64,000 nt of DNA from NCBI GenBank assembly GCA_037176845.1, contig JAYKXP010000033.1:310001-374000 (forward strand), in the 5' to 3' direction. The notes under the pieces are model-generated. The model was not told the DNA's origin. It saw nothing but the letters and a program-made list of their open reading frames with translations, and searched no databases. The translations under genes were made by a program, and so were the position numbers. Below, one piece after another: positions 1-64,000 of this stretch (positions are counted from its first letter, which is position 1; each line of letters begins with the position of its first letter). The DNA comes from Paramarasmius palmivorus (taxonomy: Eukaryota; Basidiomycota; Agaricomycetes; Agaricales; Marasmiaceae).

Positions 1-937
1 TTCTGATGAGGTATGATTCGAGGTGTTACGACTTCTAAATGACGCGTTCATGGATTACAAGCACGTCATAATACTTTGAAAATCCAGTTTAGCTTCACGG
101 TATACGGTTCGAGGTTGAAATCGCATGTATCAACTCTCATGAAACGATGAAAGCCGAATTCTTCGCCAATGTTATTGGTGAAAGATGTCGTTCTTAATCG
201 CTTGAACGTAGTATCAGTGATACGAGAAGTTCGCGATTAAGTCGATTTGTAGAGATTGGCACCTTGCTGAAGTTGTTGTGGTAGCAGGAACCACCGTTTT
301 CGTGAAATTAGTGATGAGGTATTTGGTTCTGGTGAAGTTCACGCTTATTGGAAATAACAGATGCTCGCGGTTGATTCGATTGCACTCCGTTGATTTTAGA
401 GATCCCATAGCTTGACGCTGTCAATGGATAAGTAACGGTAATATTCTTCAACCAGAGCGATTATCCTATAGATTCTTGTATCAAAAAGCTATCTGGGAAA
501 TCATCTTCCGGACGAGGAGTGGGATCTTTTGTCATACCGTCATCAGGTTCACTCGTCTTAGCAGTTGCCACGATTCTAGATATTTATGCTGGACAAGTCG
601 ATTACATTTTGTTGGTCTAGCCTGAGAGTCAAGCTCGTCAGAAACCACCGTAACATATGATTGAGACTGCGAGGATACTTTGTGATAGTGATATGTACCA
701 CTATCTACTTTACGACCAAGTTCACTCATAGGTGATCTATATACTACCCTTAAGACGTTCATGTCGATTGAACTCGGTTAATGTAGAGACAACGTCGTAA
801 ATATCATGCTTTCTGCACAAGTATTCCTCAAGATCGGCATGGTCCTTATACCTGTATAACTTGAAGCTTCGATTGGAAGCACCAGCAGTGGGTGACAAGC
901 GGTCTTCGCGCTAAGGAAGATTACATATAAGGGTCAA
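1..937. repeat. Duplicated 5' flank of F-box gene (copy 1)
   Basis: No gene is recognised here. The stretch is a diverged copy of about 6440-7260: both contain the run GATGAAAGCCGAATTCTTCG, a GATGCTCGCGGTT block and the same approach to the next F-box gene. It therefore marks the left part of a segmental duplication of about 6.3 kb. The small reading frames inside it are not shared between the copies, so it is probably promoter or intergenic DNA. Confidence 0.7.
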
Positions 938-1067
938 ATGTCGCGTATCATCGAGGTTTGTCACTTGACGGAACAGCTGACTTGGGGCGCGTCATTTGTT
1001 ACCGCGGAAATCGCCGGGCGTCTAGAACACGCAATCGTCGCTCGCATCTTGATCAAAGACCACCACC

Positions 1068-2881
1068 ATGTTTCTCAGGTATGTCTTTCAAATGTTTTGT
1101 ACAATCAATCTGGATATATGACTGGATCTAGGCCAAACGATGACGATACTTGCGACACTCCCGAGAGTCTTTCACCAGAACTCATCGATCTGCTTCGCTC
1201 AGGAAATCCACCAGAGGCCGAGGACCATCAGTATGCGAGAGGCGTTGTGGAACAACTTGACGGAAAGATATCGGAATACGGCCAGGCTATCACCGATCTC
1301 CACGCGCAGATTCGAATTGTCGAGGGAAAGAAAGCCAGCCTTGAACGGAAACGCGCACATTTTCGAGCTCTGATATCGCCAATCCGCCGTATTCCACCCG
1401 AAATCTTGACATCTATCCTCTTCCTCTCGTTACAAAGAAGATACGGAGAAAACGTATTCTGGGTCGAAACTCGTTCATGCACTCTCCAGTTCGGCCAAGT
1501 ATGCGCCTATTGGAGACGTATCGTGTCCTCTACGCCACAACTTTGGGCGGTGATGACTGTTTCTGCGAACAAAGACCATCCGAATGTCAAGCACATCTTT
1601 AATCATCACCTGGAGCGTGCAAACGATGCTGCATTTTACCTCTCGCTTAACATCGAGAAACAGGCGGCAAAATCAGCCTACATGGCACTCCTGATTGAAA
1701 GGAGGCACCTGTGGAGAGCGTTACATTTGTGGGGCGAATATCGACATGTTATTCCGTTTATTCAAGGCCTGGAGAGGTTACCCCATGCGCTCACGGTTCA
1801 GAAACTTGATATTGATTCAGGGATACCAGATAGCGGAGCGACACGACTGCCCGATGTTGCGACGCACGACTATTTGGAGGAGATACTACAATTCATCCAG
1901 ACGAAATGTCCCGATCTTCGGTGCCTCTCCCTTAACATTCTAACATGGTCGGGTCGACGTCCTATCCCACATTCCTCGTTCCTCTGTCAGCTTACCTCCA
2001 TCGACCTCTCCCTTCCCATCGATATCATGCTCAACATCGTGAATTATCATAGGAATACGCTAATTTCCGCACGACTAACTGTCCACCGGAACCTGCGTCA
2101 CGATTACATCGATTCTGAGATGGGAGCTATCGATGCAGTACATGATCTGGGGAAAATCTCACTCCCTTGTATTCAAAATCTCACAGTCAGCGTCGTGTAT
2201 AGCAAAGGATCTACTTCTCTATCGAACCGACATGCTGCCGCCCTCTTGGACAGCATTTCAGAAACGCCGTTATTGCAATGCCTTGTGTTCCAGGGCATCG
2301 CTCATGATCCATACTATTCAAGCCATTCGCGCTGCGCCGAACGATTGGAACTGTTTACGTCGATTCTCGGCTTCATCCATAGGTCGTGCGCCAATCTATA
2401 TGCCCTCGAGTTGAATGATCTTCCATTGGACGACGTGGAGGTCATTCAGGTGCTTCAAGGATTGTCACGGTTGAAGCATCTTGTGTTCCGAGCATATGAC
2501 TCGTCACTTTCATTCACTACTCTTAGCTCGAAGTTCATGAAGAGCATGACTCTTAAAAAGAGTGCTGAAGGTGAGGTATCAGTTGCTGCATGGATACTAA
2601 TGGCTAATATAGAACTTTCAGATCCCGATTTAGTCCCTGGGCTGACATACCTTTCATTGGAGTTTCCCCGCTCGTCCTCGTCGATTCTGCCTGGCGGTCT
2701 TGATATCTCCGAGATATCCGCTATGCTAGAATCCCGGGTAGGGACTCTATTGTCAGTTTCTTTGGTTTTCTATGGCGCACCGTCCCAAGCAGAGTTGGAG
2801 GTGCTATCTAAGCCCAGTATGTTTCTGAAATTAAGAAATGGTCGGAAATGGGATCCTGTTTATTTGAGGTACAAAGAATAG
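1068..2881 (+). CDS. F-box-like protein, array gene 1 (3 exons, 569 aa)
   Basis: Probable F-box adaptor, a substrate receptor of an SCF ubiquitin ligase; the substrate is unknown. I place the start at the ATG at 1068 (context CACCACCATG), giving an 11-nt first exon (Met-Phe-Leu-Arg across the junction), intron 1079-1131, exon 1132-2570, intron 2571-2621 and exon 2622-2881. A longer open frame begins at 938, but it only reads through intron 1, whose splice sites and 11-nt exon recur in paralogues. Residues 36-80 form a charged coiled coil. The F-box core lies at about 85-145, with SPIRRIPPEIL, a CAYWRRIV motif and STPQLWAVM. A leucine-rich C-terminal part follows. The last intron is 51 nt, in frame and free of stops, so retention would insert 17 residues. 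The first 400 bp are virtually identical to the gene at 7377. Binding to Skp1 is inferred from the motif only. Confidence 0.85.
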
Positions 2882-3210
2882 TTTGATACATCCATGTCAC
2901 TCGTTGTATTCGAAGATCGTTGCAAATTATTCATTCCAAATTATTCATTCCACGCCAATTAGAAACTGTCTCTGGACCGAAACGCAGTGCGGCCCCATAT
3001 GTCATGGTGCCATTTGCTCAGGAACAGCACAAACAGAATACTTGATGCTGAAAGTTCTTTTTCTATCAGTACGTATATGAGATTGTGAAACATTGAATTC
3101 ACTCCCCTGGTCGAGAGCAGCGATCAATTCAGGTGACGCGTTATCGCGGCAATCGCCGGAACAAGAAGACCGTGCGATCGTTGTTCGCTTCTTGATCAAA
3201 GACTACTACC

Positions 3211-4988
3211 ATGTTTCTTAGGTATGACTCTCCTTTCATTTCCACCATATACCTGAATATCCTATTTGATGTAGGCCAAGCGACGATGATATTTGCGACA
3301 CTTCCGACCGTTCTTCACCGGAACTCATCCATTTGCTTCGTTCAGGAAATCCACCCGAGGCCGAGGATTATCAATACGCCAGGGGTGTCTTGGAACAACT
3401 TGACGGGAAGATATCTGAATACGCCGACACTATTGCTAATTTGCATGACCAGATTCGAGTTCTCGAGAAGAAAAAGGCCATCCTCGAACGGAAATCTGCT
3501 CATTTTCGATCGCTGACGTCCCCAATCCGTCGCATTCCACCCGAAATCTTGTCATACATCCTCCTCTCGTTACTGAGAAAGTACCCTTCATTCGGAAATA
3601 TGTTTTGGAGCTCCGGAGCTTATCCATATCCATCTACTCTCCGGTTTAGCCAAGTATGCGCATACTGGAGACGTATTGTGCGCTCTACACCACAGCTGTG
3701 GGCGGTGATGAGCGTTGCCATGGACAAAAGCCATCGGTTCGCCGGAAGCATATTCAATCATTACCTAGAGCAAGCCAAAGATGCTGCCTTGCACCTCACA
3801 CTTGACATCGAGGGAACAAAGGCCGGGAAATCAGCTCTCATTTCGCTCTTGATTCAAAGGAGGCACTTGTGGAGGACCTTATGCTTGAATGGCCAATATG
3901 AGCGTGTTATTCCGGTTATTCAACGGATGCGAAGGTTTCCCGAGAAGCTCACGGTTCAGGAACTCGATATTGATTTAAGGCCACCGGAGAAAAATCTTGA
4001 AGATCTTGAAGATCATCTGGGGGATATACTACAGTTTATCCAGAGGAAATGTCCTGACCTTCGGTGCCTCTCCCTTAACATCCCAACGTGGTCGGATCGG
4101 TGGTCTATTCTTCATTCCTCGTTCCTCCGCCAGCTTACTTCCCTCGACCTCTCCCTTCCCATCGATATCATGCTCAGCATCATGATTTATAACACCAATA
4201 CCCTAATTTCTGCACGACTAGATGTCCACCGGAACTTCTACATCAATTCCGAGAAGGAAGCTATCAATGCAGTACGCCGTCTGGGGAGAATATCACTCCC
4301 TTGTATTCGAAATCTCACCATCAGCATCGTATATAGCAGAAGATCTACTTCCCTATCATTACAACATACTGCAGCCCTTCTCGACAGTATCTCAGAAACG
4401 CCTTTATTGCAATCCCTTGCGCTCCTGGACACCACTTATAGTTTATATCGTGCTCATTTACGTTGCAACGCACGATTGGAACTGTTTGCGTCGATTCTCG
4501 GCTTCATTCATAGGTCGTGCACCAATCTATACACCCTCGAGTTGGGCGACTTTCCGTTGGCAGATGTGGAGGTCATTCAGTTGCTTCAAGAGGTGCCACA
4601 GTTGAAACATCTTGTTGTTCGGGCACATGACTCGTCGCATTATTTCGATACTCTTAGCTCAAAGTTCATAAAGAGCATGACGCTCACACAAAGCGGTGAA
4701 GGTAAGGTATCATTCGCTGCATAGATAACAATAGCTCACATAATACTTACAGACGTCGGTTTAGTCCCCGGCCTGAAATATCTTTCATTAGAGTTTCGCT
4801 ACTACTCGTCCGCGTCGGTTCTGCCTGACGAACTTGTCTCCGAGATATCCGCCATGCTGGAATCCCGGGTAGGGACTCTTTTATCGGTTTCTTTGGTCGT
4901 CCATGGCACACCGTCCAAAGAAGAGTTGGAGGTGCTATCTAAGCCTAGTATGTTTCTGAAAGTAAGAGACAGAATCTTATTGGTTTAG
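3211..4988 (+). CDS. F-box-like protein, array gene 2 (3 exons, 557 aa)
   Basis: Paralogue of the gene at 1068 with the same gene plan: 11-nt first exon at 3211-3221, intron 3222-3274, exon 3275-4701, intron 4702-4752, last exon 4753-4988. The spliced frame starts MFLRPSDDD, then has a coiled coil, SPIRRIPPEIL at the F-box, CAYWRRIVRSTPQLWAVM and a leucine-rich tail ending near FLKVRDR. In this copy the last intron carries a stop, which shows that it must be removed and supports the intron model in the sister genes. Role by family: F-box substrate receptor. Nothing looks broken. Confidence 0.85.
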
Positions 4989-5157
4989 GTTACGAAGAAT
5001 AGTTTAATACATCTATGTCACTCGTTGTATTCGGAGATCGTCGCATTTATTCCGGGATGATTAGAAACTGTCTCTGAACCGTAATGTAGTGTGGCGCCCT
5101 ATAATTTCTTGATACTGAAGCTTATTAGCAAGTCCGTATTGAAAATAGTCGAGAGCA

Positions 5158-5516
5158 GATCAGTTACTGCATGTATACCTATGGCCAATATAAAGCCTTC
5201 AGATGGTAAGTTAGTCCCTGGGCTGCATTATGCTTCGTCGATCTTGCCGGACGGAGTTGTTTCCGAGATATCTTCAATGTTGAAATCTCGGGAACGGACT
5301 TTTGTATCGGGCTCAATGATTTTCTACGTCGCACCGTCCAAGACAGAGTTGGAGTCGCTTACACAGCCTGGCATGGTTATCAACGTAAGTATTACTACTG
5401 TATTACGGGGTCCGGGAATGGTTTTTTTTAGGTTAATCGACCGGGGCTACTCTACGCATTCTGTACTAGGTAGGAATGATCCGTACACTCTCAAAGTAAT
5501 GAGATACATTCACTGA
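5158..5516 (+). pseudogene. Orphan F-box 3' exon
   Basis: Remnant of another array copy. It keeps part of the last intron, the acceptor at 5201-5202 and the last exon, translating from 5203 as DGKLVPGLHY... up to PGMVINV, matching the C-terminus of the sister genes. The whole body with the F-box is absent. Its 3' flank resembles that of the broken copy at 9402-10571, so these two fragments descend from one duplicated unit. Confidence 0.75.
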
Positions 5517-5702
5517 TTAGACGTCTTAGACTCGGACGTGACACTACTGTAGAGGCTACACATTGATCACACTTCTGGGGCATTTGCGTAATTACCCATT
5601 GCGGGTGGTATGGAAAGTTCTCTGGTACGATGATGATTCAATCCGTTCAAAATTGACGCTGGCTACCTACAGGTGATTTAATCTTTCCTCCTATCACGTA
5701 TT

Positions 5703-6231
5703 ATGATGAAGATACTTCTCTCAGGATGTCCCCTCGACTCTGATGAAAACCAATATGTTGAGAACGTCCTCAGGCTGAACAATCTCGAGGAAAGGCTGTC
5801 AGTCTGCAAGACTGAACTCGTCGCGATTGAACAAAGTTATTTGTTCTCAAGGAACGAAACGAGGTATTCGAGTGGAAATCTGAAAGATTTCGGTCGGTTA
5901 AGACGCCCATCCGTCGACTACCCACGGAAGTTTCCACCATCATTTCACTGTTCAAAAATGCCCACGATTCTGTATTGGAAACTCAAGCTTTGATTAACGT
6001 TCCATTCGATCACTCAGACATCATCCGAATACTGCAAGTCGCACCGAAGTTGAGGTATCTTGATTTACAAGAGACTTCTGGTGTACGAGAATTGCCAGCG
6101 ATTTTCACGAGAAAACTATTTGAATCAATGACGTTCGGGGCTGAACTTGAACCAGACGGTATGCTTTACTTGCCTTGCAAGAGATAATAAGTAACATCCT
6201 CGTGTTTCTCAGGTGAACGTCTTGTTCCAAA
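5703..6231 (+). pseudogene. Chimeric F-box pseudogene
   Basis: The 5' part (to about 5940) matches the start of the gene at 11020 (LDSDENQY, NNLEERL) but is frameshifted near 5825. At about 5945 it jumps to sequence matching the 3' part of the gene at 14263 (about 15530-15770: NAHDSVLET, SDIIRIL, YLDLQETSGVRE). The matching last-exon start follows at 6213 and stops early. The F-box core is deleted. This looks like a deletion fusing two neighbouring paralogues. Confidence 0.7.
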
Positions 6232-6439
6232 TCTCAAACGGATTCGCCTCCGGTTGTTTGCGTGAATGGGTTATATGTCAGAGACTCGCGGGTTCGTACA
6301 CGGAGCGTTTGGTAACTTGCTGTAGCAGAACATCGAGTCGTGATGTTTGGTTCGTATACCGAGCGGTACTACCGAGATTTCGGCTCTTTCTTGAATTTGA
6401 TGTGGGGTTCGTTCGTTGGAGCAGAAGGTAGGCGCGCTA

Positions 6440-7260
6440 GCGTTAGTGGACTAGGTGTTGCAACGCGTTCATGGGTTACAAACGCGCATGAATATCCAGT
6501 TTAGCGTCAAGATATACGGTTTAAGGTTGAAATCGTAGGTATCAGTCCTCATGAAACGATGAAAGCCGAATTCTTCGCCAATGTTACTGGTGAAAGATGT
6601 CGTTCTTAATAGTGGTGAGGTATTTGCTTTTGGTGAAGTCTACGATTAGTGTGAGTAACAGATGCTCGCGGTTCATTCGATTGCACTCCGTTGATCGTAG
6701 AGATCACCTGTTTTTGGAAAAGGAGCGGGAGTACTCTTCAACCAGAGCGATTATCCTACAGATTCTTGTATCAAAACGCTATCCGGGAATACATTACACG
6801 GCCAGTGGATGGCGCTGTTGTCATACCGCCATCAGGTACACTCGTCTTAACAGTTGGCACGATTCTAGATATCGTCGCGGTCAGCAGTCGAAGAAAGTAC
6901 CGATTAGCGTCTTTCCCGAACATTTTTTTGCTTTGAATCATCCAAACCAAGACAATGATTGGACGCTATGATCGCGCCTGCGAGGGTACCACTTTAAAAC
7001 GAAGTTCACTCATAGTAGGTGATTTGCATACTATCTTAGACGTTCATCTTGCGCTAGCGGTCAGGTCGATTGAACAGTTTGAACTTGGTTGGTGTAGAGA
7101 CAACCTCGTAAATACTATGCTTTCTCCTCAAGTATTCCGCTAGCTCGGTATGGTTCTTATACCTGTATAACTTGAAGCTGCGATTAGAAGCACTAGCAGT
7201 GGATGACAAGCGGTCTCCGCGTTTAGGAAGGTTATAAGGGTCAAATGTCGCGTATCATCG
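6440..7260. repeat. Duplicated 5' flank of F-box gene (copy 2)
   Basis: Diverged copy of 40-960, lying in the same position relative to the next F-box gene. No independent gene is supported here. Confidence 0.7.
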
Positions 7261-7376
7261 AGGTTTGTCACTTGGCGGAACAGGTGACTTGGTCCGCGCG
7301 TCATTTGTTACCGCGGAAATCGCCGGGCGTCTAGAACACGCAATCGTCGCTCGCATCTTGATCAAAGACCACCACC

Positions 7377-9187
7377 ATGTTTCTCAGGTATGTCTTTCAA
7401 ATGTTTTGTACAATCAATCTGGATATATGACTGGATCTAGGCCAAACGATGACGATACTTGCGACACTCCCGAGAGTCTTTCACCAGAACTCATCGATCT
7501 GCTTCGCTCAGGAAATCCACCAGAGGCCGAGGACCATCAGTATGCGAGAGGCGTTGTGGAACAACTTGACGGAAAGATATCGGAATACGGCCAGGCTATC
7601 ACCGATCTCCACGCGCAGATTCGAATTGTCGAGGGAAAGAAAGCCAGCCTTGAACGGAAACGCGCACATTTTCGAGCTCTGATATCGCCAATCCGCCGTA
7701 TTCCACCAGAAATCTTGTCATATATTCTCCTCTCTTTACAGAGAAGATTCGTGGGAAATTCATTTTGGGGGACCGGAGCTAGGTTCCATGATTCACCTAC
7801 TCTCGACTTCAGCCAAGTGTGCGTCTACTGGAGACGTGTTGTACGCTCTACGCCACAGCTGTGGGCAGTGATGCATGTTTCTGCGGACAAAGATCATCCG
7901 GGTGTCGGATACATCTTTAACCATCACCTAGAACACGCCAAAGATGCTCCTTTTCATCTCACACTTGACATCGGAGGAACCAAGGCGGCAAAATCAGCCT
8001 GCATGTTGCTCCTAATTCAAAGGAGGCACTTGTGGAGGACGTTGCGTTTGATTGGCGAATATCGCCATGTTATTCCGTTTATCGAAGGGCTGGAAAGGTT
8101 ACCCCAGGAGTTCACGGTTCAGAAACTTGATATTGATTCAAAGAATCACGCGGGACGACCACCTGATGTTGCAACACATGACTATTTGGAGGAGATACTA
8201 CAATTCATCCAGACGAAATGTCCCGATCTTCGGTGCCTCTCCCTTAACATCCCAACGTGGTCAGGTCGACGTCCTATCCCTCATTCCTTCCTCTGCCAGC
8301 TTACTTCCATCGACCTCTCCCTTCCCATCGATATCATGCTCAACATCGTGATTTATAATAAGAATACTCTAATCTCCGCACGACTAACTGTCCATCGGAA
8401 CCTGTATCGCGACTACATCGATTCCGAGATGGGAGCTATCGATGCAGTACACCATTTGGGAAAAGTCTCACTCCCTTGTATTCAAAATCTCACAGTCAGT
8501 GTCATGTATAGCATAATATCTACTTCCATATCGCACCGACATGCCGCCGCCCTCCTCGAGAGCATTTCAGAAACGCCGTTACTGCAACGCCTTGTGTTCC
8601 AGGGCAACGCTGATTATCCAAGGCTTTCGCGCTGCGACGAACGATTGGAACTGTTTGCGTCGATTCTCGCCTTCATTCATAGGTCGTGCACCAATCTATA
8701 TGCCCTCGAGTTGGACGAACTTCCATTGGACGACGTGGAAGCTATACAGCTGCTTCAAGGTGTGTCACGCTTGAAGCATCTTGTCGTCCGAGCACATGAC
8801 TCGTCCCGTTCGTTCACTACCCTTAGCTCGGAGCTCATGAAGAGCATGACTCTTACAAAGAGCGCTGAAGGTGATGTGTCAGTTGATTTACGGATACCAA
8901 CGACTAATATGGTACTGTCAGAAGCCGAATTGGTCCCCAACCTGAAATATCTTTCATTGGAGTTTGGCTACTCGTCGTCATCGATTCTGCCGGACGGACG
9001 AGATATCTCCGAGGTATCTGATATGCTGCAATCTCGGGTAGGGACTCTTCTGTCGGGTTCCTTGATCTTCCAGGGCATACTGTCCACGGAAGAGTTGGAG
9101 GCACTTTCTATGCCTGGTATTGCCCTGAGAATCAGAGATAGGTGGAAATGGAATCATAAGAAATTGGAATACGAAGATCGTAACTAA
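7377..9187 (+). CDS. F-box-like protein, array gene 3 (3 exons, 568 aa)
   Basis: Same plan as array gene 1: exon 7377-7387, intron 7388-7440, exon 7441-8870, intron 8871-8921, exon 8922-9187. N-terminal coiled coil, then F-box core (SPIRRIPPEIL, CVYWRRVVRSTPQLWAVM) and a leucine-rich C-terminus. From about 7310 to 7710, intron 1 included, the DNA is virtually identical to array gene 1. After the F-box PPEIL the two diverge clearly. That mosaic suggests recent gene conversion or very recent partial duplication. The 51-nt last intron is again in frame and stop-free. Probable SCF adaptor by family. Confidence 0.85.
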
Positions 9188-9401
9188 CCTAATTGAAAAT
9201 GAAGCGAAACCCAGTGTGGTGACATATGTAACGATGTGATTTGTATAGGAATCGCATGAATGAAATACTTGATGCAGGAGATTTTTCTATCTGTGACTTG
9301 AAGTATGTATGTGAGACTGTGACAGACTCCTTCTTTAGTGTTCCACTGGGGCCAAACATTGCATTCTTCATCTGATATATACGTACAGCAGATTAAATTT
9401 A

Positions 9402-10571
9402 GGCCAAACAACGATGATATTTCCAATACCTCCAAAATATCATCAGAATTCATTGACCTACTTCGCTTCGCTCCAGAACCTCACCAAGTGCGAAGGATGA
9501 CAAATAGGCGAGGGGTGCTGTGCTGTTGAACAGCTCAAAAGAAAAATATCATTCAATGGAAATGTGAATATTTTCGATTTCTGGTGTCACCAATATTTCA
9601 TATTTCCCCTGGAATCCTATCGTACATCCTCTCCCAACGTGGTCAGGTCGACGTCCTATTCCTCGTTCCTCTGCCAGCTTACCTCCATCGACCTCTCTCT
9701 TTCCATCGATATCATGCTCAACATCGTGCTATATGATAGGAATACTCTAATTTCTGCACGGCTAACTGTCCACCGGAACCTGTATCGCGACTACAACGAT
9801 TCCGAGATGGGAGCTATCGATGCAGTACACCATCTGGGAAAAATCTCGCTGCCTTGTATTCGAAATCTCACAGTCAGCGTCATCTATAGGAAAGAATCTA
9901 TTTCCTTATTGAACCAACATGCTACCGCTCTTTTCGACAGTATTTCAGAAACGCCATTATTGCAGTCCCTTGTGTTCCAGGGCACCGTTGAGGATCCATA
10001 CTATCCAAGTCATTCGCGCTGCGATGAACAATTGGTGTTCTTTGCGTTGATTCTTGGCTTTATTCATAGGTCATGCGCCAATCTATATGCCCTCGAGATG
10101 AAAAAACTTCCATTGGACGACTTGGAGGTTATTCAGCTACTTCAAGGAGTGTCACGCTCGAGGCATCTTGTCGTCCGAACATATCACTCGGAGTTCACGA
10201 AAAGGATGACTCTTAAAAAGAGCGCTGAAGGTGAGTTATCAGTTGCTGCATGAATACCAACGGCTAATATGCAACTTTCAGATGCCGATTTAATCCCTGG
10301 GCTGAAATACCTTTCATTGCAGTTTGGCTACTCGTCCCCAATGAGTCTATCGCACGGACTTGATATTCCAGAGATATCCGCTATGCTACAATCTCGGGTA
10401 AGGACCCTTTTGTCATGCTCCTTGACCATATTCCAGGGCATACTGTTCAAGGAAGACTTGGAGGCGCTTTCTCAACCCGGTATGGTTATCAAAGTATGTG
10501 ATACTAAGACGGGGCTTAGGAGTGGGGTTCTGTTAGGTTATATAACAGGGGCTACGCTGCGTATTCTGTAG
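9402..10571 (+). pseudogene. F-box pseudogene with deleted F-box core
   Basis: Starts with a relic of the N-terminal exon (RPNNDDISNT, EFIDLLRF), then loses the coiled coil, F-box and about 150 following residues. It resumes at about 9630 (PTWSGRRP) with a frameshift and continues as the C-terminal half of the family (SLPCIRNLTVS, FIHRSCANLYALE). Intron 10231-10281 is kept and holds a stop; the last exon is 10282-10571. Without the F-box it cannot be a normal adaptor. Confidence 0.8.
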
Positions 10572-11019
10572 TGTTCAGTCACCCACATTTGTACACACTC
10601 TCACAGTGAGACGTCTAACCAGTGAATGTCTGACACTATCAGTCTTTCGGTGATTGCCGAGCTGGGAAAGATAAAACTGCGCTCGTGGCGCCCCTTTGAC
10701 TCAGAACCACCACAACCTCGTATAGGAGCCATGATTTTTAGCCCTGTACGCCGTTTCCTCTCGATAATCCGGGACATTCCTAAGCTTTCGCCCGTGGCGC
10801 TGAGGTATGTACACACTTGCCCCTAGAGACTAGAGGCTTATTCCCTCCTAGCTACGGATTGATCACACTGTGGGGGAATTTGCGTAAATACCCATTGCGA
10901 GTGATATGCAGAGTTCTTAGGTACGACAAAAATTCAACTCTCGCTCAAGATTAACACTGGGTATCTATAGGCAATTCAAACGCGACACTCGAGATAAATC
11001 CTTCTCCCTATCGCGTATT

Positions 11020-12739
11020 ATGACGAAGATACTTCGCTCAGGACGTCCCCTCGACTCTGATGAAAACCAATATGTTGACACCGTCCTTAACAATCTCGAG
11101 GAAAGGTTGTCCGCCTGCAAGACTGAAACTGTCGGTCTTGAAACAAGGTTATCCGTTCTCAAGCAACGAAACGAGGTACTCGAGTGGAAATCTGAAAGAT
11201 TTCGGTCGCTTAAGGCGCCCATCCGTCGACTACCCACAGAAATTCTCTCCGATATTCTGCTATACTCACTAGCGGACACGGGAAGTGTCACCATTCGCCG
11301 GCGTATGCTATATTTCAAGGAATCTCCCCTACATACACTCAAGCTGTGCCAGGTTTGTATGCGCTGGAGACGTGTGGTGCGCTCTACCCCACAGTTATGG
11401 GCAACCATTCGTATGGACTTGGCCTGGATGACATTTACGGAGGCGAAGGCTTCCAAGATACTCAGGTACACCCTCAAGCGTTCTGTTAATGTCCCATTAG
11501 ACATTAATTTACATATACTCGGGAAGACGACCTGTAAGGACTTATCCACCATCATCCTCAATGAGTGCCATCGATGGGGAAAACTTACATTGGAAGGAGC
11601 AGCAGAAGATATCATATGTTTCCTCTCAGCGTTGGAAGACTCTCAGATGTCACTTCCGCTGAGATCGCTGGCCATATCCATCTCGCACGATCCTCGTCAT
11701 ATGGATATCTTCGGGGCAATACTACAGACCATCAAGACGATATGTCCAAGTATTCACTCCCTGAATCTATCACTGCCCCAGCAATCCTCCATAACGAGTC
11801 CAAATCCCGTCTGTTACCCACCGTCTCTTTCCACACTCACGTCGGTGGATCTTTCTCTTCCCTTCGAACTATCATCCGCTATCATGTGGCTAAGTTGGGA
11901 GACCTTAGTGTCTGCTCGACTTTGCATACGTGAGCCTCTGCGATCAAATACGAATCCCGTAGATCAGGATCAGCATGGAACGCAAAATATACACGGGCAC
12001 CGCAAATATTCATTTCCCTTACTCGAAAGCCTTGTGCTTGATCTTGGGTATACAGCTACAAGCGGTACTAGCCCGCACGCAAAGACGATTATGGATAGTA
12101 TGTCAGAAACGCCGCGTTTGCAGGTCATGGAACTACATTTTCAACCAATAATCGTGGACTTCCATGACCCGGAAAGAGAAAAATTGATTTCGTCTCTTTT
12201 GGGGTTTCTTCGAAAGTGCAGCATGGACTCGGTCTCACTCCGAGATCTTCGATTGCTTGACGCCCCATTCAACGACGATGAGGTAGTCAAACTCCTTCAA
12301 GAGATGCGGCATTTGTCACATCTTACAATCCAGGAAAGCTGTAATATTGGCTTATCATTTCACATCCTCACACCGGCATTCATGAACAGAATGACGATTC
12401 ATCCTAGCTCCATGTATGAAGGTACGTAGGACGCGGACCCCTATACAAATCTCACTTATTTACCAACTCATCATAGGGCCAGTGCAGACGAAAGGACCTA
12501 ATCTACTTCCCAATCTGAAGTATATTAACCTGGCCTTCGGCGGCGGACCACTGCCAGATCCCAGTTACTCGCAGATTCGTGGAATGCTCAAATCGCGTCT
12601 AGGAACACTTCTATCTGGCTATATGTTTTTCCGGGACGCGAAATCGCTGGAAGAACTCTCAGTACTATCCCAGCAAGGAATGTTACTCAAAATTCAACAT
12701 AACAGTCGCAGCCACGGAGCATCGAAATTTCTTCCCTGA
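11020..12739 (+). CDS. F-box-like protein, array gene 4, divergent subfamily (554 aa)
   Basis: Exon 11020-12421, intron 12422-12476 (55 nt), exon 12477-12739. The protein has an N-terminal coiled coil (NNLEERL, RLSVLKQRNEVLEWKSERF), an F-box core (KAPIRRLPTEILSDILL, CMRWRRVVRSTPQLWATI) and a leucine-rich rest (IHSLNLSLPQ, LRLLDAPFND, NLLPNLKYINLAF). The 11-nt first exon of the sister genes is not obvious; the ATG at 11020 is used because upstream frames stop. It may be missing a few N-terminal residues or have a 5'-UTR intron. Parent of the 5' part of the chimera at 5703. Probable SCF substrate receptor. Confidence 0.8.
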
Positions 12740-14262
12740 ACCGTAGACTTGTATCCCTAAGATTCCTGATTTTTGTACATATACCTGCTCCATTTGTTAC
12801 ACCAGCGCTGTGGTTCAACTGTGGTTTTGTACCGACGCAAGCTGGGCGCTTAAGCATTCATAGCATGTATGGGGTTAGGGTTAAAATAGAAAAATGATTT
12901 ATCGTACGACTCGAGCTCCTTGGCCACTTCATTGCCTCGGCTCTCTCAACGGGGCTCTCAACTCCCTTCGCTCCTCTTCCTGACTCCTTGTGAAGAATAT
13001 TCTGGGTTAGGGTCACAAATCGTTTCGTACCATTTGCACGCGGCTTATCCATATTCTCACAGTCGGCGTTCTCATGAATCATATTCTCCCTCCACCTCTC
13101 TGTTTGAGATAGACATCTCTTGGTTTGTCTTTCTTTCCCCTATCAAATGGCTTCTATTAACTCCTTCCGAAGCTTGGCCATCATCCAGCCACGACAACCC
13201 TATCCTGTCACATAATCGATACAAGACCGCCTTCTGCCTTCTGATATCGAACACCGCCGTCATGCATGAGCTCGGAGCTTCATGCACTTCTAGAGCCAAG
13301 ATGGGAAACGAAAGAAGGGTGGTTTGGATATTTTCCGGAGCAGGCTAGGGTATAGGTGCGCTTCTCTTTTCCTAAACCTACCCTGCTCTATATCTTCTTC
13401 CTACTAACTCGATCCTATGATCAAGGTGCTTTCTGGTCTCGACCTACCACAAATCCATGAGTCCCTTTCGTCACTCTCTAGCACCATTTGAAGTTTATCT
13501 TCTCGGGTACCAGTTCCTTGACGCGACGGATTCCGCCCATGAGCCCACTTCTCCAGCGCACACACTCAACACTTGTTGTTGGCGTCAGTTTCCTTCAGCT
13601 GCGCCTCAACTGTCCCTTGCACCGGTCCGAATTTGTTCATCTTCACTCTTTTCGGTACTGTCAGGACAATATATGACCGAGGTACGCCACGGAGAAAGAG
13701 GGCCCGGTGCTTCGAGTTCATGTCGCCCCATGACATCAATCACTCTTCTCTATTACAACCATACTCGTCGGAGATCAACACCATGCTCACGCATCCCATT
13801 TCCATCGCCAGGTTTTCCCCCGCTTACCTTTCAACATTATTTATATCCTTCAATGCTACTAGTGCCGCTCCTATATCGTTCGCTCGTCATCGACAAGGTT
13901 CCCCACCAGTCTATCTGGATAACTTTATCTCAAGGTGTCGATCGAGTGTATTCGATACAGCCAGTCTTGGATCCGTCGACTCTCAGTTTCAATTCAAAGA
14001 AGACCCTTCCTACATCCCTGTAATGCTCATTCCTCCGGCCGCAGACGTAGCGTGTACTTCTACGGTGGCTAATGAATTCGACACTTTACATCATCTCGTC
14101 TTGTATCCCAATGTATACCCTAGTAGAGAATTGATTTGCTTTTTCTCTCGTGGCCTTCAGTCTTTTGCTCCGACCCCTATCTGATAACGACGGTGACCAC
14201 TATCGATTTGATGGCTTTGTAGGGCTTTTTCGCGTTGTTATCAGACCACCACGTCGTACGCC
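12740..14262. other. Intergenic, no gene recognised
   Basis: Open frames at 13457-14184 on the plus strand overlap in two frames, lack recognisable motifs and look like chance frames in pyrimidine-rich DNA. A single GGGTTAGGGTT near 12871 and one near 13003 are too short to be a telomere tract. Confidence 0.5.
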
Positions 14263-15954
14263 ATGTCTGTCAAGTGAGTATAGTCATTGATTGCTTTATC
14301 TGTGTTCGTTAATGCCTTGCAGGGATATTGATCAGGATCTATGCGATAGCGCAAGGACACTTTCTCTATACGTCATCGATTTGCTTCGCTCTGGAGTTGC
14401 GCTACAGGGAGAAGATAAGGCATATGCCGAGATAGGGATAAAGACCATCGAGACGCTACTTGCCGACAGTGCAAAGGTCATAGAAGAGCTCAGGGAAAGG
14501 ATGCATGCTGAACAGAAGAAGATGAAGGTCCTCGAATGGAAACATGGACGATTCCAGGCGTTGGTCGCCCCTGTTCGTTGTCTTCCTCCGGAAATCCTAT
14601 CCCGGATTCTTCTCTTGACCCTTCAGAATGATGGGGAGTTCAGGAACTCGAACAGCTTTCACGGCTGTTGGAATTCTGCTACCATTGACTACGCTACAGT
14701 CTGCGCACATTGGAGACGTGTGGTCTACTCTACTCCCCAACTTTGGGCAGCGTTTTCAGTCAAGGTGAACCAGGAGCACGATAACGATTTACCCGATACG
14801 TTTGGCCGATTCCTCAGTCGCTCAGCCAATGCTACACTAGACATTCAACTTTTCCTTCACGGATCAGGGAGGTCGATATTAGCGACTTTATCGATCCTCT
14901 TTGATGTTCGACATCGATGGAGACGATTGGCGCTGTGGGGTTTGTACGAGGCGCTCATGCCATTTTTGGTAACACTCCGAGAGCGCCCTGGACATCCTTG
15001 GATGAAGACGCTGGAAATACATTTGGATCATGAAAACAGATCCTATGAGACCCGCTTACTCGATGGCATGATAGATAATATGAAGGAGTCTCTTCAATTC
15101 ACCAGTGAAGTCAGCATCCTAGCTTCCGGGAACACGATATCCGCGTCTGTTCCGTATTCCTCTTTCTCGAAGATCACCAAAATCGATCTTGCCCTCACCG
15201 TCGACAGCATGTGTGTGGTCCTTAGGATGACGCAAGGGACCTTAGTGTCAGCAAAACTTGCAGTCAACAAAGGGGCAAACACACTCTATCGTGTCGACGT
15301 TGGTGCCGAGATGAGCAGGGTGGAGGAAATTCACCGTGGTGGCAAAATATCGCTCCCGCACCTCCGGGAACTCGTGTTCACTATCGAATACCACAAAGAT
15401 CATGCCCGTATCTCCTACTTGCAAACACGCGCTCTTTGGAACAGCATCTCATTCCTTCCGCTCTTGCAGGATCTACGATTGGAGTATCGAACGAGAGTAG
15501 GCCTTGTAGGAGATTCGTTGGACACCATCATTTTGCTATTCAAAAATGCCCACGATTCTGTATTGGAAACTCTAGCGTTGATTAACGTTCTATTCGGCGA
15601 CTCAGACATCATCCGAATACTGCAAGCCGCACCAAAGTTGAAGTATCTTGATTTACAAGAGACTTCTGGTGTCCGAGAATGGCCAGCGATTTTCACGAGA
15701 GAACTATTTGAATCAATGACGTTCGGAGCAGCACTTGGACCAGAAGGTATGCTTTACTTGTTTTACTAGAGATAACAATTAACACCGTGTGTTTCTCAGG
15801 TGAACGTCTTGTTCCAGATCTCAAACGGATTCGCCTCCGGTTCCCTGACGCATGTACTCCGATTGAATATTCGTCCCTTGTGGCCATGTTCGATTCCAGG
15901 CATGGGATATTGCTAACAGGAGTTGTTTTCCCCGGATCCAAAGTTATTGGATAA
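14263..15954 (+). CDS. F-box-like protein, array gene 5, C-terminal frameshift
   Basis: Exon 14263-14273 (11 nt), intron 14274-14322, exon 14323-15746, intron 15747-15799, last exon from 15800. The spliced start reads MSVKDIDQDLCD. Coiled coil at about 35-85, F-box core with APVRCLPPEILSRILLL and CAHWRRVVYSTPQLWAAF, then a leucine-rich part. The frame stops at 15954 (529 aa). Shifting by one base just upstream, near 15940, restores a family-like tail (KLLDKLTPLSNQGLVLKAIRG) up to a stop at 16037-16039. So either this copy has lost about 28 C-terminal residues or there is a one-base assembly error. Parent of the 3' part of the chimera at 5703. Confidence 0.78.
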
Positions 15955-16271
15955 ACTAACTCCGCTCTCGAATCAGGGCCTGGTATTGAAGGCAATCCGG
16001 GGCTCAACTTGGAGTAGAAAAGAGACATTCATTAGTTGATTAGTTGTATCCCTTAACTGCTAACGAAGCTGTAATTACAAAGGATTTCAATCTGGAGCGT
16101 GAGTGTGATTAGCTCGCGAAGATCCGAAAAGCGATAGTCTAGGGCAGTTGCCATAGGTCACCTGAAGAAGTGAGCACGAAAGCCCACACGGTCCTTTGTC
16201 AAGCAGTTCCCTAGAAACGCTCAAAGTACTACATAAATTACATACATATGATTATTGTCACAAACTCGAAA

Positions 16272-17650
16272 TCAGACTGCGGTAGGATACGGAAAGTCTG
16301 GCTCCTTCCTATCAGTCCACTTTGTCACATGCACAAGCACCGGTTTATGAGGTGACGCATGTGGCACTCGTTCCTGTAACTCAAATCCAGCGGGATTGGT
16401 ATGCCGCTCTCTTGATTTAAATGCTGAGGAAGTCAGGTGGGACCCAGAGCCAGTACTTCCACATTGTGTGCCGAAACCCAGAGTGGTTCGGAACATCATC
16501 ATGCAGAACACGATTCCCTATTCCAAAAGTTAGGGAATCAATCTATCGAAGAGAAACTGGCCGCTTACAATAACTTGCACAACCTAACACGATGATATCA
16601 ACATGTGATACTAATGGAAAAGGACTAGTACTCAAGTACTTACCCCATCGTTGGCGATATACTGGGCGTAACTATTGCAGGCGTAAGTCACCAAGAGAAC
16701 AATGAGAAACGCGGAGTATATGGCTCCGGATTCGATGACCAGCATTGCAAAGGTGGGAAGAACGTCCGAGGGTGCTTCTCGTCCCAGGCCGGCGGATACC
16801 TGACGATGTACATAGTACAGGCGTGTTGCGATCAACACTATTGATAGTGAACAAGTCAGATGTATAACTTGATATGCAGACAGACTCACAGGTGCAACCC
16901 AGATTCGCGGCAAGCGTTAGGACGAAGAATGTTGAAATGAAAGTGTGGATCTCGGATGAAAACACTGGATCTCCATGATCGGGCGCTTCACCGAAGAGGG
17001 CAAGTATTCGAAGGCCAATTCCTGTGGTACCGTCAATTTCTCGGTCGTTTGTATCATAAATGAGTAGTGTCCACCTCCACCGGCTAACAATAGCAAAGTA
17101 AAGGGAATGGTGACTCGTTTATCCCCTTTCCAGACAACATGGAGTCGATAGAGCTGCTAATATCAGTATGTCGACTCGCTATAGTTGAGAGAAATTACTA
17201 ACCCAGAACCCATCACCTAGCATAGTTTGGAGGTAATACGTGCTTTCCTTGAGAATGTATGAAACGTTGTTTATTCCGGCAAGTGACTGAATTGCTGTTT
17301 TCGGAGGCTCGGTGTAGACGAAGGCGTCCAGAAGCCGACGGAGATCAACGCTGACGTGCTGTTGAACATATTAAAGACAAATCTTTGAATTGTGAATGTA
17401 TCACCACTTACAATGGTACCCAAGATGAACATAATCAACCCAATCGAAAGCATACGAGTGTGAGCTGAACCCCTGTCATGCCTACGGACCACGAGAAAAA
17501 TCGAGGCAGCGAATAAAAGAACGAAAATGCCTACAATAGCAGTCTAAGTCGTACAATAGAATTGAGTATAAGAGCCATACCATATAATATGCATTCCACG
17601 AATATTGCAACCAGGCTAAATTTGTCGACGCCGACTTGGGAAGCCGCCAT
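16272..17650 (-). CDS. Fungal 7-TM membrane protein, 7 exons, apparent frameshift
   Basis: An integral membrane protein of the fungal orphan seven-helix type; ligand and function unknown. Exons on the minus strand: 17581-17650, 17412-17530, 17203-17358, 16890-17156, 16644-16837, a 15-nt microexon 16569-16583, and 16272-16517. The start is the ATG at 17650 (MAASQVGVDKFSLVAIF). Hydrophobic helices include CILYGIFVLLFAASIFLVV, MLSIGLIMFILG, VTIPFTLLLLAG, TFISTFFVLTLAANL and MLVIESGAIYSAFLIVLLV. The last exon is a hydrophilic tail with no helix. Exon lengths add to 1067, not a multiple of three. The break falls near 17070-17075, between the LLLLAGGG frame and the LLIYDTNDREIDG frame. This may be a new pseudogene or an assembly indel. 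Distant homologue of the genes at 25514, 28255 and 40065. Confidence 0.65.
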
Positions 17651-17718
17651 GGAGGGAAGATGGGTACGAAAGCAAGCATCGAAACGGATACAGCTCCATT
17701 ATAACTACCTTGACACAC

Positions 17719-18353
17719 TTTGATTAATTCATTATACTGTGGGGAAGGATTGATTGTTCATCACAAAGTGGAGCAACACTGATGATTGACCGTGACGCTG
17801 ATTGACGCTACGATCCGCGGGAGTTTTGCGAAAGGTAGACTAGCACGTCATGATCTTCCCAGGGTGTATTCAGTCCATGATATATGCCAGTGTTTTGGGG
17901 CAGGGAAAGCGTGCATCGGTAAGGAACCCGTAGGATAAGAACAAGTGGAACGAGGCTACGTCCACAGCATTCTGACAATATGACTGAGGCAATGCTCTGT
18001 TCATTTCAGCATGAGTCGCCGCATGGTTGACCTAACCCCAGCGCTCAAGCGCTCAGATTGGAAATCAAGGTCATGTGAGAACGTTCACTCCTCGTCTTCA
18101 ACCTCGAACATACCTGCCCATACTTTCCCCCGCACCATTGCGCCTCAAAGATGATGTTTCAGACTTCAGGCCTCCGCCTTCGATTTAATAGGCATCAGGA
18201 CGGGTTGCTCTGTCTGGCATCAAAATCTCGAATCACATGGCCGATGACTACCACTATTGTACGCCGAGACTGGGCGTTCAAAATTCTACTCGGGCTTGAT
18301 TTATAAAGCTCTACAAGAGTGTCCTCACTCCAGATCAGCGTCTATTGCTGAGC
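17719..18353. other. Intergenic, shared 5' region of divergent genes
   Basis: Lies between the minus-strand 7-TM gene and the plus-strand GH16 relic. Apart from the TATA box noted separately, no feature is recognised. Confidence 0.5.
18302..18307 (+). promoter_or_regulatory. TATA box of GH16 relic
   Basis: TATAAA 52 nt upstream of the ATG at 18354. The same spacing (50-80 nt) is seen for the SSP genes in this window. Confidence 0.5.
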
Positions 18354-19275
18354 ATGCGCTCTCTCTTCACTTACACAATCATCTTGGCGATTTCGGTAGC
18401 GTCCGCACATTCCAGGGCCGTAGTTGAGCGTGTCCGCGTCCCCCGTGTTATCTCGGCCCGCACATCATATACTCTCCAAGATGATTATCGAGGGGAGGCA
18501 TTCTTCAAGTGCGTTTGAAACCTGTTTCACCCACTGCCCTCATACTCATAATCCCGATTGATAGCGAATTCAACTTCTTTTCGTCACCAGACCCGGGCCC
18601 GACAAGAGAGCTTGTCGATTATCAGACGAGGAATAATACTCTCTCAAAGGGGCTTGCTTTCGCTCAAGATGATGGAGTGACTGTGCTGGCTGTCGATAAT
18701 ACGACGTCAATTTTGTCAGGATCTAATTGTGCCTCGTGAGTGTTGTTTGTCATCGTCATCGCAAGTGTCAATTTAACGGGATAACATCACAGAGTGCGAA
18801 TTGAATCAAAACGCAGAGGGATCGTTCGTTGCCTCTTTCGTAGCAATGCGGCTCGGCTGCAGTAGATGGTCTGCCTGGTGGTAAACCCCACTTCTACGTA
18901 TTTCGATTCCTACTCCTCTTTTACACAGGTCTTATTCGCACACGGATTATCCGGAAGATGGTAAGTTAGAAGGGACGAATTCGCAAGCATACAATGACAT
19001 GACCATCTGGCATGCCTGAAGAACTTGTAATTTCCATCTGATGCTCTCAAGGAATGCAATCCCTCAAGATATTGGGGCTCAAACACCTGATCCGACGACC
19101 TGGGGAGCTCCTGATGCTCAGTGGAGGTCGACGAGCCGCAATATTGGAGAGCACATTTATGGTCATATTTTTTACCGTCAACACGTCTTTGTGCGGAAGC
19201 TGGGCAGGCGATAACGCGATAACGATGCATGGGAGTACTCTGGCTGGGGCCTACACATTTTTGAGTAACGGTTGA
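18354..19275 (+). pseudogene. Broken GH16 endo-beta-glucanase gene
   Basis: Relic of a secreted GH16 (laminarinase-type) glucanase. A signal peptide starts MRSLFTYTIILAISVASAHS. Introns 18509-18564 and 18736-18792 are intact. The N-terminal GH16 features are readable (EFNFFSSPDPGPT, GLAFAQDDGVTVLAVDNTT, NCAS|VRIESK). Then a frame change near 18810-18818 is needed to reach GSFVASFVAMRLGC, SRWSAWW. After a further intron comes SYSHTDYPEDG, where the family's catalytic EIDxxE should follow, but it is missing. The rest (PTTWGAPDAQW) shifts frame again in a T run near 19170 before LCGSWAG, and stops in GTTACTC-rich repeat DNA. Lack of the catalytic motif plus two frame breaks mean it is non-functional. 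Confidence 0.75.
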
Positions 19276-19985
19276 GTAACGTTACTCAAGAGACTCGGCG
19301 TTACTCGACCGTTACTCAACTGTTACTTGAATGACACTTTGTGTATCTCAATTCTAAGAGTTCTCCTTTTACTCTATCATGTAGTGGACACCTAATACCA
19401 CATCTCCAATAGTTTGAAAACAGTCCTCACTCTGTGTCTCGACGCTCTGACGCCAAATCAAATGACTTTCCCACGCCCGATTTGGAGTGTGAACTTCCCT
19501 ATAGCGGTTCAAGCATGAATTACTAAGAAAATTGGATGTCGGTTAGTGTCGTGCTCCCCCAAAAGGCTCCGATACAAAATATCTGACACCAGGTGTCATT
19601 TATCGCAGCAACATTATTGCCCAATTGATCCAGAGGCGCTTGTTCATTCCCTATGTGGACACTTGCCACTCATTCGGATGCAACCCCGGTCTGTAATACC
19701 AATAGACCGTGTATAAGCGCTGAATACTCTTACTTGAGACGACTGTTTCAGCCTGAAGGACACGGCGTGTGACCAACACGGTTCCCGTGGTCAAGATGAC
19801 TCAAAGCCTTTGACTTGGAAGTCATGAATGGTACTCGACTGTAATTTAAGTCTGTTCGAAGTTAGTTACGTGTTACTCGAGTGATGCTTGGATTTGATAT
19901 ATGTTACTCATACGTTACTCGACCATTACCCAAATCCGCTGAACGTTACTTAAGTGTTACTCAGGTGTTACTTAAATGTTAATGG
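19264..19985. repeat. GTTACTC-rich element, possible MITE
   Basis: GTTACTC/GAGTAAC heptamers and close variants (GTTACTT) are clustered at both ends: about six at 19264-19328 in both orientations, and a similar number at 19860-19985. The 500 bp between has few. This fits a small element with subterminal repeats, and it abuts the point where the GH16 relic loses homology. Ends and target duplication could not be fixed by eye. Confidence 0.45.
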
Positions 19986-20143
19986 TTATATAGCTAAGTA
20001 CAAGCTTTGGTAGTTCAATGAACAAGTAAGAGCTCAATAAGCGTCTTAATACAGCGTCAACGTTATAAATACGTGTATGCTCTGAGCTGAATGAGATAAC
20101 ACAAAGGAAAGAATGGTTTGGAACGAGATTGGACTGGATGATA

Positions 20144-20910
20144 TCAAGCTACAGTGCTGGAGGTGGCTGCACTAGACGAACCCGGCGCACTTGAATCCAC
20201 GCCACTCAACGAAGCTGACCCTGCCGCACTAGATGATACGGGTACGCTGACAATAATGGAAGTTGGTACCGAAGGGAGTGGGGTAGTGTTTGAAGGCGGG
20301 AAACTCGTTGTAGTTGGAAGTGCGCTCGTGATAGTGATGATGAGAGTTGTGGTCGTCGCTGGAACCTCAGAAGAGCTGCCGCTTGGGATACCACTAGTAC
20401 CTGGTGGAGCTTCGGTGGTGGATCCAGCAGCACTGGTGCTAGCTGCCGTAGATCCGTTGCTTGTAGAGCCCTGTCGCTTGACTAACACTGTGGTGGGGGC
20501 AGGTTCGCTCGTGGAGCCTGCAGCGCTAGTGCTGGCTGCTGAAGAACCATTACCTGTGGAGTCAGATACAGCTGACGATGCAAGCGACGAGGAAATGGCT
20601 GAAGAGGAAACATCCGAGGATGTAGCGCCTGAGGAGGCACCGGTTGAAGTGGAAGGTGGAACAATAACTGTAAGGGTTTCGGTGATGGTAGTCTCAGGAG
20701 GAGGTGCGCCACTACTGCTGGATGCTGGTGCAGAACTAGAAGCAGAGGCAATTGTACTACTAGCAGTGGCAGTATTGGAGCCAGACTAAAAGGACCATTT
20801 ATGAGTGGCCAAAGTCGAATGTACGGGACACGTACCGATTCCTGTCTGTGGAAAACAGCAGCCTGTGCGACTGCAACAGTGGCGAGAAGAAAAGCACAGT
20901 AAGTCTTCAT
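20144..20910 (-). CDS. Secreted Ser/Thr/Ala-rich protein (238 aa)
   Basis: Two exons: 20836-20910 and 20144-20785, with a 50-nt intron at 20786-20835. A signal peptide begins MKTYCAFLLATVAVAQAAV. The mature part is almost all low-complexity Ser, Thr, Ala, Pro and Gly, so heavy O-mannosylation is likely. It holds an imperfect duplication: NGSSAASTSAAGSTSEPAP and NGSTAASTSAAGSTTEAPP, each followed by a Val/Ile-Thr stretch. No cysteines beyond the signal region, no C-terminal hydrophobic GPI signal and no catalytic domain are visible. A TATA-like TATAAAA lies about 45 nt upstream (about 20951-20957). It is probably a wall or extracellular matrix protein; function inferred from composition only. 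The opposite-strand frame here is a composition artefact. Confidence 0.75.
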
Positions 20911-21164
20911 AGTAGCGATGGTTTCGGGTACTACGACTTTGCTCTAGGCCTTTTATATCGTCATCGCGCGTAATTCGAAAGTGCTAGGCGGTGATTCTCA
21001 GGTAAGGAAGACCCTGGTGAGAGTTCGAAGTTTCTTGGGATGGCTTTTCTCAGGGGTCTTTAGCCTCTAGAGGCGCATTTATTCTGCGTCTGCGAGATCA
21101 TTTCTAGCTAAATTCCTTGGGTGATCCAATGATTGTGATGCTATTGTAAGCGCCCCACAATTTT

Positions 21165-21275
21165 TCCTACGGGCATGTGAAAACAACACCTTGCCAGTGA
21201 ATTATTGGAAAGTGAGCGGCGATCCGATGTTCTGAATGATGCACCGATGAAATCATTGTGCGGAACATACTGTAC
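21165..21275. repeat. SSP downstream element, copy 1
   Basis: About 100 bp containing GGCGATCCGATGTTCTGAAT and CACCGATGAAATCATTGTGC. It lies 3' of an SSP gene. Four other copies are in this window (about 23070, 25165, 55495 and 57275). Confidence 0.7.
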
Positions 21276-21767
21276 TATTTTTGTTTCAGATGGCATTGTG
21301 ACCTGTGACCCCTCATCTGAAAGTGACCTGGAAAGTTCGGATATTAACGCCCAATATTGCCAGTTCGAACAAGGTTTGGGAGGTTAGTGCTGGTGACTCG
21401 CTGCGAGGGTTCGGATGACCCTCCGCTGCCCTGTGATCAAACCAAAAATTTCGGATATGTTTGGCCTTGTGACTGCGACCATCCGAAATGAATGAAATAG
21501 TAGAGTATGTAACTATGTTCTGTTCGCGTTATGGTACCGTTATGGATACCATCAACTTCGGGCTTAAACAGACCAACGCTGGTGGTTACTCTCGCTTTGA
21601 CCATCCATTTTGGGGCGCATACTATATTTGAACATAACAGGTTACTTGTACACTATTTTCCATTGATTTTCGTATATTTTCTGTTTCGGAGATGCCGCTC
21701 GTGCAATAATCTGGGACAAATCACTTATTAGCGATTCTGATAGCATGAATAATAATGGCCCACGAGT

Positions 21768-22100
21768 TTAGACAGCTTTGCTGCCACAGCCACGGCTAGC
21801 GCAACACTTGACCATTTCGCCGGTATCGACCTGGTTCCCGAGCGGACCCGCCTGAGGCCAGCATTGCTTCGCAGCCTCGTTGAAGTACGCCTTATGATCG
21901 ACGGCAGCACAACAATCTTTCGTGACTTGATAATCTGTACCACCAGAGCCGTCCTTATTCTTTGTGCAGATTTCTGGACCACCTATAAAAGTAATTAGAT
22001 AGGTCGATAGTCAAAGGAAACGGAATATGCCCATACCTGCAGCAACAAGGGAAGTAACAGCAAGAACGGTGGCAGCGATAGTAGTAGTTGAGAAGTGCAT
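21768..22100 (-). CDS. Small secreted Cys-rich protein SSP-1 (92 aa)
   Basis: Exon 22037-22100 encodes the signal peptide (MHFSTTTIAATVLAVTSLVA); the intron is 21983-22036; exon 21768-21982 encodes the mature domain. The mature protein of about 71 aa has seven cysteines (residues 27, 45, 46, 62, 81, 82, 87) in the order C-CC-C-CC-C, with motifs TDYQVTKDCCAAV, AYFNEAAKQCW, DTGEMVKCCASRGCGSK. The splice site falls exactly between signal and mature part. The minus-strand TATAAAA at 22154-22160 is 54 nt upstream. Secretion is well supported. Function is unknown; size and cysteine pattern resemble fungal effector-like or surface proteins. Closest copy here: the gene at 56685 on the other arm. Confidence 0.88.
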
Positions 22101-23069
22101 TGTGTCTTGTAAGAGTGCTAGTTTGATACCGTTCTGTGACTACCTTCAACCTCTTTTATACTTGGACGGCTTCGTAATTCGGACAAGATGTGGGACGAGC
22201 ACGGAGTTTGACTTGACTCTCCACAGCGCTGTATCACCATTCAAAAAACCGTCATAGATGCTGAAATTAGTTAATATTGCAGGCGGTAGAACGTCTTGTC
22301 ATCTTGGCCATGAAACATGATTTGACGCTTTTCGAGCCAAATTACTCGGGAACAGGTACAAGTTGCTTTTTGGAACATTGAGATTGGCTATGGTTGGAGT
22401 GCTGCAGTAGGTGACCATAGCAATTTGTTATACTTGACATTGCCGGGAATGATACCCGTGATCGTGTATTGCCTGCGTTGGAGTCGAAGAGATGATCGGG
22501 GCAAAGTACTCGACAGTATTCTGCCGGAGAAGCATAAACTACATGCTGGTCTTATGATCTCTACGTGCATCTAGAGGTAATGTGGAACTGGTTACGGTGA
22601 TCGGGATCCTGTCGAACGGAATATTGGAGTAAGATTGTTTAATTACACAATTAAGATTGAACAGGTATAAACAAACCAAGGTTATTTGAGCGCCCCGCGC
22701 AGTTCGATCCACTTGGTATGCCGCTCATTCATCCGAGTGATGCCCTTCGTTACATACTATGATTTAAGGATCACTATCAGAATATTGTCGTCTCGTTAGA
22801 AATCTCATTCTAAGAAGTACCAGGTAATATCCTGATCTTATGGAGAATATCATGCAACAATCTCTAGGCACTAGCCTCTCGGCTTCTCGAGAGGGAATTA
22901 TACTTCAATATCTCTTCCCGTCCGTGGATCTCCTGATCTTCGAGCTGAGGATCTCTGACTGTATTAAACCGGATGTCACTGACCATGATTCTATGTCTAC
23001 CTATTGTCAGACCGTGTCTCTGGTCTTAGCGCATCCATTGTGTGTAATGATTGAGATGTTGTTGTAAGG

Positions 23070-23180
23070 GGCCCTATGGGCATCCGAAAACAACACCATG
23101 CGAGTGAATCATCGGAAAGTTCGCGGCGATCCGATGATCGGAATGATTCACCGATGAAATCATTGTGCACAACAGGTTAT
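23070..23180. repeat. SSP downstream element, copy 2
   Basis: Same element 3' of SSP-2: CATCCGAAAACAACACCATG, GGCGATCCGATGATCGGAAT, CACCGATGAAATCATTGTGC. Confidence 0.7.
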
Positions 23181-23384
23181 ATTGTTACGTTTTCTCACAC
23201 CCGGGCTTAAATAATACAAGCTAACGCCACACATACTATATTTGAACATAACATGTTACTCGTACACTATTTTCTATTAGTTTTCGTGTAGTTTCCGCTT
23301 CTTCAGAGATACAGCTCGTACAATAGACTAGGACAAGTAATTTATTAGCTATCTTGAGTACATCGATAAAAACTCCTTACAAGT

Positions 23385-23725
23385 CTAGACGGCTTTGCTG
23401 CCACAGCCACGGCTAGCGCAACACTTGACCATTTCGCCGGTATCGACCTCGGTTCCAAGCGGACCAGACTGAGGCCAGCATTGCTTTGCAGCCTCGTTGA
23501 AGTACGCTTTATGATTGACAGCAGCACAGCAGTCTTTGGTGACTTGGTAATCTGTACCACCAGAGCCGTCCTTATTCTTTGTGCAGATTTCTGGGCCACC
23601 TGAATATATAGTTGAATGAGTCATTCTCCAATGCAGGAGCAATCTGTGCGGGCTTTCGTACCTGCAGTGACAAAAGAAGTGGCTGCAAGGATGGTAGCAG
23701 CAACAGCAGTAGTTGGGAAGTGCAT
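23385..23725 (-). CDS. Small secreted Cys-rich protein SSP-2 (92 aa)
   Basis: Exon 23662-23725 (signal peptide MHFPTTAVAATILAATSF...), intron 23600-23661, exon 23385-23599. Same seven-cysteine pattern and length as SSP-1. It differs in the loop before the last CC (PQSGPLGTEVDTGEMV). A minus-strand TATAAAT lies near 23785-23791. It is tandem with SSP-1 in the same direction; its mirror partner is SSP-3 at 54929. Secreted, function unknown. Confidence 0.88.
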
Positions 23726-24639
23726 TGTGAGTAAGTTGAAGGAGTGCGAGTTTGATATGCTTCCCTGACTACCTTAACACTTCATTTATATCTGAAAGAG
23801 TTCTAAGTTTTGTTGGATTACGAACCAATGATCACGGAGCTCAACTCAGTGCTGTACTTCAATCGACAACTCCGGATGTGTTACCTTTTGGGACATTCAG
23901 ACTAGCTATGGTTGGAGCGTGGCAGTAGTCAGCCCGAACATGATACCCGTGATTGTATAACGCTTGCGCTGGAGTCGGGAAGAAGTGGGCAATATATCGC
24001 TCCAACTATGCAGTAGTATGCGTAATCCGGGACTTGGGTATGTGATCGGGATCTTACGAAACTTGTGAAGTGAAATGAAATTCTGGAGTGAGGCCTAGTG
24101 GGCCTCATTCGATTCACCGTTATGAGTTTACTTTCCGTCAGCGGTGACGCAACCGAGAATAGTAAGCTCCTTAATCGGATCCACCACAATGTCTAACTTG
24201 TAGAGAATGCCTCATCCCTATACTCTCAAGGAGTTGGCGCAATAAGTGGAAGAATATTACAGAAATGAACAGAACGGTCCTGTCGTAGGTTGTACTGAAA
24301 GTGGTCAATTTAGCGCTCGAAGTTTTTCGGACCGGATTGGCATGCCGCTCATTCTGGCATGTGAGTTTATTGCGATTCACCTTGTTGATAATCTTGAGTT
24401 CTCAAACGAGAATATCATAGGCATCACCCTTATGACCTTATCATTTCAGAGTGGCTGTGCTCTACGATTCGTCTTCAAAGTACGTGAATGAATATTACGG
24501 GTGGTCGAAGCTTGCCTGTTTCCATTCTCCCAAAACGAATACATACTCCTGCCATTGACAGATACCAAAACGGCAAGCAATGTGGGCGGTTCGTGCTACC
24601 TTGCTTGTCGGGATTCCTTTCACGGCATGGCTCCAAAGC

Positions 24640-24780
24640 AGCTGATGATCAGATTAGGTTGCTGCGCCAACAGACCTTCGCTTCCTGTTGCTTTATCATC
24701 ACCATCCAAACGCTGACTCAAATCATAAGTTTTCCTTCTTTGTTCCCTTTGCTACTACCACCTCGGAAGGTCTCTTGATT
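24640..24780 (+). repeat. Module R1 copy (diverged)
   Basis: Copy of a dispersed repeat whose core reads CATCACCATCCAAACGC, preceded by a CAGCTGATGATCAGATTAGG block. Better copies lie inside the tRNA-Glu array at 51-64 kb. Confidence 0.6.
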
Positions 24781-25164
24781 TTTTTTTATCTATCGAGTGC
24801 TTTCATCCGCTGACTTTCGTGGGACATGCAGATAGACTCTTTCCCTGTTCTCCGCTCGCTGGGATCCCATATTCACCTGTTCTTTCAGTTGTCGATAATG
24901 CTTCCAAAGGTTTGGGTGTAGGTGATGCTCCTTTCCAATCGTGACTGATGAGTATCTGAATCACCTTGCTGTGTTAGTATGTAAGGCGCCCGTATTAGCG
25001 CTCGTATCAGGGATATCTTTTCGCTTCATTATCACGTCTGTACAACTTCTGTAAATAGATGCCCATTCCCAAGGTCTCGGGTCTCGAAGCACGTTATAGT
25101 GCGTCCAAAGGCCGATTTCTAATATCACTTTCTGGTCTGTGATGCTGTTGCATGGTGCTCCACA

Positions 25165-25265
25165 ATTTCCTACGAGCGTGCGAAAACCACATCTTGCGAG
25201 AGAACTATCAAACAGAGAACGGCGATGCGATGTTCAAAATGATTCACCGATGAAATCATTGTACA
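25165..25265. repeat. SSP downstream element, copy 3 (orphan)
   Basis: Contains GGCGATGCGATGTTCAAAAT and CACCGATGAAATCATTGTAC, but no SSP gene is next to it. It suggests a third SSP unit that was lost where the 7-TM gene now starts. Confidence 0.6.
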
Positions 25266-25513
25266 TAATCATTGTACTGTATAATATTCGCATCATGCTG
25301 AATCTTGATGATGAGCATAACCGTAACCCACTACTAACGTAGCGGACATACTATATTTTCAAGATCAACCGAGGTCTGAGTTCACGACCTTGTCCCACAT
25401 TCGGATGTAGTAACACCAAATCGTGAGGCGACTATTAGATCGGTACCAGAAGCTCATTCAACATTGTGTACATGCTCGGTCATTCTAAAGACATATCACA
25501 TTCAAGTTTAAGA

Positions 25514-26690
25514 TCAACGCTTCTTTGGCTTCCCTAGGCCTAGAGCATGCGCACTTTCAATATCTGTTCCTGTCCTTGGATCTCCCTGTACAGGATCCCT
25601 GACTGTCGTAGTCTCAACCTCAAACCGAATATCACTGAGGAGGGTCCTATTTATGTTGCTGTCATTCGACCATGCTGCCCCCTTCGCGACGCGGTAGATG
25701 ATCAAAATCGGTGCGATGCCCTATGAATCCGGATAGTTTAGCTTCCGCGGATGAACACGAAGAGTACGACCAACCGCGGTTGTTCCCCAAATACCTAGCA
25801 ATACCACATGGCAAGCCCAATTCTTTGTTAAAGCCACGGAGAGAACAAGGGATAATAGACTGAACGGTAGCGCCGTTTCTACTAAAATAGCCACAATCCT
25901 CGTGTAACTCCTCTGCCATGCTGTATGAATCCCCCCACTCCTGGATAACTCCCATCCGGCAGCAATAAGTCGGAATGAAATGAGTGCTGTTATAACGATC
26001 AGAAATGTTGCAACTACTGGGATGCAGATGTGTAAAAATATGTTTGAAGTATATCCTGGGGTGGCCCTGCTTTGAACTATGGCAGTCAGTCCTAATGCTA
26101 GACACCTCGAGGTTAGATCATGATCAATTCGAGAGAGCTGAAACGCGGAGATAGCGTACCCGTTGCTGCAAGGAACAGAGCAATAGGGAGGACAACGATA
26201 CGTATGTTCGAGCTCCAAATAACATAGCATCTATAAATCTATACGCAACACTGTGTTTAATGCCGCTGTTGTGTATTATTAATCCTCGAACACACTCACC
26301 AACAGTAATCCTTCGAACCATTCCGTCAAAATGATCCCCATGGGCCCGGCCACATTCCACCAGCTTTTCTCGTTACCATTTGTCGTGGTAGGCCTCTCCA
26401 CTAACATATCCTCGCTCAGAAGAAACCAGCATGCCACAGCTAACGTCTGAGTGATCAAGATCGCAAGTACGTATCCTATGAAGAATAAATTGCGCTTTCT
26501 AATCCTGGTTTTGTCGCGCTGAAGAAGTAAAATTGTTCTCCTTGCAAGAAGCAGGTTGACTCCTATGATCACACCCAATATTAATGCTATGTTATGAAAG
26601 TACAATTGGGACTAGCGTACCAAACAAGAAAGCAACGCATAAGTCGGAAATGAAACGGAGCCTTCGCTCTGTGACAATGGAATCAGTCAT
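25514..26690 (-). CDS. Fungal 7-TM membrane protein A (5 exons, 313 aa)
   Basis: Exons: 26621-26690, 26300-26562, 26160-26238, 25775-26097, 25514-25720; all junctions are GT-AG and the frame closes at 942 nt. The start MTDSIVTERRLRFISD is followed by helices around VAFLFGVNLLL, FFIGYVLAILITQTLAVACW, IILTEWFEGLLLIYRCYVIW, IRIVVLPIALFLAATALGL, HICIPVVATFLIVITALISF, TALPFSLLSLVLSVAL and VVLLGIWGTTAGIAPILIIYRVA. The IYRCYVIW motif is typical of this fungal orphan family. The C-terminal tail of about 50 aa is cytosolic-looking. Exon lengths 70/263/79/323 are identical to those of the gene at 28255, so the two are tandem duplicates. Function unknown; a receptor-like role is only inferred from topology. 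Confidence 0.85.
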
Positions 26691-28254
26691 TTCGCAAGCT
26701 GAGAAGCAAAACCGTTGGGGAGCGATTTATATTGCCCGAATTCGATGTTGTATCTGCCAATAATATGTATCTCAGATGGGTCGTCCAGATATCATCACTT
26801 GGTGTTGCGGCTCACCTCAAGACAAACTTGAGCTATCAAGTTCACAGGTAGCTGCTACAAATGATAGTTGATCAACAGCCTTCCCGATTGACCGGCATTA
26901 ATAATTATTACATAGTGAGAAACTTGATGCCAATCCGTTGCATTATTTTGCTTAGGATACATTATCACCGACATTCGACACACAAATTCACGTGCTCGAT
27001 TTTTTTTCTCGTACATAGAAAGCAAGAAACGGCCCGGGGAACCAGATCCGACTATCGATTCGATTGAGTGTGGAAATTTATATTAACGGTATCCTAGTGA
27101 TGAACTCATCTCAGTCAATTCCAAACATCATACTGTCCGCGTTCATTGCAATGGGAATAGTGATGGCGTTTGAGAGAAGAGATGAGGGCCCGGCAAACAC
27201 CGAAGAGCAGGGATGTCATGTGGCACAAAGCAACACGCTTGAAGTTGCTTTGGGACTATGCGTATCGATGATTATTCCTCGCGGAGATACTTAGCTCGCA
27301 GTAAATCATTTTCTGCTAGACACTATTACGGCGGACATCGAGTTGACGGTTACTCCTTGACTGTCACCACCCAAACACCAACAATGAATCAAATCGTCTT
27401 TTTTGTACGTTTCCGTTTCACTTGGCTTGGATAATGGACTGACCAGCCAGTCTCCTCTAGAACAATCGCTTTCCTAGGTACGACTACCATAAGTTGTTGT
27501 GTTCTCCGACACATGCCACCTAGATTTACAGTGTCTGCACGATTGGATCATGTAGTGGGGACTTACCCTTCATTCTTCATTTGTAGGGAGCCCCTTGGCA
27601 CTTGAGGAAGAACAGCGAGCATTAGGTCAACGTCGTTGATCCCTAGACAATTTTTGACTCGCTGCATCGATACACCACTACCTCCATTACAACACGATCC
27701 TTTTCCCAGGGGTTACTCCTATTTACTCCATCTTTCTTATTCCTTGCAACGACTCGAATCGTTTTGTGGTAAGTTGCTGTTCTATTTTGCTTGGATACAG
27801 GTTTGAATCAATGCTATCTATCCCTGCCCTTGGGAGAGCAAAGACCTGACATTCATTTCCCTTATATAGGCTATGCTATAACGAACTGGATTCAGATCTG
27901 ATTAAAAGTAAACGATGGTAAAGGAATTGATAGCCTAGAGATCCTCTATGAAACTCAAACAAGTCAGTGGCAAATCCTGTAGCATGTAACAGCGGAGGAC
28001 ATTATATGTATGTCACGCCGCCAACACTCTAGAAAGCCCTATGGCGACTCGAGAGGAATGGAAGAGGGATCAGACGAGGGCCAAGGGCCAGAGTGCACAC
28101 GACAGCGTAGTAGATAGAAGAAAAGATGATAAAATACAATCGTGTGACGTGCGACTATAGACGATATGTACGTAACTGTCCGAATCGGTATCCCCCTCCA
28201 ATAGCTCCCTTACAATGTATTCCTCGTTCCTAACATGACCCGCACACACGAAAG
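26691..28254. other. Gene-poor spacer with R1 relic
   Basis: No convincing gene. At 27340-27480 there is a diverged R1 module (GTCACCACCCAAACACCAAC followed by the T-run and TACG). The upstream flank at about 26760-26850 resembles that of the next 7-TM gene (29460-29540), as expected for a tandem gene duplication. Confidence 0.5.
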
Positions 28255-29390
28255 TTAACAGCGAACATCTATCCCTGCTTGTGAAGCCTCGGGTACTTGA
28301 TCTCCAACCGAGATCGTCTGCATCGTGAATCGAATACCATCGGCCCCGTTACTCCAATCATCTCCATCGCTGTCACTGGACCATGCTGTACCTTTCGCAA
28401 TACGATAGATGATCAAAATCGGTGCAATGCCCTAGCAACTGGAAAAGTTAGTATTGTTGCAGAAACAGAAAGAAATGAGTACAAACCGCATATACCTCCC
28501 ATATACCACATAGCACTGCCAGGGATGTCCAATTCTTTATAAGGGCAACAGATACCAGAATGCTTAGCAGGCTAAACGGCAGCGCAGTTTCGATCGCGAT
28601 TGCCACAAGGCCTGCATAATCTATCTGTAATAGTGTATGAGTGCCACCGCTTCTCAATAGCTCCCTTCGGACGGAAAAGATACGAAATGAGACGAGGGTG
28701 GTTATGAGAATGAGGAGGGCCGCCGTTATTGGGATGCAGATGTGGAGATATATGCTTGAGAGATAGGCTGTAGTGCCTTTACTTTGGATTACGGCCACCA
28801 AACCGAATGCTGTACATTTCGTTGTTGATACAGTAATGATACTGAAAGGGTCGACGACGTACCTGTTGCTGTGAGGAACAAAATAATGGGGAGGATAATA
28901 ATGCGAGGATTAGAGTCACAGATAATGTAGCATCTGTATATCTATACGCGTTCAGTATCACTATAGTACCTATGATATTTTTATTTCGAGCCACTTACCA
29001 ACAGCAATCCTTCAAGCCATTCAATCAAAATCATCGTCACAGGCTGAGCAACATTCCACCAACTCTTCTCGCTTTCACTAAACATAATAGTACTCTCCAC
29101 CAAGAATTCTTCACTCTTGAGAATCAGGGACACGAAGGATAATGTCTGAAGAACCAAAATCACCACGATGTAGCCGATGAAGATCCTGTTACGTTTCTGG
29201 GTTCGGACTTTATCCCGCTTGAGTAGTAGGAGGGTAATGCTTGCAAGACAAAGCTCAAGTCCTAGAGGAATGTAGGTTGGATTACGCATCATATAGAGTG
29301 CAAGATTGAGGCTGACGCACCGAACAAGAAAGCGACGCACACATCCGAGATGAATATGTATCTGCGTGCTGTGAGAAGCAAGTCCTTCAT
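28255..29390 (-). CDS. Fungal 7-TM membrane protein B (5 exons, 303 aa)
   Basis: Exons: 29321-29390, 28999-29261, 28863-28941, 28487-28809, 28255-28431; total 912 nt, frame closed. It starts MKDLLLTARRYIFISDVCVAF. Helices match gene A one for one (RIFIGYIVVILVLQTLSF, MILIEWLEGLLLIYRCYIIC, IIILPIILFLTAT, HICIPITAALLILITTLVSF, TALPFSLLSILVSVALI). The tail differs most: shorter and more acidic (SSDSDGDDW). It is an intact tandem paralogue of the gene at 25514. Orphan membrane protein, function unknown. Confidence 0.85.
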
Positions 29391-31582
29391 GAAGTAGTTT
29401 GAGGAATATGACGGACAACTTTATCTTGAGGTACCTGCCCTATACTAATCGAAGGTGGATTTATATCTGCCCATGATGAATTATGATTATGAGCTGAGAA
29501 ACATCGGTCTATGTGTTGTGGCTCATCTTGAGGCACTGCCAGTTAGGTCCGCAGTGGTTTTGATCCGCGAAATCTGTTGATCCCTGACGTATCGCCGTAA
29601 CCTCCGCCGGCTTACGCATTCCTTCCACTCTTGAAGGTGAAAGGCTATAATGGTGAGAAACCAGCGCTGCCGTACATGGCACCTATCCCTTTTATAAGCG
29701 CGATATGACAATAGCTAACTTGGGAGTTGTACTGTGTGGTAGGGACGTCACAATAAAGGGCGATCCGATGTTTCCGTGAAAGCAGCTAGCCTCTTAGATT
29801 CAGAATCTTGGCCAAAATTTCAGGGGGAGATTGTTTGTTAGTGGTATATCTAGCGATCCGAGCCCCACAAGATACACCGGAGTATGTCCTCCCGTATCGA
29901 AATTCCATCATGCATCCTATCAATCTTCGGCGTCTGTGTGGCAACTTAATTAAATGCTGACATGCATCAAGAATCCAACGTCATCGACATTACAATCCGA
30001 AAGATGTTCTTAGCATACGACCACATTCGCCCTCACCTTGGACAGGAATTGAGTCAAGACGATCAAGCTGGAGTGTCACTGAAAGTACAGCACATAGGTA
30101 GCACACTGCAATTAATTATCAGATGTCAGATAGGACCTTCCAAATGATTTTTCAGCTGAAAAGTGTTGGCCGATCGAGCCAGGGATACGTGGTACGATAG
30201 GCCTTGTGTGGTATATCTGAATCTTTACAAGTGCTATTTCTGAGGCACACTCGGCAGAGAAGTTCATTTAGCTGCCGTGAATACCGTAATTTAACTAGGC
30301 TCGTTAGTGGACCTGCAGGACTAGCCGCTTACATTAGCACAACTGCGTTTGCCGTCACAATCGAGACGAGAATGAAGCATAGCTGTAGCCGACGGCCCCT
30401 CTGATCCGGCGTCACTGGGATACTGTAACGCCCGGACATCAGTTGAGGGTTTGAGCTTCGATTTCTTGATCGTCATCAGCGCCCAACCGCCGACATTGAC
30501 TCGAATCACCCTTCTCGTATGTTCCTGCCTTGATTCCGCTTAGATATGCGGCTCCTACAGGTTACCACGACTACCAACAGTTAGTATCGTCACCTCATTC
30601 CGCAGGACTTGTTTCCTGATATATCATATGTGAAATGGAAGGCGTCTGGTATGACGTTTTACGCACTGTTCTCGTTCTCAGAGTTAAAGGCCACAATATC
30701 GAATAAATGGATATACCGAGCAAGATGTTTTTATATGAAGCGCTGGCGGATGCACGGCCCGTTCAATCCTGGAAGCTACACGTTGCGTGGCTGCTGAAGC
30801 AAAGGACCCAACGATGAGAAGTGATTTCGTATCTTTGGCCTGTCAGACCTCGGTCGACGATGCCATCTGATTAACAGACCACGACACTGTCGCAATAGAT
30901 CCTCCCGCACGAAAACTCATCAACGCACGGAGATTGGCCGTATATCACGACATCACCACCCAGAAGATGCATCGTGAGCCACATATAGAACTAAGTCAGG
31001 CTTGACCGCGACTGAGTAGGCTGCGTTTTCATCACCAAATCCCAACAGAATCAATAGTAGTGCAGCGCATGTTTTCAATATAGCATACCGCAATTCTGTC
31101 AGATACTGCGCGAGGCTCTAACGTATTCGGATGCATGAGTATTATACTTTAGAGCCTGGATGTAGAGAAAAGAGGCGCTCATAGACGTTATCGTTTTGAT
31201 CCGGTGTCCGGGTCTGTGAACAACCATGTCATGTGGATGGACACGAGCCGGTGCTTCTTTTCCCTTTACCATCATCACCACCCAATCGCCCAACCGTCGC
31301 TGACAGCTATTCCTGTACGCTGCCCTGTTCTGTTGCGAGGCTGAGTCGAATTCTCATACAGATTTATCTCTACTCGGCAAAATCTGATCTGCTATTCCTC
31401 CCGGGTGGTGATCTCGCTATACCAAACCAGAAGGAAGGAGAGTAAGTATCAGATGTTCGGGGGTACGAAGCGGGTGCGTTGACCTTTCTTTCTCTAATCA
31501 GGGTCTAATGGATCTGGTTCCGGAAGCACCCATTACGCTCGTTCAAAGTATATCAGAGGTGCAAATTGTTTGACATCTAGCA
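29391..31582. other. Gene-poor spacer with R1 relics
   Basis: No gene recognised. Diverged R1 cores occur near 30420-30520 (ATCAGCGCCCAACCGCCGAC) and 31240-31330 (TTTACCATCATCACCACCCA). A fragment GGGCGATCCGATGTTTC near 29758 recalls the SSP downstream element. Confidence 0.5.
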
Positions 31583-31627
31583 GTCCAATGTGATGTGGTG
31601 GCTAAATTTCAATTTCCCGCCTTAGAA
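31583..31627 (+). pseudogene. tRNA-Glu(TTC) relic lacking the anticodon arm
   Basis: The 5' acceptor and D arm (TCCAATGTGATGTGGTGGCT) are joined directly to the T-loop and 3' acceptor (TTCAATTTCCCGCCTTAGAA). The middle is gone. Confidence 0.6.
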
Positions 31628-31904
31628 AGTCAAAAGTAATGTCTACGTTCTCTGGCCCGCTTCTTTATCTTTACTTCTCTAACTAATCCTCGACATCAGG
31701 GTACAAGAGAGCGGTGGTTACATAGGGTGGCGTGAACAAGACGTGATATATACCTAGTGTGTTATTTTAGTTGATTGGAGTGTGAAGGTACGTCGTCGTT
31801 TTTTCGTATGAATACCTATGTATTCTGGTGCAAAGGCGTTCTCGGGAAAGAATTGCTGAATATCATTATCTGCTGATGGGAACATAGCATTTCAGCGTTT
31901 GCCA

Positions 31905-31996
31905 TCCGTTATGGTGTGGTGGCTGACATTATCGCCTCTCAGATCATTTGCATTTGGCTGTCGCAATAGCCCATGGCTCAATTCCCTGTAACGGAA
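31905..31996 (+). pseudogene. tRNA-Glu(CTC) pseudogene
   Basis: The acceptor stem is intact (TCCGTTA...TAACGGA) and CGCCTCTCA is kept. The anticodon stem has a mismatch (GCAAT for GCGAT), the T-loop is changed (CTCAATT), and the D-loop carries GTGGTGGCTGAC. Confidence 0.75.
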
Positions 31997-32502
31997 TGGA
32001 CGTGAATTCCCTGTTTCTTTTGGAACCGTTATTGTGTTTCTTCTCGGATCTGACTTTGCTACATGAATCTAGATAGTGTACAGTAGTCAGAGATTGCCGC
32101 GGATGGTTCTTGTCGTCTGCGCCGTCCAAAACTGCGTCCAAACACCTATTGTGACTCCGATCATCTTTTTGGTATGGTACCATTTCTCCGTTTAGATTTC
32201 TTTTCCCGGGACCCTTGCTTTCCTCGAGACAGAGTACTGCTATCAAGTTTCATCTCCTCCTAGTCACAGAAGGATATCGTACGGTCGTCGGCGTTCCACG
32301 CCTCGATGCAGGGCAATGTGACTGCAAGCGCTGAAGTTTAGTCAAAGAATTTCTCGTCGTGCGAAAGACTTCCGTACCTCCGATTCAATGACCATTGCTT
32401 GGGATTACAAGAATGGGGGGATCAAGAGTAAATTGAAGAGTCTCGCGAGACTGAGAGAGAAGTGTTTATATGGTCATTTTAGGCCTCTTGGCAGTACCCA
32501 TC

Positions 32503-32560
32503 CAATGTGGTGTAGTGGTGTATGTGATTTGCACCTACTCTAATTCGGCGCTTATTTTAT
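32503..32560 (+). pseudogene. tRNA-Glu(TTC) 5' fragment
   Basis: TCCAATGTGGTGTAGTGG followed by unrelated sequence; only the acceptor and D-arm half remains. Confidence 0.55.
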
Positions 32561-32675
32561 CGTGTCGCTTTATCCTATTTGAACCTCTCAGGTTAGATGG
32601 CTCGGTTGATTGATAAGTAAGGATGTCATCTTAAGACTATGGACTTTTGCATTGGCGATGATTGTATATACAGGT

Positions 32676-32769
32676 AGCGTTAAGGTGTAGTGGCTGCACT
32701 ATGGCCTCATCATACGAAGCCTGAGACACACTCCGTCATAGCCCGAGGGTTCGATTCTCTCTTACGCAA
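32676..32769 (+). pseudogene. Degenerate tRNA-Glu-like sequence
   Basis: GGTGTAGTGGCTGCAC, ATGGCCTCATCA and GGGTTCGATTCTCTC line up with tRNA-Glu(CTC). The acceptor ends pair poorly (AGCGTTA/TTACGCA) and the anticodon loop is altered. It stands just before an R1 module, as intact CTC genes do at 51-64 kb. Confidence 0.65.
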
Positions 32770-32879
32770 TAGAGAAGCTTCCAAGTCATTTTAGGGACTC
32801 CTGTGTTCACCGTGAGCCCCTCTGTAACGGAGTTGTAGTATCTCGTGGCAGACCTATTCTGTCTCCGTATGCTCTATCT

Positions 32880-33720
32880 CTTCTCAGTCTCCTCTGAGCA
32901 ATACGATTGCTCCGTCGCTCCGAAGCAGCCGACGATCTGATGAGGTTGCCGCGGAAACCGAGTAGACGCTTCTTGTTCGTTTACCATCACCATCCAAACG
33001 CCGACGGTGACTCGAATCGTACGTTTCCCTTTTTTCATCTTCCTTGGCTATGACTTTTCCCCCAGACATCTTCTTTCCGCGAACGCGCCTATCCATCAAC
33101 TTCCCCATCCTACGCCAACAGTTCAGAATATCTGGCTCCCTTCAAGACACGCCCATTCTCTCCATCCGATACTCATCGATATCATTCCCCGCTTTGGGTC
33201 CAGTCGCCGCTCCCTAGAGTTCTTACGGTTTTTTTAATCATCGTCGATGCCGCTCTGATGCCAACCGCAGTGATGAGGTTTACGTTGAGGGTGTGGGTAT
33301 GGGTGAAGAGGGACAAATGAGAACGAAAGGTACGTATATCTTAGCCATTGGTCTGTTCTCACCGTGACCCTTACTGGTACCGAAGATCACCATTTTCGCT
33401 CCTTCGTCTACCGCCGAAGCTTTACCACTCTGGAAGGTGAAGCGTCTTCCAGCTGCTACCTAACCAACTCTCTTGCGAGTTCGAAGGAATCCAAAGTCTA
33501 CGTTAGCACGTCAATCGTTCACGCCGACCCCATATCAACACCCTAGTATTTTTGCTCATTCCAGCGGCATTTGTCCTTCTGTGGATCTGGCAGGACCCAA
33601 CAAGGACCCAAAGTCATATTACCTGAGATGTTGGTGTGCATATGGGGGTATGGGCGTGGGTATGGGCGTGTGGGTGTAACATGAAGAGAGGTATGGGCGT
33701 ATTCGGATGTATGTTGGCTG
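32880..33720 (+). repeat. Spacer module copy (eroded)
   Basis: R1 core at about 32930-33030 (TTTACCATCACCATCCAAAC), then the CAAGACACGCCCATTCTCTC block, the GTACGT block at 33330, and the G-rich GGGTATGGGCGTGTGGGTG block near 33650. Block order matches the modules of the young array. Confidence 0.7.
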
Positions 33721-33957
33721 TTGGGTGTGTTCTATACTGAACTGACTACCGAACATGGCCCTGCATAACCCCCAACCCTGCTGCATCTCATTAGTACCTT
33801 CAAAACCCTCCCCAACCTACGTACGCCGATCCCTCGTTCGAAGCTCGGAAGATTATGAACGGGTAGATGATCAAGAGGGGCGTAAAAGAAGCAGGGGACA
33901 TTCTTTGCCTTGTTATGCTCCTGGGGAATAACCGGATTCCTGGAGCCTATGATCGGT

Positions 33958-34050
33958 GAAAATGCGGTGTGTAGTGGCTAATATTGCACTCTTTCACGTT
34001 CAGCTCATTTCCGGTTTCAAAGCAGGCCGTTTCGATTCCCCGCCTTGGAA
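33958..34050 (+). pseudogene. tRNA-Glu(TTC) pseudogene
   Basis: GTGTAGTGGCTAATATTGC, CTCTTTCA and TTTCGATTCCCCGCCTTGGA are recognisable, but the 5' acceptor strand no longer pairs with the 3' strand. Confidence 0.7.
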
Positions 34051-34419
34051 TGATATTGCATCTTGCATGTGCTTTTTGATACGGGAATGGGATTATCGGG
34101 CGAAGATGAAGGCACGAGGTGATTCTGTTCCACGTTGTTTCATTTGGAATGGTTCTTAATGACCCCATGGATGTGCAGCGTATCTCATCTAGAATATCAA
34201 GGTTGTGATCTCATTTCTGTCACACCCTATCTCATCTTTGGTTCAGTGTACTACGTTCTCTCTCGCTCTTCAAATACTTAGCTCGGTGTCTGAGAAATCT
34301 GACCGTACGGGAGGCAATGTGAAATCTTTCGCTCCTTGGAATATGCAATATCTGTTTGGGGTCATTAGTGTGTCGTTTTATCGGCACATAGTCGTCACGG
34401 AATCCCGAGTCCGACTCGA

Positions 34420-34620
34420 CCGGCTGGCAATCAGATTAGGTTTGCCGCGGACGCCGAATGTTTCTTGTTCCGTGACCATCACCACGCAAACACCGCCAAG
34501 GACTCTAACCGTCTTTTCTCGTGCGTTTTGTTGTCTCTGTCTTGATAGTGAACTAACCAGCCAACTTCCTTCAGAACGGTCCCTTTCCTCGATAAAACCA
34601 TACACCGATACACGTCACCT
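34420..34620 (+). repeat. Module R1 copy (eroded)
   Basis: CAATCAGATTAGGTTTGCCG, then TGACCATCACCACGCAAACA and AACTAACCAGCCAAC; same order as other R1 copies. Confidence 0.65.
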
Positions 34621-35547
34621 ACGCAACGTTGTTGGCCATCATTCCGAATGAACTATCTTTCCCATGCGACGCAGGGATAAACCATCTACGGTCCGATATT
34701 TCTCTCCACTATATCGAGTTGAAAGCTTCTCTTCGAGCCGCATCACTTCTTGATTTTCTGACATAACCCTTACCCAACACATTGACGATTACCTGAATGC
34801 CGAAGCTGCCCCAGCTATCTCGACTGTTCTCATGTGGCTGAATTCACACATCACGATGCCCCAGATTGGAACCTACTGATCCCCTCTGAGCACTGCCGAA
34901 AAGCTTTGCCCATTTCGTCTATTTCGCTGCCGGACTGGCATTTCGCCTTGTAATGCGACTCTGGAGTAATCTTATCGAACCAAAGATCAACATCTCCTGG
35001 CGAGGCATCACCTAACGGCAGACAGCATGCACCACTTTGGATACTGAGTGATCATGAGAAGACGAGTACAGATGTATAAGTTCAGCGGCAAGAGTTCGTC
35101 ATAGACCTGATGAATAGATTAATATAACACAGTGATGCTCTCATTTCCTTCCAAGCCCGAAGTGAGACCTTTATAGCGTCGGGGCGTTTGTCAAATAAAT
35201 TGGACAGGCGAGCGGCAGTATGCAGAGCCATAATTGAAGTTCGCACATGCACTACCTAGCGGACTCGAATCTTCTTGCTTTCGGACAGGCACATTCGACG
35301 GAGTGTCGAGATAGAAGTCAGTTACACCCGAAATTAAATATAAATTGTATGGGACGAAGAGGAAAGGCGGCACTCACAACGGGTGTCATCATCTATTCAC
35401 ATATGTCTTCGATTGATCTTTTACAACGATTTCTATGGAGCTGTGGTTTAATTGTGATTCTGTTTTCGATCATTGCCTCAATGATGCTGCGTACTCATAA
35501 GATTGCCTTTAAAACGACATCAGAGGTGAATGGTGTTCCAATTCTGA
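34621..35547. other. 5' region of GH76-like gene 1
   Basis: No gene. The stretch 34890-35150 (CCCATTTCGTC...GATGCTC) is repeated in diverged form at 41500-41745 beside a GH76 fragment, so it is part of a duplicated GH76 unit. Confidence 0.55.
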
Positions 35548-37723
35548 ATGTTCCCCTCATTTCTTGCACACTTGGCTTGTGTGGCCCTACTAGCCCTAGC
35601 TCAATCTCTTGATGTTCCCTCGACATGGCGTGTAAGTGTTGCTACGCGGGTCTTGACAAAGTGATGCTCTCATCAGTCAAACAGAAACCTGGAATTGAAG
35701 TGTCGCTCGAAGAAGGAAAAAACCTTGCCAACGCCGCTCTCGAAAATGCAATAGATATGCTCAACGAGAACTTGACATGTCAGAACACCTTCGTTCCATC
35801 GCAGCATTTGCTCAACCGTCATTTCTTTCTTCAAGTTCGCCACGATATAGAAAGGACACTTGGTATTCAAGTAGCAATCTCCGATATGGACCTTCTCACC
35901 AGCCAGACGAACAAGATGGGGTTGGCATTGGATTTCATTAAGCGGTATCCTACTGCTGATATCCTTCTCCGAGCTTTCAAGTATGTTCAATTTCTGCGAT
36001 CGATACCAAAATAATCCAAGACCAGCTAAATGTTCATTTAATAGCATGAAAGAATCAGTGCGTGTGTACGGCCCACTCGTATTGTGAGTCGACTCATGAG
36101 CAACGATAGGCTTTTGATACGCTGTATGTGCTATTTTCACAGCAGCCAAACAGCCGGAATGTAATTTTTATCAAAGATTGTTTGGGTATGCGGCCATGCA
36201 AGCCTATACAGCGTACCAACGTCCCCAGTTTCTGAAAGCGGCGAGTGATTCATGGAATCACGCCAGAAACTATGCCTTGTTGACCGAAGACATCAAGTCT
36301 GGTGCCCGAGATCGATTGCTTAACTACAATTACCTTCAGTCATCTTGTCAAGGGGGTAAGCCGTCGCTGACCTCAACCTCTGAAGCTGTGTCGTTGATAA
36401 AATGTTTCACAGAAACCATGGCCGGAGGAGTAGGAGATGTGAGCATACTTCCTCCGCTAGTACAGTGATTTTTATCAATACACAGTTCAGTGATAATCGC
36501 ACATGCTTTTACGGTTCACAAACAGGGTGGGTTTACATCAGCTACTATTACTACGTGGAGTATTTATTGTCTCCATTGCAGGCTGTTCTTGACGTGCGTC
36601 ACATCAGAAATATTTCAGGGTGGTGCGGTGTGTGAAGCAGTTCGTAGATTATCAGCAATGCTCTTTGAAGCTTCTTCAAACGAAACGTACAAGGATGCGG
36701 CTATTCAATCCGAAAATTTTATCCGGAAACAGCTTTACAGGAACCAAGGATTAATTCTTTATCAGAAGAATAATCAGAATTGCAAAGTTGTCACAAATGA
36801 TTTCGCCATTCAATCGGCTGGCTTCTGGATCCAAGGACTCTCTATCTGGGCTTCAATTTCAGGAGATTCTTCATTGACATCTCTGTTGAGTACTCAAATC
36901 CTCCGGTAATGTACGATATTGATTTAAATTAGCCTTAAGGAAAGCGTTCTTGCAGTAACAACCCAGACTACTACCGAGATGAGCTGGCAACGTGAGGATG
37001 GCATTCAAGGTACGTTCACAGGTTCGTTGTGATCATGAAAGTGGTAATGTAACTCATCGATCCAGTGAATGACAATCCTCCCACATGGAATTCATACCTG
37101 ATCTGTGGTCTAAGAACGGCATATATACGCCTAAATTCATCTAACACTGACCTGAAGAGCTACATCCAAGGCTATATTGGGGTACAGGTAACACAGCTCA
37201 ACGTCTGCGACACTTTACTGTTAATTGTTCACATTTTCTTTAGTACAACGCATTGCTTGATCTTGCTACACGCGATCAAAGCAATATATACACGGGGAGT
37301 TGGGCTGGGCCACCCAGTTCAGCTCTAGAGAAGGAGAACCAAATTAGCGCTTCGGAGGTTCTGATCTCCGGCATCCCTCTTCTATTCGCGCAGAATCCCA
37401 CGAATCCGGAGCCTACACCGTCAGATCAACCACCAGTTGACCCAGGAGTGAGGACTACTGCCACATCTGCGGGACCTATAGCAGGCGGTGCCATCGGCGG
37501 TATAGTTTTAATTGCCGCTATAGTCGTCGTGCTCATATGGTACCGACGCCGATACCGACTGCTATTTCATGTTCCTTCTCTGACACCCTTCGTACAAGAT
37601 CCAGATGATAGAACACCTCAGCCCAATCTTCGTTCTCGTAATAAGAGAGGTGACATTGGGCAAGCATTGGAGCCGGCTATAAACGCGTCAAATCCCTCAG
37701 GGCCTCCCCCATCCTATATCTAG
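35548..37723 (+). CDS. GH76-like membrane-anchored glycosidase 1
   Basis: Secreted, then membrane-anchored six-hairpin glycosidase-like protein. Exon 1 (35548-35631) gives a signal peptide MFPSFLAHLACVALLALAQS; intron 35632-35684. Recognisable family blocks follow: YAAMQAYTAYQRPQFLKAA near 36185, TMAGGVGD near 36417, SAMLFEASSNETYKDAA near 36657, QSAGFWIQGLSIWASISGD near 36813, and YNALLDLATRDQSN...SWAGPP near 37246. A single helix (AGGAIGGIVLIAAIVVVLIW) and a basic stop-transfer RRRYR follow. The cytosolic tail ends GPPPSYI, a PPxY motif. Introns near 36359-36417 and 37190-37245 are supported. The segment 35850-36180 is poorly conserved and its splicing is unsure. Activity on alpha-1,6-mannan is known for GH76, but I cannot see the catalytic Asp pair with confidence, so activity is open. 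Confidence 0.7.
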
Positions 37724-40064
37724 GTCTCCGCTGTTATGGTGAACTACTTCACCATATCCGGATGACATTCTAATTCCTGTATTACACACATGCTACGTAT
37801 CAATCATGACGGTAGATGAATAGATGTTAGTGACGAATTTTTGAGTCACGAGGTATGATCGATGAGTTCTAATTTCGGGGAACTGATGATTGTCCTCTGC
37901 GTGAAATGCTTCCTGGATACCTTGAATTGATTGAATAATTACACATAGATTTGCTCGTTTTGTCCCATAGGTACATCGGTTTATATCACTACCATATCGA
38001 CGCATTCTTGCACTCCTCGCCCACTCCACAGGTCACAAGCAAGAATGTCCTCAAGAGCTCAATATCGGTGATAGAGACGCGACACTTTTCTCGATACAAC
38101 TACCATAAATTGAGTTACCCAGCGTTGTTCCCTGGCTATATCTCCCCTGAACATACGGCGTTTCTCTCCTCGTTATGGGTACTGCTTTCATTCTACCGAG
38201 ACTAAAAGGATGGGAGTAGGGGCCTGTGGAGGTGCTGATGCGGGTATGGGGCGAGCGTGGGTGTATTGGAGGTGATAAGATAGAGATAGGTCGAACACTA
38301 TTTCATTTCGGTAGTTAATGAACTGTTAGGCTTTTCCGACTGATTAATTGAAGGACTCTGACTCAAAATCATTGCTGATTGTACATCCAGATGATTCTCC
38401 GGCGCTTCGTTTTGCACAACTCACATCGAGACTATTACGCTCTCCTTTATATTCCATCATTTATGCTCGATGTTTAACTTCCGATTCGCTCTTTACATAG
38501 GAACGGGATTGTGATGGACGCCACTTACATTGTATGCTATGTATCTTTACTGAGAACATTGTCTCATGGATATAACGAATGTTCAGAAGCAGCGAATTGG
38601 CTATCCTATTCATATCATGAAATCTCACCACGATCTTTTGCATTGTTCACATCCTAGACATGGTCGAACTTTCCCTTCCCGAAAATTATAGACACATCCA
38701 TGATCAGACGTACTTACAGCTCATGCACCTCGGAACCTTCGGGATAGGATGCTTAGAGTGCAAGCTCATGATAGCGCAACTGATGAAGCCTCTGGCACTG
38801 TCGTTGCGCATTAGTGAGCGGCCAGGATGTTGAACGTTAACGTTGATGCCGCGTGGGCGCGAGAGCCTCCTTTATATTTCTCCGTTGTCAATACATTCTT
38901 CTGGTAACATATTGCTCGTGGAGGCGGACTATACTTATGGATATCTTCCGACGACTGTTTCCGCGTTCTCGTCCTAGGAAATCGTTTGTGGTTGAGAAAC
39001 ACGGGGACAGCTCAGCCCGCGCGACGGAACGGTTGCTAAACGGACAGGTAATTGCCGTCACACTCCCAACTCGCTCTCCGTATTATCCCATCTTGTACAT
39101 CTTTGATGGAGTGTCCTTCCTTCCGTCGAGTCAGGTACTAGTTGACAGCGAGCCGTCAGCGGGAAAGCCAGTAATATATCACGGTTCCGTCCTTATAATC
39201 TTCTTCGGACCCATCGGAATGCACCAGGAGTGCTAACGACGTCGTGATCGTGGAGACAATGGCCCATGGCGTTGATACCACATATGTCTTCTGATACTGA
39301 TCTTCTCGATGGGATCATCATCGCAGATGACATCAACAGCCTGTTTGATTCGGCGTCAGCTTCGATTTCATCATTCTACGCCCTCAGCGTCCGATCAACA
39401 TTGTCAGGGACGCCTTCTATTATAGAAAGGTCACAGCATGCGTGGGATCAGCTAGCTAGGTCATAGGAACTTTGCCAGCCGCATCGCAGACCAGGATCTA
39501 TATGAACTCTACTGATGGGGATTTTGTTGGTGACCTTGAGAGCGGGTTGAAGCAGTTCAAGTTCGTAGATCTGTACCCGATGGATCAGTAAACTGAAGAT
39601 TGGGAGATGTCTGCATTATATATCACTATACTATATATACTGCACTCATTATATTATATCCGGTCCTTTTATCTTCCGACTCAATGTTGGATTACGGCCA
39701 TTACATTATTGAGTATAACCAACTGAGTTCGATAACGACAAATTGACCTTGAAGCTCAGTTCGTAACATCATCGATACTGCTAACGACACAGGTCGACAT
39801 CAATGGCTAGTTGGTATCATATGAAATTGAGATCTGCAGCGTAGTGAGGATAGTGCAGTTCATGCTGCAGTACATCACGATGATCAAGAACGTTCAGCAG
39901 ACCTCGCATCATCAGAGCTCCCAATAAGGAACTCCTATCGTGAATCCACGACTACCATCTACAATTTACTATGCTCTGTAGCTATCTACTAGAGGTTAAA
40001 GGTAAAGTCTATATGTAAACCAAATATCCTCGCGAAACCATGGTACTGCTTGTCACCGGCTTCC
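37724..40064. other. Spacer with unresolved reading frames
   Basis: A frame starting at 38937 (MDIFRRLFPRSRPRK...) and another at 39266 (MALIPHMSSDTDLLDG...) could be exons of one small gene, but no family motif, signal peptide or clear splice pair joins them. The part 39600-39665 is an AT-rich TATATA tract. The rest shows nothing recognisable. Confidence 0.3.
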
Positions 40065-41405
40065 TTATAGTGTCTCAGTCGCACGAAGCGATGTTAGCTC
40101 AGTCTGCACATCATTCAGTGCAACGCCCAACGTTACACGAACAATGATGACTGATGTTGTGATACCCTTCGTAGCAGATTCAATCCAAGTATATTGATAC
40201 CAATCAGATTCAAGACTCACTGCGATGTAAGGCCAACCACGCATCAAGAGTAACATCGCGGCATACTCTGATGGGTATGCTGTGGTAGTTTGAAATCTAT
40301 CTTTGGAACCCGAGCTACTCTTATGGTACTCATCACCCTGAAGGGCCGCGACCGTAATGAGAAACGCTGCGTAGAGTATCCCGGATTCCAAACTGCAATA
40401 GGGTCAGTATTCAGAAGAAGGCCTGGAAAGTGAGATCACTCACGTTGTGGCGGTTACCATTCTAAACATACTATGGGCTTTGAATCCCGAATGATATGCT
40501 ACTTGTCGTCCAATAGATATGATTTGAAATGCTAAGGTATGGTCTATTCAGGATTTCAGCGACATGGACCCTTGTGATACGACGAACCTATGAGTGTCGA
40601 AAGTAGTAGATTGGTGATGGCTATAGTCCCTGTGACGATAGTCCCGACGTAGCTAGGTAGGAAGAACCCGGAGTATAGCACGATTGCAACAACTGAAAGA
40701 GAACTCAGAGTGAAAATCACGGAGAAAACGACTATCAGGACTCACTATGAATGGCAATATCCAGTAGAAGGGGCATAATCACGATCTTCCATTGTCTCCC
40801 CCATATTGTATAACAACGCCACAGCTATACATTTATGTTTGAATGACGAATGGGTGTTAGGCTTCGCTTTGTTCATTTACCAGAATAGCATCGGCTACTG
40901 CGCTAGCAAGTGAAATCGCAGTAAGGACCATGAATGGAGAATGCAGAAGGAAACGGAGCACGAACCTGCATATGATCGGAAGTTCTTCTGGAGTAACCAG
41001 AGCCGCCGTCATCTCCGGAAAGCAGCTGTTGGGAAACTAGTTAAAACCAGAATCTTGCGCATGATAAACCTGTTTTGCCTTTGACACATCGTATAAACAT
41101 CGTATCCAGTCGTGAGTGTCAAGTTGACTGTTGCGAGAAGGTAGAGTAGGATATTGGCGAAGAGATTGTATTTATTCGATGTCCGTCTGCGTTTCAAGAG
41201 AATATAGGTGCACAGTCCAAATAATATCGTATATATACCTTTATGAAGTGAGTTAGGGCCTGAATCAAATGTTAAAAAGACACTCACTTACCATAAAGAA
41301 AAAAACTCCACTGGTCCGAAAAGCGATCAACGGCTTGAGAAGATAGAGCGATAATTGGCTTACTGCTGCGAATGCCATAGATAACAGCTCAGCGCTGATA
41401 GTCAT
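40065..41405 (-). CDS. Fungal 7-TM membrane protein C (several exons)
   Basis: The start at 41405 gives MTISAELLSMAFAAVSQLSL. The first donor is at GTAAGTGAG near 41289; the next exon reads YTILFGLCTYILLKRRR. Later exons read HSPFMVLTAISLASAVADAI, LWRCYTIWGRQWKIVIMPLL (the family's helix-3 motif), VAIVLYSGFFLPSYVGTIV, FQIISIGRQVAYHSGF, then LESGILYAAFLITVAAL and a last exon ending at 40065 (GITTSVIIVRVTLGVALND). The topology matches the orphan 7-TM family seen at 16272, 25514 and 28255. Exon boundaries between 40400 and 41040 are my reading and not all are certain, and a segment around 41010-41060 may read through an intron. Function unknown. Confidence 0.6.
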
Positions 41406-41499
41406 TTTAAAGCTCTTGGGTATCGGGGCAGAAAGGATCCAAAGGGATCCAAGCAACCTCTGACCGCACCTAAATACTGTAAAGCCTAAAACTGCCGAA

Positions 41500-42150
41500 T
41501 AGTTTCACCCATATCGTCCATTCCACTGCCGGACAAGGTTTGATGGAAGCAACTGGCATCTCGCCTTGCAATCTGGCAAACCAAAGATAGACATCTTGGC
41601 ATCAACCGATGGCGGCAACCATCCACTACTTTGGACGCCAATCATGAGAACACGGGCCGAGAACAAGTATAGCTCTATAGGTTCAACGGATTTCGTCAGA
41701 GACTCAATGAACTGACATCAGTGACGCTCTAAGCATATATGATATTAATTGACCACATTTCTTAGTACAGTGAGCCTTGAGGAAAGTGTTCCAAAAAACC
41801 ATATTAGCTGGCAAGGTCCGAATAACATTCTCACACGTTCGTCGTGATTATCAAAGTGGCAATGCAGCCCACTCCTGTACTGAGTGATAATCGTCCCACA
41901 TTGAATTCATACCTGGTCCGTTTGTGGTCTGTGTTCTAAGAACAGCACATATAGGGATTCGTCCAACAGTTACCTGAAGAACTTGGTGATACAGATCAAC
42001 GTCTGCGACGCTTTAAGCACATACGATGTTATTCGTCCAGGTTTCTCAGTACAACTTGAACGCATTGGTTGATCTTTCAAAGGTGAACCAAATTAGTGCT
42101 TCGGAGGTTCTGATCTCCAGCATCCCTTCTACTCTCCACAGATCACCTAG
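41500..42150 (+). pseudogene. Internally deleted GH76 copy
   Basis: 41500-41745 resembles the 5' flank of the gene at 35548. From 41765 it jumps to that gene's 3' part: a VFQK / VRITFSHVRRD stretch, an acceptor TTTCTCAG near 42048, then YN.NALVDLSK and NQISASEVLISSIP. Signal peptide, most of the catalytic domain and the TM anchor are missing. Confidence 0.7.
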
Positions 42151-42359
42151 CACTCGGCCTGATCGGGCTGCCGCAGTAATCTTCGGCAACTCCGTAGTCC
42201 CCCGTTATCACCGGCAATCTCCGAGTGCGACTCATGTCCTTGGTCCCGAAAATCTATGATATTTTTCAACTTGCCAGACCTTTCGTACTTACCTAAGTAT
42301 TCTTTCCGATGTCCAATCTTTGTCTGCTTCACCAGCGTTGGTCCAATGACATTGCTCAG

Positions 42360-43510
42360 AAACTGCCGACGATCAGATAAAATCGCCGCGAACACGAGTT
42401 GATGCTTCTAACTTTACCATCGCCATCCAAATGCCGACGGTGATTCGAATCGAACGTTTTTCCCTTTTTTTTGCTACGACGTTGATCAGTCTCTTCCCCC
42501 TCAAAATCCTTGTTTCCCTCGAGCTCACCTATTCAGACTCCCCCATTTCAATCGCCTTACGCCAACCACCCAGTCGTTCAGAAGATCAAGTTCCCTCCAA
42601 GACACGCTCAATGGCTCTCTTCCTTCGATACTCATCGGTCTCTCCGCTTCCGATACATTCGCCACTCTGGAGTCAGATCCACGTTGGATCCACGTATTTT
42701 TACGATTCAATAATCATCGTCAATGCCGCTTCCGATACCAACCTCGAAGGAATAAGCGTTATGATGTAACTATGGGTGTAGGTGAAGAATGAAGAGGGGT
42801 AAATATAGGGGAAAGGTACGTCTACCTTCACTACTACATTCCAGCTGTGAATCTGACCGCTACGGAGAATACACATCTTGGCTTTGGTCCAATCTTTACT
42901 CTCCTCAAACATGCCTTCCTCAACCAAATTGAAACCCCTTATTACGCTAGGAGACCTATATGTTTACACCCATCCGATATAAGACGGAGAGGGTATATCC
43001 ACGTCATTTTTCCGTGTGCCCCTCGGTGGATCTAGGAAGACCCCGGAGTGATAGTAGCAGAAGTGCTGGCGTACGGGCGTGTGGGCAGAGCTCAGGAGGG
43101 TGGTTATAGTTGTAGGGTATCACCGTCATGGACAGGTACGGTGGCTGTTCGTTTTCCTCCATTGATCATAATCTGATGTCACTCCCATTTCTTACCGCAC
43201 GCACCCCCATCCCTTCATTTCCAGGAGCGTTGATGCTGAATAAACATCTAGGCGAGGTACACTATTTTCATGGTAAAAGACTGGAGAACTGATTGATTAA
43301 TCTTCTCAGCTGAAGACATAAGTACAGTATTGAAGATCCGCTCACCCTGAACGCCCTGCGCTCTATCCACGTCGACTAAGCGAGTCCTAACTCTCGCCCA
43401 ATTCTGATTCATACAAACTATCATGAACACCATCTGGCGGAAGACCCCTTTCCGACTAATCGCTCGCGAGAGCGTACGCCGTTTTCCAACTGACACACTC
43501 AATGCCAAGC
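42360..43510 (+). repeat. Spacer module copy without tRNAs
   Basis: Carries the module blocks in order: R1 core (TTTACCATCGCCATCCAAAT near 42412), AAGACACGCTCAATGGCTCT (42598), GTACGTCTACCTTCACTAC (42816), CCCCTCGGTGGATCTAGGAA (43019), the CATTGATCATAATCTGATG block (43160) and TATTGAAGATCCGCTCACCC (43329). No tRNA-Glu is next to it. Confidence 0.7.
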
Positions 43511-44470
43511 TTTGAATTAGCACGCCGCCTATACACTCCTGGCTCACACGTCGTCACCACGCATCCAGAGTGTTCCCTTGCTGTTACCGATTATTCAACG
43601 CCGAAGAAATTCTGTGCGCATGTTTCGTAACCAAGACCGGCGTAGAGCATCATCTGCTGATTGTGAGTGTTATAGGACTATGGCTACGGTTGGGAGAGAA
43701 AGCGTGTCTGAAGGAGGCTACCTCGAGCCAGAGGTACGAGGTGTTGCTTCGTTTCTTGATCGCTGAATAACTCATTTCCGATGGATCTCCGAATGAAAGT
43801 TTACGTGCTCGGAGCCTGAGCGGCTTGAGAACGCTGATACTTGTGTACCTGGTTCCGGCTAAGTTCGGGCGGCTGAAGCCCGGAGACGACTGAAAGCCTG
43901 GATGGATACAAGATTATCGTTAGTTCAGAGTTAATTCAATTGTACTGTTATCATAGACTTATCATAATTATTGAACATATATTTTTCGTAACTTCTAGTG
44001 TTCAAAATCAATTGTGCACGCCCCTAGAAAGGAACCAGTTCGCCGGAGAACGTTGAGCAATATGTCTCCGCTTACTTTGGACTCTGATCAGGCTTTGCTA
44101 TCCTGGACCAATGGTGAAAACTCTTTCAATTCTTAGCCGCCATCACCTCCCAGGCCATCAGAAGAGCTGTTTCCTCCATATCCCTGACAGATCACGCGAT
44201 TCTGGTGGTCTGATATATCACCACGGCAGAATATACAGGAGCAATCAGTATCTGATCCAAGTTCCAGATATAACGCCAGGCTGCCACCGCACCAGTGTGT
44301 TGAAACGCCCCTGTTACCACTGCGACCATCTAAGCAGAAAATGGAAGAGGCTGATGAATATATGTTCCTTGATTTGTCACGATGGTCATAGCCCGATACG
44401 ATGCACATGATGGAAGAAGTTACATGATAAGAGCTTGTAATCCTTTCGCAGCTCCTGCTATTTCTCCACG
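43511..44470. other. Intergenic, no gene recognised
   Basis: Short overlapping frames only; no family motif. It precedes the GH76-like gene 2. Confidence 0.45.
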
Positions 44471-46704
44471 ATGACACCGAACCCAGCCTTCGCAACCATT
44501 CTGATCATGGTGTCTCTACTATCACTGGGAGAATCGCAGAAATTTGCGTCTCCTCCATCCTGGCGGGTGCGTCTTGGAAATAACGTTCAATTCAAAACTG
44601 CATCGAAATACCTCAGAATACCTCCATTTCTACATCTTTGAGCGAAAGAATAGCTCGTGCAGACGCTGCCATAAGGACAGGGTTTAAAATAAGTAAGTCG
44701 AATCCTATATTTGTCACTACATTCTCAGCTGTTTTTTCTCCCGCTAGACTCCCAAGATGGCTCCATCGCAGATTTATATGCTCAGATGGCTGAATTTGAT
44801 CTCGCAACAGGTCAGGAGATCTATAAGGAGAGGCTGAGATCATCTATCTCAACAAGTGCCATTGAAAACCTAAATACCACTGAGTAGACCGCATTTCGTT
44901 TCGTTCTGATACACCATGGTATTGACAGAATTCTTCCAGTGTCAGTTGACTTTGACTCGTGCTTTCTGTGGCTGATATAACCTATGATATGCAGCTTGGC
45001 TACACACTGTGAGTAGTGATTTTAACTTCTCTGTGACAAGCGGCGTTTATCAACAATCCATGAGTTCGTACGGATATGCAGCTGCTCGTGCATTTTCGAC
45101 CTACAGAGATAGGGCATTCCTCTACGCTGCTCAAAGGACCTGGTCAATTGCGCAACTTTATACAGTGTCAGAGCTGGGTGTTAGTGTGGTTCGGGTATCC
45201 ACGAAGGGTACTGAATTCAACAAAGGCTGTTTTGAATGTCAGTATACGCTCTTAATTTTTTTCGGTATTATTAAACTCTTCCTTCTCTAGCATCCTGGGC
45301 TGGTGCAACTTTCATGGTAAGCTTCGACGCAGATTAAAGCACGATGTACATTGTGTGAATAGGGTGACCAGACAACCAATGTTCAAGATACTTATATCTC
45401 TGGACAAACCACAGGGTGAGATAGGAATGTGTACTCGTGACATGAGGCACTGATCATCTGGAATATTACTAGTTCTTTTATTCTGTAAGCTCCAAAAGAC
45501 TTTCTGGAACAGAATACTCATTTCCGTCAGGTTATCCGCTCTGTTGGCCGAAACAACCAGCAGCAAGATATACTCGGATGCTGCACTGTTGTCTATTCAG
45601 TTCGTGCACAATAAGCTGTATAGAGACAATGTTATGAGTTCAGACGCCCCGTCTGCCACTTCCAAGTTGTGTAACCTCAGAGTGTTTGAGGGTCCCGCTG
45701 GGACGGGTCTTTTGATAGAAAGCCTAGCTATCCTCGGAACAACTCGCCCAAACACAAGTTTGACAGACATGTAGGTTGTAATGGTTGAATAACTCAACTT
45801 AATCCTCACTGTCACCTCTTCACAGGCTCGAGAACACTGTATTGGCCGCCTTGCAAAAGCCAGAATGGCAGGGCGCAGACGGAATTAGTTCTTGGGGCGG
45901 TAAGTAGAGCAGTTTACTCGAAGAGTACATTCCTAACAGGCTTAAAAAACTCCTTAGGGAAAAAGGATGGAAATCAGTACATTGTACGGGGACTTGCAGC
46001 AGCATATAGTCGGAACGCTTCCACTGAGGCGTTCCGGAACTATATCAAGGATTATCTGAGCGTGCAGGTGAGATTCTAGTCTAATAGGATCATTCCAACC
46101 TCTCAAATTCATAAGTATAATGCTTTGATGAATCAAGCTACGTACAATGGGACAGATGTGTACGGTGAATCATGGATTGGTCCACCCTTAGCTGGGTTGT
46201 CTGGATCAGGTCAAACAGGTGCCGTAACCGCATTGATTGGCGGGCTACGCATATTCAACAACGAGTCTGTTACTCGGGATTCGCCACAGGGAACGCCGCA
46301 ATCAGCTCCAGCATTAGGTTCCAATATACCAGTTCGGTCAATCATAGGTGGTGTCATAGGTGGTGTCGTGCTCCTCATCATCGTTTGCACTGCTTTTTTC
46401 AAAATCTTTCGGCAGAGGTCGCGAAAAGCAGAATGCTAACATCACAATCCCCGAGCCCTACACAATCGAGTCCCTCTCTGTCAGAGACACAATACCACGG
46501 AAATTTCGTAGGATCATTTCGGAGGAAACTGTGGCTTCAGCAGATCCAGAGATGCATGAAGATAGGATAATTCCGGGACTTGGGAACAAGATATCGAATG
46601 CTGAGCTCTACCGTCTGCCGAGCGAGTGGTTGCAATCTAGCAGGTGGAACGAAACTGACCCACCTCCAGCATACCCACAAAGTGCGGCTGGCTCTCATGT
46701 TTGA
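44471..46704 (+). CDS. GH76-like membrane-anchored glycosidase 2, damaged
   Basis: Exon 44471-44566 gives a signal peptide (MTPNPAFATILIMVSLLSLG); intron 44567-44616; exon 44617-44692; intron 44693-44747; then DSQ/NSQDGSIADLYAQMAEF. Family blocks follow: YGYAAARAFSTYRDRAFLY (45068), SKIYSDAALLSIQFVHNKLY (45556), GTGLLIESLAILGTT (45700), YIVRGLAAAYSRNASTEAF (45980), YNALMNQATYNGTDVYGESW (46118), TM helix IIGGVIGGVVLLIIVCTAFF. Two problems: after LNTTE a stop at 44884 has no clear donor, and near 46420 the TM frame ends (RSRKAEC) while the conserved tail (NANITIPEPYTIESLSVRD...DPPPAYP) is in the next frame. Dropping one A in the run near 46425 would join them. Tail again ends in PPxY. Confidence 0.6.
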
Positions 46705-47577
46705 CAATAGTGTAGGGCCATCGAAGCGCCAAACATGTATTATGCGGGTTACGGTATAACTATCATCGAGATTATCAGGATCTTCCAGCATATCTGTATG
46801 GCAATCCATAAAAAAACTCTTCTGGTATACGCCCAGCCGCCAATGCATTCAGTAACCCATGGAGCCCAACACACTGGCTGTGCCAGCACCAAACAAGTAG
46901 TGATAGTTCAATTTGTGCTCTGTACCTGCGGGATCAGATCTAGGTGCGGTGAATTGAGGTCTTTGCGAACAATGTCGAAGCAGGTACTACTGATTATGAA
47001 TTTTATGCCGGAGCGCTTCGCTGACATCATTTCCGATATGATCTCGTCAAACCTGGGAGCGAAACTCCCTGAAGAGACGAGGATAGAATGTAGATGTGCA
47101 TTTCATCAAAGAGGAGATTTGGTGGATTGCGAGAATTGGGGTTTTTTCGGTGTCTTATTTATATTCCGATGTAGCTCGAAAGGGCTTCTCGAATGCGTTG
47201 GTGCACAGCGACCTCATGTCTGCGTTGTATTCATCCATAGATTGAGGGATTGAGGGATGGAATGGAGGGACCATGTTGGTTAATTGAGGTAATCATTTTA
47301 TCATGTTGCAACGTATTTCCTGAACTGCAGGTTTTAGGATTGTGTTATGTGTTCATTGTGGTACATTGGAAGGGTTCGGCATACGTTCCCATGTTTAGTC
47401 CAATGTGGCGTAGTGAATGATATTACTCTCTTTCATGATGGTCTATCTCAGGCAATTTCCAGATGCTTTGGGTTTGTAGCCTTGTATCCGGTTGCTAATT
47501 TTTGAGCTGCGATTTATGATCAATGAGGTCTGAGCTAATGATTGTTCTCTGCGCCAAGACATATCGGTCATCCACGA
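46705..47577. other. Intergenic with tRNA-Glu fragment
   Basis: No gene recognised. 47399-47440 holds a 5' half tRNA-Glu(TTC) relic (TCCAATGTGGCGTAGTGAAT ... CTCTTTCA) with no 3' half. Confidence 0.5.
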
Positions 47578-48517
47578 TCACAGTTCGTCGTCGCTACTGG
47601 GAGATAAGATCAAGTCTGCCCAGTGACCCAATTTTTTCACAATGCTTGGCTCGTTTTGCCTTATCAACTCCCTGACTGCTCCCTGATGCATCTTAGATTT
47701 AAAGAAGCATGATAGAACCTTCCACAAATCGGATTTCCTCTCCATTTCCTCCATGTCAGGTAGTCCCGGTGCTGGGACACGTAGGTCATTTGCCCAGTCA
47801 ATGAGAACCATCCGTTGTCCGTCGAAGAGTGCATGACCTTGACGCATATCGCTGTGGACAACATTATTCTTGTGGGCAGTATCAAGCATTTCTGCTGCTT
47901 CGCGCACCTGATCTCAGGGTTAGCTGAGATGATACAATCAAAAGGACAACTACGGCAATACCATGGCTGCATATTTCCTGATATCATGAAACTCTTTATG
48001 CTCTCCGGCATCCAATTCATTCGTGAATTCCAAGAAGGTCTTGGGAATGTGCTCGATAGCGAGGACGTCAGCATTCTCGCCCCAAGGAGTTTTCATAGTC
48101 TGTGATGTACGTCAATCCGTGAAAACATTGAATAGTTCACTGGGAGCTTGCCGTCTCAGCGAAAAGATACGGAATGCCTTGTCCTTGTAAGTCAGGGAGC
48201 TCCTTGTACACCGACTTCATTGCGGCCACTTGGACCGCTGATCGCTTGGAGGCTGGAATAATCTTGATCACCACCCTGCCGTTGAAACGGCTGTCGGAGG
48301 GCCTTGCGAGCCACACGTGAGAGTGGTGAGACGGCCCTTCTTGAAGAGGTGTTTCGAAGATGTAAGTGTGAACGTCGTCGAATGGAAGAGATGGGGGAGT
48401 TCGACTATCTGGACTTGTCGTTGGTCTGCTGAGGAAGAGAGACACTTGGTACCCCTGTGGAAATTGATTTGGTATCTTGCGCGAGATCAGAGGTAATGGC
48501 ATTGTGATAGAGGGCAT
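47578..48517 (-). CDS. Protein-kinase-like protein (3 exons, 277 aa) with GC-AG intron
   Basis: Exons 48152-48517, 47962-48099 and 47578-47907; frame closes at 834 nt. The N-lobe contains VWLARPSD and FNGRVVIKIIP (candidate beta-3 Lys). The hinge-like stretch is VLAIEHIPKTFLEF. The catalytic loop reads NVVHSDMRQGHALFD: HxD is present, but the usual downstream Asn is His. VLIDWAND replaces DFG. The protein is short for a kinase (the C-lobe ends soon after the DWA motif), like fungal kinase-like families. Whether it phosphorylates anything is open. The first intron starts GCAAGC rather than GT; the inverted paralogue at 49550 has GTAAGC at the same site, so this is a T-to-C change yielding a GC-AG intron. 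Confidence 0.75.
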
Positions 48518-48549
48518 GAACTGAGAGGATCATAGTTTGAGTATAAGTA

Positions 48550-48990
48550 TGGAAAATCATCATCGATTCGGAAGCTTTATCGACGATTAGAGAACCGTAA
48601 GAACACGTGGACCCGATTCGACAGCGCGGAGACCGAATGTCCAGGAGGAATGAGGTCGATGAATCTGGGATAGAGACATCGAACGTGTCTTGAAGCGACC
48701 TTCAACTTCTGAACGAGTGAATGGTTGGTATAGATAGGGATAGCGAACTTGGTATAGGCATGTTCGACCTCCACACCACGAGTCTCGCCAGATAGGTGAG
48801 TACGTTAAAAACCAAAATATATGAGGGGAAACAGACAGATCAATTTTGTGATAAAGAACCAAAAGATCAAAACGTACGATTTGAGCCACCGTCAGCGATT
48901 GGATGATGATGGTAAAGGAACAAGAAGCTTCAACCCGTATACGCCGGCAACCTCATTTGATGGCCGGCTGCTTCAGAGCAACGCCGTAAC
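48550..48990 (-). repeat. Spacer module copy, inverted
   Basis: Reverse complement of the module: on the minus strand the order is GGTTCTCTAATCG..., CAAGACACGTTCGATGTCTC and the R1 core with CTTTACCATCATCATCCAAT (about 48890-48920). It lies between the two head-to-head kinase-like copies. Confidence 0.7.
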
Positions 48991-49549
48991 AAAGTGGTGT
49001 CTTCGTGAAATAAAGGGCTAGTAGAGATTGGAAAGTGAACCAATGAATGAGTCGCAAAAATGTTTGTTCAAGGTCCACCATTCCGCTACAGGGAATCAAA
49101 GACTACCAAGTGGAATCGCGCGACTTCAACGATTGAGACCATGAGAGGCGATAGATGTGGTGTATGTGTAACTTCGTATATAGACTCCAACAAATACAAA
49201 GGAGTATGACTATGAGTCTGTGATGATTCTAGCTTGTGACCTTACAGCCTTCAAATAGGTTTTGACTCAATTGACGTCGATAGATATCGATCATCGATCA
49301 TCAACATTCCGATGCGTGGAATACCCCAAGCTGCTGTCAATTTGAGGTACTTGTAAGTTGCTGTACTCGGCTATCAATAATGCCCGGGAAAAGGCAGCCT
49401 AAATTCACAACAATTCATCATGCAGGCAATTAAATTCAGCGTGTTTGAAAGTTCGTGCGAATGCGCTAGTTTCTGCTGACCACATCATCGCGTGGTTCTG
49501 AGTATTAAGCGCAATCGATGATGTACTCCTCTCCAGACCCTCGATTACG
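48991..49549. other. Intergenic, no gene recognised
   Basis: Contains a short ATCGATCATCGATCATC run near 49287 and nothing else identifiable. Confidence 0.4.
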
Positions 49550-50200
49550 ATGCCATTGCCCCTAATCTCACGCAGAAATCCAACTTACAAGGAAACAGCA
49601 TTCCGTATCTTTTCGCTGAGACGGTAAGCTCCCAGTGAACTATTCAATGTTTTCACGTAATGATGTACATCACAGACTATGGAAACTCCTTGGTGCGAGA
49701 ACGCTGATGTCCTTGCCATCGAGTACATTCCCAAGACCTTCTCGGAATTCACGAATGAATTGGACGCAGGAGAGCATAAAGAGTTTCACGATATCGAGAA
49801 ATACGCAGCCATGGTATGGTCGTAGTCATGGTTTTAATTGTATCATCTCAGCTAACGTCGAGATCAGGTGCGCGAAGCAGCAGAAATGCTCGATATTGCC
49901 CACCGAAATAATGTTGTTCACAGTGATATGCATCAACGTCATGCACTGTTCGACGGACAACGGATGGTTCTCATTGACTGGGCAAATTACCTCCGTGTCC
50001 CCGTACAAGGACTGCCTGATATGGAGGATGCGTACAAATTTTCCGACTTGTGGGAGGTTCTATTGTGCTTTTTCCAATCCGAGATGCATGATGAAGCAAT
50101 CAAGAAGTGGATAAAGCTCAATGAAGCAAGCATTATGGCGAAATTGGGTTCTTTTGCCGACTCAGTGTTATCGCCCTGTAGCGAGAAAGACGAACTGTGA
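49550..50200 (+). pseudogene. Kinase-like pseudogene, inverted copy of 47578 gene
   Basis: Exon 2 (49676-49813) and exon 3 (49868-50200) are intact and align with the gene at 47578 (NVVHSDMHQRHALFDGQRM, LIDWAN, SDLWEVLLCFFQSEMH). Exon 1 begins the same (MPLPLISRR) but most of the N-lobe is deleted. From that ATG the frame runs out of phase into a stop at the exon end. The intron after it has a normal GT donor. Not expected to give a working kinase fold. Confidence 0.75.
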
Positions 50201-50703
50201 TTAAAACCACGTGTAATATTTGATCAGTTCAACGTTACCAGAAAAAATGCGCATCAGGTGTAGTGGAGAGGATGAGCATTTGTTCCTCAAACTCGGAATT
50301 TATCAATCGTACCTCGCTGCTCCAAAATCAACATTTCAATGCTAATCCAAGGAACCAAATCCGATGGTTCTGAGGACAAATGGAAACTGGCCGCTAGATC
50401 AGATGCTATATCGTACACTACGCCACATTGTACTTGCATTTTCATGCCGCGTCCAGAGGACTAAATGATGTACAAGCACAAACGGAAAGTAATCGGTACA
50501 ACCGAAGCCACTGTATTGAATGCTAAGAGTAATGCCATCTACCTTGAACATAAAGTAGGTCCTCTTCATACACGATTCGTATTCGGGATCTGAATGTGAT
50601 TCACCCGGAAGGCCTTTGGAATGATACAAACCACGAGAATACAGAGCATATTTTGTGACAGACGAAACTGTAACTATGACCTTGACGATAGACACCGTGA
50701 ATT
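50201..50703. other. Intergenic, no gene recognised
   Basis: Nothing identifiable; short frames on both strands without motifs. Confidence 0.4.
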
Positions 50704-51192
50704 TTGTTAACTGGTCGAATAAAGAAATATGCAGCCGAAGCCCAATCCTCAGTGCCTATAATCAGACATTGGGATTCCAGTTTAGGCACCTCGACGCCGC
50801 GTATCGTGGATGTACCTCAAATTTCAGGAGAGTCATTTGTGTTCAACTCTTTACACGTGATTGGTTTGCTTTATCCAGGGCTACCCAGTACAGAACCGAA
50901 AGGTAAACGCCGTGTTGTATTTATTCCTGCCTCTCAAATGGAACGATGTCATTTTGCGAACGGGTAATTACGTGAAAGTCGCGTAGGCGGCGGTTGCCCT
51001 AATTAGCGTCGTTCTCGTTTAGTCTAAGCTCAATGTTCTCCCCGTGGAACGTTTATTTTCATTTGTTTATTGATTGAATTTTAGGGTGGTGGAGTGGTGG
51101 AGAAAGAGAGATACGAAGGACACCATTATGGAGGCACTGGACGTGGATCCTTTCCTTCCGTTTGATATGCGCGTGGTGATATGATTTGAACA
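50704..51192 (+). repeat. Pre-tRNA segment copy 1 with conserved frame
   Basis: Direct repeat of 57370-57807, each ending at a tRNA-Glu(CTC) gene. The first part keeps an open frame in both copies: RIVDV..., VFNSLHVIGLLYPGLPSTEP, KGKRRVVFIPA here, and RIVDVV..., VFNSLHVLGLLYLGAPSTEP, EGKRCVIFIPS there. Frame conservation suggests the end of an unknown coding region. I do not recognise the family and see no start or upstream exon. Confidence 0.5.
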
Positions 51193-51282
51193 TCCGTTAT
51201 GGTGTAGTGGCTAACATTATCGCCTCTCATAATTTGTGATTTCATGACGCGATAGCCCAGGGTTCGATTCCCTGTAACGGAA
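51193..51282 (+). tRNA. tRNA-Glu(CTC), 18-nt intron
   Basis: Acceptor TCCGTTA/TAACGGA, discriminator A. Anticodon stem ATCGC/GCGAT, loop CTCTCA + C with anticodon CTC at 51226-51228. Intron 51230-51247 after position 37. T arm CAGGG TTCGATT CCCTG. Opens unit A of the array. Confidence 0.9.
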
Positions 51283-51329
51283 TGCAGCGCCGTCCCCGAG
51301 GCTTTTACGTTTTCTCCCTTATCTGGTAT

Positions 51330-52320
51330 AGCCATTCAACTCTACGGCATAGTTGCCGGCGGACACCGAATTGAAACTTCTTTCGTTTACCATCACCATC
51401 CAACCGCCGACGGTGACTCGACATCGTACGTTTCTCTTTTTTTCCCTTCCTCTGCTACGACCTTGATTAGTCTTTTCCTCCTCAGAAATCTCCTTTCCAT
51501 CGAGCTCCCTATTCAACGACTCCAACTATCCAAGATCAACTTCCTCTCACGTTCGATGGCTCTCTCAGATGCTCATCAGCCTCGTTCCCGCTGAGGACCC
51601 TGTCGCTGCTCCTTGAAATTGAATCTCCTTACGGCTCTCTAATCGACGTCGATGCCGCTGCCGATACCAGCCTCGAATGGATGAGGGCTGTGATGGTAGT
51701 GTGGGTCAGGACAAATAAGAAGGGATTGGTACGTCCATATTAACCATTGCTTCGTTCTATTTGTGATACTGACTACTACGGAAGGTCTATAGCCTGGCTT
51801 TGGATCCAGTCCTTTTACCCCTCAACCACATCCAGGCCGCTAGGTTACGCTCACTTCGTATCAGACAGAAGGGGAACAATCATGTCGTTTTCCGTATACC
51901 CCTCGGTTGTACCAGGGAGACCGTGGAGTGATGGTAGCAGCATGGGCGTGTGGGTAAAGGTCAGGAGGGTGGGTGTATTCGGAGGGCACAGAAGGTATGT
52001 CGACTGTTTACCTCCCCCCATCGACCATGGTCTAATGTCGTTCCCATTCAGTACTCATCGCACGCGCACCTTTCTACTCATTTCTAGTCCTGTTGATACT
52101 GAACACAGATACCTTTGTAAGGTACGTCAACCGTTGGCTGCCATGATACAAGACTGATGGATATCGTTCTCTTTTCAGCCCAAAAACAGAGCTACATTAT
52201 TGAAGATCCGCCCAACATGAACACGCTTGCGCTCCACCCACGTCGGCTAGGCGACCCCTACGCTCTCGAGAGTAACAGGCTGATCCATTTGTCGGGATAG
52301 CATGGCGTAAAGTGACTAGG
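51330..52320 (+). repeat. Spacer module, unit A
   Basis: Blocks in order: GCATAGTTGCCGGCGGACAC, R1 core TTTACCATCACCATCCAACC (51390), CACGTTCGATGGCTCTCTCA (51550), GTACGTCCATATTAACC (51731), TCAGACAGAAGGGGAACAAT (51860), CATCGACCATGGTCTAATG (52020), TATTGAAGATCCGCCCAACA (52199). No frame is kept between copies, so it is not an intact gene. Confidence 0.8.
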
Positions 52321-52713
52321 AAGAGTTACATCGTTCGCTTGGTTCAATCGTGCGTTTCTTGGAACGAACTGCTGCGCTTGGGTGTTTGCCCTTTAATATC
52401 TCTTCCATGATACAGGAACGACCGATTATCGTTACGTTGGAGTATTGAAGATTCACTCACACAGCCTGCTACACGTCCTCAATGCGCTCAAGTCTACATC
52501 TGGCTGACAAACCTGCGCTTGCAAGGATACTTTGCCTATTGCCTTCAAGGATCGGAAGAGTGGCAATGGAGGCGCAGGTCGACGTTAAGAAGAGCAAGGA
52601 AGGCAAGTTCGTTCGCTCCCTTTGATTGTGCATTTGCAAGCTTGCCGTCTCCCACAGCTTTATCGCAAGGAAGAAATCGGTGAGTATATTGCCTGTAGCT
52701 CCGCCGTGGGCAG

Positions 52714-52806
52714 TCCAATGTGGTGTAGAGGCTAACATTGCTGTCTTTCATAAGGCTCTTCACGTGGTATTCACAGCAGCCCGGGGTTCGATTCCCCGCA
52801 TTGGAA
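52714..52806 (+). tRNA. tRNA-Glu(TTC), 21-nt intron
   Basis: Acceptor TCCAATG/CATTGGA, anticodon stem GCTGT/ACAGC, loop CTTTCA + C, anticodon TTC at 52747-52749, intron 52751-52771, T arm CGGGG TTCGATT CCCCG. D-loop GTGTAGAGGCTAACAT. Confidence 0.88.
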
Positions 52807-53015
52807 TAACTCTCATTTGGTCAGCATTTTGAGCGGCCTATTTGATCGTCTCAATGCAGGTGTCGTTTTACCTGGGTATACCGTTTGAACTTGTGGAATG
52901 GTATGGGTGATTTTGATTTCTCTTCGATGGACCCGTGACCGTTCTTTCGATTGGATATGTGGCTTCTTATACCGGTCATTGGACGATCCTCGAGTATGCT
53001 TTACGAGTAACGCAT

Positions 53016-53109
53016 TCCAATGTGGTTCAATGGCTAATGGTGCTTTCTTGAAACGGCGCTACCAATTATCGGATCACAGCAATTCGGGGTTCGATTCCTC
53101 GCATTGGAA
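53016..53109 (+). pseudogene. tRNA-Glu-like sequence with altered anticodon arm
   Basis: Acceptor stem and T-loop match tRNA-Glu(TTC). The D arm is changed (GGTTCAATGGCTAATGG), the T stem has one G-T pair, and the anticodon region reads GCTTTCTTGAAA. If folded on GCTTT/ACAGC (one mismatch) the anticodon would be TGA. Likely a pseudogene, though a shifted-identity tRNA is not excluded. Confidence 0.5.
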
Positions 53110-54039
53110 TTGATAATGGCAAAGCTTTTTACGTAGGAACCAAACCATTGATCTGATTCTTCACTAACGATAGTCTCGAGTTGTTTTTTTCTGAGAGCGT
53201 TCTCCCCATGCCTGAACTGTCGCTCTATTCGTTCGTCGAAAGATTGAACTACGCTATGAGCACCGTTATGTGAGAGCCTGTATTGCTACCCATCTTGACG
53301 GGTGTCAAACTACGAAGGTATAGCTTAATAGACCGTGTCCTGCATCAGTCCCAGTAAAAATAGGCTGGCAGAAGCTTCGCAGACCTAGAACGCACACGGG
53401 AATGGTCCGTCGATGGGAAAGCACGAGGTTGGTAGCACTCAATGGTTTGGAATTCTCAATCACTCCTGACCACGCGGAGAGCAGATTTTTGCAGATAGAT
53501 CCGCAAGAAATGTAAGTGATGTCTAATGGAAGCTCGTCGGCTCTGAAGCGACATAATGGGCGCTGTGATGCATAGGAATTCGATTTGAAAAAGCACGAGC
53601 GCTGAAGCTTCATTGTCAGCTCCGTACATAGAATACAGGATCCATGAAGCTTTGAACTCTCCTGAACGAATCATCGAGGAAAAGTATATATTTTCAATGG
53701 AAGTTTCAGGTACGATACTGTAGATCCCTGCTAAATCGCAATAACGGTGGGGAGATCTGTCGTTGAATACGCATGCTCATGTCTCAAATTCCACTGCAGA
53801 CAATACACGACATCGATCCGACTAGCACGGTAGTACGTGCCGCCCATGGAAGAAGCGAGTAGTCGCTGCTTGCTTGAGAATCAAACCTTCACATAATTTA
53901 TGGCCCCTATCATGGAAAGTCGCTTTTTAGAACGCTCATACGACGGCTCCATATAGGCACGAGATTCTTACTTCACTGGCTTCCACGCATGCGCAACGTA
54001 GAAGGAATTTCACATTACTTACTATTTGGTAACTGTCAA
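53110..54039. other. Array flank and junction with SSP block
   Basis: 53150-53290 resembles the DNA after the other TTC genes (CTATTCGTTCGT, GCTATGAGCACCG, GGGTGTC; compare 61180-61250 and 63190-63270). After about 53300 this homology ends and the inverted SSP block follows. No gene recognised. Confidence 0.5.
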
Positions 54040-54863
54040 TGGCGGGAGTACGTATTAATCTTTTCTTTCGGGAGAACGCTCACAATACTTACGGTATTGA
54101 ACACGTACGTTGACTTTGAAGACGAACAGAAGACGAATGATACAGCGCGGCCGCTCTGAACTGCATAGGTCACAATCGTGATGCTTATGATATTCTCTTT
54201 CGAGAACTCAAGGCTGGAAGAAACCATTAACGAGATTAACCACAGCAAACTTACATGACAGAATGAGCGGCACACCAATTCGGTTCGAAAAATTGCGAGC
54301 GCTGAATTCACCACTTTCGATGCAACTCTATTTATTTCTGGTATATTCTTCCACTTGCTGGGCTGACTCTGTGAGCATAGTCATGAGGACGTTTTTCTAC
54401 GAGTTCGACATTCGGATCTCAAAGTACTAGTGAGGTGTATGCTAGTCCCAGGTGCGTCACCGCTGACGGAAAGTAAGATCTCAATGGTCAAATGAATGAG
54501 GCTCACTCCAATATTCCATTTCACAAGATCCTAATCATCATACCCAAGTCCCGAATTACCTCTAGATCCACGTCAAGGTTATACGACCAGCGTATAGTTG
54601 GAGTTTCTCAAGCGGTATATTGTCTAGTAAACCACCCCGATCATTTCCCCGACACCAATGCAGACAATATACGATCACGGATATCATTTCTTGACAATTT
54701 CAATTACAACGAAATGTTCGGGTTGACTACGCCGCACTCTAACTATAGCTAGTCTGAATATCCCAAAAAGTAACTCATCCAGAGCTGTAGATTACGGTAC
54801 AGCACTGATTTGAGCTCCATGCTCCTCGGTTCGCACCCTAGCTAAACTTAGAGCCCTGCCAGG

Positions 54864-54870
54864 TATAAAA
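54864..54870 (+). promoter_or_regulatory. TATA box of SSP-3
   Basis: TATAAAA 65 nt before the ATG at 54929. Confidence 0.55.
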
Positions 54871-54928
54871 GAAGTAGTAAAGCAGTCAGAGAAACATATC
54901 AAACTCGCATTCTGTAAACTCACTCACA

Positions 54929-55269
54929 ATGCACTTCCCAACTGCTACTATCGCTGCTACCATCCTTGCAGTCACTTCTCTCGTTGCTGCAGGTACGAAG
55001 ACTCGCACAGATTTCTCTTGCATTGGATAATGACTCATTCGACTATCTGTTCAGGCGGTCCAGAAATCTGCACAAAGAACAAGGACGGCTCTGGTGGTAC
55101 AGATTACCAAGTCACCAAAGACTGCTGCGCTGCTGTCAAGCATAAGGCGTACTTCAACGAGGTTGCGAAGCAATGCTGGCCTTACGCTGGTCCCGCTGGA
55201 AACAGCGTCGATACCGGCGAAATGGTCAAGTGTTGCGCTAGCCGTGGCTGTGGCAGCAAAGCCGTCTAA
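54929..55269 (+). CDS. Small secreted Cys-rich protein SSP-3 (92 aa)
   Basis: Exon 54929-54992 (signal peptide MHFPTATIAATILAVTSLVA), intron 54993-55054, exon 55055-55269. Same length and seven-cysteine plan (C-CC-C-CC-C) as SSP-1. It differs in the loop PYAGPAGNSVDTGEMV and has lysine in CCAAVKHKAYFNEV. It is the mirror partner of SSP-2. Secreted by its signal peptide; role unknown. Confidence 0.88.
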
Positions 55270-55494
55270 ACTTGTAAGGAGTTCTTATCGATGTACCCAG
55301 AATCGCTAATAACCTACTTGTCCTAGACGATTGTATGAGCGGTATCTCTGAAGAAGCGGAAACTATACGAAAATCAATAGAAAATAGTGTTACGAGTAAC
55401 ATGATATGTTCAAATATAGTATGTGTGGCGCTGGCTTGTGTTATTTAGGGCCGGGTGTGAGAAAACGTAACTATAAATTTATAACCTGTTGTGC

Positions 55495-55585
55495 ACAATG
55501 ATTTCATCGTTGAATCATTCAGATCATCGGATCGACGCGAGCTTTCTGATGATTCACTTGCAAGGTGGTGTTTTCGGATGCCCGT
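55495..55585. repeat. SSP downstream element, copy 4
   Basis: Inverse of the element seen at 23070-23180, lying 3' of SSP-3 (CACAATGATTTCATCGTTGA ... GGTGTTTTCGGATGCCCG). Confidence 0.65.
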
Positions 55586-56624
55586 AGGGCCCTTACATTA
55601 CACACATAGACCTGTAACCAGTCCCTAGTGAGTCGTGACGATGACAAGTCATGTACTAGGCTGCTTGCTCGTCGCGTGAGGGGCCAGTTCCAGGTCTATT
55701 ACACACAGTGAATGCGCTAAGACCAGAGGCACTTACCAAGCATGGTCTGACAATAGATAGACGTAGAATCATGGTCAGTGTCATCCGGTTCAATAAATTC
55801 AGCGATCCTCAGGACGAAGATCAGGAGATCCACGGACGGGAAGAAATATTGAAGTATAATTCCCCCTCGAGAAGCCGAGAACCTAGTGCCTAGTGGAATT
55901 GAGATTCTTGCATGATATTCTCCATGAGATCAGGATATTACCTGGTACTTCTTAGAATGAGATTCCGAACGAGATGACAATATTCTGATAGTGATCCTTG
56001 AATCACAGTATGTAACGATGGGCACCACTCAGATGAATGAGCGGCATGCCAAGTGGGTCGAGGAACTGCGCGGGGCGCTCAATTCACCTTGGTCTGTTTA
56101 TACCTGTTCAATCTTAATTGTGTAATTAAACAATCTTACTCCAATATTCCGTTCGACAGGATCCCGATCACCGTAACCAGTTCCACATTACCTCTAGATG
56201 CACGTAAAGATCATAAGACCAGCATTTAGTTTATGCTTCTCCGGCAGAATACTGTCGAGTTCTTTGTCCCGATCAGTTCCTCGACTCCAACGCAGACATG
56301 ACACGATCACGGGTATCATTCCAGGTAGTGTGAAGTATAACAAATCGCTCGGGTCACCTACTGCAACGCTCCAACCATAGCCAATTTCAATGTTCCAAAA
56401 AGCAACTTTTACCATCTCCCGAGTAAATTGGCTCGAAAAGCGTCAAATCATATCTCATGGCCAAGATGACAAGACGTTCTCCCGCCTTCAATTTCAGCAT
56501 CTATGACGGTTGACTTTGACGGTAGGCTATCGGGGGTTTTGAATGGTGATACAGCGCGTGGAGAGTCAAGTCAAACTCCGTGCTCCCCGTCCCACATCTT
56601 GTCCAATTTGTCAAGTCGTTCAAG

Positions 56625-56631
56625 TATAAAA
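56625..56631 (+). promoter_or_regulatory. TATA box of SSP-4
   Basis: TATAAAA 60 nt before the ATG at 56685, in AAGTATAAAAGAGG, which is also present upstream of SSP-1. Confidence 0.55.
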
Positions 56632-56684
56632 GAGGTTGAAGGTAGTCACAAAATGGTATCAAACTAGCACTCTCACAAGACACA

Positions 56685-57017
56685 ATGCACTTCTCAACTA
56701 CTACTATCGCTGCCACCGTTCTTGCAGTTACTTCCCTTGTTGCTGCAGGTATGGGAATGTTCCTTTTCCTTTGACTATCGACCTATCTAATAACTTTTAT
56801 AGGTGGTCCAGAAGTCTGTACAAAGAATAAGGACGGCTCTGGTGGTACAGATTACCAAGTCACCAAAGACTGCTGCGCTGCCGTCGATCATAAGGCGTAC
56901 TTCAATGAGGTTGAGCATGCATGCTGGCCTCAGGCGGGTCCGCTCGGAAACCAGGTTGATACCGGCAAAATGGTCAAGTGTTGCACCAGCCGTGGCTGTG
57001 GCAGCAAAGGTGCCTAG
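56685..57017 (+). CDS. Small secreted Cys-rich protein SSP-4 (92 aa)
   Basis: Exon 56685-56748 (signal peptide MHFSTTTIAATVLAVTSLVA, identical to SSP-1), intron 56749-56802, exon 56803-57017. All seven cysteines are kept. The mature part is the most divergent of the four: GPEVC, YFNEVEHACWP, DTGKMVKCCTSRGCGSKGA. Mirror partner of SSP-1. Secreted; role unknown. Confidence 0.88.
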
Positions 57018-57274
57018 ACTTGTGAGCTATTACTAGTCATGTTATCAGAATCGCTAATAAGTTGCTTGTCCCAGATTATTGCACGAGCGGTATCTCTGAA
57101 ATAGAAAATATACGAAAATCAATGGAAAATAGTGTATGAGTAACCTGTTATGTTCAAATATAGTATGCGTCCCCAAAATGGATGGTCAAAGCGAGAGTTG
57201 GTCTGTTTAAGCCCGAAGTTGATGGTATCAGTGGCGGTGTGAAAATACCATAACGCGAACAGAACATAAGTTCT

Positions 57275-57365
57275 GCACAATGATTCCATCGGTGAACAAC
57301 TCAGAGCATCGCATCGCGGCTCACTTCTCAGCAATTCACTCGCAAGGTGTTCGCATGTCCGTAGG
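57275..57365. repeat. SSP downstream element, copy 5
   Basis: Inverse of the element at 21165-21275, 3' of SSP-4. The inverted-duplication homology ends here, and the pre-tRNA segment begins a few bases later. Confidence 0.65.
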
Positions 57366-57369
57366 AATA

Positions 57370-57807
57370 TTGAGCGCCTCGAAGCGTATCGTAGATGTAG
57401 TACCAACCGCAGGAACGTTACTTGTGTTCAACTCTTTACACGTACTCGGTTTGCTTTATCTAGGGGCACCCAGCACAGAACCGGAAGGTAAACGTTGTGT
57501 TATATTTATTCCTTCCTTTCAAACGGAATGATATTTTGCGAATGAGGAAGTACGTGAAAGGTGCGTCGGCAGTTGCCTTAATTAGCGTTGTTCTCGTTTA
57601 GTCTAAGTTCACTGTGTAACGTTCGTTCTCATTTGTTGATCGATTCCTCTGTGTGTTCGTTGGTTGAATTATGGGCGGTGGAATGGAGAAAGAGAGATAC
57701 GAAGGAGACCGTTATGGAGGCACTGAGGTAAAAATGACGTGAAACCTTTCCTGCCGTATGATATCGAGTGAGCGTGAGGTGATACGATTGCATAAGATCC
57801 TGCTCCA
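57370..57807 (+). repeat. Pre-tRNA segment copy 2
   Basis: Direct repeat of about 50790-51192, with the same conserved frame (stop at about 57531) and the same purine-rich GAAAGAGAGATACGAAGGA block before the tRNA. Confidence 0.7.
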
Positions 57808-57903
57808 TCCGTTATGGTGTAGTGGCTAACATTATCGCCTCTCATGGTTTTGATTTATTATTTCATGACGCGATAGCCCAGGGTTCGATTCCCTGTAACG
57901 GAA
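57808..57903 (+). tRNA. tRNA-Glu(CTC), 24-nt intron
   Basis: Same mature sequence as the gene at 51193; anticodon CTC at 57841-57843; intron 57845-57868. Its last four bases (GGAA) are part of the 9-bp target duplication of the adjacent TIR element. Confidence 0.9.
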
Positions 57904-57908
57904 TAGGG

Positions 57909-59031
57909 TAGACTCGTGCCCATTCCCGTTCGGTCTCGTACTCGGGCTTAATTTCTTATCGGAGTAACTCTTTGATGATGAAAAGGAGGATGACGGCAGG
58001 GAAAGGTACGAGACCGAAGGGACTGGTCCAAACCGGGGCCATTTTGGCAGGCCCTGCCAAACGTGAGTTTGGACTTAGTGAAATCAGCGTGTTTCATCAA
58101 TGAAGCAAATACAAAAATCTAAATACTGGCGTCCCTCCCCAGAATACAGCCAAAAAACTAATATGACCTGTTAGACAAACATGAGACGAGTCAGGAAAGT
58201 CATATAGAAACTAAGAAAACCAGAATGGTACCGTACCACGCAAGATCTTGGCTCTAGAAGCACGAAAATCTGGTCATGCCAGGTCATCTCCCCACATAAC
58301 CTCAAGTGACATACCTTAATGGGTAGAAGATAACCTCCGTAGACAAGAGAAATGGCCTGTACACTGGTAGGTAACCTAACGATGCAGCAATTGAGGATTT
58401 TGGGTGTCATAAGCCATGTAGCCGCGTCTTTTGGGAGCAGGACAGCGAATCCAAGTGCTCCAAGAGGTAATTTGGACGACAAAGACACCATAGTCAAGTC
58501 CTGAGGTGACGAAGTTTTCACATGGTGTATCTGTGACGGTTTGTAGGAGTTTAAAAGTCCAGAACGATAGGTGAGGTACAGAAATCGGGCTCGACAACGT
58601 TCCGGTGAAGTCTAAAACGTCCTAAAACGATGAATAGCATTGTAAGCGTCAACTGCGAGTGATATATATTACGCACCTATAACCTTCAATACCCAATACC
58701 AGCACCAGAGACTTCATCGTGACCGAAACCATGAAATTTTCGACCATTTTAATGCCATTTCCGCAGTATAGCATCTCTAGGTCTTTGCGACATGGAATAA
58801 AGTCACGCCGGACACTTGAGGAGCGGATTAAAAGCAGGGGATAGGGATCGTCGTGGGGGAACGGAGGAAAGATGTTTTTGATGAGCTTGATTTCACTAAG
58901 TCCAAACTCACATTTGGCGGGGCCTGCCAAAATGGCCCCGGTTTGGACCAGCCGCTTCGCAGTCCTGCCTTCTCCCCTCACGTAAATCAAAAAATATCCC
59001 CGGACTGCGAACGCGGCTGGAACCGAGCCTA
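57909..59031. mobile_element. Non-autonomous TIR DNA transposon (1123 bp)
   Basis: Flanked by the direct repeat GGAATAGGG (57900-57908 and 59032-59040). Ends are TAGACTCG and CGAGCCTA (7 of 8 inverted matches), with imperfect inversion continuing for about 30 bp. An almost perfect 64-bp subterminal inverted repeat lies at 58023-58086 and 58888-58951 (starts CTGGTCCAAACCGGGGCC). The roughly 800-bp centre has short minus-strand frames but no recognisable transposase. A 9-bp duplication fits Mutator-like elements; an 8-bp (hAT) size plus one chance match is possible. It splits tRNA-Glu(CTC) from its spacer module, which resumes at 59041 as in unit A. Confidence 0.8.
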
Positions 59032-59040
59032 GGAATAGGG

Positions 59041-60290
59041 TTCCCAATCCTTTTACGTTTCTCCCTTATGCAACTCTACGGCATAGTTGCCGGCGGACAC
59101 CGAAATGAAGCTTCTTTTTCCTTTACCATCACCATCCAAATGCCGATGGTGACTCGAAATCCTACGTTTCTCGTTTTTTTCTTCCTCTGGTACGACGTTG
59201 ATTAGTCTGTCTCCCCTCAGCGATCTTGTTTCCCTCGAGCTCACTTATCCACCGACTCAATCGTCCTATACCAACCATCCAGTCGTTCAGAAGGTCACGG
59301 TCAATGGCTCACTCCAATCCCATTCTCGCGAAGACCCCGTCGCTGCTTCCTAGAATCTGATCCGCGTGTTCTTACGGTTCTCTAATCGATGTCGGTGCCG
59401 TTTCCGATACCAATCTTGGTTGGATGAGGGATGTGGACCTAGGCGAAGAGGGAAAGGTACGTCTACCTTCGCTACTGCTCTGTTCCGACTGTGATTCTGA
59501 CTGCTACAGAAGATCTACAGTTTCGCTTTGGGTCCAGTCTAATCGCTCCTCAACCGAATCCAAGCACCTCGTTACGGCTAGGAGATCAACATGGATATCA
59601 GACAGAAGAGGAACAATCGTGTTGTTTTCCTCATACCCCTCAGTTGGTCTAGGAAGATCCCGGAGTGATTGTAGCAGGGGTATTGGCGTGGGGGGGTAGG
59701 TGAATTCGGCGGGTGTTACTGTACACGGAAGGTACGTCGACTGTTTGCCTCCCTCCGTCAATCCTAATCTGATATTGTTTTCATTCTCTTGTCATAGCAC
59801 GCACACTTTCCTCCTTTTGTTCCTGAGTATGTTGATCTACATCGACCGTTCGCCTCTACAATTCAAGACTGATCGATATCGCTCTCTTTTCAGCCCAAGA
59901 TAGGACTACAGCATTGAAGATCCGCCCATCATGAACACGTATCCTCAAAGCCTTACGTCGGCTAGGCGAACTCTACGCCCTCAAGAGTACCAGGTCGATC
60001 CATTTGTCGGGCTAACACGTCGCAAAGGAACCAGGAAGCGGTACACGGGTCAAATGTGCGTTCCTTGAAACTGATTGTTCCCTTTGCGAGCTTTCCCTCT
60101 GAAATCTCTTAAATGATACAGGAACAATCGATTATTGTTAAGTTGGAGTATTGAAGATTTACTCGGATAATCAGCTACAGGTCCTCGACCTGCTCAAATA
60201 TACATCTCGAAACCTGTAACCTTCAATGTTCATCGGGCAGAAGGGTACGAAGGGAGATCAAGGACATGCTAAGGTGACTCTGCACTCCTT
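59041..60290 (+). repeat. Spacer module, unit B
   Basis: Same block order as unit A: CTTTTACGTTTCTCCCTTAT (59049), GCATAGTTGCCGGCGGACAC, R1 core (59122), GTACGTCTACCTTCGCTAC (59457), TCAGACAGAAGAGGAACAAT (59599), GTACGTCGACTGTTTGCC (59732), TATTGAAGATCCGCCCATCA (59913), GATTATTGTTAAGTTGGAGT (60130). The GTACGT steps look like splice donors; matching acceptors are kept only in some copies. Confidence 0.8.
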
Positions 60291-60411
60291 GGAACTAATC
60301 TTTCACTTTGCAAAGTCGCCCTCTACCATAGTCCCAAATCCTGGGTTTCCACATCTCTATCGCACGGAAGAAAAGGGTGACTATGGTCTCCCGTAACTCC
60401 GTTGTTGACAG

Positions 60412-60490
60412 TCCCAATGTGGTGGATTGGCTAACGGCTGTCCAAGCGGTGCTGTACACAGCCGCCCGGGTTCGATTCCCAGCATTGGAA
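60412..60490 (+). pseudogene. tRNA-Glu(TTC) pseudogene
   Basis: TCCCAATGTGGTGGATTGGC ... GGGTTCGATTCCCAGCATTGGA. It has an extra base in the acceptor, a changed D-loop, a broken T stem and no CTTTCA anticodon loop. Confidence 0.7.
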
Positions 60491-60696
60491 ATACTGGTCT
60501 CAGTGTGTTTGTTCACGTTTTTTGATGCGGGTGTGACAAAGACAGTGGCTGTCGTTTTTGGCTGGATTGTCGGTATTCACCTCACGTCTTTTCACTTGTA
60601 TTGGCATGAACCTGGAAATGTTATTTCTCCACGGTGTGGGTGCGTTTGATCGAATAACGACGGCTCTTCCCGTTAGACAGCGTCTAGGCGTTGCAA

Positions 60697-60789
60697 TCCA
60701 ATGTGGTGTAGTGGCTAACATTGCTATCTTTCATAAGAATCTCAATTGTGTATCCACAGCAGCTCGGGGTTCGATTCCCCGCATTGGAA
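60697..60789 (+). tRNA. tRNA-Glu(TTC), 21-nt intron
   Basis: Mature part nearly identical to the gene at 52714. Anticodon TTC at 60730-60732, intron 60734-60754. The anticodon stem GCTAT/ACAGC has one A-C mismatch, so function is slightly less sure. Confidence 0.8.
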
Positions 60790-61346
60790 TGATGTAACGA
60801 TATGAAGTGTTGTTTTTGAGGTGTGAGTCGGCGTACCTGTCTTTTTATGTGGTCTATGTACCGAGGGGAGGTAAATGACATTTGGACGTGGTTGATTCTT
60901 CTCGTTAATCTGAAAGCATGAGATTATTCGTATTACCGTTGCTTCGACGCGTTATCTACACTTCGGCTCGCAGTAGGGACGATAAGGCTAAGATCGGTGA
61001 AGACCCTCAAAGCTGGCTGAGCGTCAGGACTTTGATCAGCAGTTCAGTTTTTCGATTCCAGAGCTATAGCATTTTGGATGGTAATTACTGGAGTATATTC
61101 CTCGCGAAAGATGGGAGTTTCGACTTGTATCTTTTTTGCTTAGAGCATTCTTCTCCAGGTCCGAACCGTGGCTCTATTCGTTCGTCCTTGAGCTACGCTA
61201 TGAGCACCGGGATGTGAGAGCTCTTTATTGCTATTCATGATGGGTGTCGTAGAGGTATGAAGTATGAAAGTACTGTGTTGCTACATTGGATACAATTAGG
61301 CATATGAGGAGACAAGATAGCCCCTGCGCGTGGAGCCAAGAATCAT
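60790..61346. other. Inter-unit spacer B-C
   Basis: Shares CTATTCGTTCGT, GCTATGAGCACCG and GGGTGTCG with the spacer after units A and C. No gene recognised. Confidence 0.5.
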
Positions 61347-61440
61347 TCCGTTATGGTGTAGTGGCTAACATTATCGCCTCTCATGTGTCCCAACCGGTGA
61401 ACTCGCGCGATAGCCCAGGGTTCGATTCCCTGTAACGGAA
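61347..61440 (+). tRNA. tRNA-Glu(CTC), 22-nt intron
   Basis: Mature sequence as at 51193; anticodon CTC at 61380-61382; intron 61384-61405, unrelated in sequence to the introns of the other copies. Confidence 0.9.
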
Positions 61441-61559
61441 CATTCAGTTTTCCCTCTGATTTTGCAACTTGGACCTGTTACTCTATTTTCTAATCTCAGT
61501 ACCTGCTTTTCTCTACACCACGATACCATTGGCACGACGAAGCTTTGTTACGACGTCAC

Positions 61560-62860
61560 TCCGAAGCAGCCGGTGATCAGATCAAGTTGCCGGCGGCGGA
61601 CACGAGTTGACGCTTCTTCCTTTACCATCACCATCCAAACGCCGACTGTGACGCCAACTGTGACTTGAATCGTACGATTTCTTTTTTTCTGTTCCTTGGC
61701 TTCGACGTTGACTGCCTTTTCCCCCTCAGACGTCTTGGTTCCCATGAGCCTACCTATCCACCGACTCTTATGCATATGGCATGTAAGTAGGACATGCCTG
61801 CACCGACTTACCCATCTCAATCGTCCTACGCCGACGATTCACTTGTTCAGGATACCAGTTCCCTTCGAGACACGCTCGATGTCTCCATCCGACACTCATC
61901 TGTGGCGTTCACTACTGTCGCACCCTGGCACTTCATCTACGCGTTTGGACTTCCGTTTATCGTCAATGCTTGCGATGCCGACTTCGAAGAAATGAGGGTT
62001 ATGATGCGGGGATGGGTGCAAGTCAAGCAGGTCAAATACAGAGGAAAGGTACGTTTATGTTAACCACTTCTCCGTTCCAGCTGTGGCTGACTAGTTTTGG
62101 ACTGGCATCACCTTACCGCTACCGAAGATCAACATTTTCGCTCTCTTGACATGTTCTATCACTCCGAAACACGGATACTCCTTCTGCTACCTCCTCCGAG
62201 TTCGAAGCTCTTTACCTTGTTGTTTGCCTATCTGGCCTCTCAACAACCTTGAAAAACATGCAGATATTCCTCCCCTCCGTTGATCTAGACCCCGGAGTGA
62301 TGTTGGCGCACCAGATGCAACCTACTCCAACCCTGAACCGAATCTAGGCCTCTCGTACCAATATGTTTACGCCCATTCAATATCGGACAGAAGGGGAGAA
62401 GACACATCGTTTCTTGTATACCCCCGTGGATCTAAGGAGACCACGTAGGGAAGGTAGCAGTGGGGCGTATGGGTGTTTAGGTAGAGCTCAGGAGGAGTGG
62501 GTTTACTGGGAGGGTGCCACTATACACGAAAAGTACGTCGACTGTTCGCTTCCCTCCATCGATCATGATCTGATATTCTTCTCGTTCAGTTCTCATCTTC
62601 CCTTCGTTCCCAGGCATGTCTATGGTGAATACAGACATCCGTGAACGCCCACTCGTGCTCCATCCACGTGGGCTAGGCGAGGTCTACGCTCTCCGTGATA
62701 ATGTTTTGTTTATGTTAAGGGATCAGGACAAAGTACGTTAGACTCGTCGCTTTGTTTGCCTTCTCTGATATCAGGACTAGGTTCTCTTCTCGTATGAGCA
62801 TCGGGTTGTTGAAGATTCCCTCGCCCAACACTCACAGCGGTCAAACCTACACCTGACCGA
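61560..62860 (+). repeat. Spacer module, unit C
   Basis: R1 core at 61620 (TTTACCATCACCATCCAAAC), GAGACACGCTCGATGTCTCC (61868), GTACGTTTATGTTAACCAC (62050), TCGGACAGAAGGGGAGAAGA (62383), CATCGATCATGATCTGATAT (62559), then the tail block near 62780-62850. It ends before the TTC gene at 63008. Confidence 0.8.
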
Positions 62861-63007
62861 CCCAAAATCCGCGGATCCTTGTAGGAAATGACTGCACAGG
62901 CGTAGGAACACCCAGCAGAAGGGAACGTACGTCCATTTGGTGGCTTTGATCGTGCGCTCCAAGTTTACCGCCTTCGATGATCCCAAAATCCTCAGCCTGT
63001 TCCACAA

Positions 63008-63101
63008 TCCAATGTGGTGTAGTGGCTAACATTGCTGTCTTTCATAACACTGGCCAAAGACACATACACAGCAGCCCGGGGTTCGATTCCCCGCATTGGA
63101 A
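63008..63101 (+). tRNA. tRNA-Glu(TTC), 22-nt intron
   Basis: Acceptor TCCAATG/CATTGGA, stem GCTGT/ACAGC, anticodon TTC at 63041-63043, intron 63045-63066, T arm CGGGG/CCCCG intact. Confidence 0.9.
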
Positions 63102-63413
63102 TTGTCTAAAGTCATGGCTTTTTGGATAGGAACTATTCGAGTCCAAAGGTAGTTTCGAATTGTATACTTTGAAGTGCGTTTGTTTGCCTCAGAGCAACCA
63201 TCGCAAGCTTGAACCATCCTTTCGGTTATGCTATGGAGAACACTGTTATATTATTGATGGGTGTCGGTGCTGAGGGTGTAGAAGTGATTGGTTTTTTTCC
63301 TATCTAATCACGATCGCATTATCAGCAGTCTTCGCTTTGAGTATGAACGGACTATGCTTTTGGAGAAGCTACAACCGGGGAATGATGGACCCCTCGTTTG
63401 AGAAAGGCAGTAA

Positions 63414-63504
63414 TCCGTTATGGTGTAGTGGCTCACATTATCGCCTCTCATGTCCTGGAATTGTGACGGCGCGATAGCCCAGGGTTCGATTCCCTGTAAC
63501 GGAA
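63414..63504 (+). tRNA. tRNA-Glu(CTC), 19-nt intron
   Basis: Anticodon CTC at 63447-63449, intron 63451-63469. One D-loop change from the other copies (GGCTCAC for GGCTAAC). Starts unit D. Confidence 0.9.
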
Positions 63505-63639
63505 TGACAGCTGCCACGACAATTTTTGTCTCCTTGAGTCAACGATCATCGATCATCTTCCATCTGATCATTCCCTGTTTTGCTGGGTTTCACTAGGTTA
63601 TGTTTTCCTATGAAGTCTTTACCAGTACTACACTACGTC

Positions 63640-64000
63640 TTCTTTTCGCTTTACTATCACCACCCAAACGCCGAAAGCTCGAATCGTTTTAAAAGCCTCA
63701 TCAATCGACATTTCTCCCTATTTATGAGTGCTGCTTCCACTTCTATCCCAGAGTGATGACATGCTACGCGGACTTCCTCACCTCAGACATTCTGTACCGA
63801 CTACAAATGCTCAAAATATCACGGAGCCCATTCCTTGAGGTCGTCAAAACCCGCTCAATGTCTTCCTCCGGAACTCATCAATCCCCTCGATTCATGGAAT
63901 CGAATCCAGCCGGTCTCATATCCGAGTTGTATTGGAGGTAATCACTTTATCGTGTTTACAGATTGGATTGTCATAGTCATTCGTTCGAAAACCCAGATAT
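63640..64000 (+). repeat. Spacer module, unit D (cut by window end)
   Basis: R1 core TTTACTATCACCACCCAAAC at 63650, then diverged module sequence to the window edge. The array therefore probably continues beyond this window. Confidence 0.65.

Follow-up and report, generated by a model that had tools for sequence, protein, structure and literature searches.

Tandem or clustered tRNA genes have been described in protists, plants and animals (PMC12308677, PMC2888827). In Arabidopsis, the SYY cluster consists of tandem tRNA-Ser/tRNA-Tyr/tRNA-Tyr genes (PMC12308677), Entamoeba histolytica carries tandem tRNA arrays, and the tDNA clusters of animals such as zebrafish, stickleback and Nematostella display a rapidly changing local organization (PMC2888827); in the main text of this last survey, the word "fungi" does not occur. 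Isoacceptor amplification is described in Tricholoma bakamatsutake, in which tRNA-Ile(TAT) makes up 275 of the 277 tRNA-Ile genes (PMC10627285). Open PMC titles and abstracts, a scope that leaves most subscription journals outside, yielded no nuclear tRNA-Glu cluster from a mushroom among the matches listed.

We analyzed a window of 64,000 nucleotides, the whole stretch of DNA under study, from the agaric Paramarasmius palmivorus. Seven tRNA-Glu genes, four with the CTC and three with the TTC anticodon, lie on its plus strand and alternate around a spacer of ~1.4–1.6 kb. The features are given below by window coordinates and strand, with bit scores against the Rfam tRNA model (gathering score, 29 bits):

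31905-31996, +, degenerate tRNA-Glu(CTC) at the cluster's left end; six exon mismatches, halves at 95% and 89%
32678-34050, +, decayed whole unit: CTC relic 32678-32769, core 32986-33007, TTC relic 33969-34050; spacer similarity
42419-42440, +, spacer core copy; no recognizable tRNA-Glu within 1.3 kb upstream
48889-49100, −, inverted decayed unit: core 48889-48910 and CTC 3′ fragment 49081-49100
50799-51192, +, duplicated upstream flank of unit 1, matching that of unit 2
51193-51282, +, tRNA-Glu(CTC), unit 1; 50.1 bits, perfect exons, 18-nt intron
51334-52501, +, spacer module of unit 1; core at 51392
52714-52806, +, tRNA-Glu(TTC); 48.2 bits, one mismatch in the 5′ half (C281 copy perfect), 21-nt intron
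53016-53109, +, tRNA-Glu(TTC) pseudogene; 28.8 bits, just below the cut-off of 29, 13 mismatches
57384-57807, +, duplicated upstream flank of unit 2, matching that of unit 1
57808-57903, +, tRNA-Glu(CTC), unit 2; 49.5 bits, perfect exons, 24-nt intron
57910-59031, no strand assigned, insertion in unit 2 resembling a TIR DNA transposon; absent from contig C281, alignment break
59068-60207, +, spacer module of unit 2; core at 59128
60413-60490, +, tRNA-Glu(TTC)-derived pseudogene; 21.2 bits
60697-60789, +, tRNA-Glu(TTC); 43.0 bits, two mismatches, 21-nt intron
61347-61440, +, tRNA-Glu(CTC); 49.7 bits, perfect exons, 22-nt intron
61585-62990, +, spacer module of unit 3; core at 61627, blocks common to units 1 and 2
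63008-63101, +, tRNA-Glu(TTC); 50.0 bits, perfect exons, 22-nt intron
63414-63504, +, tRNA-Glu(CTC), start of unit 4; 45.3 bits, one mismatch in the 5′ half, 19-nt intron
63656-63677, +, spacer core of unit 4; little other module sequence recognized

The seven alternating plus-strand genes proposed by the initial annotation are borne out: all seven score between 43.0 and 50.1 bits, above the gathering score, rather than scoring mostly as pseudogenes. A default scan of the whole window found only two of them. ARAGORN correctly identified three, misidentified another three and overlooked one, which we attribute to the introns. The exons match the family perfectly in four genes (51193, 57808, 61347 and 63008), while 52714 and 63414 carry one mismatch each and 60697 carries two, so that constraint may be partly relaxed; the C281 copy of 61347 has one extra base among its first bases. 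Matches to the B-box pattern (at most one mismatch) number 15 in the window, where 3.8 would be expected, and none of 100 shuffles reached this count. Upstream of the genes, AT content in 10-nt blocks gave no clear AT-rich promoter zone, and energy-only folding of the pre-tRNAs gave no clean cloverleaves. The two TTC-like pseudogenes at 53016-53109 and 60413-60490 were missing from the initial list.

A run of at least four T residues lies within 40 nt downstream of 51 of 52 intact tRNA-Glu genes, compared with 44 of 206 control windows; as it is equally common behind degenerate copies (21/22), terminators alone are no proof of function. Six of the seven window genes keep such a run, the exception being 57808, whose first T4 run lies 139 nt downstream and whose near terminator was lost because the transposon inserted there. 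This insertion is bordered by a 10-bp direct repeat, GGAATAGGGT (57900-57909 and 59032-59041), has inner inverted arms of 84 nt that are 89% complementary, and has long copies on four other contigs at 95–97%. The order of the array is thus imperfect, with a 1.1-kb transposon within unit 2 and two DUF5948 genes separating units 1 and 2. The array also extends beyond its earlier description, with decayed units at 31.9–34.1 and 48.9–49.1 kb and further TTC genes downstream on the contig.

That the CTC gene, the spacer and the TTC gene form one duplicated unit, as initially suggested, is supported by the flank and spacer common to units 1 and 2. The segment 50799-51283, comprising ~0.4 kb of upstream sequence and the CTC gene, aligns with 57384-57904 at 76% over 532 columns, and the two spacers (51334-52501 and 59068-60207) at 71.7% over 1,195 columns. 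With the unit 3 spacer, units 1 and 2 have only blocks in common, at 69–76%, one block of 37 bp reaching 86%. The arrangement is head to tail for all seven genes, and one decayed unit is inverted; on contig C281, a CTC relic more complete than the fragment in this unit adjoins a core copy (C281:12610). A younger duplication step is visible to the right of the window, where 72404-73102 and 78324-79057 of the same stretch of contig C33 are 86% identical, both with a TTC gene with the same intron. F-box-like and DUF5948 genes are locally duplicated in this stretch as well.

We then located the spacer core in the genome. It starts 110–217 bp behind the tRNA gene in units 1, 3 and 4 and in the relic at 32.7 kb, with a T run after the tRNA genes. 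Allowing up to three mismatches, we found 36 matches, against none for a reversed-pattern control, and all 36 lie either in a region of ~100 kb (C33:334698-435996) or on contigs C281, C355 and C192; no copy was found beside other tRNA families at other loci, nor were there the dispersed insertions at unlinked loci characteristic of SINEs. The tRNA-Glu sites, unlike the core, are present on many other contigs. Contig C281 is largely collinear with the window from 29.0 to 62.3 kb (long matches at 82–98%, with indels and one inverted piece), suggesting that the array is present in both presumed haplotypes, and we infer that C281, C192 and C355 are alleles of this locus rather than further duplicates. 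The confinement of the core to one region and its presumed haplotigs suggests that local duplication gave rise to the unit; it does not support the spreading repeat family that had been proposed.

The association of spacer and tRNA genes does not appear to be accidental. Of 19 cores, 5 have a CTC copy in the 300 bp upstream, compared with 0.47 expected from random shifts (13 of 5,000 shifts reach this number), and 11 have a tRNA-Glu copy of any kind, including relics and weak fragments, within 1.3 kb, compared with 4.5 expected (14 of 5,000). Proximity is therefore above chance, and the concern that the module might occur mostly without tRNA-Glu neighbors was not realized. The other eight cores have no recognizable tRNA-Glu within 1.3 kb upstream, suggesting that the spacer also multiplied alone or that tRNAs were lost.

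A genome-wide parse identified 74 tRNA-Glu genes or relics. Exons are perfect in 38 of them, among which there are 36 different introns. Between the CTC genes of units 1 and 2, none of the 72 exon sites differs, while the spacer differs at 28%; at the spacer's rate, the chance of 72 identical exon nucleotides is 4e-11. On this comparison, the tRNA-Glu exons are under purifying selection.

Our preferred reading, to which we give a probability of roughly 80%, is that the nuclear tRNA-Glu genes at this locus form a cluster evolving by birth and death, derived from a locally duplicated cassette. The units have flanks and spacer in common, their core is restricted to one locus, exons stay identical while introns and spacer diverge, and decayed copies are present. 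The ancestral block would have comprised ~0.4 kb of upstream flank, a tRNA-Glu(CTC) gene, a spacer of 1.4–1.6 kb and a tRNA-Glu(TTC) gene. Over ~100 kb of a single chromosome region it would have been duplicated repeatedly, usually head to tail but inverted at least once, probably through unequal or ectopic recombination of the ordinary kind, in a region rich in duplications. Selection would maintain exons in those copies that work, while introns and spacer would change, and surplus copies disappear, by neutral drift.

Effects of such an array on tRNA dosage and on recombination are plausible, and the array may have been kept because extra glutamate tRNA dosage was selected, beyond mere tolerance, a possibility to be taken seriously even if we consider it somewhat improbable. 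Genome-wide, 25 of 52 tRNA-Glu(CTC) sites lie within 2 kb of another, compared with 0 of 16 for tRNA-Ser(AGA/CGA), the one isoacceptor group used as control, in counts that mix both haplotypes; the usual dispersal initially stated for fungal glutamate tRNA genes holds for this tRNA-Ser group but not for tRNA-Glu(CTC). The clustering recurs in groups with unrelated flanks (contig C229 and the C33 stretch have no common DNA match above 130 bp), and exons are perfect at several clusters, which is in line with selection for dosage. Against it, several copies are in decay, and duplication and loss in neutral equilibrium would look the same.

A more tentative extension, which we regard as rather doubtful, is that there are several duplication-prone tRNA-Glu islands, in which exons would be frozen while introns and the first tens of flank bases would change extremely fast, driven by transcription-associated mutation or by exchange between paralogs. 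The window's own cluster does not show this hypervariability of introns and flanks, but two others (C64/C229 and C75/C264) do: there, presumed alleles can have unrelated introns and near-identical sequence a few hundred bases upstream. Allele mismatches at these clusters show a strong pooled near-gene excess (82/290 vs. 142/1,439, in 5 of 6 pairs, and excluding the pair C64:162961/C229:42517, a sixth at its cluster, which aligns on one side only), from sites that are not independent and with far flanks possibly misaligned. A milder excess in five pairs of degenerate copies (18/250 vs. 43/1,327, summed by hand) suggests that intact genes are not alone in showing the effect. We lowered our odds slightly because the downstream similarity of the two clearest pairs never regains near-identity, and rearrangement or exchange may have occurred there. 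At the window genes, mismatches between presumed alleles number 6/222 within 25 nt and 25/1,207 at 101–240 nt (Fisher p 0.61), and a mutation hot zone at these genes was rejected; a second aligner gave 14 mismatches in 247 for the 50 nt upstream, nine of them at a single gene.

We also considered that the spacer might be the essential gene or regulatory unit, as a decayed gene family or a noncoding RNA, with the tRNA genes as passengers. This would fit the conservation of the core, ~45 bp of which are recognizable in 20 aligned copies while the adjoining spacer often falls to 65–75%, as well as the GTACGT...CAG stretch behind the core, which in our reading resembles a spliceosomal intron. In one frame, third codon positions vary most across 23 copies (0.35 vs. 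0.20 and 0.26), but this signal comes from 10 codons only. Moreover, no stop-to-stop frame along the spacer is shared by the 11 copies compared, the frame around the core having been read in 25, and a protein database search of one 134-aa spacer frame returned two candidates, neither at E ≤ 1; without a coherent gene, the spacer was rejected as a protein gene, and with no common frame and no relative for the frame searched, it gave no sign of a reverse transcriptase or integrase. As a known RNA it was likewise rejected, since Rfam at E ≤ 1 matched tRNA alone over 50.5–64 kb. No protein or RNA family being recognized in the spacer, we consider this explanation unlikely. Least of all do we credit a mobile, SINE-like or transposon-borne repeat that carries tRNA genes and spreads by itself, since the many copies, the eight cores without a nearby tRNA-Glu and the one inverted copy that would suit it are outweighed by the restriction of every core match to one stretch and its presumed haplotigs, the lack of a consistent frame or of a protein relative for the one frame searched, and the T run kept by six of the seven tRNA genes. 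In unsystematic inspection, no target-site duplications or end structures were noticed around the units.

Taken together, these results favor a birth-and-death cluster, an instructive example of a process already known and no new kind of system. The mostly different introns provide natural barcodes for dozens of exon-identical genes, such that one precursor-tRNA data set could tell active copies apart and directly test dosage selection against tolerance. The tRNA arrays of Entamoeba are long and near-identical, unlike the Paramarasmius cluster, which is short, diverged and partly decayed; Tricholoma bakamatsutake, like Paramarasmius, is an agaric.

The locus resembles the Entamoeba histolytica arrays in that tRNA genes are arranged as tandem repeats, and adds a fungal case to the genomic tRNA clusters of animals (PMC2888827). 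With T. bakamatsutake it has in common the amplification of an isoacceptor in an agaric, the passages available from that source not stating the clustering, spacers or pseudogene status of the copies (PMC10627285). A close parallel is the Arabidopsis SYY cluster, where a mixed tRNA unit has likewise grown by tandem duplication, intron variants distinguish clustered from dispersed genes, and a core of major copies is flanked by regions richer in pseudogenes (PMC12308677). The SYY unit mixes two amino acids and its cluster includes 54 tRNA-Tyr genes, with silencing and root-tip expression shown experimentally (PMC12308677), whereas the Paramarasmius array, known from sequence alone, joins two glutamate isoacceptors and a 1.4–1.6 kb spacer in a few units with ~72% spacer identity.

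The plus strand of the window carries seven tRNA-Glu genes that alternate between CTC and TTC anticodons, as the initial annotation had correctly described, and two pseudogenes lie among them:

51193, plus strand, tRNA-Glu(CTC)
52714, plus strand, tRNA-Glu(TTC)
57808, plus strand, tRNA-Glu(CTC)
60697, plus strand, tRNA-Glu(TTC)
61347, plus strand, tRNA-Glu(CTC)
63008, plus strand, tRNA-Glu(TTC)
63414, plus strand, tRNA-Glu(CTC)
53016, tRNA-Glu pseudogene, 28.8 bits
60413, tRNA-Glu pseudogene, 21.2 bits

All seven genes are interrupted directly after anticodon-loop position 37 by an intron 18-24 nt long. Against the Rfam tRNA model, small-region or lax scans gave them 43.0-50.1 bits; both pseudogenes miss its 29-bit cut-off. 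A whole-window scan at default settings reported two of the seven and ARAGORN correctly named three, so this family can be under-counted by standard annotation. The proposal that the CTC gene, spacer and TTC gene form one amplified unit was also right: units 1 and 2 are alike at 76% over the gene together with ~0.4 kb upstream of it and at 71.7% in the spacer, which unit 3 shares with both in blocks (69-76%).

The array reaches further than first reported on both sides, within a contig (C33) of 545,599 bp, whose bases 310001-374000 make up the window, in an assembly of 68.3 Mb and 393 contigs; the right-hand copies come from a search that covered 410-545 kb at a few short places only:

31905 (window), degenerate tRNA-Glu(CTC) gene
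32678-34050 (window), decayed complete unit with CTC relic, core and TTC relic
48889-49100 (window), inverted decayed unit
C33:382958, tRNA-Glu(TTC) gene
C33:388905, tRNA-Glu(TTC) gene
C33:390538, tRNA-Glu(TTC) gene
C33:382537, 407013 and 447204, degenerate tRNA-Glu copies

The TTC genes at C33:382958 and 388905, the most alike tRNA-bearing copies on this stretch, have identical introns and sit within a 0.74-kb duplication (86% identity). Between units 1 and 2 are two small genes (54478-57268; the one tested is DUF5948) with inverted copies ~30 kb away (21514-24476, 73-88%). F-box-like genes form a local tandem family at 309-15842 (71-91% DNA identity), with a family match in two of three frames tested, one of the two under the family cut-off.

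The best-conserved part of the spacer, across 20 aligned copies, is a core of ~45 bp. Searching the genome with 22 of its bases, at up to three mismatches, a limit that more diverged copies elsewhere would escape, gave 36 matches, and the reversed control gave none. All 36 fall on C33:334,698-435,996 (19) or on contigs C192 (6), C281 (5) and C355 (6). Since C281 and window 29.0-62.3 kb are largely collinear (in long stretches of 82-98% identity, with indels and one inverted piece) and C192 matches C33 at 87-100% around two tRNA relics, we read both as the other haplotype of this region; C355 only probably belongs there too. The spacer thus seems immobile: it was duplicated in place, and the earlier suggestion of a spreading repeat family is not supported. 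Of the 19 cores on the 100-kb stretch, 5 have a CTC copy at most 300 bp upstream, against 0.47 expected (at least 5 in 13 of 5000 shifts). If every tRNA-Glu copy up to 1.3 kb away is counted, even weak fragments, the number rises to 11, against 4.5 expected (14 of 5000 shifts); the other eight have none that is recognisable. Read by eye, the spacer has intron-like GTACGT...CAG stretches. No spacer-long reading frame was found in the copies compared, no protein relative of one spacer frame in a database search, and no RNA family match for the spacer, possibly a local family of genes that has decayed.

The CTC genes of units 1 and 2 have identical exons (72 nt) while the two spacers diverge at 28% of positions; such exon identity has a probability of ~4e-11 under neutrality. 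The exons were compared in 74 fetched and parseable tRNA-Glu genes or relics from the two haplotypes together: no more than two mismatches occur in 52 of them, and 38 are free of mismatches. In these 38 perfect-exon genes the intron takes 36 different forms, where near-identical forms of presumed alleles count separately. Mean intron similarity over 2080 pairs is 0.32, vs 0.29 for shuffled introns. That the exons around unrelated introns stay frozen speaks against recent exchange homogenising the whole gene and in favour of selection on the exons. Of 52 intact genes, 51 have a run of at least four T within 40 nt downstream, vs 44 of 206 control windows, and 21 of 22 degenerate copies have kept one too.

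The sole intact gene without such a run is window gene 57808, whose first T4 run has been displaced to 139 nt by an element starting 6 bp downstream of the gene:

57910-59031, non-autonomous-looking TIR DNA transposon, 1,122 bp, bordered by a 10-bp direct repeat taken as its target duplication; its interior has long inverted repeats

Long copies on C149, C18, C85 and C31 (95-97% identity) suggest that the family was recently active; two parts of the element (99%) are on C22. C281 lacks this insertion; of gene 52714, only the C33 copy has its one change in the 5' half, and of gene 61347, only the C281 copy has one extra base, ~1 kb from the end of that contig. As each of these changes is haplotype-specific, copies seem to have been damaged independently on the two haplotypes, which fits the prediction of a birth-and-death process, in which local duplication recurs, exons are kept by selection and surplus copies decay.

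Genome-wide, 3'-half patterns (at most three mismatches) matched 52 sites of CTC type and 17 of TTC type, haplotigs included. Another site lies within 2 kb for 25/52 CTC, 2/17 TTC and 0/16 tRNA-Ser sites, and within 10 kb for 37/52, 10/17 and 4/16, respectively. CTC genes form a second cluster on C64 and on C229, the presumed haplotig of C64. The flanks of this cluster are unrelated to those of the window's cluster, and it includes a stretch of 1.6-1.7 kb adjoining tRNA-Glu(CTC), in three copies at 69-71%:

C229:5076-6831, first copy
C229:11660-13335, second copy
C229:46350-48038, third copy

One of the adjoining tRNA copies is degenerate. The frames of the one stretch copy read, with a membrane-spanning segment and a C-terminal PPTYES motif, suggest a putative single-pass membrane protein. 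Introns measure 18-30 nt in 23 intact clustered genes (C33, C64, C75, C170) and are shorter, 6-23 nt, in 12 dispersed genes (C2, C4, C26, C37, C38, C49, C58, C154; Mann-Whitney p 2.4e-5); four dispersed CTC genes have a different acceptor stem. Many tRNA matches without introns occur on C168, two pairs of them exactly 78,999 bp apart; this contig probably represents the mitochondrial genome, whose circle the assembly overran.

Between the presumed alleles on C64/C229 and C75/C264, divergence peaks right beside the tRNA: 82/290 sites differ within 25 nt vs 142/1439 at 101-240 nt, an excess seen in five of six pairs, with a Fisher p of 8e-15 that rests on pooled sites. In two pairs (C64:165229/C229:45031 and C64:168153/C229:47944) the exons differ at 2 and 0 positions and the introns are unrelated (similarity 0.33 and 0.25). 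At 400-800 nt upstream, the flanks of these pairs show 98-100% identity, while the downstream flanks are still diverged. The excess is milder in degenerate copies (18/250 vs 43/1327) and absent at the window's own cluster (6/222 vs 25/1207). PMC8113476, citing Thornlow 2018, describes raised mutation next to tRNA genes.

Taken together, the repeated unit makes up a cluster that arose by local duplication and is partly in decay; it is not a spreading repeat, and we liken the window's cluster to known tandem tRNA clusters.
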